A stretch of 64,000 nucleotides of DNA from Dorea sp. D27 (GTDB lineage Bacteria > Bacillota > Clostridia > Lachnospirales > Lachnospiraceae), in contig NZ_KQ236743.1 in assembly GCF_001185345.1 (NCBI RefSeq), positions 384,372-448,371 on the forward strand. Direction: 5' to 3'. Both the position numbers and the translations under genes were made by a program. The notes beneath the pieces were generated by a model. The model saw only the letters and a list, made by a program, of their open reading frames with translations. It was not told where the DNA came from and ran no database searches. This document shows, piece after piece, positions 1 to 64,000 of this stretch. Position 1 is the stretch's first letter. The number at the start of each line of letters is the position of its first letter.

Positions 1-2
1 CG

Positions 3-584
3 TGCCACATATTTTATTTCCAGAATATGAGGGTAGTGCCGAGACGTATGTACGGCATAGAGCTTCTGATGGGAGTGGAGCTGAATGTCATGAAGGGGAA
101 CGGCGAGGTGGATCTGCCGGAATACCTGATTCGCGAGCTGGACATGGCGATAGCCAGCATCCATGTGCCCTGCTATGAAGGGGAGCTTGACGAGAAGGAG
201 ATTACCCAGACATACATCAACGTGATGGAGAAGGACTATATCGACATCATAGGGCACCCGGACGATGGCAGGGTGCCGGTGGATTATGAGGCGCTCGCAA
301 AAGAGGCGAAGCGGACAGGCACGCTGCTGGAGGTGAACAATTCCTCCCTGAGGCCGGGAGGGTTCCGCCAGAATACACGCCACAATGCCGCCCGTATGCT
401 CAGACTGTGTAAGGAATACGGGACGATGGTAGTGCTCGGCTCAGACGCCCACATGGATGTGGACATAGCCAACTGCCGGTATTCCATGGAAGTTCTGAAG
501 GAGGCTGCATTCCCGGAAGAGCTTGTGGCCAATACATCTCTGGAAAAATTCAGGGCTTGTCTAAAACGGAATAAAAAACTATAG
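3..584 (+). CDS. PHP-domain phosphoesterase, 5' end outside window
   Basis: The reading frame is open to the left edge, so the start is outside the window; the visible part is about 194 residues. It is the C-terminal part of a YcdX-like PHP metallophosphatase. Visible landmarks are the segment around V-P-R-x-M-Y-G, the G-V-E-L-N motif (a metal-ligand Glu of PHP proteins), I-G-H-P-D and the C-terminal G-S-D-A-H motif with its metal-binding Asp and His. These proteins are cytoplasmic metal-dependent phosphoesterases; the substrate cannot be read here. The stop codon overlaps the -35 region of the yerC promoter, so the two genes are packed tightly but probably transcribed separately. Confidence 0.85.
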   Translation, partial: CHIFYFQNMRVVPRRMYGIELLMGVELNVMKGNGEVDLPEYLIRELDMAIASIHVPCYEGELDEKEITQTYINVMEKDYIDIIGHPDDGRVPVDYEALAKEAKRTGTLLEVNNSSLRPGGFRQNTRHNAARMLRLCKEYGTMVVLGSDAHMDVDIANCRYSMEVLKEAAFPEELVANTSLEKFRACLKRNKKL

Positions 585-633
585 ACTTTACGAATTTAGT
601 GTGCTAAAATGTAACAGTAATGAATTCTGTTAC
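582..633 (+). promoter_or_regulatory. yerC promoter with downstream dyad
   Basis: TAGACT (582-587) and TAAAAT (605-610) are spaced by 17 bp, a plausible sigma-A promoter. Immediately downstream, over the likely transcription start, is an inverted repeat GTAACAG (611-617) / CTGTTAC (627-633). The gene behind it encodes a TrpR-like DNA-binding protein, so autoregulation is a reasonable inference but not shown. Confidence 0.5.
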
Positions 634-648
634 GAAGGAGATAATAGT

Positions 649-942
649 ATGAGTAAAAAGATCAGGACGGAAGCAGTGGACTATCTGTTTCGTGCTATAC
701 TAAGTCTGGAAGATAAAGAAGAGTGCTATACTTTTTTCGAGGATATCTGTACGATCAACGAACTGCTGTCGCTGTCGCAGCGTTTTGAGGTGGCAAAGAT
801 GCTGAGGGAACATAAGACATATCTGGAAATCGCCGAAAAGACAGGGGCGTCCACCGCTACGATCAGCCGCGTGAACCGTTCCCTGAACTATGGAAATGAC
901 GGTTATGATATGGTGTTCGAGAGGATTAAGGAAGATAGATAA
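649..942 (+). CDS. yerC: YerC/YecD family TrpR-related regulator
   Basis: 97-residue cytoplasmic protein of the TrpR/YerC-YecD family. The helix-turn-helix is visible around residues 55-80 (L-E-I-A-E-K-T-G-A-S-T-A-T-I-S-R-V), preceded by the family motif L-S-Q-R-F-E-V-A-K-M-L. ATG at 649 is chosen over upstream in-frame starts because GAAGGAG sits 8-9 bp before it and the protein then has the usual family length. A dyad just upstream suggests self-control. A perfect hairpin directly after the stop ends the transcript. Its effector ligand is not known from sequence. Confidence 0.85.
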   Translation: MSKKIRTEAVDYLFRAILSLEDKEECYTFFEDICTINELLSLSQRFEVAKMLREHKTYLEIAEKTGASTATISRVNRSLNYGNDGYDMVFERIKEDR

Positions 943-976
943 AAAAGAAATAGAGCGGTCCGCTCTATTTCTTTTT
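942..976. terminator. bidirectional intrinsic terminator between yerC and the DUF1836 gene
   Basis: A perfect 17-bp stem (942-958 against 960-976) with A-rich and T-rich flanks on both sides. It lies between two convergent genes and overlaps the DUF1836 stop codon, so it can serve both directions. Confidence 0.85.
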
Positions 977-1579
977 GTTCTCATTGTCCGGTTCGGGCAG
1001 TTCGTCTATGAGCTTTTCTATAATGAGCTTTTTCACATACACGTCGAAGCTCAGGCTGCATATGAACGAGAAAAGCTGCAGATAATCCCTCTCTCCGCCT
1101 TCCTGCGCTTCTGCAAAGCTTTCCGTGGCAGTCTTGTGCACGCGGGCCACCTCTTTCTGAAGGGAATCGATACGTGCCTTCTCGGTCTGGCATATCTCCT
1201 CGTAGATAGAAGTAAGGTCGAAACTGCCGCCGTTATCAAAATACTTTCCGGTAATCGGCGCCAGCAGAGTCTCTATATCTTTGATGGACAGGATGTTCTT
1301 AAAGTAGTAGATGAAGATAAGGACGAGAATATGCTCTCTTGAATACTTCTTCTTCACCGGCGGCGGGAGAAGGTTATTCTTCGCATAGTTGTTGATCATC
1401 GTCTTTGTCAGAATCTTGTCTTCAGGAAAGCGCTTCGTAGAGCTCAGTTCCTTTTCCATGAATGTAGTTACCTGGTCCATATATAATTCTATATTTGGAA
1501 TGCTGTCAGGTCTCACATAGTCAATCCGCGAGATGCTGGATAATATACTGTTCAGCATATCTTTTGTATCAATCGTCAT
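965..1579 (-). CDS. DUF1836 family protein
   Basis: 204 residues, recognised as DUF1836 from the central block T-K-T-M-I-N-N-Y followed by K-x-Y-S-R-E-H-I-L-V-L. That block resembles a MerR-type winged helix (the family is often described as MerR-like), with a helical remainder. No effector domain or membrane segment is seen. Convergent with yerC and sharing its terminator. Likely a DNA-binding regulator, but its target is unknown. Confidence 0.75.
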   Translation of the reverse strand: MTIDTKDMLNSILSSISRIDYVRPDSIPNIELYMDQVTTFMEKELSSTKRFPEDKILTKTMINNYAKNNLLPPPVKKKYSREHILVLIFIYYFKNILSIKDIETLLAPITGKYFDNGGSFDLTSIYEEICQTEKARIDSLQKEVARVHKTATESFAEAQEGGERDYLQLFSFICSLSFDVYVKKLIIEKLIDELPEPDNENKKK

Positions 1580-1702
1580 AATAGTATCACCCCAATATAG
1601 TCATTATATAGTATTAAAAACTATATGGCAAGTATTTTCTGGTTTGCCCCTTGACAGCCTGTGCTATGATTTAAATAATAATAGAAAAGGAGCTGTGAGG
1701 TT

Positions 1703-2281
1703 ATGTGCGGACGTTATTATGTAGACGACGAGACGGCCAGGGAGATAGAAAAAATTGTCAGGCAGCTGGACCGGAAGCTGCTCATAAAGGGAGAGATATA
1801 TCCGGGACAGAAGGCTTCGGTCATCGCGCGGGAAGCGGGAGAGGCAGTGCTTCGGCAGATGGACTGGGGATATCCTGCGCCACAGAACAAAGGGCTTGTC
1901 ATCAATGCCAGAAGCGAGAGCGCCCTGCAGAAGCGGATGTTTTCCGAGAGCGTCATGAGCCGCAGATGCGTCATACCGGCGCGGTCGTTCTACGAGTGGG
2001 ATAAAGATAAGAACAAGATTACCTTTAAGCCGGAGGGGAAGACGGGGATGTTCCTCGCCGGATTCTGGAAACGCTTTTCAGAAGAGGATCATTTTATCAT
2101 CCTCACGACAGACGCCAATGCCTCTGTCCGCCCTGTGCACAACAGGATGCCGCTCATTCTGGATGAAGAGAAGAGCAGGGCATGGCTGGAGGATGAGAAG
2201 AGATATGAGCAGCTGCTCGGTCTGCAGCCGGATACGCCGCTGGAAAAAGAAGGTTTTATGCAGGAGAGCCTTTCGCTTTAG
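1703..2281 (+). CDS. SOS response-associated peptidase (SRAP/HMCES, YedK-like)
   Basis: 192-residue SRAP protein. These enzymes form a thiazolidine cross-link through Cys2 with abasic sites in single-stranded DNA and shield them during replication. The catalytic Cys is residue 2 (M-C-G-R-Y). The I-N-A-R-S-E block, the F-Y-E-W Glu and the P-V-H-N-R-M-P His are all present, so the enzyme looks intact and of normal length. A promoter TTGACA with a 17-bp spacer to AATAAT lies at about 1650-1680 and AAAGGAG precedes the ATG. It sits directly upstream of SOS-controlled polymerase IV, consistent with a DNA-damage neighbourhood. Confidence 0.9.
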   Translation: MCGRYYVDDETAREIEKIVRQLDRKLLIKGEIYPGQKASVIAREAGEAVLRQMDWGYPAPQNKGLVINARSESALQKRMFSESVMSRRCVIPARSFYEWDKDKNKITFKPEGKTGMFLAGFWKRFSEEDHFIILTTDANASVRPVHNRMPLILDEEKSRAWLEDEKRYEQLLGLQPDTPLEKEGFMQESLSL

Positions 2282-2319
2282 GATGTGGAGGTCTGCCGGG
2301 AAGAAATTACCAGATAAAT

Positions 2320-2333
2320 CGAACGTAAGTTCT
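2320..2333 (+). promoter_or_regulatory. LexA (SOS) box upstream of dinB
   Basis: CGAAC-GTAA-GTTCT matches the Gram-positive LexA/DinR consensus CGAAC-N4-GTTCG at all but the last base. It lies 36 bp before the dinB start, the position expected for LexA repression. Confidence 0.8.
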
Positions 2334-2368
2334 GATATACTTACAGTAAAAAGAAAGAGGTGTGAGTC

Positions 2369-3637
2369 ATGTCAGAACAGATTATCTATCATATTGATGT
2401 AAACTCCGCCTTCCTTTCGTGGGAGGCGGTTTTTCGTCTTGGCTTTCTGGGAGCGTCCACAGACCTGAGGGACATACCATCAGCTATCGGCGGAGATATA
2501 AAGCAGAGGCACGGAATCATTCTTGCCAAATCCATCCCCGCGAAAGCATATGGAATCAAGACAGGGGAATCGATACCGGAGGCAAGGCAGAAATGTCCGG
2601 GCCTTTATATCGCCCCACCGAATTACGGTCTGTACGAGAAGTGCTCCCGGGCCTTTACGGATATTCTGAAAGCGTATACGCCGGCCGTGGAGCAGTACAG
2701 CATCGATGAGGTATTCATGGATATGTCCGGCATGCAGAAGCTGTTCGGGGATCCTGTGAAAACGGCCTTTGATATCAAGGACCGTATCCGCAGGGAACTA
2801 GGGTTTACGGTGAATATCGGCATCTCGTCCAACAAGCTGCTGGCCAAGATGGCCTCGGATTTTAAAAAGCCTGACCGGGTGCACACATTATTTCCGGAAG
2901 AGATCAGGACGAAGATGTGGAAGCTGCCGGTAAGCGACCTGTTTTTTGTCGGGCGCGCCACTGCAAAGAAGCTGTATAAGCTTGGCGTATGCACGATAGG
3001 ACAGCTGGCGGAGGCGGATCCGGAGCTGCTTCGGCTGCATCTGAAATCCCACGGGGACGTGATATGGAACTTTGCCAACGGAAGGGACTTCTCTATCGTG
3101 GAGCCGGAGCCCATACCGAACAAAGGATATGGGAACAGCACGACGACACCTTTTGACGTGACGGACGCGGCGGCAGCCAAGCTTGTGCTGCTTGCGCTGG
3201 CGGAGACGATCGGGATGCGTCTTCGGAAGGACGGGGTAAAGGTCCAGGTCATAAGCATCGGGATAAAGGACCGGGAATTCCGCCATGTGTCCCATCAGAC
3301 GGTGCTGCCGAACCCGACCAATATCACGAAAGAGATATATGAAGCGGCCTGCCGGCTGTTCGACGAATTGTGGGATTACGCTCCTATCCGGCATCTCGGT
3401 ATACACACGGGCCGGGTAAAGGATGAAGGGGAGCTGAGGCAGCTGTCGCTGTTCGACGACAGGGACTACAGGAAACTGGAGCGGTGGGACAGGACGATCG
3501 ACCGGGTGAGAGGGAGATTCGGAATAGACGCGGTAAGACGCGCGGCCTTCCTGGCCGTACCGGAGATAGACCATCTGTCCGGAGGGGTGTCAAGAGAAAA
3601 ACGGACAGTAGATTATGAGAAGCTTAAGATAGAGTAG
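2369..3637 (+). CDS. dinB: DNA polymerase IV, Y-family (DinB)
   Basis: 422 residues, normal for DinB. The Y-family catalytic core is intact: I-D-V-N-S-A-F at the N-terminus (first metal Asp), the Y-S-I-D-E-V-F motif (second Asp/Glu pair near residue 110), then N-I-G-I-S-S-N-K and the helix-hairpin-helix region around residues 185-215. It performs translesion synthesis and low-fidelity extension at stalled forks. AAAGAGGTG precedes the ATG. A LexA box at 2320 puts it under SOS control. It is followed 11 bp later by a small unknown gene that may be co-transcribed. Confidence 0.95.
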   Translation: MSEQIIYHIDVNSAFLSWEAVFRLGFLGASTDLRDIPSAIGGDIKQRHGIILAKSIPAKAYGIKTGESIPEARQKCPGLYIAPPNYGLYEKCSRAFTDILKAYTPAVEQYSIDEVFMDMSGMQKLFGDPVKTAFDIKDRIRRELGFTVNIGISSNKLLAKMASDFKKPDRVHTLFPEEIRTKMWKLPVSDLFFVGRATAKKLYKLGVCTIGQLAEADPELLRLHLKSHGDVIWNFANGRDFSIVEPEPIPNKGYGNSTTTPFDVTDAAAAKLVLLALAETIGMRLRKDGVKVQVISIGIKDREFRHVSHQTVLPNPTNITKEIYEAACRLFDELWDYAPIRHLGIHTGRVKDEGELRQLSLFDDRDYRKLERWDRTIDRVRGRFGIDAVRRAAFLAVPEIDHLSGGVSREKRTVDYEKLKIE

Positions 3638-3648
3638 GAGGGAGAGCG

Positions 3649-3969
3649 ATGGCTTTTGGAATCGGTATAAATACAGAAGCCCCGGACCGTGGACCTGTCC
3701 GGGGAAAGCAGGAAGACATCGCCTGCGGGTGCTGGTTCACGAGCAGGGGAAATATGTTTCCGAAGTTTATCAAATATGAGGACGAGGACGGGGTAATCCG
3801 CTCCATATCGAATATCGAAGTGCTGTATTCGGAGAAGGAGAATTTCTGCGGCATCCCTATGATGTCCTACGCGTGCCGGACGGTGGCGGAGGGGAGAGAA
3901 TATTTCTTCACGCTGCTGTTCCATCAGACAGAGTGCAGATGGAAGATTGTCTGGAAGGGGACAGAGTAA
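3649..3969 (+). CDS. uncharacterised 106-residue protein
   Basis: Not recognised. A soluble 106-residue protein beginning 11 bp after the polymerase IV stop, with GGAGGGAG as ribosome site, so probably translated from the dinB transcript. No signal peptide, membrane segment or known motif is visible; the middle is rich in acidic and aromatic residues. Its position behind an SOS gene hints at damage-inducible expression only by association. Confidence 0.6.
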   Translation: MAFGIGINTEAPDRGPVRGKQEDIACGCWFTSRGNMFPKFIKYEDEDGVIRSISNIEVLYSEKENFCGIPMMSYACRTVAEGREYFFTLLFHQTECRWKIVWKGTE

Positions 3970-3987
3970 CAAAGAATGACAAATATA

Positions 3988-4048
3988 TTGACAGGCTAAT
4001 GAGCACTAGCTATAATGAAAGCAGAGAAGCTAGTGTTCATTAGCCTGT
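3988..4048 (+). promoter_or_regulatory. strong sigma-A promoter carrying two TetR-type operators
   Basis: TTGACA (3988-3993), a 17-bp spacer and TATAAT (4011-4016) make a consensus promoter. A long inverted repeat runs from 3991-4011 to 4028-4048 (21-bp arms, one mismatch). Each arm is itself a quasi-palindrome of the form CTARTG-N2-CAYTAG; one fills the spacer and one lies just downstream of the start. The operon behind it encodes a TetR regulator, so this is probably its double operator. Confidence 0.75.
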
Positions 4049-4069
4049 TTTGGCAGAGGAGGAAATCAT

Positions 4070-5152
4070 ATGCAGGAAAATCAGCTGGAAGAATATTTGA
4101 GCAAGGGTGTGGAACGGATTGTGCAGGGAATACTAAGAGCGTCGGGGGACAATCCGAAGGAGAGCCTGTTCCTGGCACGATATGCGTCTTTGGGACGTGA
4201 GGCGGGCAGAAGGAGGGCCAGGCTTGAGGCGGCGGGAGAACATATTCCTCCGTTCCTGATTGCCAGCATTACAGACTCATGTAACCTCCACTGCAAGGGG
4301 TGTTACGCCAGGGCGAACGTAAGCTGTATGGACAGAGGCAAAGAAGAGCAGATGTCCGAAAAGCGGTGGGGAGAAATATTCTGCCAGGCGGAAGAGGCAG
4401 GTGTCGCATTTATCCTGCTTGCAGGTGGAGAGCCGCTCCTGCGCCGGGACGTACTGGAGCAGGCCGGCAGGCACCGCAGGATCCTGTATCCTGTATTCAC
4501 GAACGGGACGATGCTCGATGAAGCGTATCTGAAGCTGTTCTGCAAGAACCGGAATCTCATACCCGTGCTCAGCATAGAAGGAGAGGAAAGGCTCACGGAC
4601 GAACGGAGGGGAAGCGGCGTCTACGCTTCCCTGCAAAAGGCGATGGAGAGGATGAAAGAGGGCGGCATCCTGTTTGGCGTCTCGGTGACGGTGACAAGGG
4701 AGAACATGCAGGAAGTCCTGTCGGAGGAATTTACAGCACATCTGGTCCGCCAGGGATGTAAAGCCGTCATCTATGTAGAGTATGTACCGGCAGAGAAGGA
4801 GACAGAGCATCTGGCGCCGGGAGACGAAGAGCGGGCATATATGGAGCAGCGCTTAAAGATGCTGAGGGAAGCCCAGAAAGAGCTGCTGTTCGTATCCTTC
4901 CCGGGAGATGAGAAGAGCTCCGGCGGCTGCCTGGCGGCGGGAAGGGGATTCTTCCATATCAATGCGAAGGGAGGGGCGGAACCGTGCCCGTTCTCCCCTT
5001 TCTCGGATACGAGCCTGTTACATACGAGCCTGCGTGAAGCGCTGAAGTCCCCGTTCTTCCTTCGGCTGAGGACAGAGGGGCTGCTGACGAAGGAGCATAC
5101 CGGCGGATGCGTGCTGTTTGAGCAGGAGCAGTCTGTAAAGGGCTGTCTGTGA
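4070..5152 (+). CDS. radical SAM/SPASM-type protein
   Basis: 360 residues. The N-terminal radical SAM cluster motif is C-N-L-H-C-K-G-C (CxxxCxxC) near residue 70, within I-T-D-S-C-N-L-H-C. The C-terminal third has further cysteines (G-G-C-L-A-A-G, E-P-C-P-F and the last residues K-G-C-L) typical of a SPASM/twitch auxiliary cluster domain. This suggests a maturase or modifying enzyme acting on a protein, peptide or cofactor. Substrate unknown: no precursor peptide gene is seen beside it. First gene of an operon with a TetR regulator and an alpha/beta hydrolase, behind a strong promoter. Confidence 0.85.
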   Translation: MQENQLEEYLSKGVERIVQGILRASGDNPKESLFLARYASLGREAGRRRARLEAAGEHIPPFLIASITDSCNLHCKGCYARANVSCMDRGKEEQMSEKRWGEIFCQAEEAGVAFILLAGGEPLLRRDVLEQAGRHRRILYPVFTNGTMLDEAYLKLFCKNRNLIPVLSIEGEERLTDERRGSGVYASLQKAMERMKEGGILFGVSVTVTRENMQEVLSEEFTAHLVRQGCKAVIYVEYVPAEKETEHLAPGDEERAYMEQRLKMLREAQKELLFVSFPGDEKSSGGCLAAGRGFFHINAKGGAEPCPFSPFSDTSLLHTSLREALKSPFFLRLRTEGLLTKEHTGGCVLFEQEQSVKGCL

Positions 5153-5163
5153 GGAGGGAGCAT

Positions 5164-5790
5164 ATGGGAACAAAAGAGCGGATCATGGAAGAAGCGCTCA
5201 CCCTGTTTTCTACAAGGGGTTATGAAGGGACGAGCGTGAAGAATATTGCGGAAGCTGTGGGAATAAAAGATAGCTCACTATACAAACACTATAAGAGTAA
5301 GAAAGAAATTTTTGATACGATCGTGCAGGAGATGTCCTCCAGGATGGCACACATGTCGCAGACGCTCGGCCTCCCGGACGAGGGGGATATGGAACAGGCG
5401 GTCCGGGTATACGGCAATCTGACGACGGACGGCCTTATAAAGCTGAGCCGGCAGATATTCCTGTTCTACCTGAAAGACGCTTTTGCGTCCCGGTTCCGCC
5501 GGATGCTGACGATTGAGCAGTACCGGACGAGAGAGATATATGAGGTCTACCGGAAGATATTTATGGAAGACAGCATCACCTATCAGACGGCTTTATTTGC
5601 ACAGATGACCCGGTGGGGCGTGCTAAGAGATGCCGATCCGGCTGCCATGGCTATGAACTTCTATGCACCGGTATTCTTCCTGCTGAACAAATATGACCAG
5701 GAGCCGGAGAGAGAAGAAGAGGCGCTTGGTGAGCTTAAGCGGCATGTGCGGGAGTTTGCGAGGATATATGCGCGGTCAGAGGAGAGGTAA
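5164..5790 (+). CDS. TetR/AcrR family regulator
   Basis: 208 residues. The N-terminal TetR helix-turn-helix is clear: T-R-G-Y-E-G-T-S-V-K-N-I-A followed by S-S-L-Y-K-H-Y-K-S-K; the rest is the helical ligand-binding domain. ATG 5164 follows GAGGAGGGAG and is preferred to an in-frame GTG at 5149. It starts 11 bp after the radical SAM gene and ends 3 bp before the hydrolase. The paired dyads at 3991-4048 are the obvious candidate binding site, making this an autoregulated operon. Confidence 0.9.
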   Translation: MGTKERIMEEALTLFSTRGYEGTSVKNIAEAVGIKDSSLYKHYKSKKEIFDTIVQEMSSRMAHMSQTLGLPDEGDMEQAVRVYGNLTTDGLIKLSRQIFLFYLKDAFASRFRRMLTIEQYRTREIYEVYRKIFMEDSITYQTALFAQMTRWGVLRDADPAAMAMNFYAPVFFLLNKYDQEPEREEEALGELKRHVREFARIYARSEER

Positions 5791-5793
5791 AGG

Positions 5794-6747
5794 ATGCAGA
5801 AAAGACTTAAAACTTCGATGAAGGCTTCTGCCGCCGTAGCCGCAGCCGCCGTGGCCGACCTTGCGGTGATGCGGATATTCCTGAATATAGCGGTAGAGCG
5901 CAGATGCCGTTTTCTTAAAGGACAAAGGGACAGGAAGAAGGCGTGCAGGGATGAGATACGGCAGGGCATGGAATGGATGGAGAAGCAGAAAAGCGAAGCG
6001 GTCACGATAGAAAGCTTTGACGGGCTTAAGCTGAGAGGGCATTATGTAAAAGCGAAAGAGGCCCGGCGGATCATGGTCATGTTCCACGGGTGGCGTGGGA
6101 CGTGGAAGCGTGACTTCGGCGCCTGCGCGCGCGAACTGTACGAAGAAGGCTGCAGCCTCCTTCTCCCGGAGCAGCGTGCCCAGGGAGAGAGCGAAGGGAC
6201 ATACATGGGGTTTGGCATACTGGAGCGGCACGACTGCCATGCATGGCTTAACTGGGTGGAAAAGCATAACGGCAGCCATCTGCCGGTGTACCTCTACGGC
6301 GTGTCTATGGGAGCATCCACGGTACTCATGGCGGCAGGCAGTGCGCTCCCGGGATGCGTAAAGGGCATTATCGCAGACTGCGGATTCTCCTATCCGGACG
6401 ATATGGTGCTGAACTTCGGACGGAAGCATTTCCGGCTCGTGGGAGCCCGCACGGTAAAGCGGCTGACACGATGGTGCAGGAGAATGGCAGGATTCGGGTT
6501 CGACGACTACTCCGTGCCGGAGGCGCTGAAGGACTGTGACATCCCCGTGCTGTTCATACACGGGAGAGCAGACACGTTCGTGCCGTGCCACATGACGATC
6601 CAGAATTATGAGGCGTGCACGGGGAGAAAGCGCCTTCTGCTCGTGGAAGGCGCGGACCACTGCGGCAGCTACCTGAAAGACCGTAAGGCATACATGGAGG
6701 CGGTGCGCTGGATCTGGGAGCAAAATGACGGGAATAAGGCAGAATAA
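5794..6747 (+). CDS. alpha/beta hydrolase
   Basis: 317 residues. An Ala-rich hydrophobic N-terminal segment (about residues 9-30) may anchor it in the membrane. The hydrolase fold starts near residue 70. The oxyanion H-G-W follows M-F, the nucleophile elbow is G-V-S-M-G, the acid lies in the H-G-R-A-D-T-F-V-P block, and the last His is in G-A-D-H-C-G. All catalytic positions are present. The type resembles serine esterases/peptidases of the YqkD/Hydrolase_4 group. Last gene of the radical SAM-TetR operon; the substrate is unknown. Confidence 0.85.
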   Translation: MQKRLKTSMKASAAVAAAAVADLAVMRIFLNIAVERRCRFLKGQRDRKKACRDEIRQGMEWMEKQKSEAVTIESFDGLKLRGHYVKAKEARRIMVMFHGWRGTWKRDFGACARELYEEGCSLLLPEQRAQGESEGTYMGFGILERHDCHAWLNWVEKHNGSHLPVYLYGVSMGASTVLMAAGSALPGCVKGIIADCGFSYPDDMVLNFGRKHFRLVGARTVKRLTRWCRRMAGFGFDDYSVPEALKDCDIPVLFIHGRADTFVPCHMTIQNYEACTGRKRLLLVEGADHCGSYLKDRKAYMEAVRWIWEQNDGNKAE

Positions 6748-6996
6748 TGGAGCTGGTTTCAGAAAATGTGACGAAAATGAAACTTCTCCTTACATGAAGG
6801 GAGCCGGATCTGTTAAAATACACTTGATTCGGCAGAAACTAAATATTGCGTATATATCGGGCCGCTGACGTCCGATAGGATACAGATGGAAATGGTAGTG
6901 AAGATTATGTGGTTGTAATTGTAACGAAAGTTATCAATCATGTCTTCGCTGCTTTTTTTCTGCCCGGATATCAGAAAAGAAAGGAGAATAGGTAAA

Positions 6997-8412
6997 ATGA
7001 ACCAGAATACAAATGAATATCTTGCACGTGAGCCGGTAGGCAGGCTGATGCTTAAATTTTCCGTTCCGTGCATCCTGTCGCTGCTCGTGTCGGCGCTTTA
7101 CAATATTGTAGATCAGATTTTTATAGGAAGGGGGGTCGGATATCTCGGCAACGGAGCGACGAACGTCGTATTCCCGATTACGGTGATTGCCCTGGCTCTG
7201 GCCCTTCTCATAGGGGATGGCTGTGCCGCATATCTAAGCATCTGTCAGGGAATGAAGAATGAAGAGAGGGCACACAAGAGCGTAGGAAATGCGGTCGTGA
7301 TGAGTACGGCGGCCGGCCTGCTGCTGACGGCAGCGTTCCTGTTCCTGAAAGAGCCGATGCTGGCCTGGTTCGGGGCCACGGAAAACAACATCGCATATGC
7401 AAAGGAGTATTTTGAATATCTTGTCATCGGTATCCCCTTCTTCCTGTTTGCCAATGCAATGAATTCCATCATACGGGCGGACGGCAGCCCGCAGTTCGCC
7501 ATGCTGTCGACGCTTGCAGGCTGTATCATCAATGTGGTATTGGATCCCATAGCCATATTCGTCCTGCACTGGGGAATGATGGGTGCTGCGGTGGCGACGG
7601 TTGCCGGCCAGGCCGTGTCGGCCCTGCTGGCGGTATATTATCTGCTTCATACGAAGTCCTTCCGGCTCAGAAAGTCCAGCTTCCGGCCGAAGGCCGGCCT
7701 GTTCAGACATACGCTGCCCCTCGGCGTCAGCAGCTTTCTGACGCAGGTGTCCATTGTGGTTATCATGATCGTCATGAATAATGTGCTTGTCACGTATGGG
7801 GCAAGGTCGAAGTACGGCGCGGATATCCCGCTGACGGTCGTGGGCATCGTCATGAAAGTGTTCCAGATCGTCATCTCTGTCGTCGTCGGGATCGCTGCGG
7901 GAGCCCAGCCTATTGTAGGTTATAACTATGGCGCGGGACATTATAGGAGGGTAAAAGAGATCTTCAAGAAGATGATGCTGGCAGAGTTCGTGACAGGACT
8001 CGTCTCCTGCATAGGATTTGAGTTCTTTCCGCTTAAGATTATCGGGATATTCGGGAGTGAGAACGGGCTGTATAATGAGTTTGCCATGCTGTCTTTCCGG
8101 GTGTTCCTCGGGATGATAGTGCTGTGCTGCCTGCAGAAGGCGGTAAGTATCTTCCTGCAGTCGCTCGGAAAGCCGATCCTGTCCATGTCGCTGTCGCTTC
8201 TGAGGGAATTTGTACTGAGCGTGCCGCTTGCCCTTATCCTGCCGGACCTGTTTGGCGTGACCGGGGCATTGTATTCTGCCCCGGCTGCGGATATCGTCTC
8301 CTTTGCGGCTGCGGTACTCTGCATAGCCCATGTATTCAGGGAGATGAAGACAGAAGAGAAGAAGCTGGAGGAGCCGTTAAAAACTTCCGTATGTCTTTCC
8401 ATTCTCGAGTGA
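6997..8412 (+). CDS. MATE family efflux transporter
   Basis: 471 residues with about 12 hydrophobic segments and the MATE signature at the N-terminus (E-P-V-G-R-L-M-L-K-F-S-V-P, then Y-N-I-V-D-Q-I-F-I-G). A cation-coupled multidrug/metabolite exporter in the cytoplasmic membrane. ATG 6997 with AAAGGAG is preferred over an in-frame start at 6940. The 250-bp leader holds a hairpin TATCGG/CCGATA near 6858-6881 and may be a regulatory leader, but I recognise no riboswitch class. Its last 36 bp overlap the convergent deacetylase gene. Confidence 0.9.
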   Translation: MNQNTNEYLAREPVGRLMLKFSVPCILSLLVSALYNIVDQIFIGRGVGYLGNGATNVVFPITVIALALALLIGDGCAAYLSICQGMKNEERAHKSVGNAVVMSTAAGLLLTAAFLFLKEPMLAWFGATENNIAYAKEYFEYLVIGIPFFLFANAMNSIIRADGSPQFAMLSTLAGCIINVVLDPIAIFVLHWGMMGAAVATVAGQAVSALLAVYYLLHTKSFRLRKSSFRPKAGLFRHTLPLGVSSFLTQVSIVVIMIVMNNVLVTYGARSKYGADIPLTVVGIVMKVFQIVISVVVGIAAGAQPIVGYNYGAGHYRRVKEIFKKMMLAEFVTGLVSCIGFEFFPLKIIGIFGSENGLYNEFAMLSFRVFLGMIVLCCLQKAVSIFLQSLGKPILSMSLSLLREFVLSVPLALILPDLFGVTGALYSAPAADIVSFAAAVLCIAHVFREMKTEEKKLEEPLKTSVCLSILE

Positions 8413-9663
8413 TACGCCCTTCGCAGCAGCCATCTCGCTTACCGTTACGAGCTGCCAGCCCTCTCTGGTCAGTTCGGGAATGACGGCCAGAGCGGCATCT
8501 ATGCTGAAAGAATGAATATCATGTAGCAGGATGACAGCCCCATCGCCTGCGGAGGAACGGATGGATTCTATCGTCGCCGCCGTGTCCTTCGTCTTCCAGT
8601 CAAGGGTGTCTACAGACCAGAGGACCAGGGGCATTCCCGCGTCAGCCCTCACCGCATCATTGATGGCGCCGTAAGGCGGGCGCAGGAGATTGGCCGGCTG
8701 TCCGCACGCGTTCTGTATAGCTGCATTCGTATCCTCAATCTGCCTTTTGATCCTCTCCGGCTTCTGCTTCGTGAGGTCGGGGTGGTTGTAAGTATGGTTG
8801 CCGAGTTCGCAGCCAATCTCTGACATCTTCTTTACGGCGTCCGGATATTTCGGTACGTTCATCCCCTGCATGAAGAATGTGGCATGTGCGTTGTACCGCT
8901 CGAGCACGTCGAGCAGCTCCTGCGTCCGTTCTCCTGGCCCGTCGTCGAAGGTCAGGGCAATCATCGGCCTGTCCGGCTGTACAGAAGCCTCCCCTTTGGA
9001 CAGAAGCCTGCCATCCTTGTCAAAGGTGCACTGCTTCAGTCCAATCTGGCGCTGTCCGGTCACCATATCCCCGTTTTCATCAAAGTAATATGTATTTCCG
9101 CCGGAAGTGAGAAAGTCACCAGTCATGTATTCCCCGCTGTTCAGCCGGAATTTCTTTCCCTCCCATGCGCCGAGCCTGTTCTTGACGACAAGCGTTCCGT
9201 CCTGCACGTCAAGCCGGACCTTGGAGGCCCATTTCTCTTTCATCCGCTTCCGGAAATCCTTATTCAAAATAATCTTGACGGGGTACGTACTGTCCACCGA
9301 TGCGTCTGCATTGTAGGACAGGGTATAATGCTTGCCGGAATTGAGCTCATTGACGAAATCTTTAATCGTGAGCTTTCTCTTTTTGTCCAGCATCTTATCC
9401 GGGCTCTTGCCCTTGTAGACCGCGGTTGCCTTAAGGTTCGGCAGTGCTTCCCCCTGCATAATCTCGGCTTTTTCAAGCTTTAATGTGATGTCGATGGGCT
9501 GCGTGTATGCCCGGACCGTCAAGAATGCGGTAAACACGAGCAGAACCGCGGCAGTGCAGCCAATCCCTATCTTCATGTTCCGGTGCAGCTTTGCTCTCTT
9601 CCTGTGCTGTGAGATTCGCCTGCTTTCGGTGTGCGTAGCTGTATGCTCTATCTGTTGATTCAT
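8377..9663 (-). CDS. membrane-anchored polysaccharide deacetylase (NodB domain)
   Basis: 428 residues. Cytoplasmic basic N-terminus, one membrane anchor (about residues 32-50), an extracellular linker domain, two short cell-wall/choline-binding-like repeats (Y-Y-F-D-E-N-G-D-M-V-T-G-Q), then a NodB homology domain from about residue 230. All five motifs are there: T-F-D-D-G-P, G-N-H-T-Y-N-H (metal His pair), R-P-P-Y-G, D-T-L-D-W and L-L-H-D. It should deacetylate peptidoglycan or another cell-surface glycan outside the membrane. It overlaps the MATE gene 3' end by 36 bp in convergent orientation. Confidence 0.9.
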   Translation of the reverse strand: MNQQIEHTATHTESRRISQHRKRAKLHRNMKIGIGCTAAVLLVFTAFLTVRAYTQPIDITLKLEKAEIMQGEALPNLKATAVYKGKSPDKMLDKKRKLTIKDFVNELNSGKHYTLSYNADASVDSTYPVKIILNKDFRKRMKEKWASKVRLDVQDGTLVVKNRLGAWEGKKFRLNSGEYMTGDFLTSGGNTYYFDENGDMVTGQRQIGLKQCTFDKDGRLLSKGEASVQPDRPMIALTFDDGPGERTQELLDVLERYNAHATFFMQGMNVPKYPDAVKKMSEIGCELGNHTYNHPDLTKQKPERIKRQIEDTNAAIQNACGQPANLLRPPYGAINDAVRADAGMPLVLWSVDTLDWKTKDTAATIESIRSSAGDGAVILLHDIHSFSIDAALAVIPELTREGWQLVTVSEMAAAKGVSLENGKTYGSF

Positions 9664-9800
9664 CTGTATCTTATCCCCTCGTAAAAGCTATATTTATCAA
9701 GCTGCCGATGCCAATATCTATAAGAATACTATAGCATATTCTGTCGGATTGTGACGAATGAAAACAGTAAGAATCTATTAATATTTTCTGAATGTCTGCC

Positions 9801-9829
9801 TTGCACTTCACGGGCAAAGAACTTATAAT
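9801..9829 (+). promoter_or_regulatory. promoter of the DUF3783-pcrA operon
   Basis: TTGCAC (9801-9806), 17-bp spacer, TATAAT (9824-9829); the DUF3783 ATG follows 32 bp later. Directly seen consensus elements; activity not shown. Confidence 0.65.
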
Positions 9830-9861
9830 AGATACAGACTTTTGTGAAGGGAATCTATACG

Positions 9862-10254
9862 ATGAAATCGAGTGTATTATGTTATAATCTGAAAGGTACG
9901 AGAAAAGGAAAGCAGATAGCGATGATGTTTGGCTTTCTTGGCTATAAGGTGCGCCACGTGGAGAAGGAAGAATACCACGTTCCGGTCGGAGTGCTGGCAG
10001 GCGTCGATAAGATGGAAGGCGGGCTTCCGGCCTATGAAGAGGAGGGGTTCTCCGACGAGATGCTTGTCATGAACGCCGAATCGGAGGAGCTGATGGACAA
10101 GGCCCTCTTCCTCATGCGCAAGGAGGGGCTGAAAGTAGGGCTGAAGGCGATGCTTACGCCATCCAACCGGGCGTGGACGTCCATAGCCCTGCACGATGAG
10201 ATACAGAAGGAACATGAGTATATGAAAGAAATGGAAAGGAACAAGAAAGATTGA
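9862..10254 (+). CDS. DUF3783 family protein
   Basis: 130 residues, recognised as DUF3783 from the opening block L-C-Y-N-L-K-G-T-R-K-G-K and the glycine/hydrophobic region after it; no function is established. ATG 9862 is more likely than GTG 9844 although the ribosome site (AAGGGAA) is weak. Its stop codon overlaps the TTG start of pcrA, so the two are translationally coupled. This pairing suggests a role linked to helicase expression, but that is only context. Confidence 0.7.
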   Translation: MKSSVLCYNLKGTRKGKQIAMMFGFLGYKVRHVEKEEYHVPVGVLAGVDKMEGGLPAYEEEGFSDEMLVMNAESEELMDKALFLMRKEGLKVGLKAMLTPSNRAWTSIALHDEIQKEHEYMKEMERNKKD

Positions 10255-12482
10255 GCATCTACGAGACATTAAACGAACAGCAGCAGGAGGCGGTATACCA
10301 CACAGAGGGGCCGCTTCTCATACTGGCAGGAGCCGGTTCCGGCAAGACCCGGGTCCTCACCCACAGGATTGCTTATCTCATAGAGGAAAAAGGGGTCAAC
10401 CCATGGAACATCCTGGCAATTACATTTACGAACAAAGCGGCGGGGGAGATGCGGGAACGCGTCGATGATATCGTCGGCTTCGGTGCAGAGAGCATATGGG
10501 TGAGTACCTTCCACAGTACGTGCGTGAGGATTCTGCGCCGCCATATCGACAAGCTTGGGTTCGATACGAACTTTACCATCTATGACAGTGATGACCAGAA
10601 GACGCTTATGAAAGACGTGTGCAGGCTTCTCCAGGTGGACACGAAGATATACAAGGAGCGCACGCTGCTTAGTGCCATATCGTCCGCAAAAGATGAACTT
10701 GTCACGCCGGAAGAGTATCGCATACGGGCGGAAGGCGACTACAACAAGCAGAGGATTGCCCAGGTGTACGAAGAGTATGAGAAGCAGCTGCGCTCCAACA
10801 ATGCGTTGGACTTCGACGACCTGCTCGTAAAGACAGTGCAGCTGTTCCAGACACAGGCAGACATTCTGGACTATTATCAGGAGCGGTTCCGGTACATCAT
10901 GGTGGATGAGTACCAGGATACGAATACGGTGCAGTTTGAACTCATACGGCTTCTCGCCTCCAAATACCGGAACCTGTGCGTCGTCGGGGACGATGACCAG
11001 TCTATCTATAAGTTCCGCGGCGCGAACATCAAGAATATCCTGAATTTTGAACAGGTGTATGAGGATGCGAAAGTAATCAAGCTGGAGCAGAACTACCGTT
11101 CCACGAGCAATATCCTCAACGCGGCCAACGCGGTTATCCGCAACAACTGCGGCAGGAAGGACAAGACGCTCTGGACGGATAACGGCGATGGCGACAAGAT
11201 TCATTTCCGGCAGTTTGACTCCGCTTACGACGAGGCGGAATACATAGTCGGGGACATCCGGGAGCACGTGGATGACGGAAGCTGTACTTATAACGACAAT
11301 GCCATCTTGTACCGGACGAATGCCCAGTCACGTATGTTTGAAGAGAAGTTCGTGACAGCCAACATACCGTATAAGGTCGTAGGCGGCGTCAACTTCTATG
11401 CGAGAAGGGAGATCAAGGACCTGCTTTCCTACCTGAAGACGGTCGATAACGGGCAGGATGACCTGGCAGTGCGCAGGATTGTCAATGTCCCGAAACGGGG
11501 CATCGGGCTTACGAGCATCAACCGGGTCCAGGAATATGCATCCACACGCGAGATAGGCTTCTATGAAGCGCTCCGCGCGGTAGACCTGATTCCGAATATC
11601 GGAAGAGGAGCGTCAAAGCTTGAGTCGTTCGTGGCGCTCATCGAACATTTCAAGGCAGACGCCCGGGATATGTCCATCCTAGATCTGATGCAGGAAATTA
11701 TGGATGAGACGGGCTATATCGAGAGCCTGCAGGCGGAAGACAGTATCGAGGCGGAGACGCGCATCGAAAATATCGATGAGCTGATGAGTAAAATCGCGGC
11801 TTATGAAGAATCGTGCGAAGAGGCTAATGAGCCGGCCGCGCTGAGCGGGTTCCTCGAGGAGGTGGCCCTTGTGGCAGATATCGACAGCCTCGACGAGAGC
11901 AGCGACTACGTAGTGCTCATGACGCTGCACAGTGCAAAGGGACTGGAATTCCCGCGGGTATATCTGGCAGGGCTGGAGGACGGCATCTTCCCAAGTTATA
12001 TGACGATAACCGCAGATGACCCGGAGGAAGTGGAGGAAGAAAGACGGCTCTGCTATGTGGGCATCACGAGGGCGAAGGAAGAGCTGACGCTTACCTGTGC
12101 CAGAAGGCGCATGATACGCGGAGAGACGCAGTACAACAAGATGTCCCGGTTCCTGAAGGAGATACCGATGGACCTGCTCGCCACGGGAGCCGTGTTCGAG
12201 AAGGACGACGAGCCGCCGAAGCAGAGCGCATACGCTCAGGCAAGGCAGACGTTCCGCACCAGGGCCTTTGGAGGCGCCGCAAAGCCGGTCAGGCAGTTTG
12301 CCGTCCCCGAGGGAAACGGACCGGGCTACGGCATAGGCGACAGGGTGCGCCATATCAAGTTCGGCGCAGGCACGGTCACGGCCATTACAGAGGGCGGACG
12401 GGACTATGAAGTGACGGTTGATTTTGACGGACCGGGCACGAAAAAAATGTTTGCCACATTTGCCAGGCTGGAAAAGATATAA
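10251..12482 (+). CDS. pcrA: ATP-dependent DNA helicase PcrA (UvrD/Rep, SF1A)
   Basis: 743 residues, full length for PcrA. Motifs in order: Q-motif L-N-E-Q-Q, Walker A G-A-G-S-G-K-T, Walker B D-E-Y-Q-D-T-N, G-D-D-D-Q-S-I-Y-K-F-R-G, Q-N-Y-R-S, and T-L-H-S-A-K-G-L-E-F near residue 565. The C-terminal Tudor-like domain (residues 695-743) is that of PcrA, used for RNA polymerase contact. A 3'-5' helicase in repair, replication restart and displacement of recombinase filaments. The start is TTG, overlapping the preceding TGA as TTGA, which implies coupling to the DUF3783 gene. Confidence 0.95.
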   Translation: MSIYETLNEQQQEAVYHTEGPLLILAGAGSGKTRVLTHRIAYLIEEKGVNPWNILAITFTNKAAGEMRERVDDIVGFGAESIWVSTFHSTCVRILRRHIDKLGFDTNFTIYDSDDQKTLMKDVCRLLQVDTKIYKERTLLSAISSAKDELVTPEEYRIRAEGDYNKQRIAQVYEEYEKQLRSNNALDFDDLLVKTVQLFQTQADILDYYQERFRYIMVDEYQDTNTVQFELIRLLASKYRNLCVVGDDDQSIYKFRGANIKNILNFEQVYEDAKVIKLEQNYRSTSNILNAANAVIRNNCGRKDKTLWTDNGDGDKIHFRQFDSAYDEAEYIVGDIREHVDDGSCTYNDNAILYRTNAQSRMFEEKFVTANIPYKVVGGVNFYARREIKDLLSYLKTVDNGQDDLAVRRIVNVPKRGIGLTSINRVQEYASTREIGFYEALRAVDLIPNIGRGASKLESFVALIEHFKADARDMSILDLMQEIMDETGYIESLQAEDSIEAETRIENIDELMSKIAAYEESCEEANEPAALSGFLEEVALVADIDSLDESSDYVVLMTLHSAKGLEFPRVYLAGLEDGIFPSYMTITADDPEEVEEERRLCYVGITRAKEELTLTCARRRMIRGETQYNKMSRFLKEIPMDLLATGAVFEKDDEPPKQSAYAQARQTFRTRAFGGAAKPVRQFAVPEGNGPGYGIGDRVRHIKFGAGTVTAITEGGRDYEVTVDFDGPGTKKMFATFARLEKI

Positions 12483-12596
12483 ATGGATAAAAGTTGGCAA
12501 TTTTGGCATAAATATATAGTAATCTCAAATTGATAGTGTTATAATAAGGTCAATAATTGAACTTGCATTGACAAGCAGGAGAAAGGATGTGGGAGC

Positions 12597-12839
12597 ATGA
12601 GTAAGGTAGAGGATTTTATTGCAGCAACGAAGCTGAGCGAGCTGGTTAATAAAAAGGATGATGACAAGCACTGTAAGACAGTTCTCTGGGTTCTTGCCAT
12701 TGTAGGCGCAGTTGCTGCTGTCGCGGGAATCGCATACGCTGTATATTGTTTCTTTACGCCAGATTATCTGGAAGACTTTGAAGAAGATTTTGAGGATGAT
12801 TTTGATGATAATTTCTTCAATGACGAAGATCAGGTATAG
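12597..12839 (+). CDS. small single-pass membrane protein with acidic tail
   Basis: 80 residues: a charged cytoplasmic N-terminus, one transmembrane helix (about residues 28-50, rich in Val/Ala/Ile) and a strongly acidic C-terminus of Asp/Glu repeats. GAAAGGATG precedes the ATG. It is of a type common in Lachnospiraceae and annotated only as hypothetical. A terminator follows, so it is probably a single-gene unit. No function can be given. Confidence 0.65.
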   Translation: MSKVEDFIAATKLSELVNKKDDDKHCKTVLWVLAIVGAVAAVAGIAYAVYCFFTPDYLEDFEEDFEDDFDDNFFNDEDQV

Positions 12840-12866
12840 AAGAACAAATTGGAAACTATAAGAGAG

Positions 12867-12905
12867 AAGCAGGCTGGAGCCATCAGGTTATCCTGCCTGC
12901 TTTTT
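12867..12905 (+). terminator. intrinsic terminator
   Basis: AAGCAGGC (12867-12874) pairs with GCCTGCTT (12895-12902), followed by a T-run, 27 bp after the acidic membrane protein stop. Confidence 0.75.
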
Positions 12906-12981
12906 ATGTGACAGGGGAAAACCCTGCGTCTGATGGCTGGACCTTTGAGCAGGGGACACTGCCGGAGAAAGGAAATGAATT

Positions 12982-13923
12982 ATGGAAGAACAGTTTTTAG
13001 CACTGCTGATCGATGCGGATAATATATCTGCAAAGTACATCAAACCGATACTTACGGAGCTGTCCAAGTACGGAAATATAACATACAAAAGAATATATGG
13101 GGACTGGACGAGCACCCAGCAATCGAAATGGAAGGATGAGCTGCTGACCAACTCGATTACGCCGATTCAGCAATTCAGCTATACGCAGGGGAAGAATGCC
13201 ACGGATTCGGCCATGATCATCGATGCCATGGACATCCTGTACACGAACGATGTGGACGGCTTCTGCATCGTTTCAAGCGACAGTGATTTTACCCGTCTCG
13301 TCAGCCGATTAAGGGAGAGCGGCAAGCTCGTGATCGGCATGGGTGAGAATAAGACGCCGGAACCTTTCCGAAAGGCATGTGATAAGTTCACCATATTAGA
13401 AAACCTGGTAAATGAGGCGGTGCCGGGCGAGGAGGAAGAGCTGGAAGAGACAGAAGAGCTGCACGGCGGGCTCCGCGTAGAACGGATTGAGGATGAGATT
13501 ATCAAGATGGTCATCGAGAACCAGGACAATAACAAGCAGACCGGGCTCGGGGAGGTGGGCAGCCGTCTCGTCAGCCTGTATCCGGACTTTGACGTGAGAA
13601 GCTACGGATATAACATGCTCTCCCGTTTCCTGGAGGATTTCACAAGAATCCAGCTCGTCAAGAAGGGCAACTTCATGTCCGTCACGCTCAAGGAAGACAA
13701 AGGGATGAAAGAAGACATAGACCGCTTCGTGCTGAAGCTTGTAAAAGAAGCGGGAAAGGATGGGATCGAACTGAGCATCCTCGGAAACCGCGTATATGAG
13801 AAATATAAGAACTTCAAAATAAGCGATTACGGCTATTCCCAGTTCAGCCAGTATATAAAGAGCCTGCGCAGCGTACAGGTGCAGCAGGACAAGACGATAA
13901 TGAAAGCAAAATACACAGACTAA
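12982..13923 (+). CDS. NYN-domain ribonuclease-like protein with OST-HTH/LOTUS domains
   Basis: 313 residues. N-terminal NYN/PIN-like domain (residues 1-145): L-L-I-D-A-D-N (first acidic site), then D-S-A-M-I-I-D-A-M-D and S-S-D-S-D-F, the acidic cluster of LabA/DUF88 nucleases. After an acidic linker there are two OST-HTH/LOTUS repeats (about 165-235 and 240-310), folds that bind RNA, in particular G-rich or structured RNA. Probably an RNA-processing or decay factor in the cytoplasm. AAAGGAAATG precedes the ATG. It ends 25 bp before rlmD. Confidence 0.85.
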   Translation: MEEQFLALLIDADNISAKYIKPILTELSKYGNITYKRIYGDWTSTQQSKWKDELLTNSITPIQQFSYTQGKNATDSAMIIDAMDILYTNDVDGFCIVSSDSDFTRLVSRLRESGKLVIGMGENKTPEPFRKACDKFTILENLVNEAVPGEEEELEETEELHGGLRVERIEDEIIKMVIENQDNNKQTGLGEVGSRLVSLYPDFDVRSYGYNMLSRFLEDFTRIQLVKKGNFMSVTLKEDKGMKEDIDRFVLKLVKEAGKDGIELSILGNRVYEKYKNFKISDYGYSQFSQYIKSLRSVQVQQDKTIMKAKYTD

Positions 13924-13948
13924 GGTAAGACAGAGAGGTAGAAGGAAG

Positions 13949-15598
13949 ATGAAAAAAGGGCAGGTATACGAAGGAACGATAGAATCAGTTGAATTCCCAA
14001 ACAAGGGGAAGGTATTCCTACCTGATGAAGATAAGACCGTCATAGTGAAAAACGGCATCCCGGGGCAGAAGGTGAAGTTCTCTGTCAACAAGATCCGCAA
14101 AGGAAAGGCAGAGGGCAGCATACTGGAAGTGCTCCGTCCGTCCGATGTGGAGATAGAGCCGGCCTGCACGCATTTCGGGCAGTGCGGCGGCTGCACGTAC
14201 CAGAACCTCCCCTATGAGGAGCAGCTGAAGCTGAAGGAGTCCCAGGTCAAGGCCATGATGGATGAGGCCGTGGACGGGGTCTACGTGTGGGAAGGAATCA
14301 AGCCGAGCCCTGCCCTGCAGGAGTACCGCAACAAGATGGAATTCTCCTTTGGGGATGAATATAAAGACGGCCCCCTGGCTCTTGGCATGCACAAAAGGGG
14401 CAGCTTTCACGACATTGTAAATGTGGAAGGCTGCAGGATTGTTGATGAAGACTACAGGAAGATACTGGCCTGCACGCTGGAATATGCGAGAAAGTCCGGC
14501 CTCCCTTATTACCACCGCATGAGACATACCGGATATTTCCGCCATCTGCTCGTAAGAAAGGCAGTAAAGACGGGGGAGATCCTTATCGATATCGTCACCA
14601 CTTCGGAATATGACTTTGACGGAAGCTTCCGCGGGGATAAGTGGGCAGACGAGCTGCTGGCCCTTCCGCTGGATGGAAAGATTGCCGGTATCCTCCACAC
14701 GAAGAATGACAGCGTGGCAGACGTGGTGAAAGACGAAGGGACAGATATCGTGTACGGCCAGGACTGCTTCTATGAAGAGCTTCTGGGGCTGAAATTCAAG
14801 ATTACGCCGTTCTCCTTTTTCCAGACGAACTCCCTCGGCGCGGAGGTGCTGTACGAGACGGTCCGAGCATATATCGGCGAGACGAAGGACAAGGTGATCT
14901 TCGACCTGTACAGCGGAACCGGGACGATAGCCCAGATACTTGCCCCGGTGGCAGAACGGGTGGTCGGCGTAGAGATAGTGGAGGAGGCCGTGGAGGCCGC
15001 AAAGGAGAATGCGGCGCTGAATGGCCTTGACAACTGCACGTTCTGGGCGGGGGATGTGTTGAAGGTAATCGACGGCCTTGGGGAAGTGCCGGACCTGATC
15101 GTGCTGGATCCGCCAAGGGATGGCGTGCACCCGAAAGCGCTGGAGAAGATTACGAACTTTGGCGTGGAGCGGATGGTGTATATTGCGTGTAAACCGACTA
15201 GCCTTGCGAGGGATCTGGAGATGCTGCAGGGGAGAGGGTATAAGGTGGAGCGGATGGCGTGTGTGGATCTGTTTCCGGGGACGGTGCATGTTGAGACGGT
15301 TGTTCTTTTGTCCCAACAAAAACCAGATGACACGATAGAGATCGACTTAGACCTGGACGAGCTGGATGCCACCAGTGCCGAGTTGAAAGCAACCTATCAG
15401 GAAATCAAAGATTATGTGCTGAAAGAATTTGGCTTGAAGGTTTCAAGTTTATATATTTCTCAGGTAAAACGCAAATGTGGAATTGAAGTGGGAGAAAACT
15501 ATAATCTTCCAAAATCAGAAAATGCAAGAGTTCCACAATGCCCGAAAGAGAAAGAAGATGCTATCAAGGCTGCCCTGAAATATTATGCGATGATCTAA
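13949..15598 (+). CDS. rlmD: 23S rRNA (uracil-5-)methyltransferase RlmD/TrmA family, with element-supplied C-terminal tail
   Basis: 549 residues. TRAM domain (1-60), [4Fe-4S] cysteines C-T-H-F-G-Q-C-G-G-C near residue 70, SAM-binding D-L-Y-S-G-T-G-T, V-L-D-P-P-R-D-G, and the nucleophile in I-A-C-K-P-T-S-L-A-R-D. It methylates a uracil in 23S rRNA. The canonical enzyme ends at about V-E-T-V-V-L-L-S (residue 453). The remaining ~95 residues lie beyond a recombination site at 15290-15303, have AT-rich codon use unlike the rest, and are homologous to the decayed tail at 43338-43655. I infer that the incoming element replaced the 3' end and kept the gene in frame. The extension is intact here, so the enzyme is probably functional. 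Confidence 0.92.
   Translation: MKKGQVYEGTIESVEFPNKGKVFLPDEDKTVIVKNGIPGQKVKFSVNKIRKGKAEGSILEVLRPSDVEIEPACTHFGQCGGCTYQNLPYEEQLKLKESQVKAMMDEAVDGVYVWEGIKPSPALQEYRNKMEFSFGDEYKDGPLALGMHKRGSFHDIVNVEGCRIVDEDYRKILACTLEYARKSGLPYYHRMRHTGYFRHLLVRKAVKTGEILIDIVTTSEYDFDGSFRGDKWADELLALPLDGKIAGILHTKNDSVADVVKDEGTDIVYGQDCFYEELLGLKFKITPFSFFQTNSLGAEVLYETVRAYIGETKDKVIFDLYSGTGTIAQILAPVAERVVGVEIVEEAVEAAKENAALNGLDNCTFWAGDVLKVIDGLGEVPDLIVLDPPRDGVHPKALEKITNFGVERMVYIACKPTSLARDLEMLQGRGYKVERMACVDLFPGTVHVETVVLLSQQKPDDTIEIDLDLDELDATSAELKATYQEIKDYVLKEFGLKVSSLYISQVKRKCGIEVGENYNLPKSENARVPQCPKEKEDAIKAALKYYAMI
15290..15303 (+). other. left attachment site (attL) within rlmD
   Basis: GTTGAGACGGTTGT encodes the V-E-T-V-V end of canonical RlmD. 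It matches the cores at 33233, 35342, 37049, 41173 and 43347 under the consensus GTKGARACNGNTNGT with one base of length play. Codon use changes from GC-rich to AT-rich right after it. Confidence 0.8.
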
Positions 15599-15629
15599 GG
15601 ACATCGCTGATTTCAAGGAGGAATAACAC

Positions 15630-16001
15630 ATGAAAAGCACATTTGAAAAAATGGGTGGAACCTACACACTTGGCGCAGACGGAATTTACTATCCGAATCT
15701 TGTCAGTACAGATGAAGAACCGCATTATGGGAAATACGGAATGTTGCGGAAAACATATCTGAAAGAGCATCGTCCGGCAATGTATTCACTGTATATGTTG
15801 GAAGACAGATTGACAGAACATCTGAATGCGGTGGACGATGAAACACAGGAGAAAATGGATATTCTGGTGAGTCAGATGATGGAGAAGCAGGGCATTACGG
15901 AAGAATTGAAAGCTCGTGACCAGATGGAATGGGTTAGAGCGGTAAATAATGTCCGGAATGCTGCAGAAGAGATTGTGTTGAAAGAATTGATTTACAGGTA
16001 A
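15630..16001 (+). CDS. tnpV: TnpV-like transposon protein
   Basis: 123 residues, recognised as TnpV, a small protein frequently carried by clostridial mobilizable elements and transposons. Typical blocks are Y-Y-P-N-L, G-K-Y-G-M-L-R-K-x-Y-L-K and the C-terminal helical part ending with V-R-A-V-N-N-V-R-N-A-A-E-E-I. AAGGAGGA precedes the ATG. First complete gene of the element, 31 bp after the rlmD stop. Its biochemical role is not established. Confidence 0.85.
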   Translation: MKSTFEKMGGTYTLGADGIYYPNLVSTDEEPHYGKYGMLRKTYLKEHRPAMYSLYMLEDRLTEHLNAVDDETQEKMDILVSQMMEKQGITEELKARDQMEWVRAVNNVRNAAEEIVLKELIYR

Positions 16002-16078
16002 ACAAAGGGCTGAACAGGTAGGACGAAAAATCCTATTTGTTCAGCTCTTGTGTTTATAATGGGCAAAGAAGAACCAAA

Positions 16079-17788
16079 TTATAATTCCATATCATACGAC
16101 CTTTTCTTAGTTCGAGCAGGCTGATTTCGCCGTATTTCCTGTTTCCTCTGATATTCAAGTTCCCAGGCACGATGGGAAAAAACATCAGGATCTTCCACAT
16201 TGAGATAATCTACCTCATTGGCTGCAATATCACGGCGGTGATAGTCATAATACTTACCAAAAGTACCTTTGAGCTGTTCGATCAGCTTATCCCGAAAATC
16301 AGGACGTATCTGGATTCGGGTGTCCAGCAATTCTGTATACTGTTCTGGTTCAGGACGAAATTTTTCTTCCCGGAAAGCGGCGGCGTCTTTTTCAAGCTGC
16401 TTTTTGAGCGAGGTGTCCTGAGAATACAGGATATCCAGATTTTTATTCATCTGGTCATATTTCTTGGATAGATTCGTCATATCTTTATTGGTAGAGCATT
16501 CTGCCTGGAAGATTAGCTGCTCTTTCCTTGATTTCAGTTCTTCGATTTCTTCGGTAATAGTGGTAAGCTGCTGATTTAATTTTATATGCCGGATGGGATT
16601 CAAAATACTGGTTTTATCCTTTTGCACATTCAGTTCTTTCCGTTCCGTAACTTTAGCTTTGAGTTCCTTTTTAACTGTGTTGTATTTATTCAGTATTGGA
16701 TTGAAATGATTCATCCAGTCATGGATCACTTCTTTTTGCATCTCATTATGAAGTAAATGATACTGTATAAAAATCATATGATTGCGGATCGCTTCTAACG
16801 TTTCAGCTATTATTGGAATAGACTTTTCTACAGCTTCAGCCAGTTTTGCTACCTTTGCTTTTAATTCTCGGAGCATTTTGTTATCCGCACGAATCTGACG
16901 GTTGATTTCACAGCGGTCTGCTATCATGCCTTTCTTTTCCATATTCTGGGCAATGTAGCCTTCATGGATGGTTGGCTGTTCGGTGATTCCCTGATCTGCA
17001 AAGCTGCGGTGATCAATGGTAGCATTTATCTGATTACGTGCAAGCATTTTATTTACGGCATCTGCCCAGTTTGCCCGCCAGATACAAAGTTGTTCATCAC
17101 TGTTCCATTGTTGGGAAATAGGATTCTGTCTGCCATATCGGCTGCTCTTGGGGTGTTTATCAATTCGTTCATATCCTTTTTCCTGTGCAACAGAAGAAGT
17201 CAGATATTCTTTCTTTTTCCCAACTTTATAGCGATATTGCTTTTCCCATCCCTGTTTCTGAGCAGTTTTAAATTCAGAAGCAGTAAACCCTTTTTCTTCC
17301 CCATCTTTGATACAGAGATATTCTTTTTCTGTTTTATACTGCCATGTTCCATTTTCATTTAATGGTCGGACAGTAAGAAGAATGTGTGCATGGGGATTGT
17401 GACCATCTGTATCGTGAATGGCAAAATCAGCACACATCCCCATATCTACAAAATTTTTTTTAATAAAATCTTGAAGAAGAGAAATATTGCTGTCTTTATC
17501 CAACTCAACGGGGAGTGCGACAACAAATTCTCTTGCAAGTCGGCTGTCTTTGGTCTTTTCGTTTTCTTCCACAGCATTCCAGAGTTGTTCCCGGTCATTC
17601 CATTCCAATGGAGCCATTGGAGGAAGCATCACCTCCTGATAGATCAGCCCCTGCTTTCTGGTATAGTCATGCTGGATGCCGTCATAATCATTGTACATGC
17701 GGCTACAGCTCATATAAGCAGAAGCAGCAACAGCAGACCGACCGGAACCGCGGCTGACGACTTTGGCTTGCATATGATAAATTGCCAT
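16079..17788 (-). CDS. MobA/MobL family relaxase
   Basis: 569 residues. The N-terminal relaxase domain (1-220) has the MobQ-type opening M-A-I-Y-H-M-Q-A-K-V-V-S-R-G-x-G-R-S, the Y-M-S-C segment and the metal-binding H-N-P-H-A-H-I motif. The C-terminal half is a long charged coiled coil. It nicks oriT and carries the single strand into a recipient using a helper element's secretion system. ATG 17788 with GGAGGTGCC is chosen over an upstream in-frame ATG at 17869. The oriT lies just upstream, the usual arrangement for autoregulated mob genes. Confidence 0.9.
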   Translation of the reverse strand: MAIYHMQAKVVSRGSGRSAVAASAYMSCSRMYNDYDGIQHDYTRKQGLIYQEVMLPPMAPLEWNDREQLWNAVEENEKTKDSRLAREFVVALPVELDKDSNISLLQDFIKKNFVDMGMCADFAIHDTDGHNPHAHILLTVRPLNENGTWQYKTEKEYLCIKDGEEKGFTASEFKTAQKQGWEKQYRYKVGKKKEYLTSSVAQEKGYERIDKHPKSSRYGRQNPISQQWNSDEQLCIWRANWADAVNKMLARNQINATIDHRSFADQGITEQPTIHEGYIAQNMEKKGMIADRCEINRQIRADNKMLRELKAKVAKLAEAVEKSIPIIAETLEAIRNHMIFIQYHLLHNEMQKEVIHDWMNHFNPILNKYNTVKKELKAKVTERKELNVQKDKTSILNPIRHIKLNQQLTTITEEIEELKSRKEQLIFQAECSTNKDMTNLSKKYDQMNKNLDILYSQDTSLKKQLEKDAAAFREEKFRPEPEQYTELLDTRIQIRPDFRDKLIEQLKGTFGKYYDYHRRDIAANEVDYLNVEDPDVFSHRAWELEYQRKQEIRRNQPARTKKRSYDMEL

Positions 17789-17854
17789 ATCTGGCACCTC
17801 CTTTCGATGTTGCCTGCAACAGCGGATAAAGCCCTCGGCAGAGCGCACGAGCCC

Positions 17855-17912
17855 CGAAGGGGATACCACTGCCTGATTTATCAGGTGGTGAGTAAGTGCG
17901 CCCTTCGGGATG
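17855..17912. other. oriT of the MobA/MobL relaxase
   Basis: An inverted repeat (CCTGAT/ATCAGG around 17871-17886, extended by CCA/TGG) is followed by TAAGTGCGCCCTT at 17891-17903. TAAGTGCGCCCT is the nic-region core of RSF1010/R1162-type (MobQ) oriTs, and its position upstream of a MobA/MobL gene fits. Which strand is nicked was not determined. Confidence 0.75.
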
Positions 17913-17936
17913 AGAAATTGCTGGTGTCAACTAGTG

Positions 17937-18158
17937 TCAGATTCTTTTGAAACGGTTTAACAATTCCTGTCTGATCTGCGACGGCTCCATTGTCTGGAAT
18001 TCCGGGAAGATGCTCTCCAAAACGGCACCCTCCTGAATCAGCCTGCGTGTCCGGGCATTTCGCTCTTTCACACGGTTCCGTGCCTGTGCTTCCTCTGCTC
18101 TGTGTCTTGCCTGTAATAATTCTTTTCTGATTTCTGTTTGTGTTTTTTTATCTGTCAT
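17937..18158 (-). CDS. DUF3847 family protein
   Basis: 73 residues, mostly one charged helix, recognised as DUF3847 (L-L-Q-A-R-H-R-A-E-E-A-Q-A-R-N-R then R-T-R-R-L-I-Q-E-G-A). ATG 18158 follows AAAGGAGG, shorter than the longest open frame. It sits between the oriT and the DnaC-like gene in these elements, so a mobilization or control accessory role is likely, but no activity is known. Confidence 0.8.
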   Translation of the reverse strand: MTDKKTQTEIRKELLQARHRAEEAQARNRVKERNARTRRLIQEGAVLESIFPEFQTMEPSQIRQELLNRFKRI

Positions 18159-18198
18159 ATTGGCCTCCTTTCTTCTATGACCGTTTCCGGTCAGATTT

Positions 18199-19029
18199 TT
18201 AAGCAAGTAGTTTTCGGGCTTCTGACATATTAGCTACAGCGTTCAGTTCCCGGATATTCTGGTTGTTGATCTTTAGTGGGACACAACGCTCCAGAATCCG
18301 GTCATAGATCCTGCTGTGTGCTAAATCTTCCGGATGTTTTAATTCTTCCAACGTCAGATTTGTTGTAATGATCATAGGTTTCATACTGCGGTAACGGCTG
18401 TCGATTACATGGAAGACCTGTTCTAAAGCAAATTCGGAATTTCGTTCCACACCCAAATCATCAATGATCAGCAGGCTGTACTGATTTAAACTATTGATAA
18501 ATTCATTCCGATCCTGCGGATATATTCCGGTCAGAGAATTTAAGATTTTGGCGAAGTTCGTCATGAGTACGGGAACCCCTTTATCTAGCAGAGCGTTTGC
18601 AACACAGCCTGCAAAAAAGGATTTCCCAGTGCCGACATCACCCCAGAGCAGCAGCCCCATGGCCTTGGATTTTATTTCCTCCCAGTGAGTAACATAATTT
18701 TTTGCCTTTTCAATTTCCGGGTTGATACCGTTATCGTGAGCAAAAGTGAATTCTCTTAAAGCCGGGTCTTGCAGACCGCTGGATTTCAGCCGGGAGATGT
18801 GTTCTAGAAATTCCTGGTGTTTTCGTTTTGCTTCTTCTTTTTCATATTGTTCCTGCTGGCATTGGCAGCGGATGATCGGAAACATGATTTTTCCTAAAAA
18901 TTCTATCTTTTTCTGCCGTGGGGTGTGGCACTTGGAACAGTAGATCAGACCGTCCGTTTCGCTGATATATTCATCTTCTAAAGGCTGCCGGGGAGAAAGG
19001 TTCGGCAGTAGGTTTTGTGGTTTTATCAT
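18199..19029 (-). CDS. DnaC/IstB-like replication AAA+ ATPase
   Basis: 276 residues. An N-terminal part carries a zinc-ribbon-like set (C-S-K-C-H and C-Q-C). The AAA+ ATPase from about residue 95 has Walker A G-D-V-G-T-G-K-S, Walker B L-L-I-I-D-D-L-G and sensor I-I-T-T-N. The family loads the replicative helicase. Overlaps the RepA-like gene start by 4 bp, so the two form a replication module, suggesting a circular replicating intermediate of the element. Confidence 0.88.
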   Translation of the reverse strand: MIKPQNLLPNLSPRQPLEDEYISETDGLIYCSKCHTPRQKKIEFLGKIMFPIIRCQCQQEQYEKEEAKRKHQEFLEHISRLKSSGLQDPALREFTFAHDNGINPEIEKAKNYVTHWEEIKSKAMGLLLWGDVGTGKSFFAGCVANALLDKGVPVLMTNFAKILNSLTGIYPQDRNEFINSLNQYSLLIIDDLGVERNSEFALEQVFHVIDSRYRSMKPMIITTNLTLEELKHPEDLAHSRIYDRILERCVPLKINNQNIRELNAVANMSEARKLLA

Positions 19030-19529
19030 AGGCTTTCATCCTCCTTACATTCATAATGGCGTTTTACTGAATCATTATTTTTCTTCTCTTTATTATTAGG
19101 GGACAGTTTTCTGACTGTCTGGCGGACAGAATTCTGTCTGTCAAAGGGACGGTTTTCTGACTGTCTAACAGACAGTTTTTCTTCTGTCTGTGTTGAAAAA
19201 TCAGCCGGGACTTTTACATAAATCCGGTTGGGATTCCCGGTTCCCTGACGAGCACGACAGATAAGGTCTACTTGTTCCAAAGCACTCAGAGATGTTTTGA
19301 TGGTTGTCTGGCTTTTGCGAAGTGTTGCTGCCATATCTTCAATGGTGAAATAGGAGAACACATGACCTTTTTTATCAATCCAGCCGTCATTTTTTTGTGA
19401 TAATCTTGCCCGGTTTAAAAGCACCATATAGAGCAGTTTTGTGGTTTCGGAGAAATCACAGTCCAGAAGAAAACTGGGAAATGCCATATATGGCGGTAGA
19501 GTACTGTTTGCAGTAAGAAAGGTTGTCAT
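19026..19529 (-). CDS. RepA_N-type replication initiator-like protein
   Basis: 167 residues. The N-terminal winged-helix of RepA_N/replication initiator A proteins is visible: Y-M-A-F-P-S-F-L-L, then S-E-T-T-K-L-L-Y-M-V-L-L-N-R-A and S-Q-T-T-I-K-T-S-L-S-A-L-E. The C-terminal third is low-complexity and is encoded by the tandem repeats at 19101-19193, so an origin may lie within the gene. Shorter than plasmid RepA_N proteins. First gene of the leftward rep-mob operon; the start is supported by GAGGGGAGGTGAG. Confidence 0.75.
   Translation of the reverse strand: MTTFLTANSTLPPYMAFPSFLLDCDFSETTKLLYMVLLNRARLSQKNDGWIDKKGHVFSYFTIEDMAATLRKSQTTIKTSLSALEQVDLICRARQGTGNPNRIYVKVPADFSTQTEEKLSVRQSENRPFDRQNSVRQTVRKLSPNNKEKKNNDSVKRHYECKEDESL
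19101..19193 (-). repeat. two 46-bp tandem iteron-like repeats inside the rep gene
   Basis: GACAGTTTTCTGACTGTCT recurs with one change 46 bp downstream (units starting 19101 and 19147). Each unit also holds facing GACAG/CTGTC arms, including the palindrome GACAGAATTCTGTC near 19135. Iterons inside rep genes are known from RepA-type replicons; here they are a candidate replication origin. Confidence 0.5.
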
Positions 19530-19818
19530 GCACTCACCTCCCCTCAGATGACGAACACTTATCTATTGCAGTATTTTTCATCTGTAACAGGACTTCCTCT
19601 TTGTGTTTTCATAAAAATCCTCCTTTCCGATAATCTTTTGTGCGGATGTTTCGCACAGGATTAGTTTATTGAAAAGAAGGGGGAATGGCATTGAGCCGGG
19701 ATTGAGTGAGAATTGAGTTACAATGAACTTTCAAATATAAACAGGAATAGTTACAACGAAAAAACGGGTGTATAATCAGGTTAGTAAATATTATTTATTA
19801 ATCACATCTATTTATGGA

Positions 19819-19865
19819 TTGACAACAGTGAAAAAATAAAGTAAACTAAAGTTAGTTAAAGCTAA
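19819..19865 (+). promoter_or_regulatory. promoter with DtxR-like box upstream of the DUF3793 operon
   Basis: TTGACA (19819-19824), 17-bp spacer, TAAACT (19842-19847), then TTAGTTAAAGCTAA (19852-19865) over the start region. The 14-bp box matches three others in this cargo. Confidence 0.6.
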
Positions 19866-19972
19866 TTAAAAAACGGCTTATGTTTAGATAATGGGATAGG
19901 TTTATAAAATTATAGAAACGTACATCTGATGTTTTTAATGAAAGCAAGGTGTGCATATTTTTTTCACATGAA

Positions 19973-19986
19973 TTAGTTAAAACTAA
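19973..19986 (+). promoter_or_regulatory. DtxR-like box, second copy
   Basis: TTAGTTAAAACTAA, arms TTAGTT/AACTAA, 74 bp before the DUF3793 start. Same design as the boxes at feoA and feoB. Confidence 0.55.
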
Positions 19987-20060
19987 CTATTGATAAAGAA
20001 AACTTACTGGGTAGAGTAGATTCATTTTCAGAAAAGATGTTTAAGGAGAAGTGAAAGAAA

Positions 20061-20612
20061 ATGTCAGAGGAAATGTTAGTATGCCATTGTTCACCTACGT
20101 TAGCAGGACTGAAAACGGGAAGTCTTTTTTCATGCCCTTATAGTTCACAAAAGATGATTATAAAAGAAATACGTGAATTTAATCAAAAACTGACACAGAA
20201 AGGGATCCGGATTATCCCGGTTCGCATATCAGACAAACGGATGCTGGTTTATGTCTATCGTCCAGAAAAGTTAAAAGAAGATTTTTCTGATGAGAAAACT
20301 CAGATCATATTGAAATGTAAGGGATATGATTGTACGAATCTATCACAGTGCATCTGCAGACTGATTCAAAAACTGCAGAGTGACCCAGACTTTCCGCATG
20401 AAATAGGTTTATTCTTAGGGTATCCGGCAGAGGATGTAAAAGGATTTATTGAGAATAAGGCGGCCTGCAGCAAATGTTCTGGGTGTTGGAAGGTGTACGG
20501 GGATGAACAGGCCGCGAGGATTCTGTTTAAAAAATATAAAAAATGCACAGAAATTTATTGCAGGAGATGGAAAAGTGGCGTGGCTGTTGAACAGCTTACG
20601 ATTACTATATAA
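20061..20612 (+). CDS. DUF3793 family protein
   Basis: 183 residues, recognised as DUF3793: early C-H-C and S-P-T-L-A-G-L-K-T-G-S-L-F, central L-G-Y-P-x-x-D-V-x-G-F, and C-terminal C-S-K-C-S-G-C-W-K-V-Y-G. The family is found beside flavodoxin and iron or heme genes in gut Firmicutes; its activity is unknown. The C-S-K-C-S-G-C motif could bind metal or a cluster. First gene of the island's iron-responsive operon, behind two DtxR-like boxes, with AAGGAG before the ATG. Confidence 0.8.
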   Translation: MSEEMLVCHCSPTLAGLKTGSLFSCPYSSQKMIIKEIREFNQKLTQKGIRIIPVRISDKRMLVYVYRPEKLKEDFSDEKTQIILKCKGYDCTNLSQCICRLIQKLQSDPDFPHEIGLFLGYPAEDVKGFIENKAACSKCSGCWKVYGDEQAARILFKKYKKCTEIYCRRWKSGVAVEQLTITI

Positions 20613-20642
20613 TCACAAACTTCAGAAAGGAAGGTAAAAATC

Positions 20643-21065
20643 ATGAGTAAAATTGCAGTAGTTTATTGGAGTGGCACAGGAAATACAGAAGCCATGGCAA
20701 AGGCAGTACTGGAGGGCGCGAAGGAGAAGGGGGCAGAGGTTGTATTATTAACTCCGGATGAATTTGATGTTTCTATGATGGATTCTTATGATGCGATCGC
20801 TTTTGGATGCCCGGCAATGGGAGCAGAAGTATTGGAAGAAGAGGAATTTGAACCGATGTTTGCTTCTTGTGAATCAAAACTTTCAGGAAAAAGAATTGCA
20901 CTGTTTGGCTCTTATGGCTGGGGAGATGGAGAGTGGATGAGAGACTGGGAGACAAGATGCAAAGAGGCGGGAGCTGTCTTGATTTGTGAAAGCGTGATCT
21001 GCAATGAAATGCCCGATGATGAGGGGATTCAATCCTGCAAAGCGTTGGGTGAAAATCTGGATTAA
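20643..21065 (+). CDS. short-chain flavodoxin
   Basis: 140 residues, normal for short flavodoxins. The FMN phosphate loop is W-S-G-T-G-N-T-E near residue 10; ring-contact loops are F-G-C-P-A-M-G-A and F-G-S-Y-G-W-G. It carries electrons in place of ferredoxin when iron is short, which fits an operon under DtxR-like boxes. GAAAGGAAGG precedes the ATG. Confidence 0.92.
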   Translation: MSKIAVVYWSGTGNTEAMAKAVLEGAKEKGAEVVLLTPDEFDVSMMDSYDAIAFGCPAMGAEVLEEEEFEPMFASCESKLSGKRIALFGSYGWGDGEWMRDWETRCKEAGAVLICESVICNEMPDDEGIQSCKALGENLD

Positions 21066-21222
21066 TAAATATTGGGGAATGCTGCGAGAAAAGATTTTAA
21101 TCAGTTAATAGCAGCGTTCCCATAATACGATTTAGAACGCAACCGATGATCAAGAACGGATGATTTTGTAGATATCTGCTATCGGAGCGTTTTATGAATA
21201 TATTAAAAATGGGAGGTTGGGT

Positions 21223-21504
21223 ATGAGTGTTGTTATTATAGGCGGGCATGATAGAATGGTCTGTCAGTACAAAAAAGTTTGTAAAAGTTTTAATTGTAAA
21301 GCGAAAGTCTTTACACAGATGTCTGCAACTTTAAGTAAACAGATTGGGAATCCAGATTTGATTGTACTGTTCACGAATACGGTTTCCCATAAGATGGCCA
21401 GGTGTGCAGTGGAGGAGGCGGAACGCTGCAATGCGGATGTAGTGAGATGCCATTCAAGTAGCAAAAATGCGTTACAGGAGATTCTTGGAAGTATCTGTAT
21501 GTAG
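21223..21504 (+). CDS. DUF2325 family protein
   Basis: 93 residues, recognised as DUF2325 from V-V-I-I-G-G-H-D-R-M at the start and F-T-N-T-V-S-H-K-M near residue 55. A small Rossmann-like domain of unknown function often found near iron/redox genes. ATG 21223 follows GGGAGG and is preferred over TTG 21217. In the same direction as the flavodoxin, 157 bp downstream of it. Confidence 0.8.
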   Translation: MSVVIIGGHDRMVCQYKKVCKSFNCKAKVFTQMSATLSKQIGNPDLIVLFTNTVSHKMARCAVEEAERCNADVVRCHSSSKNALQEILGSICM

Positions 21505-21565
21505 CGAAATTTTTTTATATATTAAGAATAGATATTGTTTTGGTGAGTTGATAGAGGTATAGGTT

Positions 21566-22165
21566 ATGTCTTTTTTTCAAAATACTTGTAAGCCAAAAGG
21601 AATCGGCGGCAAAATTATGGTTCATATGATGAATACTGGTCATTCATCTATGGCTGAATGGGGATTTACACATATGGAAATTCAAAGCGATAATGTATGT
21701 CTGGATATTGGATGTGGCGGTGGGGCAAATGTCAGAAAGTTATTAGAAAAAAGTCCGTATGGCAGAGTGGTTGGCATTGATCATTCAGAAATCAGTGTAG
21801 AAAAAAGCAAAAAAATCAATAAAGCAGGGATAGAAAGTAAGCGTTGTGAAATCCTGCAGGGGGATGTCATGAAACTCCCTTTCAGAGGTGAAACTTTCGA
21901 TGTAATTACTGCATTTGAAACAATATATTTCTGGCCGGATATTAGTGAGGCTTTTAAGAAGGTATATAAAATTTTGAAAATCGGCGGAACGTTTATGATC
22001 TGCAATGAATCAAACGGTGAAAATCCAAAGGATGAAAAGTGGACGAAGATAATACAGGGGATGAAGATTTACAATTCTGAGCAAATAGAAAAATCTTTGG
22101 AGGATGCCGGTTTTAGAGGAGTAAAAGTAGATAAAACAAAAAAGGTTGGATTTGTGTGGTGGTAA
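21566..22165 (+). CDS. class I SAM-dependent methyltransferase
   Basis: 199 residues. SAM-binding motif I is L-D-I-G-C-G-G-G-A-N near residue 50; the acidic motif follows in V-V-G-I-D-H-S; motif post-I is L-P-F-R-G-E-T-F-D-V. The family (UbiE/Methyltransf_11) covers many small-molecule enzymes and no substrate can be named. It lies within the iron-cargo gene group. Confidence 0.85.
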   Translation: MSFFQNTCKPKGIGGKIMVHMMNTGHSSMAEWGFTHMEIQSDNVCLDIGCGGGANVRKLLEKSPYGRVVGIDHSEISVEKSKKINKAGIESKRCEILQGDVMKLPFRGETFDVITAFETIYFWPDISEAFKKVYKILKIGGTFMICNESNGENPKDEKWTKIIQGMKIYNSEQIEKSLEDAGFRGVKVDKTKKVGFVWW

Positions 22166-22172
22166 AAAAGTT

Positions 22173-22367
22173 ATGAAAAGCAAAAGAAAACGATGGTATT
22201 TATTGTGGTTTGTAGGCGCAGTAATATGGCTGACTAACTTTTTTGACAGTTTCAGAAAAGATGGGGTTGATTTTGTGGTAAGCATGCAACTTTTAGCCGC
22301 AATACTCTTCTTTGCTGCAGGTATTGTTGGGCATATTCGATATAAGAAGCACGATAAAAATCAATAA
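22173..22367 (+). CDS. small two-helix membrane protein
   Basis: 64 residues with a Lys/Arg-rich start and two hydrophobic segments (about 8-22 and 36-55). The ATG at 22173 lies 7 bp past the methyltransferase stop. Not recognised; an accessory membrane protein of the cargo. Short length and lack of homology seen by eye keep confidence modest. Confidence 0.5.
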   Translation: MKSKRKRWYLLWFVGAVIWLTNFFDSFRKDGVDFVVSMQLLAAILFFAAGIVGHIRYKKHDKNQ

Positions 22368-22464
22368 TGCAATACTAAATATGGAAAATGAAAAGATTTT
22401 AGAAACCGGGAAAGTATGAAATTCCCGGTTTTAAAATGCCATTCAATTTATAGTGAGAAGAGAG

Positions 22465-22824
22465 TTATTTGATATGCTTTTTGAGGGCTTCAAAACTTTC
22501 AGAACTAATGACATGTTCTATCCTGCATGCATCTTGTGCGGCAATATCCGGATCAACACCAAGACGTTCTAGCCAGGAAGAAAGAAGAACATGGCGTTCA
22601 TAAATCTGTGTAGCTATTTCTTTTCCAGATTCAGTTAAATTAATATATCCTTCCGGAGATACCGTTATATGTCCGCTTGTACGCAGTTTCTTCATAGCCA
22701 CACTTACGCTGGGTTTTTTAAAGTCTAATTCTGTAGCGATGTCCACAGAACGAACAACAGGACGTTTTTTGCTTAATATTAAAATAGTTTCCAGATAGTT
22801 TTCACCAGACGAATTTATGTGCAT
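22465..22824 (-). CDS. DtxR/MntR family metal-dependent repressor
   Basis: 119 residues, the short form with DNA-binding and dimerization domains and no SH3 domain. Winged helix at residues 20-65 (S-V-D-I-A-T-E-L, K-P-S-V-S-V-A-M-K-K-L); metal-ligand-type residues follow in E-R-H-V-L-L and D-A-C-R-I-E-H-V. It would repress uptake genes when Fe(II) or Mn(II) is plentiful. Transcribed away from feoA; boxes of the form TTAG-N6-CTAA occur at four promoters of the same cargo. Start supported by AGGAGGTGA. Confidence 0.9.
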   Translation of the reverse strand: MHINSSGENYLETILILSKKRPVVRSVDIATELDFKKPSVSVAMKKLRTSGHITVSPEGYINLTESGKEIATQIYERHVLLSSWLERLGVDPDIAAQDACRIEHVISSESFEALKKHIK

Positions 22825-22946
22825 AGCTTGTCACCTCCTATATCATTCGGATTCTTTTATAAAAATTGTATAGTTATTGTATCATGATTCATGGTATTCA
22901 GCCAGATATATTTATAAAAGAAAAATAAAAAAGTATTAAATAATTA

Positions 22947-22977
22947 TTGACAACTCACCGGGATTAGAATATACTAA
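22947..22977 (+). promoter_or_regulatory. feoA promoter overlapped by a DtxR-like box
   Basis: TTGACA (22947-22952), 17-bp spacer, TATACT (22970-22975). TTAGAATATACTAA (22964-22977) covers the -10, so a bound repressor would block RNA polymerase. Confidence 0.7.
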
Positions 22978-23061
22978 CAACGTCAAATGAGAAAAAACAT
23001 CGAATAGCTGTGAGTAAATTTTAAGTATAATTGTAAAAATGACTATAAGGAGCGAGTGGAT

Positions 23062-23274
23062 ATGAATTTAACAGAAGCCAAAGAAGGGGAAGAATATATC
23101 ATTAAGGAAATTTTGACAGATGATGAAGAACTGACCTCTTTTCTGTTTTCTCTTGGCTGTTACAGTGGTGAACCAATTACAGTGGTTTCTCATCTGAAGG
23201 GTGGCTGTGTAGTTTCCATTAAGGATGGGCGTTATAATATTGATACTGATCTGGCGAAAGCCATTTCAATATAA
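23062..23274 (+). CDS. feoA: ferrous iron transport protein FeoA
   Basis: 70 residues, SH3-like FeoA. Typical blocks are L-T-E-A-K-E-G, F-L-F-S-L-G-C and the last strand with D-T-D-L-A-K-A-I. A small cytoplasmic partner of FeoB in Fe(II) uptake. AAGGAGCG precedes ATG 23062, preferred to the in-frame GTG at 23056. Controlled by the promoter/box at 22947-22977. A terminator follows it, so feoB has its own promoter. Confidence 0.88.
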   Translation: MNLTEAKEGEEYIIKEILTDDEELTSFLFSLGCYSGEPITVVSHLKGGCVVSIKDGRYNIDTDLAKAISI

Positions 23275-23278
23275 TAAA

Positions 23279-23305
23279 AAAATAGTAGTTTCCACTATTT
23301 TTTTT
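23279..23305 (+). terminator. intrinsic terminator between feoA and feoB
   Basis: AAAATAGT (23279-23286) pairs with ACTATTTT (23294-23301), followed by T residues, 5 bp after the feoA stop. Confidence 0.7.
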
Positions 23306-23331
23306 GCACAAAGGTTAGTGCATACTAATAA
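23304..23331 (+). promoter_or_regulatory. feoB promoter with DtxR-like box
   Basis: TTGCAC (23304-23309), 16-bp spacer, TAATAA (23326-23331). TTAGTGCATACTAA (23315-23328) fills the spacer with perfect TTAGT/ACTAA arms, the best of the four boxes. Confidence 0.65.
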
Positions 23332-23375
23332 AGATAAGATGCGTATAATTAAAGACGTCGAAAAGGAGGAGAATT

Positions 23376-25382
23376 ATGAGGATTGCTTTTGCAGGAAATC
23401 CCAACAGTGGAAAGACGACCATGTACAATGCACTTACCGGCAGGAATGAACGTGTCGGGAACTGGGCAGGCGTTACGGTCGAAAGAAAAGAAAGTCCGAT
23501 CAAGAAAGGTTATTATGACGGGACGGAGGAGTTAGTTGCGGTAGATTTGCCGGGCGCTTATTCTATGTCTCCTTTTACATCGGAAGAAAGCATTACCAGC
23601 GGATACGTCAAGAATGAGAATCCGGATGTGATCATCAATATCGTGGATGCTACGAATCTGAGCAGAAGCCTGTTTTTTACCACACAGCTTCTGGAACTTG
23701 GGATTCCAGTAGTTGTCGCACTGAATAAGAGCGATATCGTTAATAAGAAACAGACAAAAATTGACGAGAAGATTCTGTCTGAAAAGCTGGGCTGTCCGGT
23801 AATCAAGACGATTTCCACTTCTTCCGGACATGAAGGACTCAAAGAGACTGTAAATGCTGCGGCTGCATTAAGAGGAAAAGGTCAGAAAGCACCTTATGTG
23901 CAGGGGGATATTGATTTCAAAGATAAAACGGCAGTAGAAGCGGCTGACAGAAAGCGTTTTGAGTTTGTGAATGGAATTGTAAAGCAGGTAGAGAAGAGAA
24001 AAGTTTTTACAAAGGATAGAAACGTACAGGATAAGATTGACGGTATCATCACACATAAGATTATCGGTATACCGATTTTCGCAGCAGTTATCTTCCTTGT
24101 GTTCTACATATCCCAGACAACGCTCGGTACCTGGATCGCAGACTGGCTGGTGGCATGGATCGAGACTTTCCAGGGATGGGTCGGCGGACTGATGGAAAAT
24201 GCAAACCCGCTTCTGTATGCACTCCTTGTAGATGGTATCATCGGTGGCGTTGGTGCAGTTGTCGGTTTCCTTCCGCTTGTTATGGTCATGTACTTCTTAA
24301 TTGCATTATTGGAAGATTGTGGATACATGGCAAGAGCTACAGTAGTTCTGGATCCGATTTTTAAGAGAGTAGGGCTTTCCGGTAAATCTGTCATTCCTAT
24401 GGTCATTGGTACAGGATGTGCGATTCCGGGCGTTATGGCTTGCCGTACAATCCGTAACGAAAGAGAACGTCGTACCACAGCGATGCTTACACCATTTATG
24501 CCATGTGGAGCTAAAATCCCAGTGATTGCTCTTTTTGCAGGTGCATTCTTTGCGGACGCATGGTGGGTTTCAGCAACTATGTATCTGGTGGGTATTCTCT
24601 TAGTTTTGCTTGGAGCTTTACTTGTGAAAAAGATTACAGGACAAAAATACAGAAAATCTTTCTTTATTATTGAACTTCCGGAATATAAGTTTCCAAGCTT
24701 GAAAAGGGCATGCGGCTCTATGCTGGAGCGAGGAAAAGCATATATCGTAAAAGCAGGAACGATCATTCTGGTATGCAATACGGTGGTACAGATCATGCAG
24801 AGCTTTAACTGGCAGTTCCAGCTTGTAGAAGAAGGTGCAGAAGGGACATCTATTTTGGCATCCATTGCCCATCCGTTTGCGATTTTGTTCATACCGCTTG
24901 GATTTGGAGTGTGGCAGCTTGCAGCAGCGGCAGTGACAGGTTTTATCGCAAAAGAAAACGTAGTTGGGACGCTTGCAGTAGTTTACGGTATCACAAACTT
25001 AATAGATACAGATGAACTGGCGTTGGTTGGAAGTGGGAATGAAGTAGCAACTGTTATGGGACTGACAAAGGTAGCAGCTCTTGCTTATTTGATGTTTAAC
25101 CTTTACACACCACCTTGTTTTGCAGCTCTTGGAGCGATGAATTCAGAAATGAAGAGTGGAAAATGGCTGCTTGGAGGAATCTGTCTCCAACTTGCAACGG
25201 GGTATACCGTAGCTTTTGGTGTATATCAGATTGGTACATTGATCACAACAGGATCTTTTGGCACCGCATTTATTCCGGGACTTATCGCGGTTATTGTATT
25301 TGCTTTGATTATTCTCTGGAGAATCCGTAAGTCAGATAAAGAGTTTGCTTCAGAATACAGCCTGCATTCTGTAAAATCATAA
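23376..25382 (+). CDS. feoB: ferrous iron transporter FeoB
   Basis: 668 residues. N-terminal G-protein domain: G1 G-N-P-N-S-G-K-T-T, G3 D-L-P-G-A-Y-S, G4 N-K-S-D. Then a cytosolic helical linker and, from about residue 230, a polytopic membrane part with the two Gate repeats (G-Y-M-A-R-A and similar). It is the GTP-dependent Fe(II) permease. AAAGGAGGA precedes the ATG. It has its own DtxR-like box, and the small Cys-rich FeoB-associated protein follows. Confidence 0.95.
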   Translation: MRIAFAGNPNSGKTTMYNALTGRNERVGNWAGVTVERKESPIKKGYYDGTEELVAVDLPGAYSMSPFTSEESITSGYVKNENPDVIINIVDATNLSRSLFFTTQLLELGIPVVVALNKSDIVNKKQTKIDEKILSEKLGCPVIKTISTSSGHEGLKETVNAAAALRGKGQKAPYVQGDIDFKDKTAVEAADRKRFEFVNGIVKQVEKRKVFTKDRNVQDKIDGIITHKIIGIPIFAAVIFLVFYISQTTLGTWIADWLVAWIETFQGWVGGLMENANPLLYALLVDGIIGGVGAVVGFLPLVMVMYFLIALLEDCGYMARATVVLDPIFKRVGLSGKSVIPMVIGTGCAIPGVMACRTIRNERERRTTAMLTPFMPCGAKIPVIALFAGAFFADAWWVSATMYLVGILLVLLGALLVKKITGQKYRKSFFIIELPEYKFPSLKRACGSMLERGKAYIVKAGTIILVCNTVVQIMQSFNWQFQLVEEGAEGTSILASIAHPFAILFIPLGFGVWQLAAAAVTGFIAKENVVGTLAVVYGITNLIDTDELALVGSGNEVATVMGLTKVAALAYLMFNLYTPPCFAALGAMNSEMKSGKWLLGGICLQLATGYTVAFGVYQIGTLITTGSFGTAFIPGLIAVIVFALIILWRIRKSDKEFASEYSLHSVKS

Positions 25383-25464
25383 AGGATAAAAGTTATAGCA
25401 GACGGTGGACAGAGAAGAAGTACTTTGTCCACCATTTTTATTAGAAAAGGATGTGAAATGCTCT

Positions 25465-25617
25465 ATGGAAAATATGATAGCAGTTCTTGTTATTGTAATC
25501 TTAGTAGGGAGTGCAGCTGCATATCTTATTAAGGCAAAAAGAAGCGGAGTGAAATGTGTTGGATGTCCAGCGGGAGGAAATTGCAGCAGCAAAAATAAAA
25601 AGAAAAAAAGAAATTGA
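25465..25617 (+). CDS. FeoB-associated Cys-rich membrane protein
   Basis: 50 residues: one transmembrane helix at the N-terminus followed by C-V-G-C-P-A-G-G-N-C and a Lys-rich end. This is the layout of the FeoB_associated family, thought to help FeoB at the membrane. Placed right after feoB and overlapping the next frame by 4 bp. ATG 25465 is chosen so the helix begins the protein. Confidence 0.8.
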   Translation: MENMIAVLVIVILVGSAAAYLIKAKRSGVKCVGCPAGGNCSSKNKKKKRN

Positions 25618-25841
25618 CGGGTCCGGTCATCGCAAAGAAAACCATGTTTATTACAGGAATGCATTGTGAACATTGTGTACAAAGTGTGACAGATAGCTTG
25701 AATCGGATTGATGGAGTCTCCGCCAGAGTAGATCTTAATAAAAGTTGTGCTGAGATATCCCTTGATCGTGAAATAGGGGAAGATATCCTGATCTGCGCAG
25801 TAGAAAAAGCAGGGTTTTTAGTTGAGTCTATTCAAAGCTAG
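25614..25841 (+). CDS. heavy-metal-associated (HMA) domain protein, CopZ-like
   Basis: 75 residues from a TTG that overlaps the previous stop; ATG 25644 is an alternative start. Single ferredoxin-like HMA domain with the metal site G-M-H-C-E-H-C. Such proteins carry Cu(I) or similar soft metals to P-type ATPases, and one lies about 0.8 kb downstream. Translational coupling to the FeoB-associated gene supports one operon. Confidence 0.82.
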   Translation: MTGPVIAKKTMFITGMHCEHCVQSVTDSLNRIDGVSARVDLNKSCAEISLDREIGEDILICAVEKAGFLVESIQS

Positions 25842-25872
25842 ACCGTGGTATTTCATATGGGAGAAAGCGGGT

Positions 25873-26106
25873 ATGAACGGTGAAAAAGAAAGTATTATTA
25901 TAAAACTGAAAGAAAATGGCTGCAGAATTACAAAGCAGCGTAAAATGATTTTAGATATTATCCTGGAAGACAGGTGTTCCAGCTGCAAGGAAATTTATGC
26001 CCGGGTGGTGAAACTTGACCAGAGCATTGGGATGGCAACCGTTTACCGTCTGGTAAAGGAATTGGAGAATATCGGGGTGCTTAGCAGAGAAATCGTATAT
26101 AAGTAG
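25873..26106 (+). CDS. Fur-family protein reduced to its DNA-binding domain
   Basis: 77 residues covering only the Fur winged helix (G-C-R-I-T-K-Q-R, then S-I-G-M-A-T-V-Y-R-L-V-K-E-L). The C-terminal dimerization/metal domain with its His and Cys ligands is absent; the frame stops soon after V-L-S-R-E-I-V. ATG 25873 follows GGAGAAAGCGGG. Either a truncated relic or a stand-alone DNA-binding protein. It cannot sense metal in the usual Fur way. Confidence 0.72.
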   Translation: MNGEKESIIIKLKENGCRITKQRKMILDIILEDRCSSCKEIYARVVKLDQSIGMATVYRLVKELENIGVLSREIVYK

Positions 26107-26212
26107 CCTGCAAATGACAAAATTTATCAATAAGGACTGTTAGAATTGACTATCTTAAATGAAAGTTGTTACTATGAAAAAATAAACAGAGTCTTATAGA
26201 AAAGGAAGTGAT

Positions 26213-26299
26213 GTGGTTGTGAAACAACATAGGTTTTGGGCGTGGGCGTCCGTCTTTTGCTTTTTGATGGTATTCTATACAGGCTATAAACACAAATAA
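26213..26299 (+). CDS. 28-residue membrane peptide
   Basis: Below usual ORF cut-offs. A GTG at 26213 (or 26219) behind AAGGAAG gives a peptide with basic ends and one Trp/Phe-rich hydrophobic stretch (F-W-A-W-A-S-V-F-C-F-L-M-V-F-Y), ending T-G-Y-K-H-K. Position between the Fur-like and DUF6110 genes and the clear helix make it a plausible small membrane protein. Function unknown. Confidence 0.5.
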   Translation: MVVKQHRFWAWASVFCFLMVFYTGYKHK

Positions 26300-26315
26300 T
26301 CAGGAGGTACATAGG

Positions 26316-26618
26316 ATGTTTAGTGATTCTACTTTGAAAAAAATCGGATGTTTTGTAGGAGGAGTCGTATTTGGGACTGCGGGTGTAAAGCTCCTTTCCA
26401 GTAAGGACGCAAAAAAAGTATATACAAACTGCACTGCGGCTGTACTGCGGGCAAAAGACTGTGTTATGAAGACTGCTACAACAGTGCAGGAGAACGCAGA
26501 GGATATCCTTGCAGAAGCACAACAGATCAATGAAAAGCGTGCACAGGAAGAGGCAATGCAGGTGCAGGAAGATGATGTTCAGGAGGATGGTGCGTCTGAA
26601 CAGGAAGAAAACGAATAG
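26316..26618 (+). CDS. DUF6110-like membrane-associated protein
   Basis: 100 residues: a Gly-rich N-terminal hydrophobic stretch (I-G-C-F-V-G-G-V-V-F-G-T-A-G), an amphipathic middle and a Gln/Glu-rich acidic tail. Family assignment as DUF6110 is from memory of similar proteins preceding this class of P-type ATPase. AGGAGGTAC precedes the ATG. It lies 7 bp before the ATPase gene, so likely co-translated as an accessory. Confidence 0.65.
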   Translation: MFSDSTLKKIGCFVGGVVFGTAGVKLLSSKDAKKVYTNCTAAVLRAKDCVMKTATTVQENAEDILAEAQQINEKRAQEEAMQVQEDDVQEDGASEQEENE

Positions 26619-26625
26619 GTAAAAG

Positions 26626-28707
26626 ATGAGATTTCTTATCAAGCATGAAGTACAGGGCCGTCTCCGTATCCACGTTATCCGAAACCGAATGACATGTACG
26701 GAGGCGGATGTTCTTTGCTGGGCTCTTGAAAAACAGAAAAGTGTTATAAAGGTCAAAGTATATGAGCGCACCGCAGATGCTGTGATCTATTATACAGGGG
26801 ACAGAGAAGAACTGATCCATAAATTAAAAAAGTTTCATTTTGAGAAAGCAGATGTTCCGGATAATGTATTATCAAGTTCAGGGCGTGCTTTAAATTCCGC
26901 ATACAGGGAAAAGCTGATAGCAAAAACATTGCTCCATTATGGAGGGAAATTGCTCTTGCCAAATTCGGTGAGAAAAATATGGCTTACTTTTAAAGTGGTC
27001 CAATATATCGGAAAAGGGATTCGATGTCTGGCCAGACGGAAGATAGAGGTGCCGGTATTAGATGCTACAGCGATTGGCGTGTCCGTGCTGCGAGGAGACT
27101 TTAATACTGCCGGTTCTGTCATGTTTCTGCTGGGAATTGGAGAATTGCTGGAGGAATGGACACATAAAAAGTCTGTAGGAGATCTGGCACGCAGCATGTC
27201 TTTAAACATAAAGAAAGTATGGCTGAAAAGAGAGGAGCAGGAAATTCTTGTTCCGGCATCCGATATTTTGCCGGGTGACAGAGTGATCGTACACATGGGC
27301 AATGTAATCCCATTTGATGGAGAGGTGTCTTGCGGAGAAGGAATGGTGAACCAGGCATCTTTGACCGGAGAATCTCTTCCGGTACGAAGAACTGAGGGTC
27401 AGTCCGTATATGCAGGAACCGTTTTGGAGGAAGGAGAGTTGGAAATCATAGTCAGGGCCGTATCAGGTGCTACCCGGTTTGAAAAGATTGTGACTATGAT
27501 TGAAGACTCAGAAAAGTTGAAATCCAATCTGGAAAGCAAGGCAGAGCATCTGGCGGACCGTCTGGTACCATATACGCTTCTGGGGACAGGGCTTGTCTGG
27601 GCTGTCACACGCAATATGACAAAAGCTCTTTCTGTTCTTATGGTGGATTTTTCCTGCGCATTGAAGCTGGCTATGCCGATTTCTGTCCTTTCTGCAATAC
27701 GGGAAGCCGGACAGAATGGAATTACCGTAAAGGGTGGGAAGTATCTGGAGGCTGTGGCAGAGGCAGATACCATCGTATTTGATAAGACCGGTACGCTGAC
27801 AAAGGCGAAACCAACTGTAAAAGAAGTCATTGTGTTTGGCGATTATCCTGAACCGGAAGCTCTGCGGATTGCTGCCTGTCTGGAAGAACACTTTCCACAT
27901 TCCATGGCAAAAGCTGTCGTGGATGCTGCAAAGAGAAGAAGTCTGTATCATGAAGAAATGCATTCAAAAGTGGAGTATATTGTAGCCCATGGTATTTCCT
28001 CCTATATAGAAGGAAAGAAGACCATAATAGGGAGCAGTCATTTTGTGTTTGAGGATGAAAAGTGCCGGATACGTCCGGAATATCAGGAACGATTTGATAC
28101 GCTTCCTGAAGAATACTCTCATTTGTTCCTTGCCATTGACGGAGAATTAGTTGCTGTAATCTGTATTGAAGATCCTCTCAGGGAAGAAGCCGGGGAGATG
28201 GTAAGATTTTTGAAAGAAGAAGGTGTTTCCAAGATCGTCATGATGACGGGAGACAGTGAACGTACTGCAGCATCTATTGCGAAACGAGTGGGAGTGGATG
28301 AATATTATTCCGAAGTACTTCCGGAAGATAAGGCAGGATTCATTGAAAGAGAGAAAGCGGCAGGAAGAAAAGTAGTGATGATCGGTGACGGAATCAATGA
28401 TTCGCCAGCGCTTTCAGCAGCAGATGCGGGAATTGCAATCAGTGATGGAGCAGAACTTGCGCGAGAGATCGCAGACATTACGATTGCTGCTGAGGATCTG
28501 CGGGAAATCGTAGTACTGAAACGTTTGTCTAATGCGATGATGCACCGTATTCAGGGGAATTACAGGGGGATTGTCGGTATTAATGCAATGCTGATTGCAC
28601 TAGGAGTGGCAGGAATTATTCAACCAACGACCTCTGCGTTACTACATAATACTTCTACTTTAGCTATCAGTTTGAAGAGTATGGGAAATTTATTGCCGAC
28701 TAATTAA
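26626..28707 (+). CDS. P1B-type heavy-metal P-type ATPase
   Basis: 693 residues. N-terminal ferredoxin-like domain without a CxxC metal site (1-70), membrane helices, actuator T-G-E-S, phosphorylation loop D-K-T-G-T-L-T-K, hinge G-D-G-I-N-D-S-P-A-L. The transport motif in the sixth helix reads S-C-A-L-K instead of CPC, CPH or SPC, so metal specificity differs from classical Cu/Zn pumps; such variants occur in CtpC-like Mn/Fe-type exporters. With FeoB import and a DtxR repressor nearby, Fe(II) or Mn(II) export is plausible. Last gene of the cargo operon. Confidence 0.88.
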   Translation: MRFLIKHEVQGRLRIHVIRNRMTCTEADVLCWALEKQKSVIKVKVYERTADAVIYYTGDREELIHKLKKFHFEKADVPDNVLSSSGRALNSAYREKLIAKTLLHYGGKLLLPNSVRKIWLTFKVVQYIGKGIRCLARRKIEVPVLDATAIGVSVLRGDFNTAGSVMFLLGIGELLEEWTHKKSVGDLARSMSLNIKKVWLKREEQEILVPASDILPGDRVIVHMGNVIPFDGEVSCGEGMVNQASLTGESLPVRRTEGQSVYAGTVLEEGELEIIVRAVSGATRFEKIVTMIEDSEKLKSNLESKAEHLADRLVPYTLLGTGLVWAVTRNMTKALSVLMVDFSCALKLAMPISVLSAIREAGQNGITVKGGKYLEAVAEADTIVFDKTGTLTKAKPTVKEVIVFGDYPEPEALRIAACLEEHFPHSMAKAVVDAAKRRSLYHEEMHSKVEYIVAHGISSYIEGKKTIIGSSHFVFEDEKCRIRPEYQERFDTLPEEYSHLFLAIDGELVAVICIEDPLREEAGEMVRFLKEEGVSKIVMMTGDSERTAASIAKRVGVDEYYSEVLPEDKAGFIEREKAAGRKVVMIGDGINDSPALSAADAGIAISDGAELAREIADITIAAEDLREIVVLKRLSNAMMHRIQGNYRGIVGINAMLIALGVAGIIQPTTSALLHNTSTLAISLKSMGNLLPTN

Positions 28708-28738
28708 TATAAAATATTCATATTGTTATAAGTTTTAA

Positions 28739-28773
28739 TGTCTGAATAGTTTGATTTGTAGACTATTCAGACA
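28739..28773. terminator. bidirectional intrinsic terminator
   Basis: TGTCTGAATAGT (28739-28750) pairs perfectly with ACTATTCAGACA (28762-28773), followed by T residues. Lies between convergent ATPase and STAND genes and overlaps the STAND stop. Confidence 0.8.
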
Positions 28774-31088
28774 TTTTTAGTAGAGCTCAATAATTGTTGT
28801 CCAATTTGTATTCCAGCATTGATATACAATTCTTGTATTTGTTGGTATTTATTATCGATAGCTTCCGGTTCAGATTCCCATACTATTTCATAGATTGCCA
28901 TAGCTTTTTTGAGATGGGAGGTAGCCTGTTCTATATCAGCCTGTACCAGATAGGCAGTTCCCATAGCTTCCTGAATAATGGCATAGTCCAGACACTGATC
29001 GGAATTGTATTCTTTTACCAGCCGGGCACATTTGCGTAAGGAGGATAATCCACGAGACGCTTCACCGGTATCTGTAAGGAGAGCTGCATAGTTGCAGATT
29101 TGAACAATACTGTCATTCATATAGAGAAGCTGGTATTGTTCTAATAAGCTGATTCCCTGCTCCATAGCCTGTTTTGCCAGTTCGGTATTTCCCTGCTGGT
29201 GATATAGTCCACCCAGATTTCCATATAGATTTGCGACGAGGTGGGCGTTTTCAGGTGTAACAGGAGAAAGCAAAGACATCGCTTCTTTTTCCAGCTTTAC
29301 GGCTTTTCCAATATTTCTTTCAAGGGTAGCTTTATAGTCCAGTAATAATGCCCGGTCAGACACGGTTCCGATAGAAGTGTCTTCCAGCAAAGAAGATAGT
29401 TCACGCAGGATTCTTTGCATACCATTTTCTTCGTGGTATTTTTCCATATATGGGAAAACATCTTCTAAGAATAATAAATAACCAGAAATATCATCTTTAG
29501 TTGTTTTTGTAATAATGTTTTCAACGGTTTGGAAAACAAGTCTGTAGTAGGAAATATCATTGCCGTGTAAAAGGCAGATGTTTTGCAGACTTTCCAGTAA
29601 AGGGAAACAGGTTTTTACAGACGGCTGCATATCTGCAACAGCGATTTCCTGTATCATGGGATGCAGTACAATGGTTCTTCCGGTTTTTGGCTGAATAAAT
29701 CCCATTTCAATTAAATCATTTACGGCATTCAAATCCGGTAAATTCAGCCATGCAGCAAATCTTCGTGCCGGAATACCGGTTAAAGGAATCAGGCACAGAC
29801 ATCTCATTACATCTTGTTGAGTTTCAGAAAGCTGATATAGAGAGAATAAAGTATGTATGTGTCCATAGTAGGTTTCTTTGCTGCTTTGCCCGTCTTTTAT
29901 AATATTGATTTTATCAGTTGCATCAAGAGCGACATTTTCTTCCAACAATTTTTTTAAGAGCATTTCTGGTTCCAATATTCCGGTTTCCAGTAAGCGTGAT
30001 GCCAGTTCTACAGCGAGCGTATGGGCATGGACAGCTTCTATGATCTGTTCTATGACATCAGATTTTTCTTCTGTGTCGGAGAAAAATTTTCCTGCAAGTT
30101 GCAGAAGCGTTGTTTTATCGGAAATTTCTTCCAACAGCATACAGGAATGTCCGTCCAGACGGCTTCTGGTAGTAAATAATATCTGACAGCGGTATTTGAG
30201 TATGACCGAAAGAAAACTGTCCTGTATGGAAGTGGCGTTGAAATTATCTACAATCATCAAAGTATCTTCTTTGAGAGAACGCAGAAAACGGTTGTGTTTT
30301 CGGAAGCGTTCTTCATCAGAATCCTGCGGAAGATCATCCGCAAAATCCATGTCTGTAATATCCTGTTTTAAATCACCGCTGTAGGTGAGATACAGGATAT
30401 TGGTATATTCTTTCTTATACTGCAGGGCATAAGCCTTTGCCAGTTCACTTTTCCCGATTCCGGCAATTCCAGATAAAAATACTTTACGCTCTTTTTCCAA
30501 CAGAGAATGCAGCACTTCGATTTCTTCAGAACGTCCACAAAAATGCCTGCATGGACGGGGAACGTCATTTCCCATTACAAAATCTGTTAAGACAGGAGAA
30601 AGATTTCCGGCGGCTAATAATTTCTTGGTTCGTGTGTCACGTTTCACAAAATTCCGTTCCATTCCGAAACACAGAACCCTTGTTATGAAAATATGTATGG
30701 TGTCTATATCAGCGGGAGAATAAGAACAGATTAGTTCCTGTTTTTTTGGCTCTGAAATAGATGTATCCTGTAATACTAACTCATATAATTCTTTTGCTGC
30801 CATAGCAGAATCATACATCAGAGGAATAATATGTCGCTGAATGTTTCCTGCCAATTCTAATTGATGTTCTTTATCTAAAAAGTAGGTTACGATCCGGGGA
30901 CTTACTTTTGCCTGTCCTGTCATCCAACGGCAGACCTGTCCATTGTCAAAATCAAAGTCTATGGCTTCATCGCTGCACATAAACGTGTCAAATAACAGAT
31001 AGGTAAAATCTATTTGATTCATTCCTTTATCTTCGCTGATATAACGGCGAATGATCGTCATAATCGAACCAAAATCACATCTTTCCAA
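28767..31088 (-). CDS. STAND NTPase with NB-ARC-like domain and TPRs
   Basis: About 773 residues. Start taken as TTG 31088 because AGGAGGGG lies 8 bp before it; an upstream in-frame ATG (31121) lacks a ribosome site. N-terminal ~170 residues are a helical domain I cannot name. The NB-ARC part has Walker A G-I-A-G-I-G-K-S (residue ~205) and L-M-I-V-D-N-F; a winged helix and several TPR-like repeats follow (Y-G-N-L-G-G-L-Y-H-Q-Q-G-N). STAND proteins act as regulators or as defence sensors. No toxic effector domain is visible, so a regulator of the element, sensing a partner by its TPRs, seems as likely as immunity. Confidence 0.75.
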   Translation of the reverse strand: MERCDFGSIMTIIRRYISEDKGMNQIDFTYLLFDTFMCSDEAIDFDFDNGQVCRWMTGQAKVSPRIVTYFLDKEHQLELAGNIQRHIIPLMYDSAMAAKELYELVLQDTSISEPKKQELICSYSPADIDTIHIFITRVLCFGMERNFVKRDTRTKKLLAAGNLSPVLTDFVMGNDVPRPCRHFCGRSEEIEVLHSLLEKERKVFLSGIAGIGKSELAKAYALQYKKEYTNILYLTYSGDLKQDITDMDFADDLPQDSDEERFRKHNRFLRSLKEDTLMIVDNFNATSIQDSFLSVILKYRCQILFTTRSRLDGHSCMLLEEISDKTTLLQLAGKFFSDTEEKSDVIEQIIEAVHAHTLAVELASRLLETGILEPEMLLKKLLEENVALDATDKINIIKDGQSSKETYYGHIHTLFSLYQLSETQQDVMRCLCLIPLTGIPARRFAAWLNLPDLNAVNDLIEMGFIQPKTGRTIVLHPMIQEIAVADMQPSVKTCFPLLESLQNICLLHGNDISYYRLVFQTVENIITKTTKDDISGYLLFLEDVFPYMEKYHEENGMQRILRELSSLLEDTSIGTVSDRALLLDYKATLERNIGKAVKLEKEAMSLLSPVTPENAHLVANLYGNLGGLYHQQGNTELAKQAMEQGISLLEQYQLLYMNDSIVQICNYAALLTDTGEASRGLSSLRKCARLVKEYNSDQCLDYAIIQEAMGTAYLVQADIEQATSHLKKAMAIYEIVWESEPEAIDNKYQQIQELYINAGIQIGQQLLSSTKNV

Positions 31089-31288
31089 ATAGAATCCCCT
31101 CCTGTTCTGTAAAATACTCAATTTCCGCTCAATCTATGCTCAATGAGTTTCTTATGAAATTCCATTAAACTGACATCAGGCTGAACGGAGTTGGTCTAAT
31201 AGAAATTATAGCACAAATTCCAGATCAGCTAAAGAGTACCGCCGAAAAATGCGTGGTGACAAGAAATATCGGTTTGGAAGGAGGAGCT

Positions 31289-31453
31289 ATGGCACACACA
31301 GTTGAATTTGAACGATGTGTTGATTTTCTTGCCAGAATGATAGAAAAATATGGCAGTGAGCTCCTTCAGGAACTGAATGGATTACCGAAGGAGGACAAAG
31401 CAGAAGATAACTGCCAGCAAGAGCAGCAACAGAATACATTGGGAAATGATTAG
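31289..31453 (+). CDS. small protein upstream of the serine recombinase
   Basis: 54 residues from ATG 31289 behind GGAAGGAGGAG. A helical segment (F-L-A-R-M-I-E-K-Y-G) is followed by an acidic/Gln-rich tail. Not recognised. Its size and position before the recombinase gene would suit a directionality factor or a small regulator, but nothing in the sequence proves it. Confidence 0.5.
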   Translation: MAHTVEFERCVDFLARMIEKYGSELLQELNGLPKEDKAEDNCQQEQQQNTLGND

Positions 31454-31591
31454 GGAGAGCATAGATGTTGGCTCTCTTTTTTCTTGCGTGATATTTGTGC
31501 ATTTTACCTATATTGACGAGTATGTGCAGCTACGGTAAAATATAGTTGGGACAAATAAAAAGTAAACTGTAATTTGGTATGGAGAATATAA

Positions 31592-33271
31592 ATGAAAAAG
31601 CGAAGATGTTATATATACACAAGGGTATCTACGTCTATGCAGGTAGAAGGATACAGCTTGGAAGCACAAAAAGAAAGATTGAGAAAATATGCAGATTTTC
31701 AGGAAATGGTGATTGTCGGAGAGTATTCGGATGAGGGAAAGTCAGGAAAAAGTATTGAAGGACGGCAGGAATTTATGCAAATGCTTCGGGATATTGAAGA
31801 AGGTAAAGATCGTGTAGAGTTTGTCTTGGTATATAAGTTATCCCGTTTTGGAAGAAATGCTGCAGATGTACTTAATTCTTTGCAGAGAATGCAGGATTTT
31901 GGAGTAAATTTGATCTGTGTTGAAGATGGTATAGACAGTTCTAAAGACAGCGGTAAGCTGATGATTTCTGTTCTGTCTGCGGTAGCAGAAATTGAACGTG
32001 AAAATATTCTGGTACAGACAATGGAGGGGCGCAGACAAAAGGCGAGAGATGGCAAATGGAACGGCGGATTTGCTCCGTACGGATATAAGCTGTTAAATGG
32101 AGAACTGGAAATTGCAGAAGATGAGGCAGAAATCATTCGTATTATTTTTGATAAATATATTCATACCAATATGGGAGTAAATGGCATTGCAGCCTATCTG
32201 AATGAGCATGGCTACAAGAAGAAAAAGAGACAGAATAATACGTTGGATGCGTTTGCTACTTCTTTTATAAAGGGTGTCCTTGATAATCCTATTTATTGTG
32301 GTAAATTGGCATTTGGAAGAAGGAAAACTGAAAGAGTGCCAGGCAAGAGAAATGAATTCCGTATTGTAAAGCAGGATTCTTATATATTAAGTGATGGTAT
32401 TCACGAAGCCATTATTTCCGAAGATGATTGGAACTTGGCAAAACAGAAACGAAATATAAATGGAGTAAAGCATGAGAAAATCCATAGTTTGGAGCATGAA
32501 CATATTTTGTCCGGAATTCTTAAATGTCCAATTTGTGGAAAGGGAATGTATGGAAATGTAAACCGTAAGAAGAAAAAAGACGGAACATTTTATAAGGATT
32601 ATTTTTATTATGCCTGCAAGCATAGGTATTATGTGAATGGTCATAAATGTGATTACCGGAAGCAGTGGAACGAAGAAAAAGTAAATGATGCGGTAGCAGA
32701 AGTTATTAAAAAGCTGGTGAATAATCCGAAATTTGAAGCCGCTATACGTGCAAAAATCAATTCTAAGATAGATACCGGAGAATTGGAAACAGAGCATGAG
32801 AACTTGAAAAAACAGCTGCGGCAAGTATTGGGAGCTAAAAATAGGTTAGGACAACAGATGGACAATCTGGATATTTCTGATAAAATGTATGACAGGAAGT
32901 ATCAGGATATGCAGGATCGGTTAAATGGTTTGTATGATGAGATTGAACGACTGGAAAGTCTGATCGATGATATAGTATCCAGAAAAGAGTATATCCGTCA
33001 GCAGAAAATTTCTGAGGATGGAGTGTATCAATATCTTTTGTACTTTGACAAACTGTATGATAAATTCACCGATATGGAGAAAAAAGAATTTATGAACAGT
33101 TTTGTTGAAAGAGTTGATATTTACGAGGATGAACAGCCGAACGGAAGATTTTTGAAGCATATAAAATTTAAGTTTCCGGTATTTTTTGACGGTGAAGAAA
33201 TTCAGGAACTTAGTTGGGACAACGAAACAACAGTTGAGACTGTCGTACTTCTGGAGCGGAAAGCCCAGTAA
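31592..33271 (+). CDS. large serine recombinase
   Basis: 559 residues. Resolvase-type catalytic domain (1-150) with the nucleophile Ser in Y-T-R-V-S-T-S and Arg pair in Y-K-L-S-R-F-G-R. Recombinase domain (about 165-290) with G-F-A-P-Y-G-Y. Zinc ribbon C-P-I-C-G-K-G-M-Y with later Cys pair, and a coiled coil (about 400-480). It integrates and excises DNA at att sites. Its final codons, T-T-V-E-T-V-V-L-L-E-R-K-A-Q, are themselves the att core that recurs through the cassette array. This is the only recombinase in the island. Confidence 0.93.
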   Translation: MKKRRCYIYTRVSTSMQVEGYSLEAQKERLRKYADFQEMVIVGEYSDEGKSGKSIEGRQEFMQMLRDIEEGKDRVEFVLVYKLSRFGRNAADVLNSLQRMQDFGVNLICVEDGIDSSKDSGKLMISVLSAVAEIERENILVQTMEGRRQKARDGKWNGGFAPYGYKLLNGELEIAEDEAEIIRIIFDKYIHTNMGVNGIAAYLNEHGYKKKKRQNNTLDAFATSFIKGVLDNPIYCGKLAFGRRKTERVPGKRNEFRIVKQDSYILSDGIHEAIISEDDWNLAKQKRNINGVKHEKIHSLEHEHILSGILKCPICGKGMYGNVNRKKKKDGTFYKDYFYYACKHRYYVNGHKCDYRKQWNEEKVNDAVAEVIKKLVNNPKFEAAIRAKINSKIDTGELETEHENLKKQLRQVLGAKNRLGQQMDNLDISDKMYDRKYQDMQDRLNGLYDEIERLESLIDDIVSRKEYIRQQKISEDGVYQYLLYFDKLYDKFTDMEKKEFMNSFVERVDIYEDEQPNGRFLKHIKFKFPVFFDGEEIQELSWDNETTVETVVLLERKAQ

Positions 33272-33387
33272 ATTAAAGGGTTTCGGGGGTTTTAGTGGAA
33301 TACGAAGGTGTGCTTTTTGGGTGTTTTGAGCTAGATATGTTTCCTGTTACTGGGACGGGGTAAGGAAAATGAACGTTTTGGCAAAAG
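33233..33387 (+). repeat. attachment site A: element right end and first right half-site
   Basis: Core GTTGAGACTGTCGT (33233-33246) inside the recombinase gene, then a 155-bp unit running through CCCAGTAAATTAAAGGG to GAACGTTTTGGCAAAAG. The same unit recurs at 35342 and 41173. This copy lacks the 31-bp left half found at the other sites; its left flank is the recombinase gene. Confidence 0.85.
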
Positions 33388-33561
33388 GTTTAGATTCTGT
33401 AGATGAAGATAATTATTAATGGAATTGATGACTATTATGTTTATAATAGAAGTTGGTAGTTTTTTGTTATAGCAATAATAGATAGTTTGGATTAGAGTGA
33501 TTAACTCAAAGTGTTTGATTAAATAAAGTTTATATAATACAAAAGAATTGAGGGAGAATTT

Positions 33562-35043
33562 ATGAATTTACTGGAGCAGATAGAAAATTTTGGTGCAATT
33601 GATGCAGAAAATGATGAACGACTAATTGAATATTTTTACCATACTGAAATAATTGATGAATTGCTGAATTATAAAAAATCAATAATTATAGGTCGCAAAG
33701 GTTCTGGCAAAACGGCCATTTATAAATACATTTTAGATTTTAAGAAAGGATTATGTTGTCCTCTGCTATTTAAAGACTATCCTTGGAAAGCTCATGACAG
33801 ATATAAAAATAATATTGTTTCAGAAAGGGAAAGTTATGTAAATTCATGGACATTCTTCTTTTATATAGAAATATTTAAAAAGTTAATTGAGTTAAAAAAA
33901 TCCATACTAAATCCTCAAAAGCGTAAAGCTATTAAAAAATTAGAGAAATGGCTTAAGAAAAATTGGGGTGGAATAGAGTTTGATCATAATGAAATAATGT
34001 CTCCTAATAAAACTAAATTTTCTTTCTCATTTGCCCCTCAGATATTAGGGAATAGTTTAGGATCAATATCCAAAGATATACTTGAAAAAGATAACGTTGG
34101 TTCTACTCTAACAGAATATAATAAAAAATTTGAAGCAATAACGATGGAATTGTTAAGCGATTTTAGTAGCGAAATAATATTACTATTTGACGAGTTAGAC
34201 TTAGCATATTCACCAAATGATTTGAATTACAAGAACAGGTTGATTGGTCTTTTACTTACCGTATATAATTTTTACAATAAATTTACAAAAATAAAAGTTT
34301 TTGTTTTTTTGAGGAATGATATTTTTAATATTCTAGAATTTCAGGACAAAAATAAGGTAAAAGATAATCTAGTCGAATTTCTTGATTGGGATAGTTTGTC
34401 TTCTGATTCGTTGTTGAGTTTAAAGAGTTTAGTCTCGAATAGAATAAAGAATAATATTAATTCTCAGTCTGACAATTTTGAACGGAATTGGAATCAGGTT
34501 TTTGAAAGTAACAATATTGGAAAGAATCAACTTAAATGGAATTTCGTTATTGATAGGACATTTTTAAGACCAAGAGACATAATTAAGTTTATGAACTTAT
34601 CACTACAGCAAGCAAAGTTAAGATTGAAAAATAATCCTGATACGCTAGATAAGATTACAAATGATGATATTCATGCTATAAGATCCCAATATTCTACTTA
34701 TCTATTTGAAGAATTAAATGATGAAGTTATTAGTAAATATCCAAACTATAATAACTATATAGAGATTCTCAGAGATTTACATAAAATGACATTCACAAGG
34801 GAGGAGTTTTCAATAAGTCTTGATAATTTAAAAGATAAGTTATCAATTAAAGATAATATTGATACTATAATGGCACGCTTATATGAGTTTAGTATTATTG
34901 GATTTTATAAAGCAGGAGGCGGTGGATATGGAGGGTCAGTATATAGGTTTCAATACAAATCAGATTTCCAGGCTTTTAATACGCGTTCGCAAAAATACAG
35001 AGTGCACTACGGATTCAAGGAATACTTAGAATTGATAGAATAA
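33562..35043 (+). CDS. cassette 1: P-loop ATPase, Sll1717-like
   Basis: 493 residues. Walker A G-R-K-G-S-G-K-T (about residue 45) and Walker B I-L-L-F-D-E-L-D (about 215) with R-N-D-I-F and F-L-R-P-R-D-I further on, the pattern of the Sll1717-family STAND-like P-loop ATPases. C-terminus is a winged-helix-like region with a Gly-rich loop (G-G-G-G-Y-G-G). No nuclease or membrane domain is seen. Such ATPases are common in antiphage islands, and the neighbouring cassettes are defence-like; function is inferred from this. Very AT-rich. AGGGAGAA precedes the ATG. Confidence 0.75.
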   Translation: MNLLEQIENFGAIDAENDERLIEYFYHTEIIDELLNYKKSIIIGRKGSGKTAIYKYILDFKKGLCCPLLFKDYPWKAHDRYKNNIVSERESYVNSWTFFFYIEIFKKLIELKKSILNPQKRKAIKKLEKWLKKNWGGIEFDHNEIMSPNKTKFSFSFAPQILGNSLGSISKDILEKDNVGSTLTEYNKKFEAITMELLSDFSSEIILLFDELDLAYSPNDLNYKNRLIGLLLTVYNFYNKFTKIKVFVFLRNDIFNILEFQDKNKVKDNLVEFLDWDSLSSDSLLSLKSLVSNRIKNNINSQSDNFERNWNQVFESNNIGKNQLKWNFVIDRTFLRPRDIIKFMNLSLQQAKLRLKNNPDTLDKITNDDIHAIRSQYSTYLFEELNDEVISKYPNYNNYIEILRDLHKMTFTREEFSISLDNLKDKLSIKDNIDTIMARLYEFSIIGFYKAGGGGYGGSVYRFQYKSDFQAFNTRSQKYRVHYGFKEYLELIE

Positions 35044-35310
35044 TATAATGATATTTTGTATTACAAGAAGTTTTTAAGAAATTGAAATGACTATATACGC
35101 TATCATATATTGGTATTAATGAGCTTAGTGATGTAAATTAGCCACTGGGGCAAGTGAAAATAGGATTTCAAATGAAATTTCTAAAGAACTGAAAAAGAAT
35201 CTACCGACAATTGAAGATATAGAGAAAATGGCTAATCTTTAAAATTTCGAAACGAAGTGTTGTATAGTTGGGATTTGAATTAAGTCAAGGAGGTAAGAAT
35301 ACATTTTTGA

Positions 35311-35497
35311 CATGTAGTATAAAAATCAACTCTCACCGCATGTGGAAACCGTGGTTCTGCTGGAGAAGAATGGCTAGGAAATCAAAGGGTTTCGGGGATT
35401 TGAGGAGGATATGTAGGTGTGCTTTTGCGGTTGATTTTGGTGAAATATGTTTCCGATGACCGTGGTGGGGTAAGGGAAATGAACGTTTTGGCAAAAG
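35311..35497 (+). repeat. attachment site B between cassettes 1 and 2
   Basis: Left half from CATGTAGTATAAAA at 35311, core GTGGAAACCGTGGT at 35342, right unit to 35497. Reads in one frame as Y-K-N-Q-L-S-P-H-V-E-T-V-V-L-L-E-K-N-G-stop, a relic of an RlmD C-terminus. The rest of the 515-bp gap (35044-35558) shows only gene remnants. Confidence 0.85.
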
Positions 35498-35558
35498 ATG
35501 AAGTCTCTATTTTTATTAAAGAACCTATAAAAAAGTTAATATTTTAAAGGAGAAAAGA

Positions 35559-36950
35559 ATGAATTATTCAGAAACAAATTTAAATGAAGAAGAAGTGGCA
35601 AAAGTACTTTCATATCAAGAAAATCATTTTCTTGATATGAAAAGTAAGAGGATAAAACCAGCAAAATTGAGTGAAAATGTCTCTTCTTTTGCAAATACTA
35701 GTGGTGGAGATATTTATGTAGGTATAGAAGAGAAAAAAATAAAAGAGTTATCTTATTTTTCGTGGGAAGGATTTAACAATATAGAAGAAACAAATGCTAT
35801 TATACAGATGTTGGAGAATTTAGCTCCACTTGCGAATTTCTATGATATTTCGTTTCTTAAACATCCAAAGTTAGGCAGTTATGTTATGCAAATAACCATA
35901 TTTAAAACACAGGCAGTTATTTTTAGTACTAGCGGAATGGCATATGTTAGGAAAGGGGCTCAAAAGCTACCTATTAATACGTCCGAGAAATTGAAGCGAT
36001 TAGAATTGGATAAAGGTATTGTACAATTTGAAAATGAGATTATAAATGAAAGTTCATGTGAAGACATTTTAGAATCGGATATATATATGAAATTTATGGA
36101 TTCAGTGGTTCCAAATGTTGAGGGTGAAAAATGGTTGAAAAAGCAGAAACTAATACGAGATAATAAAATAATAGTTGCTGGTATATTGCTATTTAACGAA
36201 GAACCTCAAGTGCTTTTACCGAAAAGATCGGCTATTAAAATATTTAGATATAAAACTTCAGGTATTGCTGATAGAGATATGCTTGAGGGGCAACCTCTTA
36301 CAATTGAGGGATGTTTGTATGATCAAATTTATGGTGCAGTAAACACGACTAAAAAAATAATTGAGTCTATGAAAAAGTTGGGGGATAAATTTGAAAATGT
36401 TAATTATCCAGAAGAAACATTGCATGAAATAATAACTAATGCAGTTATACATAGAGACTATAGTATTATTACTGATATACAAATCAGAATATTTGATAAT
36501 AGAATTGAAGTGGAAAGCCCAGGGAAATTACCTGGACACGTAACTGTAAAAAATATTTTGGATGAACAATCGGCGAGAAATCCTAAAATTGTACGTCTTA
36601 TAAATAAATTTCCCAATGCTCCTAATAAAGATGTTGGCGAAGGTCTGAATACTGCATTTGAGGCAATGACAAAATTACGACTTCGAACTCCTATTATAAA
36701 TGAGATGAATAACACTGTGATGGTGGAGATAAGACATGAAAGGTTAGCATCACCTGAAGAAATGGTAACAGAGTATATGCAGACGCATGATGAAATTACT
36801 AATAGAGAGGGAAGACTTTTGACAGGAATAAAATCTGAAAATACAATGAAAAGAGTTTTTTGGAAATTAAGAGATAGAAAAATGTTAGAGCCTGTTCCAG
36901 GGAAACAAGGACCAGCATTTGCATGGCGAACACCAAAAGATATTGATTAG
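35559..36950 (+). CDS. cassette 2: AlbA_2-domain protein with HATPase-like C-terminal region
   Basis: 463 residues. N-terminal AlbA_2 (Schlafen-like, formerly AAA_4) domain: F-L-D-M-K-S-K-R then S-F-A-N-T-S-G-G-D-I-Y-V-G. Middle region L-H-E-I-I-T-N-A-V-I-H-R-D-Y-S with N-R-I-E-V-E-S-P-G-K-L is the HATPase_c_4 block of RecG-like putative regulators. A C-terminal winged helix follows. AlbA_2 proteins are nucleic-acid-binding regulators or defence components, and Schlafen-type domains can be nucleases. The exact activity is unknown. AAAGGAGAAA precedes the ATG. Confidence 0.8.
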   Translation: MNYSETNLNEEEVAKVLSYQENHFLDMKSKRIKPAKLSENVSSFANTSGGDIYVGIEEKKIKELSYFSWEGFNNIEETNAIIQMLENLAPLANFYDISFLKHPKLGSYVMQITIFKTQAVIFSTSGMAYVRKGAQKLPINTSEKLKRLELDKGIVQFENEIINESSCEDILESDIYMKFMDSVVPNVEGEKWLKKQKLIRDNKIIVAGILLFNEEPQVLLPKRSAIKIFRYKTSGIADRDMLEGQPLTIEGCLYDQIYGAVNTTKKIIESMKKLGDKFENVNYPEETLHEIITNAVIHRDYSIITDIQIRIFDNRIEVESPGKLPGHVTVKNILDEQSARNPKIVRLINKFPNAPNKDVGEGLNTAFEAMTKLRLRTPIINEMNNTVMVEIRHERLASPEEMVTEYMQTHDEITNREGRLLTGIKSENTMKRVFWKLRDRKMLEPVPGKQGPAFAWRTPKDID

Positions 36951-37017
36951 TATAAGATATGTTTATAATGGGATTGAGAATAATGGAATTGATCTGTCAC
37001 TGGTTTTGCAATTTTGC

Positions 37018-37110
37018 TATGTGGTATAAGAAATACCTTTCACCGCACGTGGAGACCGCTTGCCTTCTCGTGCGGAAACCTTGATTCCAGGCGGGGTTGC
37101 GGGATTTTTA
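37018..37110 (+). repeat. attachment site C between cassettes 2 and 3 (diverged right half)
   Basis: Left half TATGTGGTATAAG from 37018, core GTGGAGACCGCTT at 37049. Reads M-W-Y-K-K-Y-L-S-P-H-V-E-T-A-C-L-L-V-R-K-P-stop with no internal stop, unlike B, D and E. The sequence after it (to about 37210) is more GC-rich and no longer matches the shared 155-bp unit except for GGCAAAAG motifs. Confidence 0.75.
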
Positions 37111-37213
37111 GCGGGAAATGGAGTTGTGTTTTTGTGGATGGTGAGATGGATAAGTTTTCGCAGATAGGGGGACGGGGATAACGCCGGAGAGTTTGAAAAT
37201 GAGGGTTTTGTCG

Positions 37214-37295
37214 GGCAAAAGATACAATTCGGCAAAACCCTTACTATTTGGCAAAAGTGGATACAATCTGGCAAAAGATATACTCTGCGGCAAAA
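37214..37295 (+). repeat. five GGCAAAA motifs at about 19-bp spacing
   Basis: GGCAAAA starts at 37214, 37231, 37250, 37270 and 37289 (spacing 17, 19, 20, 19). GATACAAT recurs between them. Sites A, B and D each keep one copy at the end of the right unit. The regular spacing suggests repeated protein binding upstream of the RT genes. Confidence 0.6.
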
Positions 37296-37424
37296 CGCTT
37301 ATAAAGTCATTTGAAAGCACATTATCAAAAGGATTAGCTTTGAAATAGTGGTTTATGAATAAGAAGTGTGATAAAATAAAAGCATTATATATTCTGAAAT
37401 AAATGGACAAAGGAAGAAAATACT

Positions 37425-38741
37425 ATGGAAAAAATAATAGGTCAGATTGTTCGAAATAGTGATTTTCAATTAGGTGAAGATGAAATAAAAGAGAAAGTTA
37501 AACATTATATAGATGAAATAAAAGAAAAAAGATATGATTTTTCTAGTTCTTCTAAGGAAATATATACTCAAGGAAAGAAGAAAAGGGTTATCTACAGTTT
37601 TAATTCGGATAGTACAGAAAGTGTTATATGTAAGTATTTAAAAAAAAGATTGGATTATACTTTTCATATAAAATATCCAAGCAGGAATAAAATTATCAAT
37701 TCTTTGTTTTCTATATTGCCAGTTATAAAGGATTTAAATGATTTTGTTATTATACGAGCTGATTTCAAAAGCTTTTTTGATAGTATTATTGCTAAATATA
37801 TCTATGTTCAGTATTTAGAACAGTCAGCATTATCAAGAAAAGACAAACGACTCTTTGAGGAATATGTAGAAAATTTTAAATATTGCTATGCCGGTTTGTG
37901 TTTGTCTAATGTTATGACAGAAATAGTATGTCGGGACTTTGATAAAAATTTAAGAGCGAAATTAGAAACATATGGGGTTGTGTACTGCGAACGATATGTT
38001 GATGATATACTAATTATATTGAATAGTTATATTTCAGATGAAGATGTTAAGAAGCTAATATATGAATCAATTAGTGAGATATTTGGGAACTGTCCAGTGA
38101 GATTAAATGAAAGAAAGTATAGATATATTTGCAAGCGTGGAATAAGTTCATCGCAGGAATTTGATTTTCTAGGATATAATTTTACAATGAATTATAACAC
38201 AGCTACGAAGAAATTATCATTTTTATTTGGTATCACTGAGAAGAAAAGACAGAAGTATTATAATAGATTTAAAAAAGTGTTTTGTGAATATGCGAAAGAT
38301 CACAATCTGGAATTGTTTCGTCAAAGAATAAAAATTTTGTCAACTCGTGTGGTGATTACTAAAGAGTTAGGTAGAGAATCATTTCAATGGGTTACAAAAG
38401 GAGTTATAGCAAATTATAATGAATTGAGAAATTATTTGGATTATTTAGATAGCAATACTGAACAATTTTTGAAAAATGTATATTTAAATTTGATAACAGA
38501 AACAGGAATAGCTATGCCAGGCTTTTTTGCTGATTCTTTAATAGGTGAAAGTGTTTATAATTTATTTTCTACATTAAAGAGAAATAGAAGCACTATTTAT
38601 GATAATAGGATTGGCATTAAATTAAACGATTTAGTTAGTATGATAAAGAAGATAAATCCCAGTTATTATTGTGGGACAAAGAATTATTTGCAAATTGTGT
38701 ACGAGTATTTAGAATTGCTTAAAATAGAACAACGCTATTAG
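37425..38741 (+). CDS. cassette 3: reverse transcriptase 1 (DRT3a/UG3-like)
   Basis: 438 residues. RT motifs: A, R-A-D-F-K-S-F-F-D-S-I (about residue 108); B, Y-A-G-L-C-L-S-N; C, C-E-R-Y-V-D-D-I with both catalytic Asp. No maturase, endonuclease or retron-type thumb is recognised. Not a group II intron protein. Size and pairing with a second, larger RT match DRT type 3 defence, in which two unrelated-group RTs (UG3, UG8) act with a non-coding RNA. Its stop codon lies inside a hairpin (CGCTATTAG/CTAATAGCG). AAAGGAAG precedes the ATG. Confidence 0.8.
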   Translation: MEKIIGQIVRNSDFQLGEDEIKEKVKHYIDEIKEKRYDFSSSSKEIYTQGKKKRVIYSFNSDSTESVICKYLKKRLDYTFHIKYPSRNKIINSLFSILPVIKDLNDFVIIRADFKSFFDSIIAKYIYVQYLEQSALSRKDKRLFEEYVENFKYCYAGLCLSNVMTEIVCRDFDKNLRAKLETYGVVYCERYVDDILIILNSYISDEDVKKLIYESISEIFGNCPVRLNERKYRYICKRGISSSQEFDFLGYNFTMNYNTATKKLSFLFGITEKKRQKYYNRFKKVFCEYAKDHNLELFRQRIKILSTRVVITKELGRESFQWVTKGVIANYNELRNYLDYLDSNTEQFLKNVYLNLITETGIAMPGFFADSLIGESVYNLFSTLKRNRSTIYDNRIGIKLNDLVSMIKKINPSYYCGTKNYLQIVYEYLELLKIEQRY

Positions 38742-38928
38742 TTAGACTAATAGCGCTATTCCTCAGTGCAACATAACTTTTTCCAAAAGGAAAAGCAACC
38801 CTGCAATGCTAACGTGTGCAACATATGGCTCTATCGCATTATGTACGGAGTGCATTTGCAATAGACATATGAAACTTTGGTGTAATACCACCATATAGAT
38901 ATTATGTACAATTTTGGAGGAAAAGTCA
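38733..38928 (+). ncRNA. candidate structured RNA between the two RT genes
   Basis: No ORF. Hairpins in order: CGCTATTAG (from about 38733, overlapping the stop) with CTAATAGCG; TTTTCC/GGAAAA near 38780-38797; and a longer bulged stem near 38822-38873 in which CATATG, TCTAT and GC pair with GC, ATAGA and CATATG. In the characterised DRT3 systems the RT pair needs a ncRNA, so this is the natural place to look. No obvious (AC)n or (GT)n template stretch is seen beyond GTGTG. Confidence 0.45.
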
Positions 38929-40989
38929 ATGGGGCTAAACAATATAAAAAGAAATAGTCTGGATTATATTTTGTCAGATTTGCTACCTGTCGAGTTACCA
39001 GAATTATATACCCATAAATATTTTTATGAGTATTTGATTCAGCATAATAAAGAGGTTCAGAAAATTATAGAAAAGATGACAGCCAATAAGAATGATATTG
39101 CGTCAAGTAAAAAAATGTTTGAAGCTCCAGGATGGATTTCTATGCCATTAAAATATACTATAGCTAAGAACTTAGAGGCTGATAGAGAATTAAATATTAT
39201 TCAGCCAATAGCTATATTGGAGTTATTTTTGTTTGTAACGATATATCAGAAAGAAATTCTTAATTACATGGAAAAAAATAGTGCTTTTTCCTTACGGTAT
39301 CATAGAAAAAATAATGATCTATACTATAAACAAAGAACAAAATCGCTTACGAAATATTTTGATGAAACATCCAAAACAGTAGGTAAGTCTGTTTTACAGC
39401 AAACAGGGGTATACTTTGACATAGGGCCTTTTCAATCAATTTCATCTTTTACTAAATCTGATTTATGGTTTGCATTAAATAGAAAGTATCAATATTTTGC
39501 CAGAACAGATTTTAAATCATGTTTTGATAGTGTATATACCCATACATTTAAGTGGCTAATTGGAAAAGATGTTAATGATACTAAAGATTTTACGAATGTT
39601 AATATATTTACGACTATTGATAGAATATTACAAAATATAAATGCACGAACATCCAATGGTATAATAATCGGGCCTGAATTTTCAAGAATGATAGCGGAAA
39701 TTTTGTTAGAAGGCATAGATACCACAGTTATGAATTCGCTGTATGTAGAAGGATATAAAAAGGATGTAGAATATGTAGTGCTTAGATATGTTGATGATAT
39801 ATTTATATTTGGCGAATCGGAAATGTTAATAGATATTATTTTGAAGCGCTATGAAGAAGTAGCAAGAAAATATATGTTAAGTTTAAATGAGGCAAAGTTA
39901 ACAAAAGAAAAAATACCATTTGTGCTTGATGTATGGTTAAAGGAAACCAGTCTATTTGTTACTCAAACCAGTAATGTTTTATTTTATACTGAGGATGAAA
40001 GAAAGCTATATATAGATAAAAAGAAACAGGAGTTGCAGGAAAATGCTTCACATGAAAATAGTGAGGATACAGTTGTCCCTCATATGTTTAAAGCTAGGGT
40101 ATTTCGTGGACTAAAACCTACATTGATGACAAAATTTAATGAATTAATATGTTACTATCCTAAAAAGACAAAAACTATAGTGTCTTATACCTTTGGTATG
40201 GTGATAAATAAAATTGAGCGAAGTAGGAATAAGTCAAGAATATTCAGGCAAAATGTTTCTCCTAATACTATATATTCTTTTTTGGACTATATTTTTTATG
40301 TGTATTCATTTTATACGGATTTTATGAACACACAGAGATTACTATCTGTTATTAGCTATATAAATGACGAAACGGAATTTTTAGATTCGACAGATGTATT
40401 TCAGAAACTAATATCTAAATATGCTGTTGTATTTGAGAAATCTAATATAAATGATGTGGTAAATCTAATTTTACTTTGTTCAGAAAAAGGGATAGAAATA
40501 CCGTATAGACAAGAATGTAAAATTGAAGAAAAGATTAAAAAGGAAGATAATCCTATACTATTTGCTACATACTTAATATATGCAAAATATGATTCGATTT
40601 ATTTTGAAAAAATATTGAATGAAATTGAGAAAATTTTAGAACTTAAATTGGATGCTATATTAAAAAAAGATAACATACTTACATACAGAGAATTTTGGTG
40701 GATTATAATTTTCAATAAATGCCCCTTTATTAAAGGAGCATTGCAAAATAAGTTTGATATACTAATTGCCAATAGATTTTCATTAACAGTTACTGATTCC
40801 TCAAATGCAGTTAATATTTGTACACATCTTTTAGGGGATTTTTTCTTGAACAGTAGCAAACAATTTTTCGAATGGGATATATCAAGGAGAAGTTTTCTTA
40901 AGGAAATTACGTTTAAAACATATGAAAGAAGTGTATTTAAGAATTACAAATTCAATTATAATTTTATGGAGTTTAATAGTTTGGAGTGA
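38929..40989 (+). CDS. cassette 3: reverse transcriptase 2 (DRT3b/UG8-like)
   Basis: 686 residues from ATG 38929 behind TTGGAGGAAAA. RT motifs: A, A-R-T-D-F-K-S-C-F-D-S-V (about residue 195); B, G-I-I-I-G-P-E-F-S-R-M-I-A-E; C, L-R-Y-V-D-D-I-F-I-F. The remaining ~400 C-terminal residues are helical, without recognised nuclease or toxin motifs, like the long C-terminal extension of UG8 proteins. Same strand as RT1, 187 bp apart. I infer antiphage DNA synthesis by an RT pair; phage targets cannot be told. Confidence 0.78.
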   Translation: MGLNNIKRNSLDYILSDLLPVELPELYTHKYFYEYLIQHNKEVQKIIEKMTANKNDIASSKKMFEAPGWISMPLKYTIAKNLEADRELNIIQPIAILELFLFVTIYQKEILNYMEKNSAFSLRYHRKNNDLYYKQRTKSLTKYFDETSKTVGKSVLQQTGVYFDIGPFQSISSFTKSDLWFALNRKYQYFARTDFKSCFDSVYTHTFKWLIGKDVNDTKDFTNVNIFTTIDRILQNINARTSNGIIIGPEFSRMIAEILLEGIDTTVMNSLYVEGYKKDVEYVVLRYVDDIFIFGESEMLIDIILKRYEEVARKYMLSLNEAKLTKEKIPFVLDVWLKETSLFVTQTSNVLFYTEDERKLYIDKKKQELQENASHENSEDTVVPHMFKARVFRGLKPTLMTKFNELICYYPKKTKTIVSYTFGMVINKIERSRNKSRIFRQNVSPNTIYSFLDYIFYVYSFYTDFMNTQRLLSVISYINDETEFLDSTDVFQKLISKYAVVFEKSNINDVVNLILLCSEKGIEIPYRQECKIEEKIKKEDNPILFATYLIYAKYDSIYFEKILNEIEKILELKLDAILKKDNILTYREFWWIIIFNKCPFIKGALQNKFDILIANRFSLTVTDSSNAVNICTHLLGDFFLNSSKQFFEWDISRRSFLKEITFKTYERSVFKNYKFNYNFMEFNSLE

Positions 40990-41028
40990 GAAATTGTTAT
41001 TTATTAATTTACTTTAGACTAAATGAAG

Positions 41029-41096
41029 AGGGGTAAATATCTCAAAAAGGGTAAAAGGGGTGAAAAGATATAAAAAGGGGTAAGAGGGGTAAAAAT
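41029..41096 (+). repeat. five AGGGGTAA-type direct repeats after RT2
   Basis: GGGGTAAA at 41030, GGGTAAA at 41049, GGGGTGAA at 41057, GGGGTAAG at 41077 and GGGGTAAA at 41086, separated by A-rich spacers. No stem. Lies between RT2 and site D, in a 470-bp gap otherwise without a gene. Confidence 0.6.
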
Positions 41097-41141
41097 CCAA
41101 ACTTGGCACTCTATAACAAAACGAAGGGGAGAACCTTTTGC

Positions 41142-41326
41142 CATGTAGTATAAAAGACAACTTTCACCGCATGTTGAAACCGTCGTGCTTCTGGCACGAA
41201 AAGCCCAGTAAATCAAAGGGTTTCGGGGTTTTTCTTGAAATGTGTAGGTGTGCTTTTGGGGTGTTTTGAGTAAAATATGTTTCCTATTACTGGGGTGGGG
41301 AAGGAAAATGAACGTTTTGGCAAAAG
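41142..41326 (+). repeat. attachment site D between cassettes 3 and 4
   Basis: Left half CATGTAGTATAAAAG at 41142, core GTTGAAACCGTCGT at 41173, right unit to 41326 ending GGCAAAAG. Frame reads L-S-P-H-V-E-T-V-V-L-L-A-R-K-A-Q-stop. The right unit is closest to that of site A. Confidence 0.85.
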
Positions 41327-41460
41327 AGAAAATGAATGCAATTACGGAAACGATTGGAAAAAGTCGCTGCGTGGGGATTAACTTAAGCTAGAGTTTATTT
41401 GATAAGATATAGAAGTGAAGCAATAAAAGAATATAATATTGTATAAGAAGGGTGGAGCGT

Positions 41461-42309
41461 ATGCCTGTTATTGGAGATTCATCAGCAATTTTGGAATTTG
41501 AAAAAATGCTTCCTCAACATCAAGCAGCTATTACATTAATGAATTCTGTACTACAGAATCCGTTAGTAGATAAAGTTAATTGGCTAGATTTAGCATGTGG
41601 AAAAGGACAGATAATTTCTCAGCTAAATGAAAATTTAACATTAGAAAATAGAAAGAAAATTACTTATTATGGCTATGATATAAATGTTGATTACACTAAG
41701 ATAGTGAGTAAAATAGCCGATAATCTCAACTTTATGGATTATGTCATACATATTGGAGATTTGTCATCATTTGATAATATCTTACCAAAGGACTTAAAGT
41801 TTGATTTTATAACTTGTACAAATGTAACTCATGAAATTCATCCACAGAAATTTTTAGAAATAATACTTGGAGTAATAAAGAGACTCAATGCATATGGGCA
41901 GTTATTTCTTTATGATATGGAATCTTTATCAAATCCAGAATTAGGAGCATTGCCCCTAAAAGCGAGTGATATAAAAAGACTAGTTGAAACAATTTTAAGA
42001 GTGGCAGGAAGTGATTTTAAAGTATGTCCATCTACATGGTCACATAGAACATGTAAAGGATGGTCGCTCGTTATTAATCGCAATTATTTAGGAGTTAGTA
42101 ATGATAATTTTGTGAAATCTACTACAAAAATTTTAGATGCCCTTCATAATGAAATAGGTATGATGTTAAATATGAAGTTAACTGAATGCAAACAGGTACT
42201 AGATACATTTACATCATATGGAACAGAAACAAGTGATGAAGAAGAACAAAAGATGACATCTCTGTACGAATTTTGGTCTTTACATAAAGCATTGGAGGAT
42301 TTGATATGA
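41461..42309 (+). CDS. cassette 4: class I SAM-dependent methyltransferase
   Basis: 282 residues from ATG 41461 (AAGGGTGGAG upstream). SAM motif I W-L-D-L-A-C-G-K-G (about residue 45), then Y-G-Y-D-I-N and I-T-C-T-N-V-T-H-E-I as the later motifs. No DNA target-recognition domain is seen and there is no N-P-P-Y or D-P-P-Y motif, so it is not a typical DNA-adenine enzyme. C-terminal ~90 residues are helical and unassigned. It overlaps the TIR/Mrr gene by ATGA, so the two are made together. Role in the pair (regulator, tRNA/nucleotide modifier or self-protection) is unknown. Confidence 0.75.
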   Translation: MPVIGDSSAILEFEKMLPQHQAAITLMNSVLQNPLVDKVNWLDLACGKGQIISQLNENLTLENRKKITYYGYDINVDYTKIVSKIADNLNFMDYVIHIGDLSSFDNILPKDLKFDFITCTNVTHEIHPQKFLEIILGVIKRLNAYGQLFLYDMESLSNPELGALPLKASDIKRLVETILRVAGSDFKVCPSTWSHRTCKGWSLVINRNYLGVSNDNFVKSTTKILDALHNEIGMMLNMKLTECKQVLDTFTSYGTETSDEEEQKMTSLYEFWSLHKALEDLI

Positions 42310-43136
42310 GTTCTGTTTTTATTTCTTATTCATACGCAGATATATTAGCAAGAAATATCGTAGAAGGTTTGAAAAAATCAACTATAGAAAATCTTGCTAT
42401 ACTAACAACATACCAAGGGATTGGAGGTAATAATCCAGAAACACAATTATTTGACGCTATTAGAAAATGTGATTATTTTGTTTGTATATTTGATAATTAT
42501 AGTCCGAATGTTATGCTTGAATTAGGATATGCATTGGGGAGAAATAAGAATATTATTTTGGTTGGAGATTATAATGAGATCCCTTTTGATTTGCGAAACT
42601 TTGACTATATAAAGAGGAATGAAAATATAAGTGATGTATTAATGGAATTGAACAAACGGATATATTCCAGCGAGATATTACCCAAAGAAGTTATTTGTTA
42701 TAAAGATTATAAAGAAAATATTTTACATGCTTTGAACGAACAAGAATTTTTAGATGGTTTGAGTTATAGAGATTTTGAAGAATTGATTTATGAATATTTA
42801 AAAGCACAAAACTTGCCTGTAAATTATCAACCATTAACCAGAGATAGAGGATACCATTTTTTACTTCCAACAATGAATTGTATCATTGAAATAAAGAAAT
42901 ATAGTAAAAATAATAAAATATCGTTATCTGTGATTAGAGCATTGTTAGGAACAATGGTTGAAAACAATATGAGCAAAGGAATTATAATTTCAAGCTCTGG
43001 TTTTACACAATCAGCAATAAATTTTGTTCAAAACTTAAAACAGAAGATAGTATTGTTATCACTGGATGATTTGTTAAAGATTGATGGTAATTTTGTTTCT
43101 TTTATAATGAGGGAATATGAAAATCAACCTTTTTGA
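42306..43136 (+). CDS. cassette 4: TIR-like domain fused to Mrr-like endonuclease domain
   Basis: 276 residues. N-terminal TIR-like domain (1-125): V-F-I-S-Y-S-Y-A-D and the N-V-M-L-E-L-G-Y-A-L-G block, whose Glu is the catalytic position in TIR NADases and related folds. C-terminal domain (about 150-265) resembles Mrr/restriction endonuclease type IV: D-F-E-E-L-I-Y-E-Y-L, then I-I-E-I-K-K as the E-x-K half of a PD-(D/E)xK site; the usual preceding Asp appears to be His or is displaced. The fusion suggests a sensor/effector of antiphage immunity with NAD or DNA as target. It starts within the methyltransferase stop. Confidence 0.75.
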   Translation: MSSVFISYSYADILARNIVEGLKKSTIENLAILTTYQGIGGNNPETQLFDAIRKCDYFVCIFDNYSPNVMLELGYALGRNKNIILVGDYNEIPFDLRNFDYIKRNENISDVLMELNKRIYSSEILPKEVICYKDYKENILHALNEQEFLDGLSYRDFEELIYEYLKAQNLPVNYQPLTRDRGYHFLLPTMNCIIEIKKYSKNNKISLSVIRALLGTMVENNMSKGIIISSSGFTQSAINFVQNLKQKIVLLSLDDLLKIDGNFVSFIMREYENQPF

Positions 43137-43315
43137 TAATTATCTAATATAGTTATTAATCATCATAGTATATATAAAGTGGATGAGAGCATTTCAACGA
43201 TTTCTATTCTGATAGAAAGGGGTTTAATGCTATAAACATTAAATGCGGCGACTGTTATAGTTCTAGCCAGGAGAATAGGCAAATAAATGTTGATGAGGTA
43301 AGTTTATACTTATAC

Positions 43316-43360
43316 CATGTAGTATAAGACTTCGGTCTCACCGCACGTGGAGACGGTTGT
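43316..43360 (+). repeat. attachment site E: array right end, joined to old rlmD tail
   Basis: Left half CATGTAGTATAAGAC at 43316, core GTGGAGACGGTTGT at 43347. Unlike B-D, the right side is not the 155-bp unit but continues in frame into an rlmD tail. This makes it the junction with the original target. Confidence 0.82.
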
Positions 43361-43655
43361 CAAATTATCCATCAAAAGAGATACACCGAAAATTGAGGTT
43401 GCAATACAACCATCCAATGTGAGTAATTACACGCCAGAGGAAAAGGCTACTTATTTAAATATCTAGCAGTATATCAAGGATAGATATAGCGTGAATGTGC
43501 ATACCAGTTATATTGCCCAGGTTAAGCGGATGTGTAGGCTTGATGTGGGTGAGAACTATAATAAATCTAAGAAGGAAAAAGCAGATGTGAAGCAGTGTCC
43601 GCCGGAGAAGATGGAATATATCAAAGATTCGCTGAAATATTTTAAACTTTTGTAA
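43338..43655 (+). pseudogene. displaced rlmD C-terminal tail, decayed
   Basis: Reads S-P-H-V-E-T-V-V-K-L-S-I-K-R-D and on through a ~100-codon tail homologous to the extension of intact rlmD (shared V-G-E-N-Y-N, C-P-x-E-K, S-L-K-Y-F). One TAG interrupts it at about codon 41. No start codon. I infer this was the 3' end of rlmD before cassettes and element inserted, then decayed once replaced. Confidence 0.85.
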
Positions 43656-43728
43656 GAAGCATATATGTGTAAAGAATTAGAAGATAGTAGAAACGATATA
43701 GAATTAAGAAATTATGGAGGATCAAATA

Positions 43729-45483
43729 ATGGCTTATGAAACACCTTTAACGATATTTGAGGTTATGAGGGATATTTCTAATAATAAGTATGTGCTACCC
43801 TCAATTCAAAGAGAATACGTATGGGATACTACACAGATAGAAACATTATTTGATAGTATAATGCAGGACTACCCTATTGGAGCATTCCTTTTTTGGGAAA
43901 TCAATAAAGATAGGCTTGGGGATTATGATTTTTATGAATTTCTTAAAAACTATCATGAAAAGACTTCTACTCATAATAAAAAGGCTAACCTTAAAGGAGA
44001 AGACCGGGTGACAGCAGTTCTTGATGGACAGCAACGTTTAACTTCCATGTATATAGGGTTGAAAGGTTCTTATGCATACAGGCTAAAAAACAAGCAAAGA
44101 ACAAACGCTAATGCTTATCCTATAAGAAAATTGTATTTAAATTTAATTTCAAAGGCGAAAGATAGTAGTAATAAATATGATTTTCAGTTCTTGACATGTG
44201 ATGATGCAATACATACCAATGAAGAATATTGGTTTGAAGTTGGTTGCATTTTAGATATGGAAGATTTGGGCGATGTAGCTACCTATGTGACTGATAATAT
44301 AAGTTATTCCGAAGACCATCAGTATTCAAGAGAGCAGGCTAAGTTTGCCACAAATACACTTTCACAGTTACATAAGGTGGTTCATACATCTCGTACTTTG
44401 AGTTATTATAAGGAAAAATCAACAGAGCTGGACAAAGTTTTAAATATTTTCATCCGTGTAAATAGTGGTGGTACAGTGCTTACATATTCAGACCTTTTAC
44501 TTTCGATTGCATCTGCACAATGGGAGAATCATGATGCAAGAGAGGAAATAATTGAATTTGTTGATGATGTAAATTCAATTGGTGGGGGATTTAGAATTAA
44601 TAAGGATTTTGTATTGAAAGCAGCACTTGTCCTTACTGATTTTTCTGATATAGCATTTAAGGTGGATAATTTTAATAAGTCCAACATGATGAAGATTGAG
44701 TTAAATTGGGATAACATCAAAAGGTCAATTAAGCAGACGGTCAATCTTATATCCTCGTTTGGCTATTCAGGAGAAACATTAGGTTCTAATAATGCACTCA
44801 TTCCAATAGCATATTATTTAATGAGTATTGGAATGCCGGATAATTTTGTTGATTCAAATTCGACTAAAGACAATCGAAATAAGATTAAGAAATGGCTTGT
44901 TTTATCATTGCTTAAAAAGACGTTCAGTGGTCAGCCAGATAATGTAATTCGACCAATTCGTGAAATTATTAGAGAAAATAAAGTTTTAGATTATCCAATT
45001 GATAAAATCATTGAAAAGTTTAAAGGTACAAATAAGTCCATTCAGTTTACAGAGGATGACATTGATGAATATTTGTTGAAGTTAAAATATGGTATAAAAG
45101 AAACTTTATCAACGCTTATGCTTTTGTATCCTTCGTTAGATTTCAGTAATAAATTTCATGTAGACCATATGTATCCGAAGAGCAAGTTTAAGAAGAGTTA
45201 TCTTAGGAAGATAGGGGTACCGGAAGATAAATTGGATAAATATATTAATACAATAAATGATATCAGTAATTTGCAGCTTCTTGCAGCACAACTGAATGAA
45301 GAGAAACTAAACACAGATTTTGATGAATGGTTTAACAAGCAGTATAAGAATGAAAGTGAAAAGATTCAATATAGAAAAATAAACTATCTTCCAGAAATGG
45401 ATTATAGTTATGCTAATTTCTTGGAAGTTATGGATGAACGAAGAAAGCTTATGAAAGCTGAACTGGTAAAGATACTTCTATAA
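43729..45483 (+). CDS. GmrSD-type DUF262/DUF1524 nuclease
   Basis: 584 residues from ATG 43729 (GGAGG 8 bp upstream). N-terminal DUF262: S-I-Q-R-E-Y-V-W-D and L-D-G-Q-Q-R-L-T-S, the nucleotide-binding site. C-terminal DUF1524 with the His-Me finger V-D-H-M-Y-P-K-S. Related to GmrSD, which cuts DNA carrying modified cytosine, and to other DUF262 antiphage enzymes such as SspE and BrxU. Single fused chain. It sits 73 bp beyond the old rlmD tail, so outside the cassette array though equally AT-rich. Confidence 0.88.
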   Translation: MAYETPLTIFEVMRDISNNKYVLPSIQREYVWDTTQIETLFDSIMQDYPIGAFLFWEINKDRLGDYDFYEFLKNYHEKTSTHNKKANLKGEDRVTAVLDGQQRLTSMYIGLKGSYAYRLKNKQRTNANAYPIRKLYLNLISKAKDSSNKYDFQFLTCDDAIHTNEEYWFEVGCILDMEDLGDVATYVTDNISYSEDHQYSREQAKFATNTLSQLHKVVHTSRTLSYYKEKSTELDKVLNIFIRVNSGGTVLTYSDLLLSIASAQWENHDAREEIIEFVDDVNSIGGGFRINKDFVLKAALVLTDFSDIAFKVDNFNKSNMMKIELNWDNIKRSIKQTVNLISSFGYSGETLGSNNALIPIAYYLMSIGMPDNFVDSNSTKDNRNKIKKWLVLSLLKKTFSGQPDNVIRPIREIIRENKVLDYPIDKIIEKFKGTNKSIQFTEDDIDEYLLKLKYGIKETLSTLMLLYPSLDFSNKFHVDHMYPKSKFKKSYLRKIGVPEDKLDKYINTINDISNLQLLAAQLNEEKLNTDFDEWFNKQYKNESEKIQYRKINYLPEMDYSYANFLEVMDERRKLMKAELVKILL

Positions 45484-45576
45484 TTGAGGGCTTTGTTTCT
45501 AACATGAACAAATAATATATACTTTCAACAAGAAATGGTATATTAAGGATAAGTATAAATAACAGACTTTATAAAT

Positions 45577-45612
45577 AGAACCAGACAACTTAATTGTCGG
45601 GTTCTGTTTTTT
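45577..45612 (+). terminator. intrinsic terminator after the GmrSD-type gene
   Basis: AGAACC-A-GACAA (45577-45588) pairs with TTGTC-G-GGTTCT (45594-45605), followed by a run of seven T. Confidence 0.8.
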
Positions 45613-45661
45613 TAGATAGCAATCATTCAGATTGCCGAGAGGAATAAGTAAATCAGTACAT

Positions 45662-45965
45662 CTAATCATTATTTTCATCTAATAAAATTTTAAGTGATTT
45701 TATCACATCTGTTATAATTTTCAATTCGTGTGGTTTACATGAACTGAGAATATCACTGATTTCATTTGTCATTATTGTTCTGTTCACTTGGTGAGCATTG
45801 AAAAGAAGAGCATCCGTCGAAACAGATAAAGAATCGTCTATTTTAACCAGCACAGCAAGGCTTAACTTGGTGTTTCTGTTTCTATATGGCTCATATGGGT
45901 TGCAGAGATTCTTACCATATCAGTAAGTTGTTTTTGTGACAGACTGTATGCTTTTCTGTATTTAC
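45662..45965 (-). pseudogene. XRE-family regulator, frameshifted remnant
   Basis: On the reverse strand a helix-turn-helix is legible: S-L-S-Q-K-Q-L-T-D-M-V-R-I-S-A-T-H-M-S-H-I-E. The frame then meets a stop in TTAAGC; shifting by one base restores S-L-A-V-L-V-K-I-D-D-S-L-S-V-S-T-D-A-L-L-F, the usual continuation, to the end at 45662. No start codon. A decayed Xre-type repressor, 1-bp frameshift. Confidence 0.65.
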
Positions 45966-46522
45966 ACTGTTTTATTTAAGCATTTTTTTAAAATTCCCTG
46001 AACCTAAAGACAAATTCACTGAGGAAATTATTGAAATTTCTAAGAAAATATGTAGTACCTAATTTTCTTGCTGCTCAATCATTTTCTTAACCATATAACC
46101 ACCAACTGAAACAGACAATACAGGAAATGCCACTCAAGTTGAATCTATAACATACAATAAGAATCGCTATAATTTTTACGATTATTTTTCGACAGATAAC
46201 GATACTTGGTATGTACAAGACTAATCCGCGGGAGCAAAGCCCCAAGACGCAGCTCTTTCGCCTATCCCTTACTATAATAAAAATAAGCATATAGTCAATA
46301 GTTTTAATTGACTATATGCTTAGTGCACTAGCCGTAGAGTAACATCTACGGCTTTTATTCTTGCACGTAATTGTTCAACGATAGCCATACTTCTTATAAA
46401 GTAATAAAATAATACGAATGGCTTTTGAGCGGGCCGCCCAAAGCCCTAATAGTGTCCTTGTCATAGACAGTTTATCCTAAATGTAGTAAACTGAACTCAC
46501 TAGAAAACAGAATTTTGGAGGA
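45966..46522. other. decayed intergenic DNA with a 15-bp inverted repeat and a terminator
   Basis: No intact gene seen. A perfect 15-bp inverted repeat lies at 46285-46321 (AAGCATATAGTCAAT, 7-nt loop). A reverse-strand promoter-like TTGACT/TATAGT pair overlaps it. A terminator follows at 46330-46357. The reverse-strand open frame at 46087-46290 has no support. Confidence 0.55.
46330..46357 (+). terminator. intrinsic terminator
   Basis: AGCCGTAGA (46330-46338) pairs with TCTACGGCT (46345-46353), 6-nt loop, then TTTAT. The gene it once ended is not identifiable. Confidence 0.6.
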
Positions 46523-47134
46523 ATGGATGTGGGGAAAAAGACGGAACAGTCACAAAAAGTATATAATAAGATGGCGTGGGAATATGATAATGCCCCGGAG
46601 GGAAATTATACAAGGCCCCATAAAAATGAAATCATTAAAAAGGCTGCAATCGGGGATGGGGATAATATCCTGGACGTTGCCTGCGGTAATGGGTATCTGC
46701 TCGGAGAACTTTCCAAAAAGGCTAGAGTCAATGCATTTGGCATTGACATTTCGGAGAGCATGATTGCCGTTGCCAGAGAAAGATATCCGGATTGTACTTT
46801 CGCAGTGAGTCCCTGCACCCCTCTCGGTTTTGAAAACGAGAGTATGGATGTCATAACGGTATCCTGCGCCTTCCATCATTTTGAGACGCCCCAGGTGTTT
46901 GCCAATGAATGTATGCGGGTCTTAAAGAAAAATGGAAGAGTCTTTATTGCCGAACCGAATTTCTCGCCCGTGGTACGGTGGCTCGCCAATGTGGTGGTGT
47001 ATCCAATTTCAAAAACGGGCGACGTGAGAGTGTATGATCAAAAAGAAATTCGGTTATTCTTTGAACTGGCTGGATTTACTGATATGGAATCGTACACGAC
47101 AGGCAGCGTGTTATTTTTCACAGCAGGAAAATGA
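46523..47134 (+). CDS. class I SAM-dependent methyltransferase
   Basis: 203 residues. Motif I I-L-D-V-A-C-G-N-G-Y (about residue 48), acidic F-G-I-D-I-S, motif IV-like F-H-H-F-E-T-P, then V-L-K-K-N-G-R-V. UbiE/Methyltransf_11 type; substrate unknown. ATG 46523 with TTTGGAGGAATGG is chosen; a frame-shifted ATG at 46515 is a shadow. It precedes two DUF3795 genes in the same direction. Confidence 0.85.
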   Translation: MDVGKKTEQSQKVYNKMAWEYDNAPEGNYTRPHKNEIIKKAAIGDGDNILDVACGNGYLLGELSKKARVNAFGIDISESMIAVARERYPDCTFAVSPCTPLGFENESMDVITVSCAFHHFETPQVFANECMRVLKKNGRVFIAEPNFSPVVRWLANVVVYPISKTGDVRVYDQKEIRLFFELAGFTDMESYTTGSVLFFTAGK

Positions 47135-47178
47135 ATGCCATTTTGCCAGACGTAAAATGGGAATAGGAGCGATTGGAT

Positions 47179-47586
47179 ATGAAGATGCCAGAAAAGATAG
47201 AACCAGCCATGTTTGCGCCCTGCGGGATGAACTGTCTCGTTTGTTATAAGCACTGCTATCATAAAAAGCCATGTGCAGGATGTTTGAAATGTGACATGGG
47301 AAAACCGGAGCACTGTAGAAAGTGCAGGATAAAAGATTGTGTGACAAAGCAGCAGATTACATATTGTTTTGAATGTACCGAATATCCGTGTAAGCAGATA
47401 ACGCGGTTGGAGAAAAGTTATAATACCCGTTATCGTGCCAGCCTGACGGAAAACAGCCGGATGGTTAAGGATTATGGGCTGGCCGCATTTTTAGAACGGC
47501 AAAAAGAGAGGTATACGTGTCCGGAATGTGGTGGGATTATATCAATCCATGATGCGGAGTGCAGCGAGTGCCAGTATAAAGTGTAA
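47179..47586 (+). CDS. DUF3795 cysteine-rich protein
   Basis: 135 residues with many cysteines. Opening F-A-P-C-G-M-N-C-L-V-C and later C-A-G-C, C-R-K-C, C-F-E-C-T-E-Y-P-C mark DUF3795. The C-terminus has an added zinc ribbon (C-P-E-C-G and C-S-E-C). Likely metal binding; function unknown. ATG 47179 follows TAGGAG. Probably co-transcribed with the second DUF3795 gene. Confidence 0.8.
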   Translation: MKMPEKIEPAMFAPCGMNCLVCYKHCYHKKPCAGCLKCDMGKPEHCRKCRIKDCVTKQQITYCFECTEYPCKQITRLEKSYNTRYRASLTENSRMVKDYGLAAFLERQKERYTCPECGGIISIHDAECSECQYKV

Positions 47587-47595
47587 TGAGGAGAA

Positions 47596-47904
47596 ATGAA
47601 TATGGAAAAAAAGATGAGCTGCTGCGGTATGATATGCTCTGATTGTGAGTATTATCCAGCAGAGTGCCGGGGATGCCGGGAGATAAAAGGAAAGGTATAC
47701 TGGCTGGAGTACACGGGGGAAAGCTGCTGTGATATTTTTGAATGCTGTAATAATCAAAGAAAATACGAGCATTGCGGACAGTGTGCGGAATTGCCATGCG
47801 GCCGCTATGAGCGTGATGACCCGACAAAAACACCGGAAGAAAATGCGGCCGATTATAATATGCAGATGAATAATTTAAGTTCTGGAGGCCGGGGAAAAGA
47901 ATAA
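47596..47904 (+). CDS. DUF3795 cysteine-rich protein, short form
   Basis: 102 residues: C-C-G-M-I-C-S-D-C, C-R-G-C and C-A-E-L-P-C-G-R-Y. A second, shorter DUF3795 protein 9 bp after the first, suggesting a functional pair. GAGGAG precedes the ATG. The next gene, an EFR1 ferredoxin, begins 16 bp later, hinting at a redox or metal context. Confidence 0.82.
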   Translation: MNMEKKMSCCGMICSDCEYYPAECRGCREIKGKVYWLEYTGESCCDIFECCNNQRKYEHCGQCAELPCGRYERDDPTKTPEENAADYNMQMNNLSSGGRGKE

Positions 47905-47920
47905 AGGAAGAAGGTTTTGG

Positions 47921-48706
47921 ATGGTTGGTATATATTTCAGCGGTACAGGTAATACAAAATTCTGTGTGGAGAAGTTTTTAACCTGTTATGAAGGCAGAGC
48001 AGAGGCATTTCCCATTGAAGACGTGCAGGCAGCCGCCGCGGTAAAGCAAAACGAAGAAATCGTATTCGCGTATCCGGTATATTTTAGCAATCTGCCGAAA
48101 ATAGTGTACGATTTTATAGACAGCAATCAATCAATATTTTCAGGAAAGAAGATATTCATTATTGCGACCATGGGATTATTCAGTGGGGATGGAGCGGGGT
48201 GTTCTGCAAGGCTGCTTGCAAAATGCGGAGCTTGTATTTCAGGCGGGCTTCATCTGAAAATGCCGGATTGTATCGGGGATGAAAAGGCGCTGAAAAGAAC
48301 GAAGGAACAAAATCATCTTCTTGTAAAAGAAGCGGAGAATAAGATAAAGAAAGCAGCAGAGAGTCTAAAGCAAGGCACGCCTGTGAGGGAAGGACTTGGC
48401 TTTTGGTATCATATGGCAGGCTTATTCGGTCAGAGATTGTACTTTTATAATAAGACTAAGAAGTATACGGATAAGCTGCATATTGACAGAGAGAAATGCA
48501 TCGGGTGCGGAATATGCGTATCCGCCTGTCCGATGGAGAATATATCACTACAGTCGAAAAAAGCCCGGCAGCAAGGAAAATGCACCATGTGCTACCGGTG
48601 CGTGAATCATTGCCCAAAGCAGGCAATTACGCTGTTGGGTAAGAAGCTGTATGAACAATGCTCAATAGAGAAATATATAGAAGGAGACGAGCAATGCTGG
48701 AGTTAA
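47921..48706 (+). CDS. EFR1 family flavodoxin-ferredoxin fusion
   Basis: 261 residues. N-terminal flavodoxin-like domain with Y-F-S-G-T-G-N-T-K as FMN loop; C-terminal 2[4Fe-4S] ferredoxin with C-I-G-C-G-I-C-V-S-A-C-P and C-T-M-C-Y-R-C-V-N-H-C-P (all eight Cys present). An electron-transfer protein in the cytoplasm. Last 13 bp overlap the start of a GNAT relic, so it was once coupled to that gene. Confidence 0.9.
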   Translation: MVGIYFSGTGNTKFCVEKFLTCYEGRAEAFPIEDVQAAAAVKQNEEIVFAYPVYFSNLPKIVYDFIDSNQSIFSGKKIFIIATMGLFSGDGAGCSARLLAKCGACISGGLHLKMPDCIGDEKALKRTKEQNHLLVKEAENKIKKAAESLKQGTPVREGLGFWYHMAGLFGQRLYFYNKTKKYTDKLHIDREKCIGCGICVSACPMENISLQSKKARQQGKCTMCYRCVNHCPKQAITLLGKKLYEQCSIEKYIEGDEQCWS

Positions 48707-49054
48707 GATTACTAAAGGACAGTGATATTCCGCTGGTAGAGACCTGACTGAATTAAGAGCACGTGAAGAGGTGATATGAAATTCCCCATCTCGGTGTTAC
48801 GATTGAAGAGTGGATGAACGAGATAAAGGAGCGCAATGGGGAATTTCAATGGTTAACATACCTCATTGTAATGTGGCGGAGGACTAGGTAAAAATATGGT
48901 TTCCCTGCTTGTTGATAAAATCTTTGCTTTCCCGGATGCCCTTAGGATTACCGCCGATATCGATGAGAATAACAAGGCATCTGAAAGAACATTATTATCC
49001 TGCGGTTTTGAGCTGGCTGATTCTGAAAAAAGCCGTTATGTGATACAGAAATAA
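48694..49054 (+). pseudogene. GNAT acetyltransferase, inactivated
   Basis: ATG 48694 behind AAGGAGACG opens M-L-E-L-R-L-L-K-D-S-D-I-P-L-V-E-T, then two in-frame stops (TGA, TAA) and a third appear. Past them V-T-I-E-E-W-M-N-E-I-K-E-R is legible. A later segment in another register (G-L-G-K-N-M-V, then A-S-E-R-T-L-L-S-C-G-F) is the GNAT C-terminus ending at 49054. The central acetyl-CoA region is deleted. Multiple lesions, so dead. Confidence 0.75.
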
Positions 49055-49060
49055 CGATAG

Positions 49061-49537
49061 TTACAGCCATTTTGCCGCCCAGTCCGAAAGCTCCTTGCCG
49101 GATACGCTTACGGGAAAGCATTTGCCGTCTGATACTTTTGCATCGGGTGCAAGAGCTGCCATGTTTCTGCCGGAACTGCCCATGCCGCTTCCGCCGGATG
49201 TTGCGAAAGGGATAACGGACTTGCCGCTGAAATCACAGGATTCCATGAAAGTGTCGATGATAGACGGTTCTCTGTACCACCAGATCGGGAATCCGACGAA
49301 TATGACATCATACTGTGCCATATCTGTTATTTTAGTACGCATTGCCGGACGGCAGCTTCGGTCATTCATTTCGATGGAACTTCTGCTGTTTCTGTTCTGC
49401 CAGTCCAGATCTGCATCTGTGTAAGGTGTCTCTGGCTGAATTTCAAACATATCTGCTCCAATCTCATCTGCCAGCCTTTCTGCCAGTCTTTTTGTTACAC
49501 CACTTGCGCTAAAGTACGCCACTAATGATTTGCTCAT
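49061..49537 (-). CDS. flavodoxin family protein
   Basis: 158 residues. FMN phosphate loop A-Y-F-S-A-S-G-V-T-K, ring contacts V-G-F-P-I-W-W-Y and F-A-T-S-G-G-S-G-M-G. This is the flavodoxin_4 type often induced with aldo/keto reductases or alcohol dehydrogenases. AAGGAGGATT precedes the ATG. Its promoter has the 19-bp spacer and dyad of a MerR-regulated gene. Convergent with the GNAT relic. Confidence 0.88.
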   Translation of the reverse strand: MSKSLVAYFSASGVTKRLAERLADEIGADMFEIQPETPYTDADLDWQNRNSRSSIEMNDRSCRPAMRTKITDMAQYDVIFVGFPIWWYREPSIIDTFMESCDFSGKSVIPFATSGGSGMGSSGRNMAALAPDAKVSDGKCFPVSVSGKELSDWAAKWL

Positions 49538-49593
49538 AAGAATCCTCCTTGTATTGTAACGTTGGTTGCGGTTATTCCGCTGTCTACAAGTTG

Positions 49594-49624
49594 AATATAC
49601 AACTTGAAGTTCACTTCAAGTCAA
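49594..49624 (-). promoter_or_regulatory. MerR-type promoter of the flavodoxin gene
   Basis: On the reverse strand TTGACT (49624-49619) and TATATT (49599-49594) are 19 bp apart, the long spacer typical of MerR-activated promoters. It is filled by the dyad CTTGAAGT-N2-ACTTCAAG (49603-49620). The layout resembles AdhR/YraB-type aldehyde-responsive control. No MerR gene is in the window. Confidence 0.7.
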
Positions 49625-49659
49625 TAGGAATTTTGAAAATTGTAGTAAAATGTAATAGT

Positions 49660-51082
49660 TAATTCTTGATTCACCATTTAAATTCGTGATTGACGATTTT
49701 ACTCTTACACGGAATATGCTATGGTTATATTGGCTAGTGGATTCCTCTGGAAAAGGACTGAATGATGGACTCTCTTTTGCTGCAATCGCTCGAAAGATAG
49801 ACAAGCATCCCAGCACCATTGCAAAGGAAGTGAAGAAATACCGTACCTTCCAAAAGCGGGAAACGGATCCAAGGCATCCTCTCCGGTGTGCGAGATTTAA
49901 AGAATGTTCCCTACGCTTCCTTTGTGACAAGCCCAATTGTGTGAAAGTCTGCAAATACTGTTTTGATACCCGGCTCCAGATCCCCATATGCTATCCCTTA
50001 TGCCCGGAGTACATGGAACCGCGATGTCCTGCCATTACGAAGGCGCCGTACGTATGCAATCACTGTGCCAGGATTAGAACCTGTAACAAAAACAAAGCCT
50101 TCTATATGGCTCAGAATGCAGATGAATCCTCACATGGGCTGCTGGTATCCTGCCGTTCCGGTATTAATCAGCATCCTGCCGATATTGCCTTGCTTGATGA
50201 TTTGATCTCTCCCTTGCTAAAAAAGGGGCAGTCTCTTGCACATATTTATGCCTTTCATGGACATGAAATCCCTTGTAGCCGTAAAACGCTATATAACTAC
50301 ATTGATCAAGGCATATTTACCGCCAGGAACATAGATATGCGGCGGAAAGTACGTTATAAATGCAAGCCACGCAAAAAAGGAACCCGGGTCAGCCTTGCCG
50401 CCAAGGAATTCCGGATGGGCAGGACCTATGAAGACTTCCAAAAATATATGAAGGCCCACCCTCAGTCCCCTGTCGTTGAGCTTGATACGGTGGAAGGGGG
50501 ACGTGATAACAGCAGACAGGCTTTTATGACAATGCTCTTTCGGAACTGTTCCCTGATGTTGATTTTCGTTCTGGAAGAAAAAACACAAGACCATGTGATT
50601 GAAGTGCTTGATACGCTAAGTGAAAAACTGGGAATCGAAACATTTCGAGAGCTTTTCCCCGTCATCCTGACCGACAACGGGATCGAATTTCAATTTCCAG
50701 TGCGCATGGAATGTGATAAGGCTGGTGAAATCAGGACAAGAATGTTTTATTGCAATCCGAATGCCTCCCGGCAGAAAGGGATGCTTGAAAAGAACCACGA
50801 ATACATTCGTTATGTGATTCCTAAGGGAGAAAGTTTGGATTTATATGACCAGGCTGATGCTGAGCTCCTTATGAATCATATCAACAGCGAAGCAAGAGAC
50901 AGCCTGAATGGATGCACCCCATTCAGACTGTCTGAGCTTCTCCTGGACAGCAAGCTTCATAAGCTGCTCAGGTTAAAAGAGATCCGACCGGATCAAGTAT
51001 CTTTGAAGTCATCGTTGCTAAAAAAATAGAGCCATGACCAGGACGGAATCCACCACCGAATTTAATCTTACATAAAGAATTA
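49660..51082 (+). mobile_element. IS30-family insertion sequence
   Basis: Transposase gene with candidate imperfect ends: TAATTCTT at 49660 and its complement AAGAATTA at 51075-51082, with TTAAATTCG also repeated inward at both ends. The right end reaches the stop codon of the alcohol dehydrogenase gene. Target duplication not resolved. Confidence 0.7.
49686..51029 (+). CDS. IS30 family transposase
   Basis: 447 residues from GTG 49686; ATG 49716 is an alternative. N-terminal helix-turn-helix S-F-A-A-I-A-R-K-I-D-K-H-P-S-T-I-A-K-E. A Cys-rich middle. DDE catalytic core: E-L-D-T-V-E-G (first Asp), I-L-T-D-N-G-I-E-F (second Asp), K-N-H-E-Y-I-R (Glu side). Frame uninterrupted, so possibly active. 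It lies between the flavodoxin promoter and the dehydrogenase 3' end. Confidence 0.9.
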   Translation: MIDDFTLTRNMLWLYWLVDSSGKGLNDGLSFAAIARKIDKHPSTIAKEVKKYRTFQKRETDPRHPLRCARFKECSLRFLCDKPNCVKVCKYCFDTRLQIPICYPLCPEYMEPRCPAITKAPYVCNHCARIRTCNKNKAFYMAQNADESSHGLLVSCRSGINQHPADIALLDDLISPLLKKGQSLAHIYAFHGHEIPCSRKTLYNYIDQGIFTARNIDMRRKVRYKCKPRKKGTRVSLAAKEFRMGRTYEDFQKYMKAHPQSPVVELDTVEGGRDNSRQAFMTMLFRNCSLMLIFVLEEKTQDHVIEVLDTLSEKLGIETFRELFPVILTDNGIEFQFPVRMECDKAGEIRTRMFYCNPNASRQKGMLEKNHEYIRYVIPKGESLDLYDQADAELLMNHINSEARDSLNGCTPFRLSELLLDSKLHKLLRLKEIRPDQVSLKSSLLKK

Positions 51083-52207
51083 CGGCTTTAAAATGACTTT
51101 GATACAGTCCTCCTCTTTTTTATCAAAGATGCTGTAAGCATGGCTTCCTTCTTCTAGAGAAAGCTTGTGGGTTATGATGTCTGTCGCATCAAATTCTCCT
51201 TTTTGGATTTTCTCCAGCATCAGATCAACGTATCTTGTGGCAGGGCACTGACCCATCTTTAAAGAGATATTCTTGGAAAAGAAGTTTCCAAGAGGGAAGT
51301 TGTTATATTTATTGCCATAGACTCCGACAAACGCTACCGTGCCGGTTTTCCGGATGCACTGAGAAGCCGTCTCTATCGCTGACTTTGAACCTCCCTGCAA
51401 TTTGAGCGCAGTTTCTATCTTTTCCATGACCGAGGTCTTGCCGTCCAGCCCCACGCAATCGATGACGGAATGAGCCCCTCCGTGCGTGATCTCTTTTATA
51501 TGTTCCCCTACCTGTTCAAATTCTTCAAAATTCAGGGCTTCTACGCCATAGCCTCTTGCGTGCTCCAGGCGGTAGCCTACACGGTCGACAGCGATGATTC
51601 TGCCGGCCCCTTTCTGAATACACCACTTGATCGTCATCAATCCTATAGGGCCGCACCCCAATACAGCAACCGTATCCCCGGCCTTCACGTCAGCGATTTC
51701 TGTGCCCCAATAGGAAGTGGGCAGGACGTCTGTGACGAATAGGACCTGCTCGTCCGTCAGTTCATCGGGTACCTTTTTCGGTCCTACGTTGGCATATGGA
51801 ACCCGGATATACTCTGCCTGGCCGCCGGCGTAATTGCCATGATATTTGCTATAGCCGAACAATCCGCCCGATTCCGCATAGTCATTAGAATTATCACACT
51901 GGCTGTTTTCTCCTTTATCACAATATTCGCAGTGCCCGCATGCGACGGGGAAAGGAATTACCACCCTGTCCCCTTTTTTGAGATTTTTAACTTCCTTTCC
52001 AACCTCTTCGACGATTCCCATTGTTTCATGGCCCAGGACATATCCGTCATACATCCCTTTTACCAGGCCATGCACCAGATGAAGATCTGAGCCGCAGATA
52101 GCGGCGGAAGTGACCTTTACTATAATATCGTCCTCTTTTTCTATCTTCGGATCCTCTACCGTTCTGCATTCGACCTTCTGCAGTCCATCAAATACGACAG
52201 CTTTCAT
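51080..52207 (-). CDS. zinc-dependent alcohol dehydrogenase (MDR family)
   Basis: 375 residues from ATG 52207 (GGGGGGATTG upstream; the in-frame ATG at 52228 is less likely). Catalytic zinc: A-I-C-G-S-D-L-H and G-H-E-T-M-G. Structural zinc: C-G-H-C-E-Y-C-D-K-G-E-N-S-Q-C. NAD(P) fold: L-G-C-G-P-I-G-L. Oxidises alcohols or reduces aldehydes; the family resembles glutathione-independent formaldehyde dehydrogenases. The IS30 right end abuts its stop codon, so its terminator may have been separated from it. Confidence 0.92.
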   Translation of the reverse strand: MKAVVFDGLQKVECRTVEDPKIEKEDDIIVKVTSAAICGSDLHLVHGLVKGMYDGYVLGHETMGIVEEVGKEVKNLKKGDRVVIPFPVACGHCEYCDKGENSQCDNSNDYAESGGLFGYSKYHGNYAGGQAEYIRVPYANVGPKKVPDELTDEQVLFVTDVLPTSYWGTEIADVKAGDTVAVLGCGPIGLMTIKWCIQKGAGRIIAVDRVGYRLEHARGYGVEALNFEEFEQVGEHIKEITHGGAHSVIDCVGLDGKTSVMEKIETALKLQGGSKSAIETASQCIRKTGTVAFVGVYGNKYNNFPLGNFFSKNISLKMGQCPATRYVDLMLEKIQKGEFDATDIITHKLSLEEGSHAYSIFDKKEEDCIKVILKP

Positions 52208-52351
52208 TGCAATCCCCCCTGTTATCATTTGAAAATATTATCTGTAGATAAAGCAGATCTATACCCGGAAAATCTGTCGTAGGATATTCACTTCATCGCA
52301 AAAGCAGGCCCAGTCTTGCTGCAGTTCGGACATTGCGGCTGGATAACGGAA

Positions 52352-52384
52352 AAGGAGACTGCCATACATTCCGGCAATCTCCTT
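52352..52384 (-). terminator. terminator of the RHH regulator gene
   Basis: AAGGAGA (52352-52358) pairs with TCTCCTT (52378-52384), with TGCC/GGCA inside; on the reverse strand it ends in TTTTCC. It directly follows the RHH stop. Confidence 0.6.
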
Positions 52385-52387
52385 CGT

Positions 52388-52558
52388 TTATTCTAACTCT
52401 ATCTTCCCATGCTTATTCTCGAACTCTGCGACATGCTTTTTCATTAAGACTTCTAATTCCCGGTTGGCAGAACGTGCATTATATTCCGCGACATAGCGGA
52501 ACATCTTGAGCAGCTGGGCGTCTGTCCTGACCGTAAATTTTACAATATCAGATGGCAT
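52388..52558 (-). CDS. ribbon-helix-helix (Arc/MetJ-like) regulator
   Basis: 56 residues, too short for standard ORF lists. Sequence begins M-P-S-D-I-V-K-F-T-V-R-T (the DNA-binding strand), then helices with S-A-N-R-E-L-E-V-L-M-K-K (typical S-x-N-x-E-I/L turn of Arc repressors). GGAGGTTCTATT precedes the ATG. Three CGTC-N5-GACGG operators stand upstream in the divergent region, strong support for an autoregulating repressor. Confidence 0.85.
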   Translation of the reverse strand: MPSDIVKFTVRTDAQLLKMFRYVAEYNARSANRELEVLMKKHVAEFENKHGKIELE

Positions 52559-52593
52559 AATAGAACCTCCAAAAAGAATTTGTGGTTATTATA

Positions 52594-52722
52594 CCGTCTA
52601 ATTGACGGCAATATTCCGAACTGACGTCTAGGTGACGGCGTAAAATGTAAAATAATACAATATAGTGCCGGCATCATATAGTCGGAAAGACGGTTGAATT
52701 ATATTGACGTCAATATGACGGC
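52594..52722. promoter_or_regulatory. three tandem operators of the RHH regulator
   Basis: CCGTCTAATTGACGG (52594-52608), ACGTCTAGGTGACGG (52624-52638) and ACGTCAATATGACGG (52707-52721): the same CGTC-N5-GACGG dyad. The first two are exactly 30 bp apart. A degenerate copy lies near 52660-52685. They sit between the RHH gene and the divergent gene at 52823, so both may be controlled. Confidence 0.8.
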
Positions 52723-52822
52723 ATAATATAATGTGAACATAGAAAAAGTCTCAGGATAAGAATGCTATCACAGGGTAAGATAGTAGTATCAAGAACAACA
52801 AATTTTACCAGAGGAGAGTCAT

Positions 52823-53110
52823 ATGAGTAATATTAAAGAACTGGTCAAACTGGCTGCTGACAGTATGAAGAACCGGACATTGGATGAACTGCTGGAAAAT
52901 GACAGAGAATTCCAGAACAGGCTTGAAGAGGAGAAAGAAGCGCACAAAGCGATGAAGGAGCTGGACTTGACAGAAGAGCAGAGGACTGTGGTGGAGACCT
53001 TGGTTTCAAGGAAAGATGAAACCGAGTACGATTACCGCGTGAATGCCTATATGGCAGGCATGATCGATGCTTATGAGATTTTAAAACAGTTTGACTTGAC
53101 CAAGGAGTAG
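52823..53110 (+). CDS. uncharacterised 95-residue helical protein
   Basis: Charged, all-helical soluble protein; not recognised with certainty. AGAGGAGAG precedes the ATG. Divergent from the RHH regulator across its operators, so it may be a target of that repressor. Small size and this layout resemble an antitoxin/regulator neighbourhood, but no toxin is visible. Confidence 0.65.
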   Translation: MSNIKELVKLAADSMKNRTLDELLENDREFQNRLEEEKEAHKAMKELDLTEEQRTVVETLVSRKDETEYDYRVNAYMAGMIDAYEILKQFDLTKE

Positions 53111-53205
53111 ACACGCCGCTACCTTTGCAATTGGCAAACCAAACCGAAATATGATAAGATATAAGGACAGTGGACATACGGCAGCAGATTCAGAGGATGG
53201 TAATA

Positions 53206-54258
53206 ATGGAAAAACAAGAGAAAAAGCACAAGCGCCGCCCACGATATTCGGGCGCATATCCAAAGAGATACGAAGAGAAATACAAGGAGCATCAGCCGGA
53301 GAGATATTCTGATACAGTATCCAGAGTCATCCGGAAGGGCAGTACGCCCGCCGGCATGCACATCTCTATCTGTGTGCGGGAGATTCTGGATTTTCTTCAG
53401 ATACAGCCCGGTCAGAAAGGGCTTGACGCTACCCTTGGATACGGCGGACACAGTGCGAAGATGCTGGAATGCCTCAAAGGGCAGGGTCATCTGTACGCTT
53501 TGGATGTAGACCCAATCGAGTCGTCAAAGACAGCAAGGCGGCTGGAAAAAATGGGATATGGGCCGGATATCCTCACAATCCGGCAGCAGAACTTTGCCGA
53601 TATCGACGAGATAACCCGTGAAGCTGGTTTATTTGACTTTGTGCTTGCGGACCTGGGCGTCTCTTCTATGCAGATCGACAACCCGGACCGGGGATTTACG
53701 TATAAAGCAGAAGGCCCCCTGGATTTGCGCATGAATCCTCAGGAGGGCAAAAGCGCCGCGCAGAGGCTCAGGGAGATGACGCAGGAAGAGCTGCAGGGGA
53801 TGCTTATAGAGAATTCGGATGAGCCTTACAGTGCTGAGATCGCGGAAGCAGTCACGAGGAAGATGAAAAGAGGCGGGGCAATCGACACGACGACACAGCT
53901 TTATGAGACGATTGGCGAGGCGCTTGCGTTCCTGCCGGATAAAGAACGGTATGAGGCAGTTAAGAAATCGAGCCAGAGAACGTTCCAGGCGCTTCGCATT
54001 GACGTTAATAACGAGTTCGAGGCCTTGTACTCGTTTTTAGAAAAGCTGCCGGATATACTGGCACCAGGCGGCAGGGTGGCAATACTGACATTCCATTCAG
54101 GTGAGGACCGCCTTGTGAAGAAGTCGTTTAAGGAAATGGAACGAAGCGGAACATACAAAGAGATATCACGTGAGATCATACGGCCGTCACTGGAGGAGTG
54201 CAGGCAGAATGGACGCGCCCGCTCGACGAAGATGCGGTGGGCAGTCCGGGCAGACTGA
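53206..54258 (+). CDS. RsmH-like 16S rRNA cytosine-N4 methyltransferase paralogue
   Basis: 350 residues from ATG 53206. A Lys/Arg-rich N-terminal extension of ~45 residues precedes the MraW fold. SAM motif G-L-D-A-T-L-G-Y-G-G-H-S, then A-D-L-G-V-S-S-M-Q-I-D, D-R-G-F and the late T-F-H-S-G-E-D-R. The usual H-x-P-V-L opening is replaced by G-M-H-I-S-I-C, and no cell-wall (dcw) genes surround it, so this looks like a second copy rather than the mraZ-linked rsmH. rRNA m4C methylation is likely but target may differ. Confidence 0.85.
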   Translation: MEKQEKKHKRRPRYSGAYPKRYEEKYKEHQPERYSDTVSRVIRKGSTPAGMHISICVREILDFLQIQPGQKGLDATLGYGGHSAKMLECLKGQGHLYALDVDPIESSKTARRLEKMGYGPDILTIRQQNFADIDEITREAGLFDFVLADLGVSSMQIDNPDRGFTYKAEGPLDLRMNPQEGKSAAQRLREMTQEELQGMLIENSDEPYSAEIAEAVTRKMKRGGAIDTTTQLYETIGEALAFLPDKERYEAVKKSSQRTFQALRIDVNNEFEALYSFLEKLPDILAPGGRVAILTFHSGEDRLVKKSFKEMERSGTYKEISREIIRPSLEECRQNGRARSTKMRWAVRAD

Positions 54259-54305
54259 CAGACGCATCGGTGTGGGTTAATGTACAGCAGAGAAAAGGAG
54301 ACGGG

Positions 54306-54884
54306 ATGGAACGTTGTAAATGGTGCCTTTGTAACGAGAAGATGGTAAAATACCACGATGAAGAGTGGGGCATACCGCTTCATGACGACGGCAGGCAGTT
54401 TGAATTTTTAATGATGGAAGTGATGCAGTGCGGACTGAACTGGAATATGATGATACAGAAAAGGGAAATCTTCCGCGACTGTTTTGACGGATTTGACTAC
54501 GAGAAAGTAGCCCTATATGAAGAGGACGATATCGAAAGGATTATGCAGACAGAAGGGATGATAAGATCCAGGCGTAAAATAGAGGCAGTAATCCACAACG
54601 CCCGGTGCTTTCAGAAGGTGCGGGAAGAGTTCGGCTCTTTCAGCGCATATCTTTGGAGGTTTTCGGACGGGAAGACCATCTTCTATGAGGGGCATGAAAG
54701 CGGAGAGCTGCCGGCAAGAAACGGGCTGTCTGATGAAGTCAGCCGGGACCTGAAGAAGAGGGGATTCAAGTACCTCGGCTCCATCACCGTATACTCCCAT
54801 CTTCAGGCGTGCGGGATTATCAATGACCACGTGAAGGAGTGCTTCCGTTACGAGGACGTGGCAGGGCGCGTTCCGAACATTTGA
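54306..54884 (+). CDS. tag: DNA-3-methyladenine glycosylase I
   Basis: 192 residues. Key Tag residues sit at the same numbers as in E. coli: Cys4, Tyr16, His17, Glu38, Trp46; the second zinc pair is H-V-K-E-C near residue 175. It excises 3-methyladenine from alkylated DNA. The ATG at 54306 fits this numbering. It begins 47 bp after the RsmH paralogue, probably the same transcript. Confidence 0.93.
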   Translation: MERCKWCLCNEKMVKYHDEEWGIPLHDDGRQFEFLMMEVMQCGLNWNMMIQKREIFRDCFDGFDYEKVALYEEDDIERIMQTEGMIRSRRKIEAVIHNARCFQKVREEFGSFSAYLWRFSDGKTIFYEGHESGELPARNGLSDEVSRDLKKRGFKYLGSITVYSHLQACGIINDHVKECFRYEDVAGRVPNI

Positions 54885-54916
54885 TAAAATGCTCTGAAGG
54901 ACGGGGCTTAAGGATA

Positions 54917-55480
54917 TCACATCGGTTTTAAATTCTTCTCCAGGCGTCCGACCATCCATGCAAGGCGTTTGGAGCGTCCTGCCTCGGTCTTGGCATCCAG
55001 GTATGCTCTCGTATACGTCTTCTGAACAGACGGAGACATCCTCTGAAAATTAGAATATGCCTGTCCGTGCTCTTTCAGCAGGCCGGCTACCATCGCAAGC
55101 TGTTCCTCAGTGACGGCTGCAGGGCCGGCCGGCTTGTCCCATCTGCCGTTTTTCTTTGCCTCTTCAATTTTCGCCAGGCCATAGTCGGTCATCAATCCAC
55201 GCTGAATCAGATCTTCTGCTAACGCCTTATTCTTGGAAGACCACTTGCTGTCGCTTCTGCGTGCAGAAAAGTATTTGACATAGGATACGTCATCAATGCG
55301 TTTCATCAGTCCGTCGATCCAGCCGAAACAGAGCGCTTCTTCCAGCGCTTCGCCCGCTTTTACCGTCATCAGCTCCCGCGTCTTACCGAACAGCAGCCAG
55401 ACACCGTCGCCTGACGTGCAGTTATCCTCCAGCCAGCGTCTGAACTCATCACGTGTTTTAAAATGCAAAGGTTCATTCAT
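54917..55480 (-). CDS. YdeI/OmpD-associated family protein
   Basis: 187 residues. Start block F-K-T-R-D-E-F-R-R-W-L-E-D-N and V-W-L-L-F-G-K, then C-F-G-W-I-D-G-L and Y-F-S-A-R-R-S-D-S-K-W-S are characteristic. The C-terminal A-Y-L-D-A-K-T-E-A-G-R-S-K-R is the YdeI end. Members are linked to antimicrobial-peptide/bacteriocin tolerance, mechanism unknown. GAGGGGCAATT precedes the ATG. Convergent with tag. Confidence 0.88.
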   Translation of the reverse strand: MNEPLHFKTRDEFRRWLEDNCTSGDGVWLLFGKTRELMTVKAGEALEEALCFGWIDGLMKRIDDVSYVKYFSARRSDSKWSSKNKALAEDLIQRGLMTDYGLAKIEEAKKNGRWDKPAGPAAVTEEQLAMVAGLLKEHGQAYSNFQRMSPSVQKTYTRAYLDAKTEAGRSKRLAWMVGRLEKNLKPM

Positions 55481-55655
55481 AATTGCCCCTCCTGTTTTGC
55501 AAAAAATGAAACAGTAATTTGTTAATTATACCATGCTGCATGACGTTAGAGGAAGCAGAATCTTCCCAAAATCTGATTGACTTGCGGAAAAATAAATGTT
55601 ATATTACATATAGAACAAATGTAATAACTGCAAAAAAGGCAGTGAGGTGATGACA

Positions 55656-56648
55656 ATGGCAGTAAAAAGAGATTATTATGATATTCTTGGAATTGATAAG
55701 AAAGCAGAAGATGCCGCAATAAAGAAGGCATACAGGAAGCTGGCGAAGAAGTACCATCCTGACACGAATGCCGGTGACGCACAGGCAGAGCAGAGATTTA
55801 AGGAGATAACAGAGGCATACACGATATTGAGCGATCCGGAGAAGCGGAACCTGTATGACCAGTTCGGCCATGTCGCCTTTGACGGAAGCGGGCCGGGGGC
55901 AGGTGCCGGCGGTGCTGCAGACACAGGCGGCGCATACAGGGAGTACCATTATGAGAACGGTAATATGGACGACATCTTTGGTGATATTTTTGGCGACATC
56001 TTCCGAGGTGGCAAATCAGGCGGCTATGCTTATGACGGCTTTAGGGAAAATGGCTTCGGACGGTCAGAGTTCCGGGCGAAAGGTGCCGATATACGGGCAG
56101 AGGTGTCCGTTAGTTTTGATGAAGCAGTATTTGGCTGTGATAAGATTATCAGTTTTCAGGACATGGAGAAAGGCGGCGGGGCGGTACAGTCTCTTCAGGT
56201 CCACATACCCGCGGGCATAGAGAGCGGCAAGAGCATCCGGCTCAGAGGTAAAGGCATGCCCGGTGTTAACGGAGGTGCATGCGGCGATTTGCTTTTAAAA
56301 GTGCAAGTTGGCGGAAAGCACGGATTTGAGCGGAAGGGCCAGGATGTGTTTACGACAGCATCCGTACCGTTTACGACGGCCGTATTCGGCGGTGAAGTAC
56401 GCGTACCGACGCTTTATGGAGATGTAATCTGCAAGATTCGGGAAGGGACCCAGTCGGGGACAAAGATACGTCTCAAAGGCAAAGGGATCGTATCCATGAA
56501 GAACAATAAATCCCACGGCGACCAATATGTGACAGTACAGATTGAAGTCCCGAAGAACTTAAGCCAGGAGGCCAGACAGAAGCTGAAGGAATTTGAACAG
56601 GCGTGTAGGTCAGGCGGTCACGGAAGGAAAAAGAACAGCGCGTCATAG
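55656..56648 (+). CDS. DnaJ-like (CbpA-type) co-chaperone
   Basis: 330 residues from ATG 55656 (GAGGTG 8 bp upstream). J domain (1-70) with H-P-D in Y-H-P-D-T; a Gly/Phe-rich linker with D-I-F-G-D-I-F; then two beta-barrel substrate domains (about 130-320). The zinc-finger cysteines of DnaJ are absent, as in CbpA. It stimulates DnaK. Not next to dnaK or grpE. Complete. Confidence 0.92.
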   Translation: MAVKRDYYDILGIDKKAEDAAIKKAYRKLAKKYHPDTNAGDAQAEQRFKEITEAYTILSDPEKRNLYDQFGHVAFDGSGPGAGAGGAADTGGAYREYHYENGNMDDIFGDIFGDIFRGGKSGGYAYDGFRENGFGRSEFRAKGADIRAEVSVSFDEAVFGCDKIISFQDMEKGGGAVQSLQVHIPAGIESGKSIRLRGKGMPGVNGGACGDLLLKVQVGGKHGFERKGQDVFTTASVPFTTAVFGGEVRVPTLYGDVICKIREGTQSGTKIRLKGKGIVSMKNNKSHGDQYVTVQIEVPKNLSQEARQKLKEFEQACRSGGHGRKKNSAS

Positions 56649-56709
56649 TCTGTGTAGCTGTATGGGGATGCAGCTGGTAAGTGAGGGACTGCCGTATTGT
56701 CCCTGTACA

Positions 56710-57786
56710 TTAAACCAGCTTTCCCGACACGCAGTTCCTTCCGCTTTGCTTTGCGCAGTAGAGCGCTTTGTCGGCTTCGTTCAGCAGATTCATAAACTGC
56801 TCCTCACTGGTTACTTTCCGGCTGCTGATTCCGATGCTGACACTGACGTACCCGTCTCCTGCGACGTGTGGAATCTTCAGATTGTGGATTTCATGCAGCA
56901 GCTTCTCCGCAAACGCAGCCGCTTCCTCTTTGCCGGCTTCCTGCAGTAAGACTAAGAACTCTTCTCCGCCGTAACGCACGGCAATGGATTCGGACCCGGC
57001 GGAAAGCCTGAGGATGACGCCCGCCACAGACTTGAGCACTTCATCGCCTGCCATGTGGCCATACGTGTCGTTATACTGTTTGAAGAAGTCCACGTCCAGC
57101 ATCAGCGCATGAAGTTCGGCGCTTCCCTTTTCCAATAGGTTCTGCTTGTACTGCTCCAGATATATGCGGTTTGACAGTTTCGTGAGCCCGTCCTGGTTGG
57201 ACAGGTATTCAAACTTCTGATTCAGCTGCAGGAGCCTGCCGTACGTATAGACATAAAATCCGTTCAGGGCAAGTGAAAATACAAAGTTGCCGACGTAGAG
57301 AAACGGAAACCGAAGCAGAAAATTCTGCGTGTATACCGGGGGAAGGGTGTGTTGCAGCGGAGTCCATAATAATGCAATTAGGACAGACAGGCCGATACCG
57401 CTGAACAGGATGGCCGGCTTCATCTGCAGGATAAAGAAGCAGATAAACGGGAACAGGCAGAACCAGAGGGCGGCAAAGCCTTCCACAAGCCCGCCTACGA
57501 CGTAGAGCGTGAACATACCGAGCAGAATAAAGGCCATACAGAGGGAACCCGCCAGATATCTGCCGGTTTTCTTCGTGTACAGATAGATGACGATACAGAA
57601 GACTGCACTGATGCCGGTCTCAAGGCCCAGGCGGTATTCTGCCTTTATCATATTTAAGACAGTCATAATAATGGAGATGCCCGCGCCGGCAATACAGAAC
57701 AGGCGAAGCTGCACACAGAGCCTGTTTGTCATATTTACAAACATTTCTTCGAGCAGCCCTCTGAAAAACTTCTTCAGATAATTCAT
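56710..57786 (-). CDS. membrane-bound diguanylate cyclase
   Basis: 358 residues. About six membrane helices in residues 28-185 form the sensor. The GGDEF domain follows (195-355): L-T-K-L-S-N-R, D-V-D-F-F-K-Q-Y-N-D, Y-G-G-E-E-F. The GGEEF active site is intact, so c-di-GMP synthesis is expected; no RxxD inhibitory site is obvious. The sensor type resembles no domain I can name. Convergent with the DnaJ-like gene. Confidence 0.9.
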   Translation of the reverse strand: MNYLKKFFRGLLEEMFVNMTNRLCVQLRLFCIAGAGISIIMTVLNMIKAEYRLGLETGISAVFCIVIYLYTKKTGRYLAGSLCMAFILLGMFTLYVVGGLVEGFAALWFCLFPFICFFILQMKPAILFSGIGLSVLIALLWTPLQHTLPPVYTQNFLLRFPFLYVGNFVFSLALNGFYVYTYGRLLQLNQKFEYLSNQDGLTKLSNRIYLEQYKQNLLEKGSAELHALMLDVDFFKQYNDTYGHMAGDEVLKSVAGVILRLSAGSESIAVRYGGEEFLVLLQEAGKEEAAAFAEKLLHEIHNLKIPHVAGDGYVSVSIGISSRKVTSEEQFMNLLNEADKALYCAKQSGRNCVSGKLV

Positions 57787-57962
57787 GTAAATCCCCCTTC
57801 GTTCATACAGATAATATAAGCGCGTCCATATTATGGTATGGATGCGAAAAAACTTGACACGGAAATACTACAAGTGTAAGATTTAGAAAAGAGCATAAAA
57901 AGATAATAAAATCAGGCATTACTATATAACAGTTCTGAAATATTACTTTCAGGGAGGGAAGT

Positions 57963-60068
57963 ATGCGGTACAGAAACAACACACACAAAAAAAGTAAACC
58001 TATATTGATACTATCGGCCGCTGCGGGGATAATCTTAACAGCCTGCGCCATTTCTGCCGTCATATATTTCAGCTCCGGCAGGGGCAGGGAGACGCCTCAG
58101 GAACTTCTGGCCGAATACATGAACCATATCCCAGAAAAGGAATATGGGAAAATGTATGCGATGCTGGATAAGGAGACGGCCCGGAATATAAGCGAAGAAG
58201 AGTTCATAACACGCAATTCCGCCATATATGAGGGGATTGGGACAGAGGACATGGTCATCAAAGTAACAGAGTATGACGAAGGCAAGAGAGCGGTAAAATA
58301 CCATGCTTCATTTGACACCGTGGCCGGAAATATCAGTTTTGATAACGAGGCCACGTTTGTAAAAGAAGGAGACGGCTGCCGCCTTGTATGGAAGGACAGC
58401 CTTATCTTCCCCGGCCTCGAAGCGGATGACAAGATCAAAGTGTCTGTAACGCAGGCGGAAAGAGGGCGGATTCTGGACCGGAACGACCGTGTCCTTGCAG
58501 GAAAGGGGACGGCTTCTTCCGTAGGAATCGTACCTGGCAAGCTGGAGGACAGAGAACGCGCGGTGGAAGAGGTAGCAGAACTGCTCGCTCTTGAGCCGGA
58601 GGCGATAGAGAAAAAGCTGGATGCACAATGGGTGAAGGAAGATTCCTTTGTCCCGGTCAAGACGGTGGCTAAAGTGAGCGAATTGGATCTGCTGGCAGTG
58701 GATCCGGATGATGAGGCAGCCGTGGAAGCCAGGAGGCAGGAAAAGCTCCTTACTGTCCCCGGCGTCATGATTACAGATGTAGAAGTGCGGGAATATCCGC
58801 TGAAAGAAGCGGCCGCACATCTGACAGGCTATGTCCAGGGCGTAACGGCAGAAGACCTCGAGGAGCATGCCGGGGAGGGATATGCATCGAACAGCGTTAT
58901 CGGTAGGAGTGGTATAGAAGGGCTGTACGAGAAGGAATTAAAAGGCAACGACGGATACAGTATCAATATGATGGATAGTGACGGGAATCTGAAGAAAGTG
59001 CTTGCGAACGTTATGGTAGAGGACGGACAGGACATAAAGCTTACGGTGGACGCTGAGATCCAGTCTGCCCTGTATGAACAGTTTGAAGAGGATAAAAGCT
59101 GCTCCGTCGCCATGAATCCATATACAGGAGAAGTGCTGGCGCTTGTCAGTACGCCTTCCTATGACAGCAACGGTTTTATAATGGGGATGACGGATGAGGA
59201 ATGGACGGCGCTCAATGAGGACGAGAAGAAACCGCTGTACAACCGCTTCCGCCAGGTGTGGAGCCCGGGTTCTACGTTTAAGCCGGTCACCGCTTCCATC
59301 GGTCTGGATTCGGGGGCGATAGATCCGGAGGAAGACTTTGGGAAAGAAGGGCTTAGCTGGCAGAAGGATGCGTCATGGGGGTCTTATCACGTGACTACGC
59401 TCCATGCATATTCACCTGCTGTGCTGGAAAACGCGCTGATCTATTCCGACAATATCTATTTTGCAAAAGCCGCACTGAAAATCGGGGCGGAAGAATTGCA
59501 GGAATCCCTGCAGAAAATCGGTTTTGGAAAGGAATTGCCTTTTGAGATATCAATGTCCGTCTCACAATATTCTAACACAGAGAAGATTGAGACTGAGATT
59601 CAGCTTGCCGACAGCGGTTACGGCCAGGGGCAGGTGCTCGTCAATCCGCTGCATCTGGCAGGCATCTATACATCCTTCTGCAATGACGGCAATATGATCA
59701 AGCCGTATCTGCGGTATGAGGAGGAGCCGAAGAAGGAAATCTGGATACAAGACGCATGCACACCCGAGGCAGCGGGCCGGGTGCTGGAAGGGATGAAAAA
59801 GGTCGTTAATGATTCCAACGGCACCGGATACGCGGCTCACAGAGAGGATATCATCCTGGCAGGAAAGACCGGCACAGCGGAAATCAAGGATTCAAAAGAA
59901 GATACTGCCGGAACGGAGCTTGGATGGTTTGCGGTATTAACGCCGGATAAAGAGTATGAAAGGCCGATACTGGTCGTAAGCATGGTCGAGGATGTGAAAG
60001 ACATCGGAGGGAGCGGCTATGTTGTCGGCAAGGATAAAGATGTGCTGGATGTGTATCTGCCACGTTGA
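57963..60068 (+). CDS. class B penicillin-binding protein, PBP2a/PBP3-like
   Basis: 701 residues. N-terminal membrane anchor (about 18-40), NTF2-like MecA_N domain (50-150), dimerization domain (160-370), transpeptidase domain. Active-site motifs: S-P-G-S-T-F-K (STxK), S-D-N and K-T-G-T-A. It cross-links peptidoglycan outside the membrane. The MecA_N domain is the feature shared with beta-lactam-resistant PBP2a. GGGAGGGAAG precedes the ATG. A BlaR1/MecR1-type sensor lies 3 kb downstream. Confidence 0.93.
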   Translation: MRYRNNTHKKSKPILILSAAAGIILTACAISAVIYFSSGRGRETPQELLAEYMNHIPEKEYGKMYAMLDKETARNISEEEFITRNSAIYEGIGTEDMVIKVTEYDEGKRAVKYHASFDTVAGNISFDNEATFVKEGDGCRLVWKDSLIFPGLEADDKIKVSVTQAERGRILDRNDRVLAGKGTASSVGIVPGKLEDRERAVEEVAELLALEPEAIEKKLDAQWVKEDSFVPVKTVAKVSELDLLAVDPDDEAAVEARRQEKLLTVPGVMITDVEVREYPLKEAAAHLTGYVQGVTAEDLEEHAGEGYASNSVIGRSGIEGLYEKELKGNDGYSINMMDSDGNLKKVLANVMVEDGQDIKLTVDAEIQSALYEQFEEDKSCSVAMNPYTGEVLALVSTPSYDSNGFIMGMTDEEWTALNEDEKKPLYNRFRQVWSPGSTFKPVTASIGLDSGAIDPEEDFGKEGLSWQKDASWGSYHVTTLHAYSPAVLENALIYSDNIYFAKAALKIGAEELQESLQKIGFGKELPFEISMSVSQYSNTEKIETEIQLADSGYGQGQVLVNPLHLAGIYTSFCNDGNMIKPYLRYEEEPKKEIWIQDACTPEAAGRVLEGMKKVVNDSNGTGYAAHREDIILAGKTGTAEIKDSKEDTAGTELGWFAVLTPDKEYERPILVVSMVEDVKDIGGSGYVVGKDKDVLDVYLPR

Positions 60069-60141
60069 GGTTCAGGCTGCTTCTGTCTCGGAAGTAGTCT
60101 GGCTTTAAATATTACAGATGTAAGAATAAGGAGGAAGGCTT

Positions 60142-61317
60142 ATGAACCGAAGAGGAGTCATAGTATTATGCATATTCCTGACGCTGCTGACAGGAGGCTG
60201 CGGCAGGTCTTCAGGACCGGATGACGGAGTCCGGAAGGAAGAAGGCGCAGGGATGCCCTTTGAAGAGTCGATTCAGATAGCGAAAGGATATCGTGATATA
60301 TACAAAAAAGCTGTGAAAGAAGATGCGGTCGGAACATTTGAGACGACACGCCTCATTGTAGAGCGTATCGGAAAAGAAGGATATGCGGCAAGCGATTTTT
60401 ATAATCAGGTCAATATGGAGAATCCGGAAAAGGTAAGGATGTTCGCAAGGCAGGTTGAAGAGAAGAAAGAAGCCGGGGTATCGCTGTTCATCGTCAATGA
60501 CAGTGGAGGATTTACGCGTTATGATCTTAAGACAGCTAACGGCAATGTGGATGTACTAAAGAGTTCGCTCTACTGGGAGGGGGGCGTGCCAAAGTCCGAT
60601 TATAAGGAAGCGTACAGGACGAAGACATGGGTCTGTGATGAGGAGGGCTACCTGTTCTTTGAGCGTAACAGCCTGACCGGAGCCGGCAGCGGCCGGGTGG
60701 CCGTACGGCTGCAGCCGCTCGATGATTCGTGCAGAGAGCTGAACCGGAAGTATTTGCTTCCGGCCGGGTATCATCAGAACAATATGTTTACGACCGACTG
60801 GGATGAGGACGATTACAGGAACCTGAACCTATATGATCTGTATGAAAAGCTGTACACGATGAAGACAGGGAAAGCCGCACCTTATGAGTTCGCTCTTACG
60901 GGCCGGACATATGAAGTTCCGGAAGAGGAATTTGAAGCTGTATTCCAAGATTTCTTCCAGATAGACAGCCAGGCGATCCGGCAGAGGACTACCTACTATG
61001 AAGAAAAGAACACTTACGAGTACAGGCCCCGTGGACTGTATGACAAGGGTACTACGCCGGATGTCCCGTTTCCTGAGGTGGTATCATATGAAGAGAATGA
61101 GGACGGAACGCTCAAACTGACCGTCAATGCGGTCTGGCCCAAGAAGAGCCTAGAAAAAGCGTTCCGCCATGAGGTAGTCGTCAGACCGCTTAACGGGGGC
61201 GGATATCAATATGTATCCAACCATGTCGTGCCATCGGATGAGAACGTGGAGCCGGAATGGTATATGGACAGGCTGACAGAGGAACAATGGCAGGAATACT
61301 ATGGGGGGAACGGATAG
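60142..61317 (+). CDS. lipoprotein, DUF6070-like
   Basis: 391 residues. Signal peptide with lipobox L-T-G-G-C (Cys about residue 20), so anchored on the outer face of the membrane. The rest is a soluble domain of mixed strands; the family is from recall and uncertain. AGGAGGAAGG precedes the ATG. It follows the PBP by 73 bp and may be co-expressed. Convergent with the DUF2871 gene, 8 bp apart. Confidence 0.7.
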   Translation: MNRRGVIVLCIFLTLLTGGCGRSSGPDDGVRKEEGAGMPFEESIQIAKGYRDIYKKAVKEDAVGTFETTRLIVERIGKEGYAASDFYNQVNMENPEKVRMFARQVEEKKEAGVSLFIVNDSGGFTRYDLKTANGNVDVLKSSLYWEGGVPKSDYKEAYRTKTWVCDEEGYLFFERNSLTGAGSGRVAVRLQPLDDSCRELNRKYLLPAGYHQNNMFTTDWDEDDYRNLNLYDLYEKLYTMKTGKAAPYEFALTGRTYEVPEEEFEAVFQDFFQIDSQAIRQRTTYYEEKNTYEYRPRGLYDKGTTPDVPFPEVVSYEENEDGTLKLTVNAVWPKKSLEKAFRHEVVVRPLNGGGYQYVSNHVVPSDENVEPEWYMDRLTEEQWQEYYGGNG

Positions 61318-61325
61318 CACATCAT

Positions 61326-61754
61326 TCAGTCACGCTGAATCGTATCCACATAACAGTTTTTCAGTGCAAGCATAAGTACGACCAGTGCAGCTGTTATCAT
61401 GATGTGCGATATTCCGGCAATTCCCGAAATCGCCGCATCTGCACCTTTGCCCAGCGGCAGTGCCCGAACCTGCGTGATTCCGCGGACCAGGAGCATGACT
61501 GCCATAAGAGGCAGGGCAATATTATACAATATCAGGAAGACTTTGAACTTCCGGTTCTGCAGGAGACGGGAATCCCTGCAGAACAGCATCAGGATAAGGA
61601 ACAGCAGCGTGCCGAGCACGATCAGGTGCACATGGGTGAATGCCAGCGTGGTCCTGCCGCCAAAAGCCATATATTTTGTGTATTCGCGGTAGAATACGCC
61701 AGAGGCTATGCCGGCCAGCAGATAAATAAATGAAATACGCCATAATTTCTTCAT
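61326..61754 (-). CDS. DUF2871 membrane protein
   Basis: 142 residues, four transmembrane helices, recognised as DUF2871: Y-L-L-A-G-I-A-S-G-V-F-Y-R-E and F-T-H-V-H-L-I-V-L-G. Conserved His in the second helix hints at metal or heme contact, but function is unknown. Starts in the stop of the upstream gene (ATGA overlap), so the two form an operon. Confidence 0.85.
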   Translation of the reverse strand: MKKLWRISFIYLLAGIASGVFYREYTKYMAFGGRTTLAFTHVHLIVLGTLLFLILMLFCRDSRLLQNRKFKVFLILYNIALPLMAVMLLVRGITQVRALPLGKGADAAISGIAGISHIMITAALVVLMLALKNCYVDTIQRD

Positions 61755-62431
61755 ATCGTATCAACTCCTTTCAAATGTCTGTTCATGTCAATATAGCCAA
61801 TGAGCACGGTCCACACATAAGCGCATGTCTTAGGAATCATCAGCATTCCTACCGCGGGGACGGTATCGGCGAACAGCACGACAGGAATATAAAAAGCGAA
61901 GCTTAAGACTATCGTCAGCCACATCAGCCGGAACGGCCCGTCGTTATGCGCTCCTGCAGATTTGTAGAAGAGGACGATGATAAGCAGCCCCATGAGGGCG
62001 AATGGGATGTTGCGTCCGATGCCCCAGCCAAGCGGAGCATCGGCAGATGTCCAGCCGTTCTGGGGAAACAGACAGAGTATAATGCGCAGCAGTGCAAGCG
62101 CATAGACAGTGGCGGTCAGGCCTATATGCCCCGTTATGCGGTAGCGAAGCCGCCAGACATAGTAGAGCAGTATGTAAAATACGGTCATGGTTATAGATGT
62201 GATAAATTTTCCGATGCCGAGTACGGCAGTGTATTGGCTGAGCCCTGTCGTACAAAGTGCCACGGCGCGGGGAACGAGATGAAACGCATCACCGGCCCCG
62301 AGTGTCACAGCCATGACGCCGAAGAGCAGATACTGCTTTGTCCCCCGGCTTCTGCGGATCATAAGTATTCCGAGCGTGATTACTGTAATAAGGTAGACTG
62401 CATCAAATGATGTCTCCATAATTGCCTGCAT
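61751..62431 (-). CDS. seven-helix membrane protein of unknown function
   Basis: 226 residues, about seven hydrophobic segments. ATG 62431 follows AAAAGGAGGTG; the longer open frame from 62461 is less likely. Features G-A-G-D-A-F-H-L-V-P-R and G-W-G-I-G-R-N-I-P-F. Not recognised as a named transporter. Operon with DUF2871, preceded by a TetR regulator in the same direction, so probably under its control. Confidence 0.8.
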   Translation of the reverse strand: MQAIMETSFDAVYLITVITLGILMIRRSRGTKQYLLFGVMAVTLGAGDAFHLVPRAVALCTTGLSQYTAVLGIGKFITSITMTVFYILLYYVWRLRYRITGHIGLTATVYALALLRIILCLFPQNGWTSADAPLGWGIGRNIPFALMGLLIIVLFYKSAGAHNDGPFRLMWLTIVLSFAFYIPVVLFADTVPAVGMLMIPKTCAYVWTVLIGYIDMNRHLKGVDTI

Positions 62432-62496
62432 TGTCAGGCACCTCCTTTTCGTCTTTTCCAAACAGCGATGATAGCGTCAGTTTACAAGGGCACAGG

Positions 62497-63051
62497 TCAG
62501 TATATGCAGCGGGAGACGATCTCGAGCAGCGGCCTGTAATTGTCCTGTCCGTTTAGCAGCATAGATGTAAAAACGGTAAAGATGAAATCCACAAATTCTT
62601 CCGCGGTCAGGCCGGTACCGAACGCGTCAGGACGAACGTTCCTGTCATTTTTCAATACCTGCGCCAGGCGTTCTTTTATGTGCCCGAAATACTGCTGCAT
62701 TACGAGCCGCCCCCTCTCTTTCTCTCCAGCCGCAAAGCTGACGGAATGGAAGGTGAAAAATCCCGGATACCGGGCGCATCCTTTCTGTACGCGCTCAAAC
62801 AGCCAGATCAGACAGCCGGAGAAGGAATCGGACTCCGTACAATCGCCCATATGAAAGATATCGCGCCACACATCTTCTACGGCGGCACTGAGCAGTTCCG
62901 CCTTGGACGGAAAGTAATTGTACAGGGACCCCACCGCTATGTTGCAGGCATCCGCTACGGAGCGCATGCTGACGGCAGATATGCCCTTTTCCATGACAAT
63001 GCCCCGGGATGCGGCAAGTATGGCTTCTTTAGACGTCACGCCTTTATTCAT
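62497..63051 (-). CDS. TetR/AcrR family regulator
   Basis: 184 residues from ATG 63051 (AAGGAGAAG upstream). N-terminal helix-turn-helix: S-M-R-S-V-A-D-A-C-N-I-A-V-G-S-L-Y-N-Y-F. C-terminal ligand domain. A perfect 15-bp palindrome in its own promoter is the likely operator. It leads the operon of the two membrane proteins. Confidence 0.9.
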   Translation of the reverse strand: MNKGVTSKEAILAASRGIVMEKGISAVSMRSVADACNIAVGSLYNYFPSKAELLSAAVEDVWRDIFHMGDCTESDSFSGCLIWLFERVQKGCARYPGFFTFHSVSFAAGEKERGRLVMQQYFGHIKERLAQVLKNDRNVRPDAFGTGLTAEEFVDFIFTVFTSMLLNGQDNYRPLLEIVSRCIY

Positions 63052-63078
63052 CGCAATCTTCTCCTTACAAAAATGAAT

Positions 63079-63120
63079 ATGAACAGTGTTCATTATAATC
63101 TAAACAACACGGCCTGTCAA
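63079..63120 (-). promoter_or_regulatory. promoter and operator of the TetR-membrane protein operon
   Basis: Reverse strand: TTGACA (63120-63115), 17-bp spacer, TATAAT (63097-63092). ATGAACAGTGTTCAT (63079-63093) is a perfect palindrome around one central base, overlapping the end of the -10. Confidence 0.8.
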
Positions 63121-63155
63121 GATGCCGGAGATATCTTTGTCGTCTTGACAGGCCG
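63110..63155. terminator. 13-bp inverted repeat, probable terminator of the blaR1-like gene
   Basis: CGGCCTGTCAAGA (63110-63122) pairs perfectly with TCTTGACAGGCCG (63143-63155), 20-nt loop. Its left arm contains the -35 of the TetR promoter. It lies 47 bp past the BlaR1-like stop; the T-run is weak. Confidence 0.45.
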
Positions 63156-63201
63156 CATATTGCTGCACCGTATTGTACATTGGTCAAGCTGGGATACCGT
63201 G

Positions 63202-64000
63202 TCAGTCAAGGAGCTGCATGTCTGACAGGATGGACCTTGCCGCCTGTGAAGCGGCAGCTCCCGTGGCTTCGGCATCCCCCTGAATATTGGCGGCGAAGAA
63301 GCAGGTACGGTCCGGCAGCTCCACCCAGCCGACGAACGAGCCGTTCACATCTTTTCCGTCCACACGCCCGGTTCCAGTCTTGCCATAAAGAGCCGCATCT
63401 CCCTCTTTTGACAGGAACAGGGCGTTCTTTACTTCATCTATGTTTGGTTTGTCCGCTGGAACATCATATCCATACAGATGCTTTAAAAGCTCGACCTGTT
63501 CGATGGCAGAGATTTTAAGAGAAGATTCCATCCAGTAGGAATCTATCCCTCCGCTGCTGTCCTCGTTGCCATAGTGCAGCCTCGTCAGGAAATCCTTTAC
63601 CGCCGTAGCGCCGGCCTGTCTGTCGATAGACTGGAAATACCAGTTTACAGAGCTTTGCATGGCTGAACCCAGGTCCTGGTCCTGATTCCATTCATCAAAT
63701 GGATAGTTCTGTCCGTCCCATTCCATCTGTGTCGTTCCAGGGGAGATGACACCGGTCTCCAGGCCGAGCAGGGCACCGTAGATTTTATAGGTCGAGTTGG
63801 GCGGTACGCGAAGAGCTGCCTGCTCCTCGTCATATATGAGCCAGGAGTCCGCCGTATCGTCATAGAGTACGAAGGTGCCGTCATATCCGCTGAAATAAGA
63901 GGACAGGTCGGGGCGTGATATCTGTTCTTCTTCTGCGGCAAAGCTGTAATAATCCTCGCCTGAGGCGTAAGTAGAAAGTGCAGGAGCAGCGCCGAGCAGA
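63202..64000 (-). CDS. BlaR1/MecR1-type beta-lactam sensor, C-terminal part
   Basis: Runs off the right edge; 265 residues visible. The frame is open from 64000 to the stop at 63202. It is the extracellular penicillin-binding sensor domain related to class D beta-lactamases: active Ser in N-S-T-Y-K, S-V-N as SxN, K-T-G-T-G as KTG. The start F-S-G-Y-D-G-T-F-V-L-Y matches BlaR1. The M56 metalloprotease part must lie outside. A beta-lactam would acylate the Ser and trigger signalling; no BlaI repressor is in the window. Confidence 0.88.
   Translation of the reverse strand, partial: LLGAAPALSTYASGEDYYSFAAEEEQISRPDLSSYFSGYDGTFVLYDDTADSWLIYDEEQAALRVPPNSTYKIYGALLGLETGVISPGTTQMEWDGQNYPFDEWNQDQDLGSAMQSSVNWYFQSIDRQAGATAVKDFLTRLHYGNEDSSGGIDSYWMESSLKISAIEQVELLKHLYGYDVPADKPNIDEVKNALFLSKEGDAALYGKTGTGRVDGKDVNGSFVGWVELPDRTCFFAANIQGDAEATGAAASQAARSILSDMQLLD

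What the first reader, a model, noticed from the sequence alone, without database searches (positions are those of the whole stretch)
33233..43360. Integron-like array of defence cassettes built on rlmD-derived serine-recombinase sites
Five sites (33233, 35342, 37049, 41173, 43347) share the core GTKGARACNGT. B-E carry a left half whose CATGTAGTATAA-type start lies exactly 31 bp before the core each time. A, B and D carry a right unit of 155, 156 and 154 bp ending GGCAAAAG. Each cassette is thus right-half, cargo, left-half, so a circular cassette would recreate the same full site. None encodes a recombinase, but the single large serine recombinase at 31592 ends in the same site. Integrons do this with tyrosine integrases; a serine-recombinase version dedicated to defence genes at rlmD is not something I know described.
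Basis: partly seen in the sequence, partly recalled or inferred. Interest (0 to 1): 0.95.

Follow-up and report, generated by a model that had tools for sequence, protein, structure and literature searches.

The report
Stacked defence cassettes at rlmD
In this gut bacterium four groups of mostly defence-like genes sit in a row between copies of one DNA joint, a layout that recurs with other cargo in related species, and each group was likely inserted there as a small removable cassette by a phage-type serine recombinase.

Summary
The four intervals hold no recombinase; they carry an ATPase, an AlbA/HATPase protein, DRT3, and a methyltransferase plus TIR-Mrr pair. The P half occurs in 13 of 397 family genomes and 37 stretches of public genomes. 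By one rule 22 recombinase-less cassettes in 15 genomes pass, anchored at rlmD homologues, a serine integrase gene's end or another element. A 99.8%-identical region in two genera stays identical up to the core and diverges inside it, so the core marks the crossover.

The LSR at 31592 is a described type (rumA-specific integrase with its attachment site inside its own gene) with different end halves. A 48.8-kb prophage with three tandem recombinases (R1-R2-R3), related to streptococcal 'rum' prophages, has both cassette end types. I read this as site-specific stacking at rlmD of minimal, mostly defence-carrying, non-autonomous elements: integron-like in working, nearest to CIMEs, pseudo-SCC and streptococcal rum tandems. 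Not shown: circles, the acting enzyme, defence function. New variant of a known kind.

The parts
13949..15598 (+). intact rlmD (23S rRNA m5U methyltransferase) with C-terminal extension; core HVETVVLL at 15287-15310
   Evidence: Pfam tRNA_U5-meth_tr; core score 32.4; the name rlmD is by homology and recalled
31592..33271 (+). single large serine recombinase (LSRw); its 3' end is the left side of site A
   Evidence: Pfam Resolvase, Recombinase, Zn_ribbon_recom; homologues in 64 of 397 family genomes, ends read in 30
33230..33387 (+). site A: core plus right unit P' type 1
33562..35043 (+). cassette 1 cargo: ATPase-like protein (P-loop read by eye)
   Evidence: only a weak PADLOC match, PDC-M28C 3.9e-8; no Pfam match
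35301..35338 (+). left half P of site B (TAGTATAA at 35315)
35339..35497 (+). site B: core plus P' type 1
35559..36950 (+). cassette 2 cargo: AlbA_2/HATPase_c_4 protein (Schlafen-type)
37009..37045 (+). left half P of site C
37046..37230 (+). site C: core plus P' type 2; GGCAAAA repeated here and just beyond
37425..38741 (+). cassette 3 cargo: Drt3a reverse transcriptase
   Evidence: PADLOC 2.3e-48
38914..40989 (+). cassette 3 cargo: Drt3b reverse transcriptase
   Evidence: PADLOC 5.8e-121
41133..41169 (+). left half P of site D
41170..41326 (+). site D: core plus P' type 1
41452..42309 (+). cassette 4 cargo: methyltransferase-domain protein
   Evidence: Pfam Methyltransf_31
42306..43136 (+). 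cassette 4 cargo: TIR plus Mrr nuclease protein
   Evidence: Pfam Mrr_cat 9.3e-15, TIR_2 1.8e-6
43307..43343 (+). left half P of site E
43344..43652 (+). site E core plus decayed rlmD-type C-terminal extension (B'): right end of the array
   Evidence: tblastn 44%, 5e-22; frame stop after 40 codons

Best explanation
The stretch 33233-43347 holds four cassettes without a recombinase gene, each carrying the same two kinds of attachment half-site around mostly defence-like genes, and they were likely stacked one after another at an rlmD-type attachment site by serine recombinases of the tandem R1-R2-R3 family that rum-type prophages carry. Shown: each cassette reads P'-cargo-P; the same anatomy with other cargo recurs in other genomes; in the best pair, near-identical DNA from two genera stays identical up to the core and diverges inside it; a 48.8-kb prophage with R1-R2-R3 has the P right end and a T2-like P' left end. 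Inferred: each cassette excises or arrives as a circle with a P|P' site; R2 and R3, possibly helped by R1 (a catalytic domain without the usual serine), would join it in trans to the core of a free or occupied rlmD-type site; the rlmD extension or the next P' stays on the right, so a core is kept and the array can grow. The LSR at 31592 used the same target and supplies the left anchor, but is likely not the cassettes' own enzyme.
For: Core and half-sites. P half: 13 of 397 family genomes, own included, reversed-pattern control 0 in the listed rows; 37 stretches in genome contigs. 22 of 37 core-to-core intervals listed pass the cassette rule (P' left, P right, under 5 kb, no recombinase match), in 15 genomes; L096 has two in a row between an rlmD homologue and its extension. 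P lies 24 bp before the core in 14 of 14 sites that were found without fixing that gap. Crossover: L088 vs L104 99.8% and 100% identical over -600..-100 and -100..-4, then 71% in the core and 69% after. Same cargo with T2 in L096 and a T1-like unit in L108: 81.6% over 2025 nt starting just after P'. Trio link: R2 (1e-120) in 5 of 397, 4 with P sites, hypergeometric 3.4e-6; LSRw 64 of 397, 4 with P sites, 0.14. G421 prophage: left core 5405835 with T2-like unit (z 7.5), R2 at 5444992, P core 5454664, with portal, major head and tape-measure proteins inside. R2 or R3 matches in 4 of 6 viral contigs that hold a P site. R2 relatives (about 50%) in streptococcal phages, several named _rum, order hydrolase-R2-R3.
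Against: No circle, excision or in vitro recombination was observed. Of 34 genomes with the site, 10 have no R2 match at 1e-60 and 9 more only weak ones (1e-65 to 1e-84, other recombinases or R3), so 19 of 34 lack a close R2 in the held assembly, among them a complete chromosome with two cassettes (G407). Several trios are broken: two stops in R2 of G426, R2 of G408 starts at residue 96. In the window's genome R1 is cut by a stop and R2/R3 are one 460-aa open chimera. Only one intact trio element (G421) was shown with both ends; G426 and G408 have both with damaged trios; the G416 trio element has a T2 left end but no P-like right half at the next core found. In other pairs identity already falls in the P half (83-90%), and L105/L107 shows no sharp step. 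No P|P' match in the phage or plasmid collections. The trio statistics rest on 5 genomes. Cassettes could be leftovers of decayed prophages.
Confidence: 0.68

Rival explanations
1. The LSR at 31592 is the cassettes' integrase: a one-enzyme, integron-like platform whose 3' end is the insertion site.
For: Its gene ends exactly in site A; in L098 a 99% identical LSR (residues 336-558 compared) is followed by a different right unit (T2), and a 59% homologue in L104 by a T1-like unit, so elements do insert at its end.
Against: Its left half is the coding 3' end, unlike the cassette P half, and 9 of 30 homologues read continue into an rlmD-type extension unlike T1/T2. No co-occurrence with P sites beyond chance. 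The window genome's other array starts at an rlmD paralogue instead (L123). Its arrangement is the one described for rumA integrases.
Confidence: 0.15
2. Each cassette is the decayed remnant of a rum-type prophage or ICE that integrated in tandem and then lost all but its ends and defence genes (CIME by decay); nothing moves now.
For: Trio elements carry defence-like genes just inside the P end: a QatA-led four-gene block in L104, alike at 99.8% in L088, 98.9% in L108 and 80% in L110, so deletion would leave P'-defence-P. Some elements keep recombinase scraps (L101, L108 second, L114).
Against: The window cassettes leave only about 60-260 bp between end units and genes, and the only other non-overlapping frame of 80 aa or more is one of 100 aa; several precise losses in one array is uneconomical; the minimal form recurs in 15 genomes.
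Confidence: 0.3
3. Cassettes spread mainly by homologous recombination between arrays, with the cores as landmarks only.
For: The DUF1016 gene is shared (78-93% nt) by five cassettes with different first genes.
Against: In L088/L104 identity drops within the 24-bp core, not at some other point.
Confidence: 0.12

Closest known systems
CIMEs (cis-mobilizable elements) and tandem accretion at ICE/IME sites
   Same: integrase-less segments with att ends stacked beside elements that use the same target (PMC5704250, passages)
   Different: described there as decay products of ICEs or IMEs; here 0.8-4.1 kb units with standard end units, up to four in a row, mostly defence-like cargo
Stacking at the rum locus in streptococci: rumA-specific single serine integrases and the Phi-m46.1 prophage group
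   Same: same target gene, serine recombinases, attR inside the single integrase gene, ICE-prophage tandems (PMC4701971, PMC5053989, passages); phages named _rum with tandem recombinases
   Different: large ICEs and prophages; recombinase-less cassette arrays do not appear in the passages seen; other hosts
SCC / pseudo-SCC and Enterococcus cassette chromosome
   Same: serine recombinases at the 3' end of an rRNA methyltransferase gene, multiple attR sites (16 of 32 ECCs), restriction genes among the cargo (PMC6222049, passages)
   Different: rlmH and ccrAB, other att sequence; ECCs are 21-78 kb; arrays of one-system cassettes do not appear in the passages seen
Integrons (recalled)
   Same: array of same-strand cassettes with recurrent sites and exchanged cargo
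   Different: tyrosine integrase and attC there; here serine-recombinase half-sites, a long P' unit in each cassette, no dedicated platform shown

Membership tests
Integron | IntI tyrosine integrase next to attI | tested here: not met
   the neighbouring recombinase and the trio are serine recombinases; none of the 10 window proteins searched matches a tyrosine recombinase
Integron | attC sites that fold as single strands | not tested
   no folding of the sites was run
CIME / integrase-less accreted element | no integrase gene inside | tested here: met
   window four by Pfam and by tblastn with four recombinases; for the other 18 it is part of the selection rule
CIME / integrase-less accreted element | bounded by att sites shared with an autonomous element at the same target | tested here: met
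   P and a T2-like P' bound the G421 prophage at rlmD
CIME / integrase-less accreted element | mobilised in cis or trans | not testable with these tools
   needs excision assay or reads
SCC/ECC | insertion at rlmH with ccr genes | tested here: not met
   anchors found are rlmD homologues and LSR ends; the recombinases were not compared with Ccr
rumA-specific single serine integrase (for the LSR at 31592) | attR inside the integrase gene, 3' parts of integrase and target exchanged | tested here: met
   homologues run to a VETVVLL-like end, then rlmD-type extension (9 of 30) or another unit; description
Phi-m46.1 / rum prophage group (for the trio elements) | tandem serine recombinases after a cell wall hydrolase, insertion at rum | tested here: met
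   endolysin/amidase then recombinases in L088, L105, L111; G421 prophage at rlmD; R2 about 50% to phages named _rum. No comparison with Phi-m46.1 itself was made

The most novel reading that the evidence does not exclude
A serine-recombinase counterpart of the integron: free-standing P'-defence-P cassettes that move as circles in trans, are captured and restacked at rlmD by a three-part recombinase (two active subunits and one without its catalytic serine) shared with prophages, and so give gut Lachnospiraceae an exchangeable stock of single defence systems.
Probability: 0.35. Interest if true: 0.85.

Novelty: new variant of a known kind. Interest (0 to 1): 0.62.

Why it matters
If the cassettes move, defence systems can be traded one at a time at a conserved housekeeping gene, and the half-site pattern becomes a cheap probe for new defence genes; four of the 22 cassettes hold proteins with no family match at all. 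It would also suggest how defence islands grow in gut bacteria without transposases, and give a concrete assay for a multi-subunit serine integrase whose smallest member lacks the usual serine.

Tried and rejected
Rejected: one recent tandem duplication (B and D right units 63% and 82% like A, cargo unrelated). Rejected: LSR at 31592 as sole engine. Considered: the right unit as promoter or terminator carrier; the consensus scan of 33200-43700 gave 76 promoter-like sites against 61.8 expected and 3 terminator-like against 3.1, so nothing can be said. Looked for a P|P' site (site D, 201 bp) in the phage and plasmid collections: no match. Paper searches for a described serine integron or rlmD cassette array showed none in their listings (open-access library only; of listed papers I saw titles and abstract starts, and passages of four).

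Results that weaken the picture: P-to-core spacing of 24 in 47 of 47 is partly by construction, since fixed the gap; 14 of 14 sites found without it agree, but several of those are close relatives. The forward excess of cores (86 against 4 reverse at threshold 10) is inflated because loci were oriented by the P site. PADLOC gave hits in 3 of 10 control proteins of the window, all generic, one of 76.6 bits, so that score alone does not prove defence. Right-unit types other than T1/T2 follow some cores (L172, L111, L109, L101, L115: z up to 1.7). Intervals not counted: L101, L114 and L108 second (recombinase match), L094 (same build, 9.8 kb), L111 (9.0 kb, recombinases), L112, L115, L099, L119, L120, L092 (an end missing). 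L098 was not in that list because its LSR end is not listed as a core at the thresholds used.

Changed after re-checking: confidence of the best explanation from 0.70 to 0.68, because 19 rather than 10 of 34 genomes lack a close R2 and only one intact trio element shows both ends.
Full report
What is in the window. Five copies of a core lie at 33230 (A), 35339 (B), 37046 (C), 41170 (D) and 43344 (E), counted from the first base of CAYGT or its counterpart. B-E have a left half, called P here: about TTTYGCYATKTAGTATAA, 11 variable bases, CACCG, then the core. E is followed by a decayed copy of the C-terminal extension that the intact rlmD at 13949-15598 carries (44% identity; stop after 40 codons). 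The left side of A is the 3' end of a large serine recombinase gene (LSRw, 31592-33271).

Cargo of the four intervals. Cassette 1: an ATPase-like protein with only a weak PADLOC match. Cassette 2: AlbA_2 plus HATPase_c_4. Cassette 3: both DRT3 reverse transcriptases (2.3e-48 and 5.8e-121). Cassette 4: a methyltransferase-domain protein and a TIR plus Mrr-nuclease protein. All are on the + strand, with about 60-260 bp between end units and genes; the only other non-overlapping frame of 80 aa or more is one of 100 aa.

The same ends elsewhere. The P pattern with up to 2 mismatches was found in 13 of 397 family genomes, own included; the reversed control gave 0 in the listed rows. An exact degenerate pattern gave 37 stretches in genome contigs, whose titles name Lachnospiraceae or genera that I recall as belonging there, one only 'Clostridiales', and 6 in viral contigs. 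Of 33 genomes reached through these loci 29 have one site at up to 3 mismatches, three have two and one has three. I fetched up to 20 kb around the sites and mapped rlmD, its extension, LSRw and the right units. The recurrent order is anchor, P', cargo, P, [P', cargo, P], then the extension or another element; the anchor is an rlmD homologue (30-67% identical), an LSRw end, or the P of another element. L096 shows two cassettes between an rlmD homologue and the extension. The window's genome has a second array on contig C4, from an rlmD paralogue (L123 4332-5606) to an extension copy (L021 14639), with recombinase remains and two cassettes.

Counting cassettes. Rule: left core followed by a short P' (stop within 8-16 codons), right core preceded by P, under 5 kb, no match to R1, R2, R3 or LSRw. 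Of the 37 core-to-core intervals that one search lists, 22 pass, in 15 genomes (six of the 22 in the window's own). Main genes run in the rlmD direction in 21 of 22; the exception is a DUF4238 gene in L021. By match, 13 of 22 have a PADLOC score of 70 bits or more or a Pfam nuclease domain: window cassettes 2-4, five with DUF1016/YhcG (L021, L095, L096, L106, L113), two with SEC-C/DUF6602 (L096, L108), L102 (type I methylase-specificity fusion plus Mrr_N/HNH), L103 (SMEK/REase) and L175 (Mrr_cat plus a Shedu fragment). The other nine: L086 has a DEAD/ResIII helicase with a weak PADLOC hit, and L089, not searched itself, is 93% alike in DNA; window cassette 1 and the L021 DUF4238 gene are weak; L121 has only helix-turn-helix matches; L085, L087, L091 and L168 have none. 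Of 10 control proteins of the window 3 gave PADLOC hits up to 76.6 bits, all generic. So cargo is mostly, not only, defence-like, and defence itself is untested.

Evidence that the core is a crossover. L088 and L104, from Blautia glucerasea and Lachnoclostridium sp. An138 by record title, are 99.8% identical over 6072 nt. They are 100% identical in the last 100 bp before the core, 71% in the core and 69% in the next 100 bp. L086/L089, L092/L098 and L021/L096 are also high left of the site and low right of it, but their identity already falls to 83-87% in the P half; L105/L107 shows no sharp step. An LSRw 99% identical over its last 223 residues is followed by T2 in L098 where the window has T1. 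The SEC-C/DUF6602 cargo has T2 in L096 and a T1-like unit in L108, and the similarity starts just after P'.

Which recombinase. LSRw homologues (E up to 1e-100) are in 64 of 397 family genomes. I read the ends of 30: L141 is cut by its contig; the others run to a VETVVLL-like end or a variant of it, and 9 of 30 go on into an rlmD-type extension that BLAST recognises. This is what Ambroset and colleagues describe for streptococcal rumA integrases: repeats in rumA and in the integrase gene, reciprocal exchange of 3' parts (PMC4701971, passages). The cassette P half is different. It is the right end of elements with adjacent recombinase genes R1 (159 aa), R2 (425), R3 (468), beside a phage-type amidase or endolysin in L088, L105 and L111, with mostly defence-like genes between R3 and P. 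R2 and R3 have Resolvase, Recombinase and zinc-ribbon domains; R1 only the Resolvase domain. In 8 of 8 loci where I could read that part of R1 the RVS of R2/R3 is replaced (RMN, RVN or RTT; in L103 the frame starts at MNH); that this serine is the catalytic one is recalled. R2 at 1e-120 is in 5 of 397 genomes, 4 with P sites (0.16 expected, 3.4e-6); LSRw shares 4 of 64 (2.1 expected, 0.14). The trio's left end is T1/T2-like: G421 z 7.5 against T2, G426 6.0, G416 19.0, G408 5.6 against T1; three random stretches gave -1.4 to 0.1. The G421 element runs 48.8 kb from rlmD (core 5405835) to P (5454664), R2 at 5444992, with no core above score 12 in between, and holds portal, major head, tape-measure and helicase proteins: a prophage with both cassette end types. 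R2 or R3 matches in 4 of the 6 viral contigs with a P site. R2 is about 50% identical to recombinases of streptococcal phages, several named _rum; in phi-SsuSSJ27_rum the order is hydrolase, R2, R3, other genes. The rum locus is a known hotspot for ICEs, Phi-m46.1-group prophages and their tandems (PMC5053989, passages).

Against this. Of 34 genomes with P sites 15 have a close R2 (1e-97 or better), 9 only weak matches and 10 none at 1e-60, including a complete chromosome with two cassettes. Several trios are damaged (G426, G408). In the window's genome R1 is cut by a stop and R2/R3 are one open 460-aa chimera. The G416 trio element has no P-like right half at the next core found. The phage and plasmid collections gave no P|P' match. 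No excision data exist here.

Mechanism I commit to. A P'-cargo-P circle carries a P|P' site; R2/R3, encoded by a resident or incoming prophage, join it to a core that is free (rlmD) or already occupied (right end of LSRw or of a cassette). P' supplies a short in-frame end (such as LLERKAQ-stop) to rlmD or to the LSR, and the displaced extension stays at the far right. The anatomy, the recurrence and, in the best pair, the crossover position are shown; the circle, the enzyme and trans action are inferred.

Known or new. Accretion of integrase-less segments (CIME; PMC5704250, passages), serine-recombinase cassettes at an rRNA methyltransferase gene with several attR sites and restriction genes (ECC; PMC6222049, passages) and stacking at rum are known. 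What my searches did not show is a family of minimal, standard-ended, mostly defence-carrying cassettes in arrays of up to four at rlmD. I file it as a new variant of a known kind.

Unexplained. The P' unit is about 155 bp, long for a serine-integrase half-site (recalled). 40 of 47 P halves have TTTYGCY just outside (0.31 expected) and 21 of 53 P' units have GGYRAAA at +100 to +210 (3.2 expected): inverted outer motifs whose role I cannot name.

Noticed in passing
L094 (G418:C67:86300-106299), oriented 126-9952: A 9.8-kb element with the same P' and P build carries a MecA_N-type penicillin-binding protein and a BlaR1-like gene with a transpeptidase domain, beside a small gene that looks by eye like its repressor: an SCCmec-like layout at rlmD-type sites; L168 has a similar-looking PBP right after a P' unit.
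   Followed up: partly
window 57963-60068: A PBP-like gene that by eye resembles the L094 and L168 ones lies further right in the window, outside any core pair found.
   Followed up: no
window 43714-45483: A GmrSD-family protein (PADLOC HEC-05, 1.1e-224) sits just right of the array, after the extension remnant, with no further core in the window.
   Followed up: partly
window 15287-33233: Between the rlmD core and site A lie, by eye, a relaxase-like gene (16079-17869), replication-type genes, a FeoB-like and a P-type-ATPase-like gene, then LSRw: perhaps an integrated mobilisable element with LSRw at its right end.
   Followed up: no
L099 (G415:C3:90000-109999), oriented 492, 4779, 7242, 9988: Four successive cores; three are followed by an rlmD-type extension that BLAST recognises and the fourth by a similar-looking one with a stop, so extension-bearing elements seem to stack too.
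   Followed up: no
L021 13277-13996 and L089 10852-11709: The same DUF4238 gene region (95% nt) lies in opposite orientation between similar ends in two genomes.
   Followed up: partly
R1 genes, e.g. L105:16427-16903 (-): A resolvase-domain protein without the usual serine precedes the two full recombinases in 8 of 8 trios where it could be read; role unknown, perhaps directionality.
   Followed up: partly
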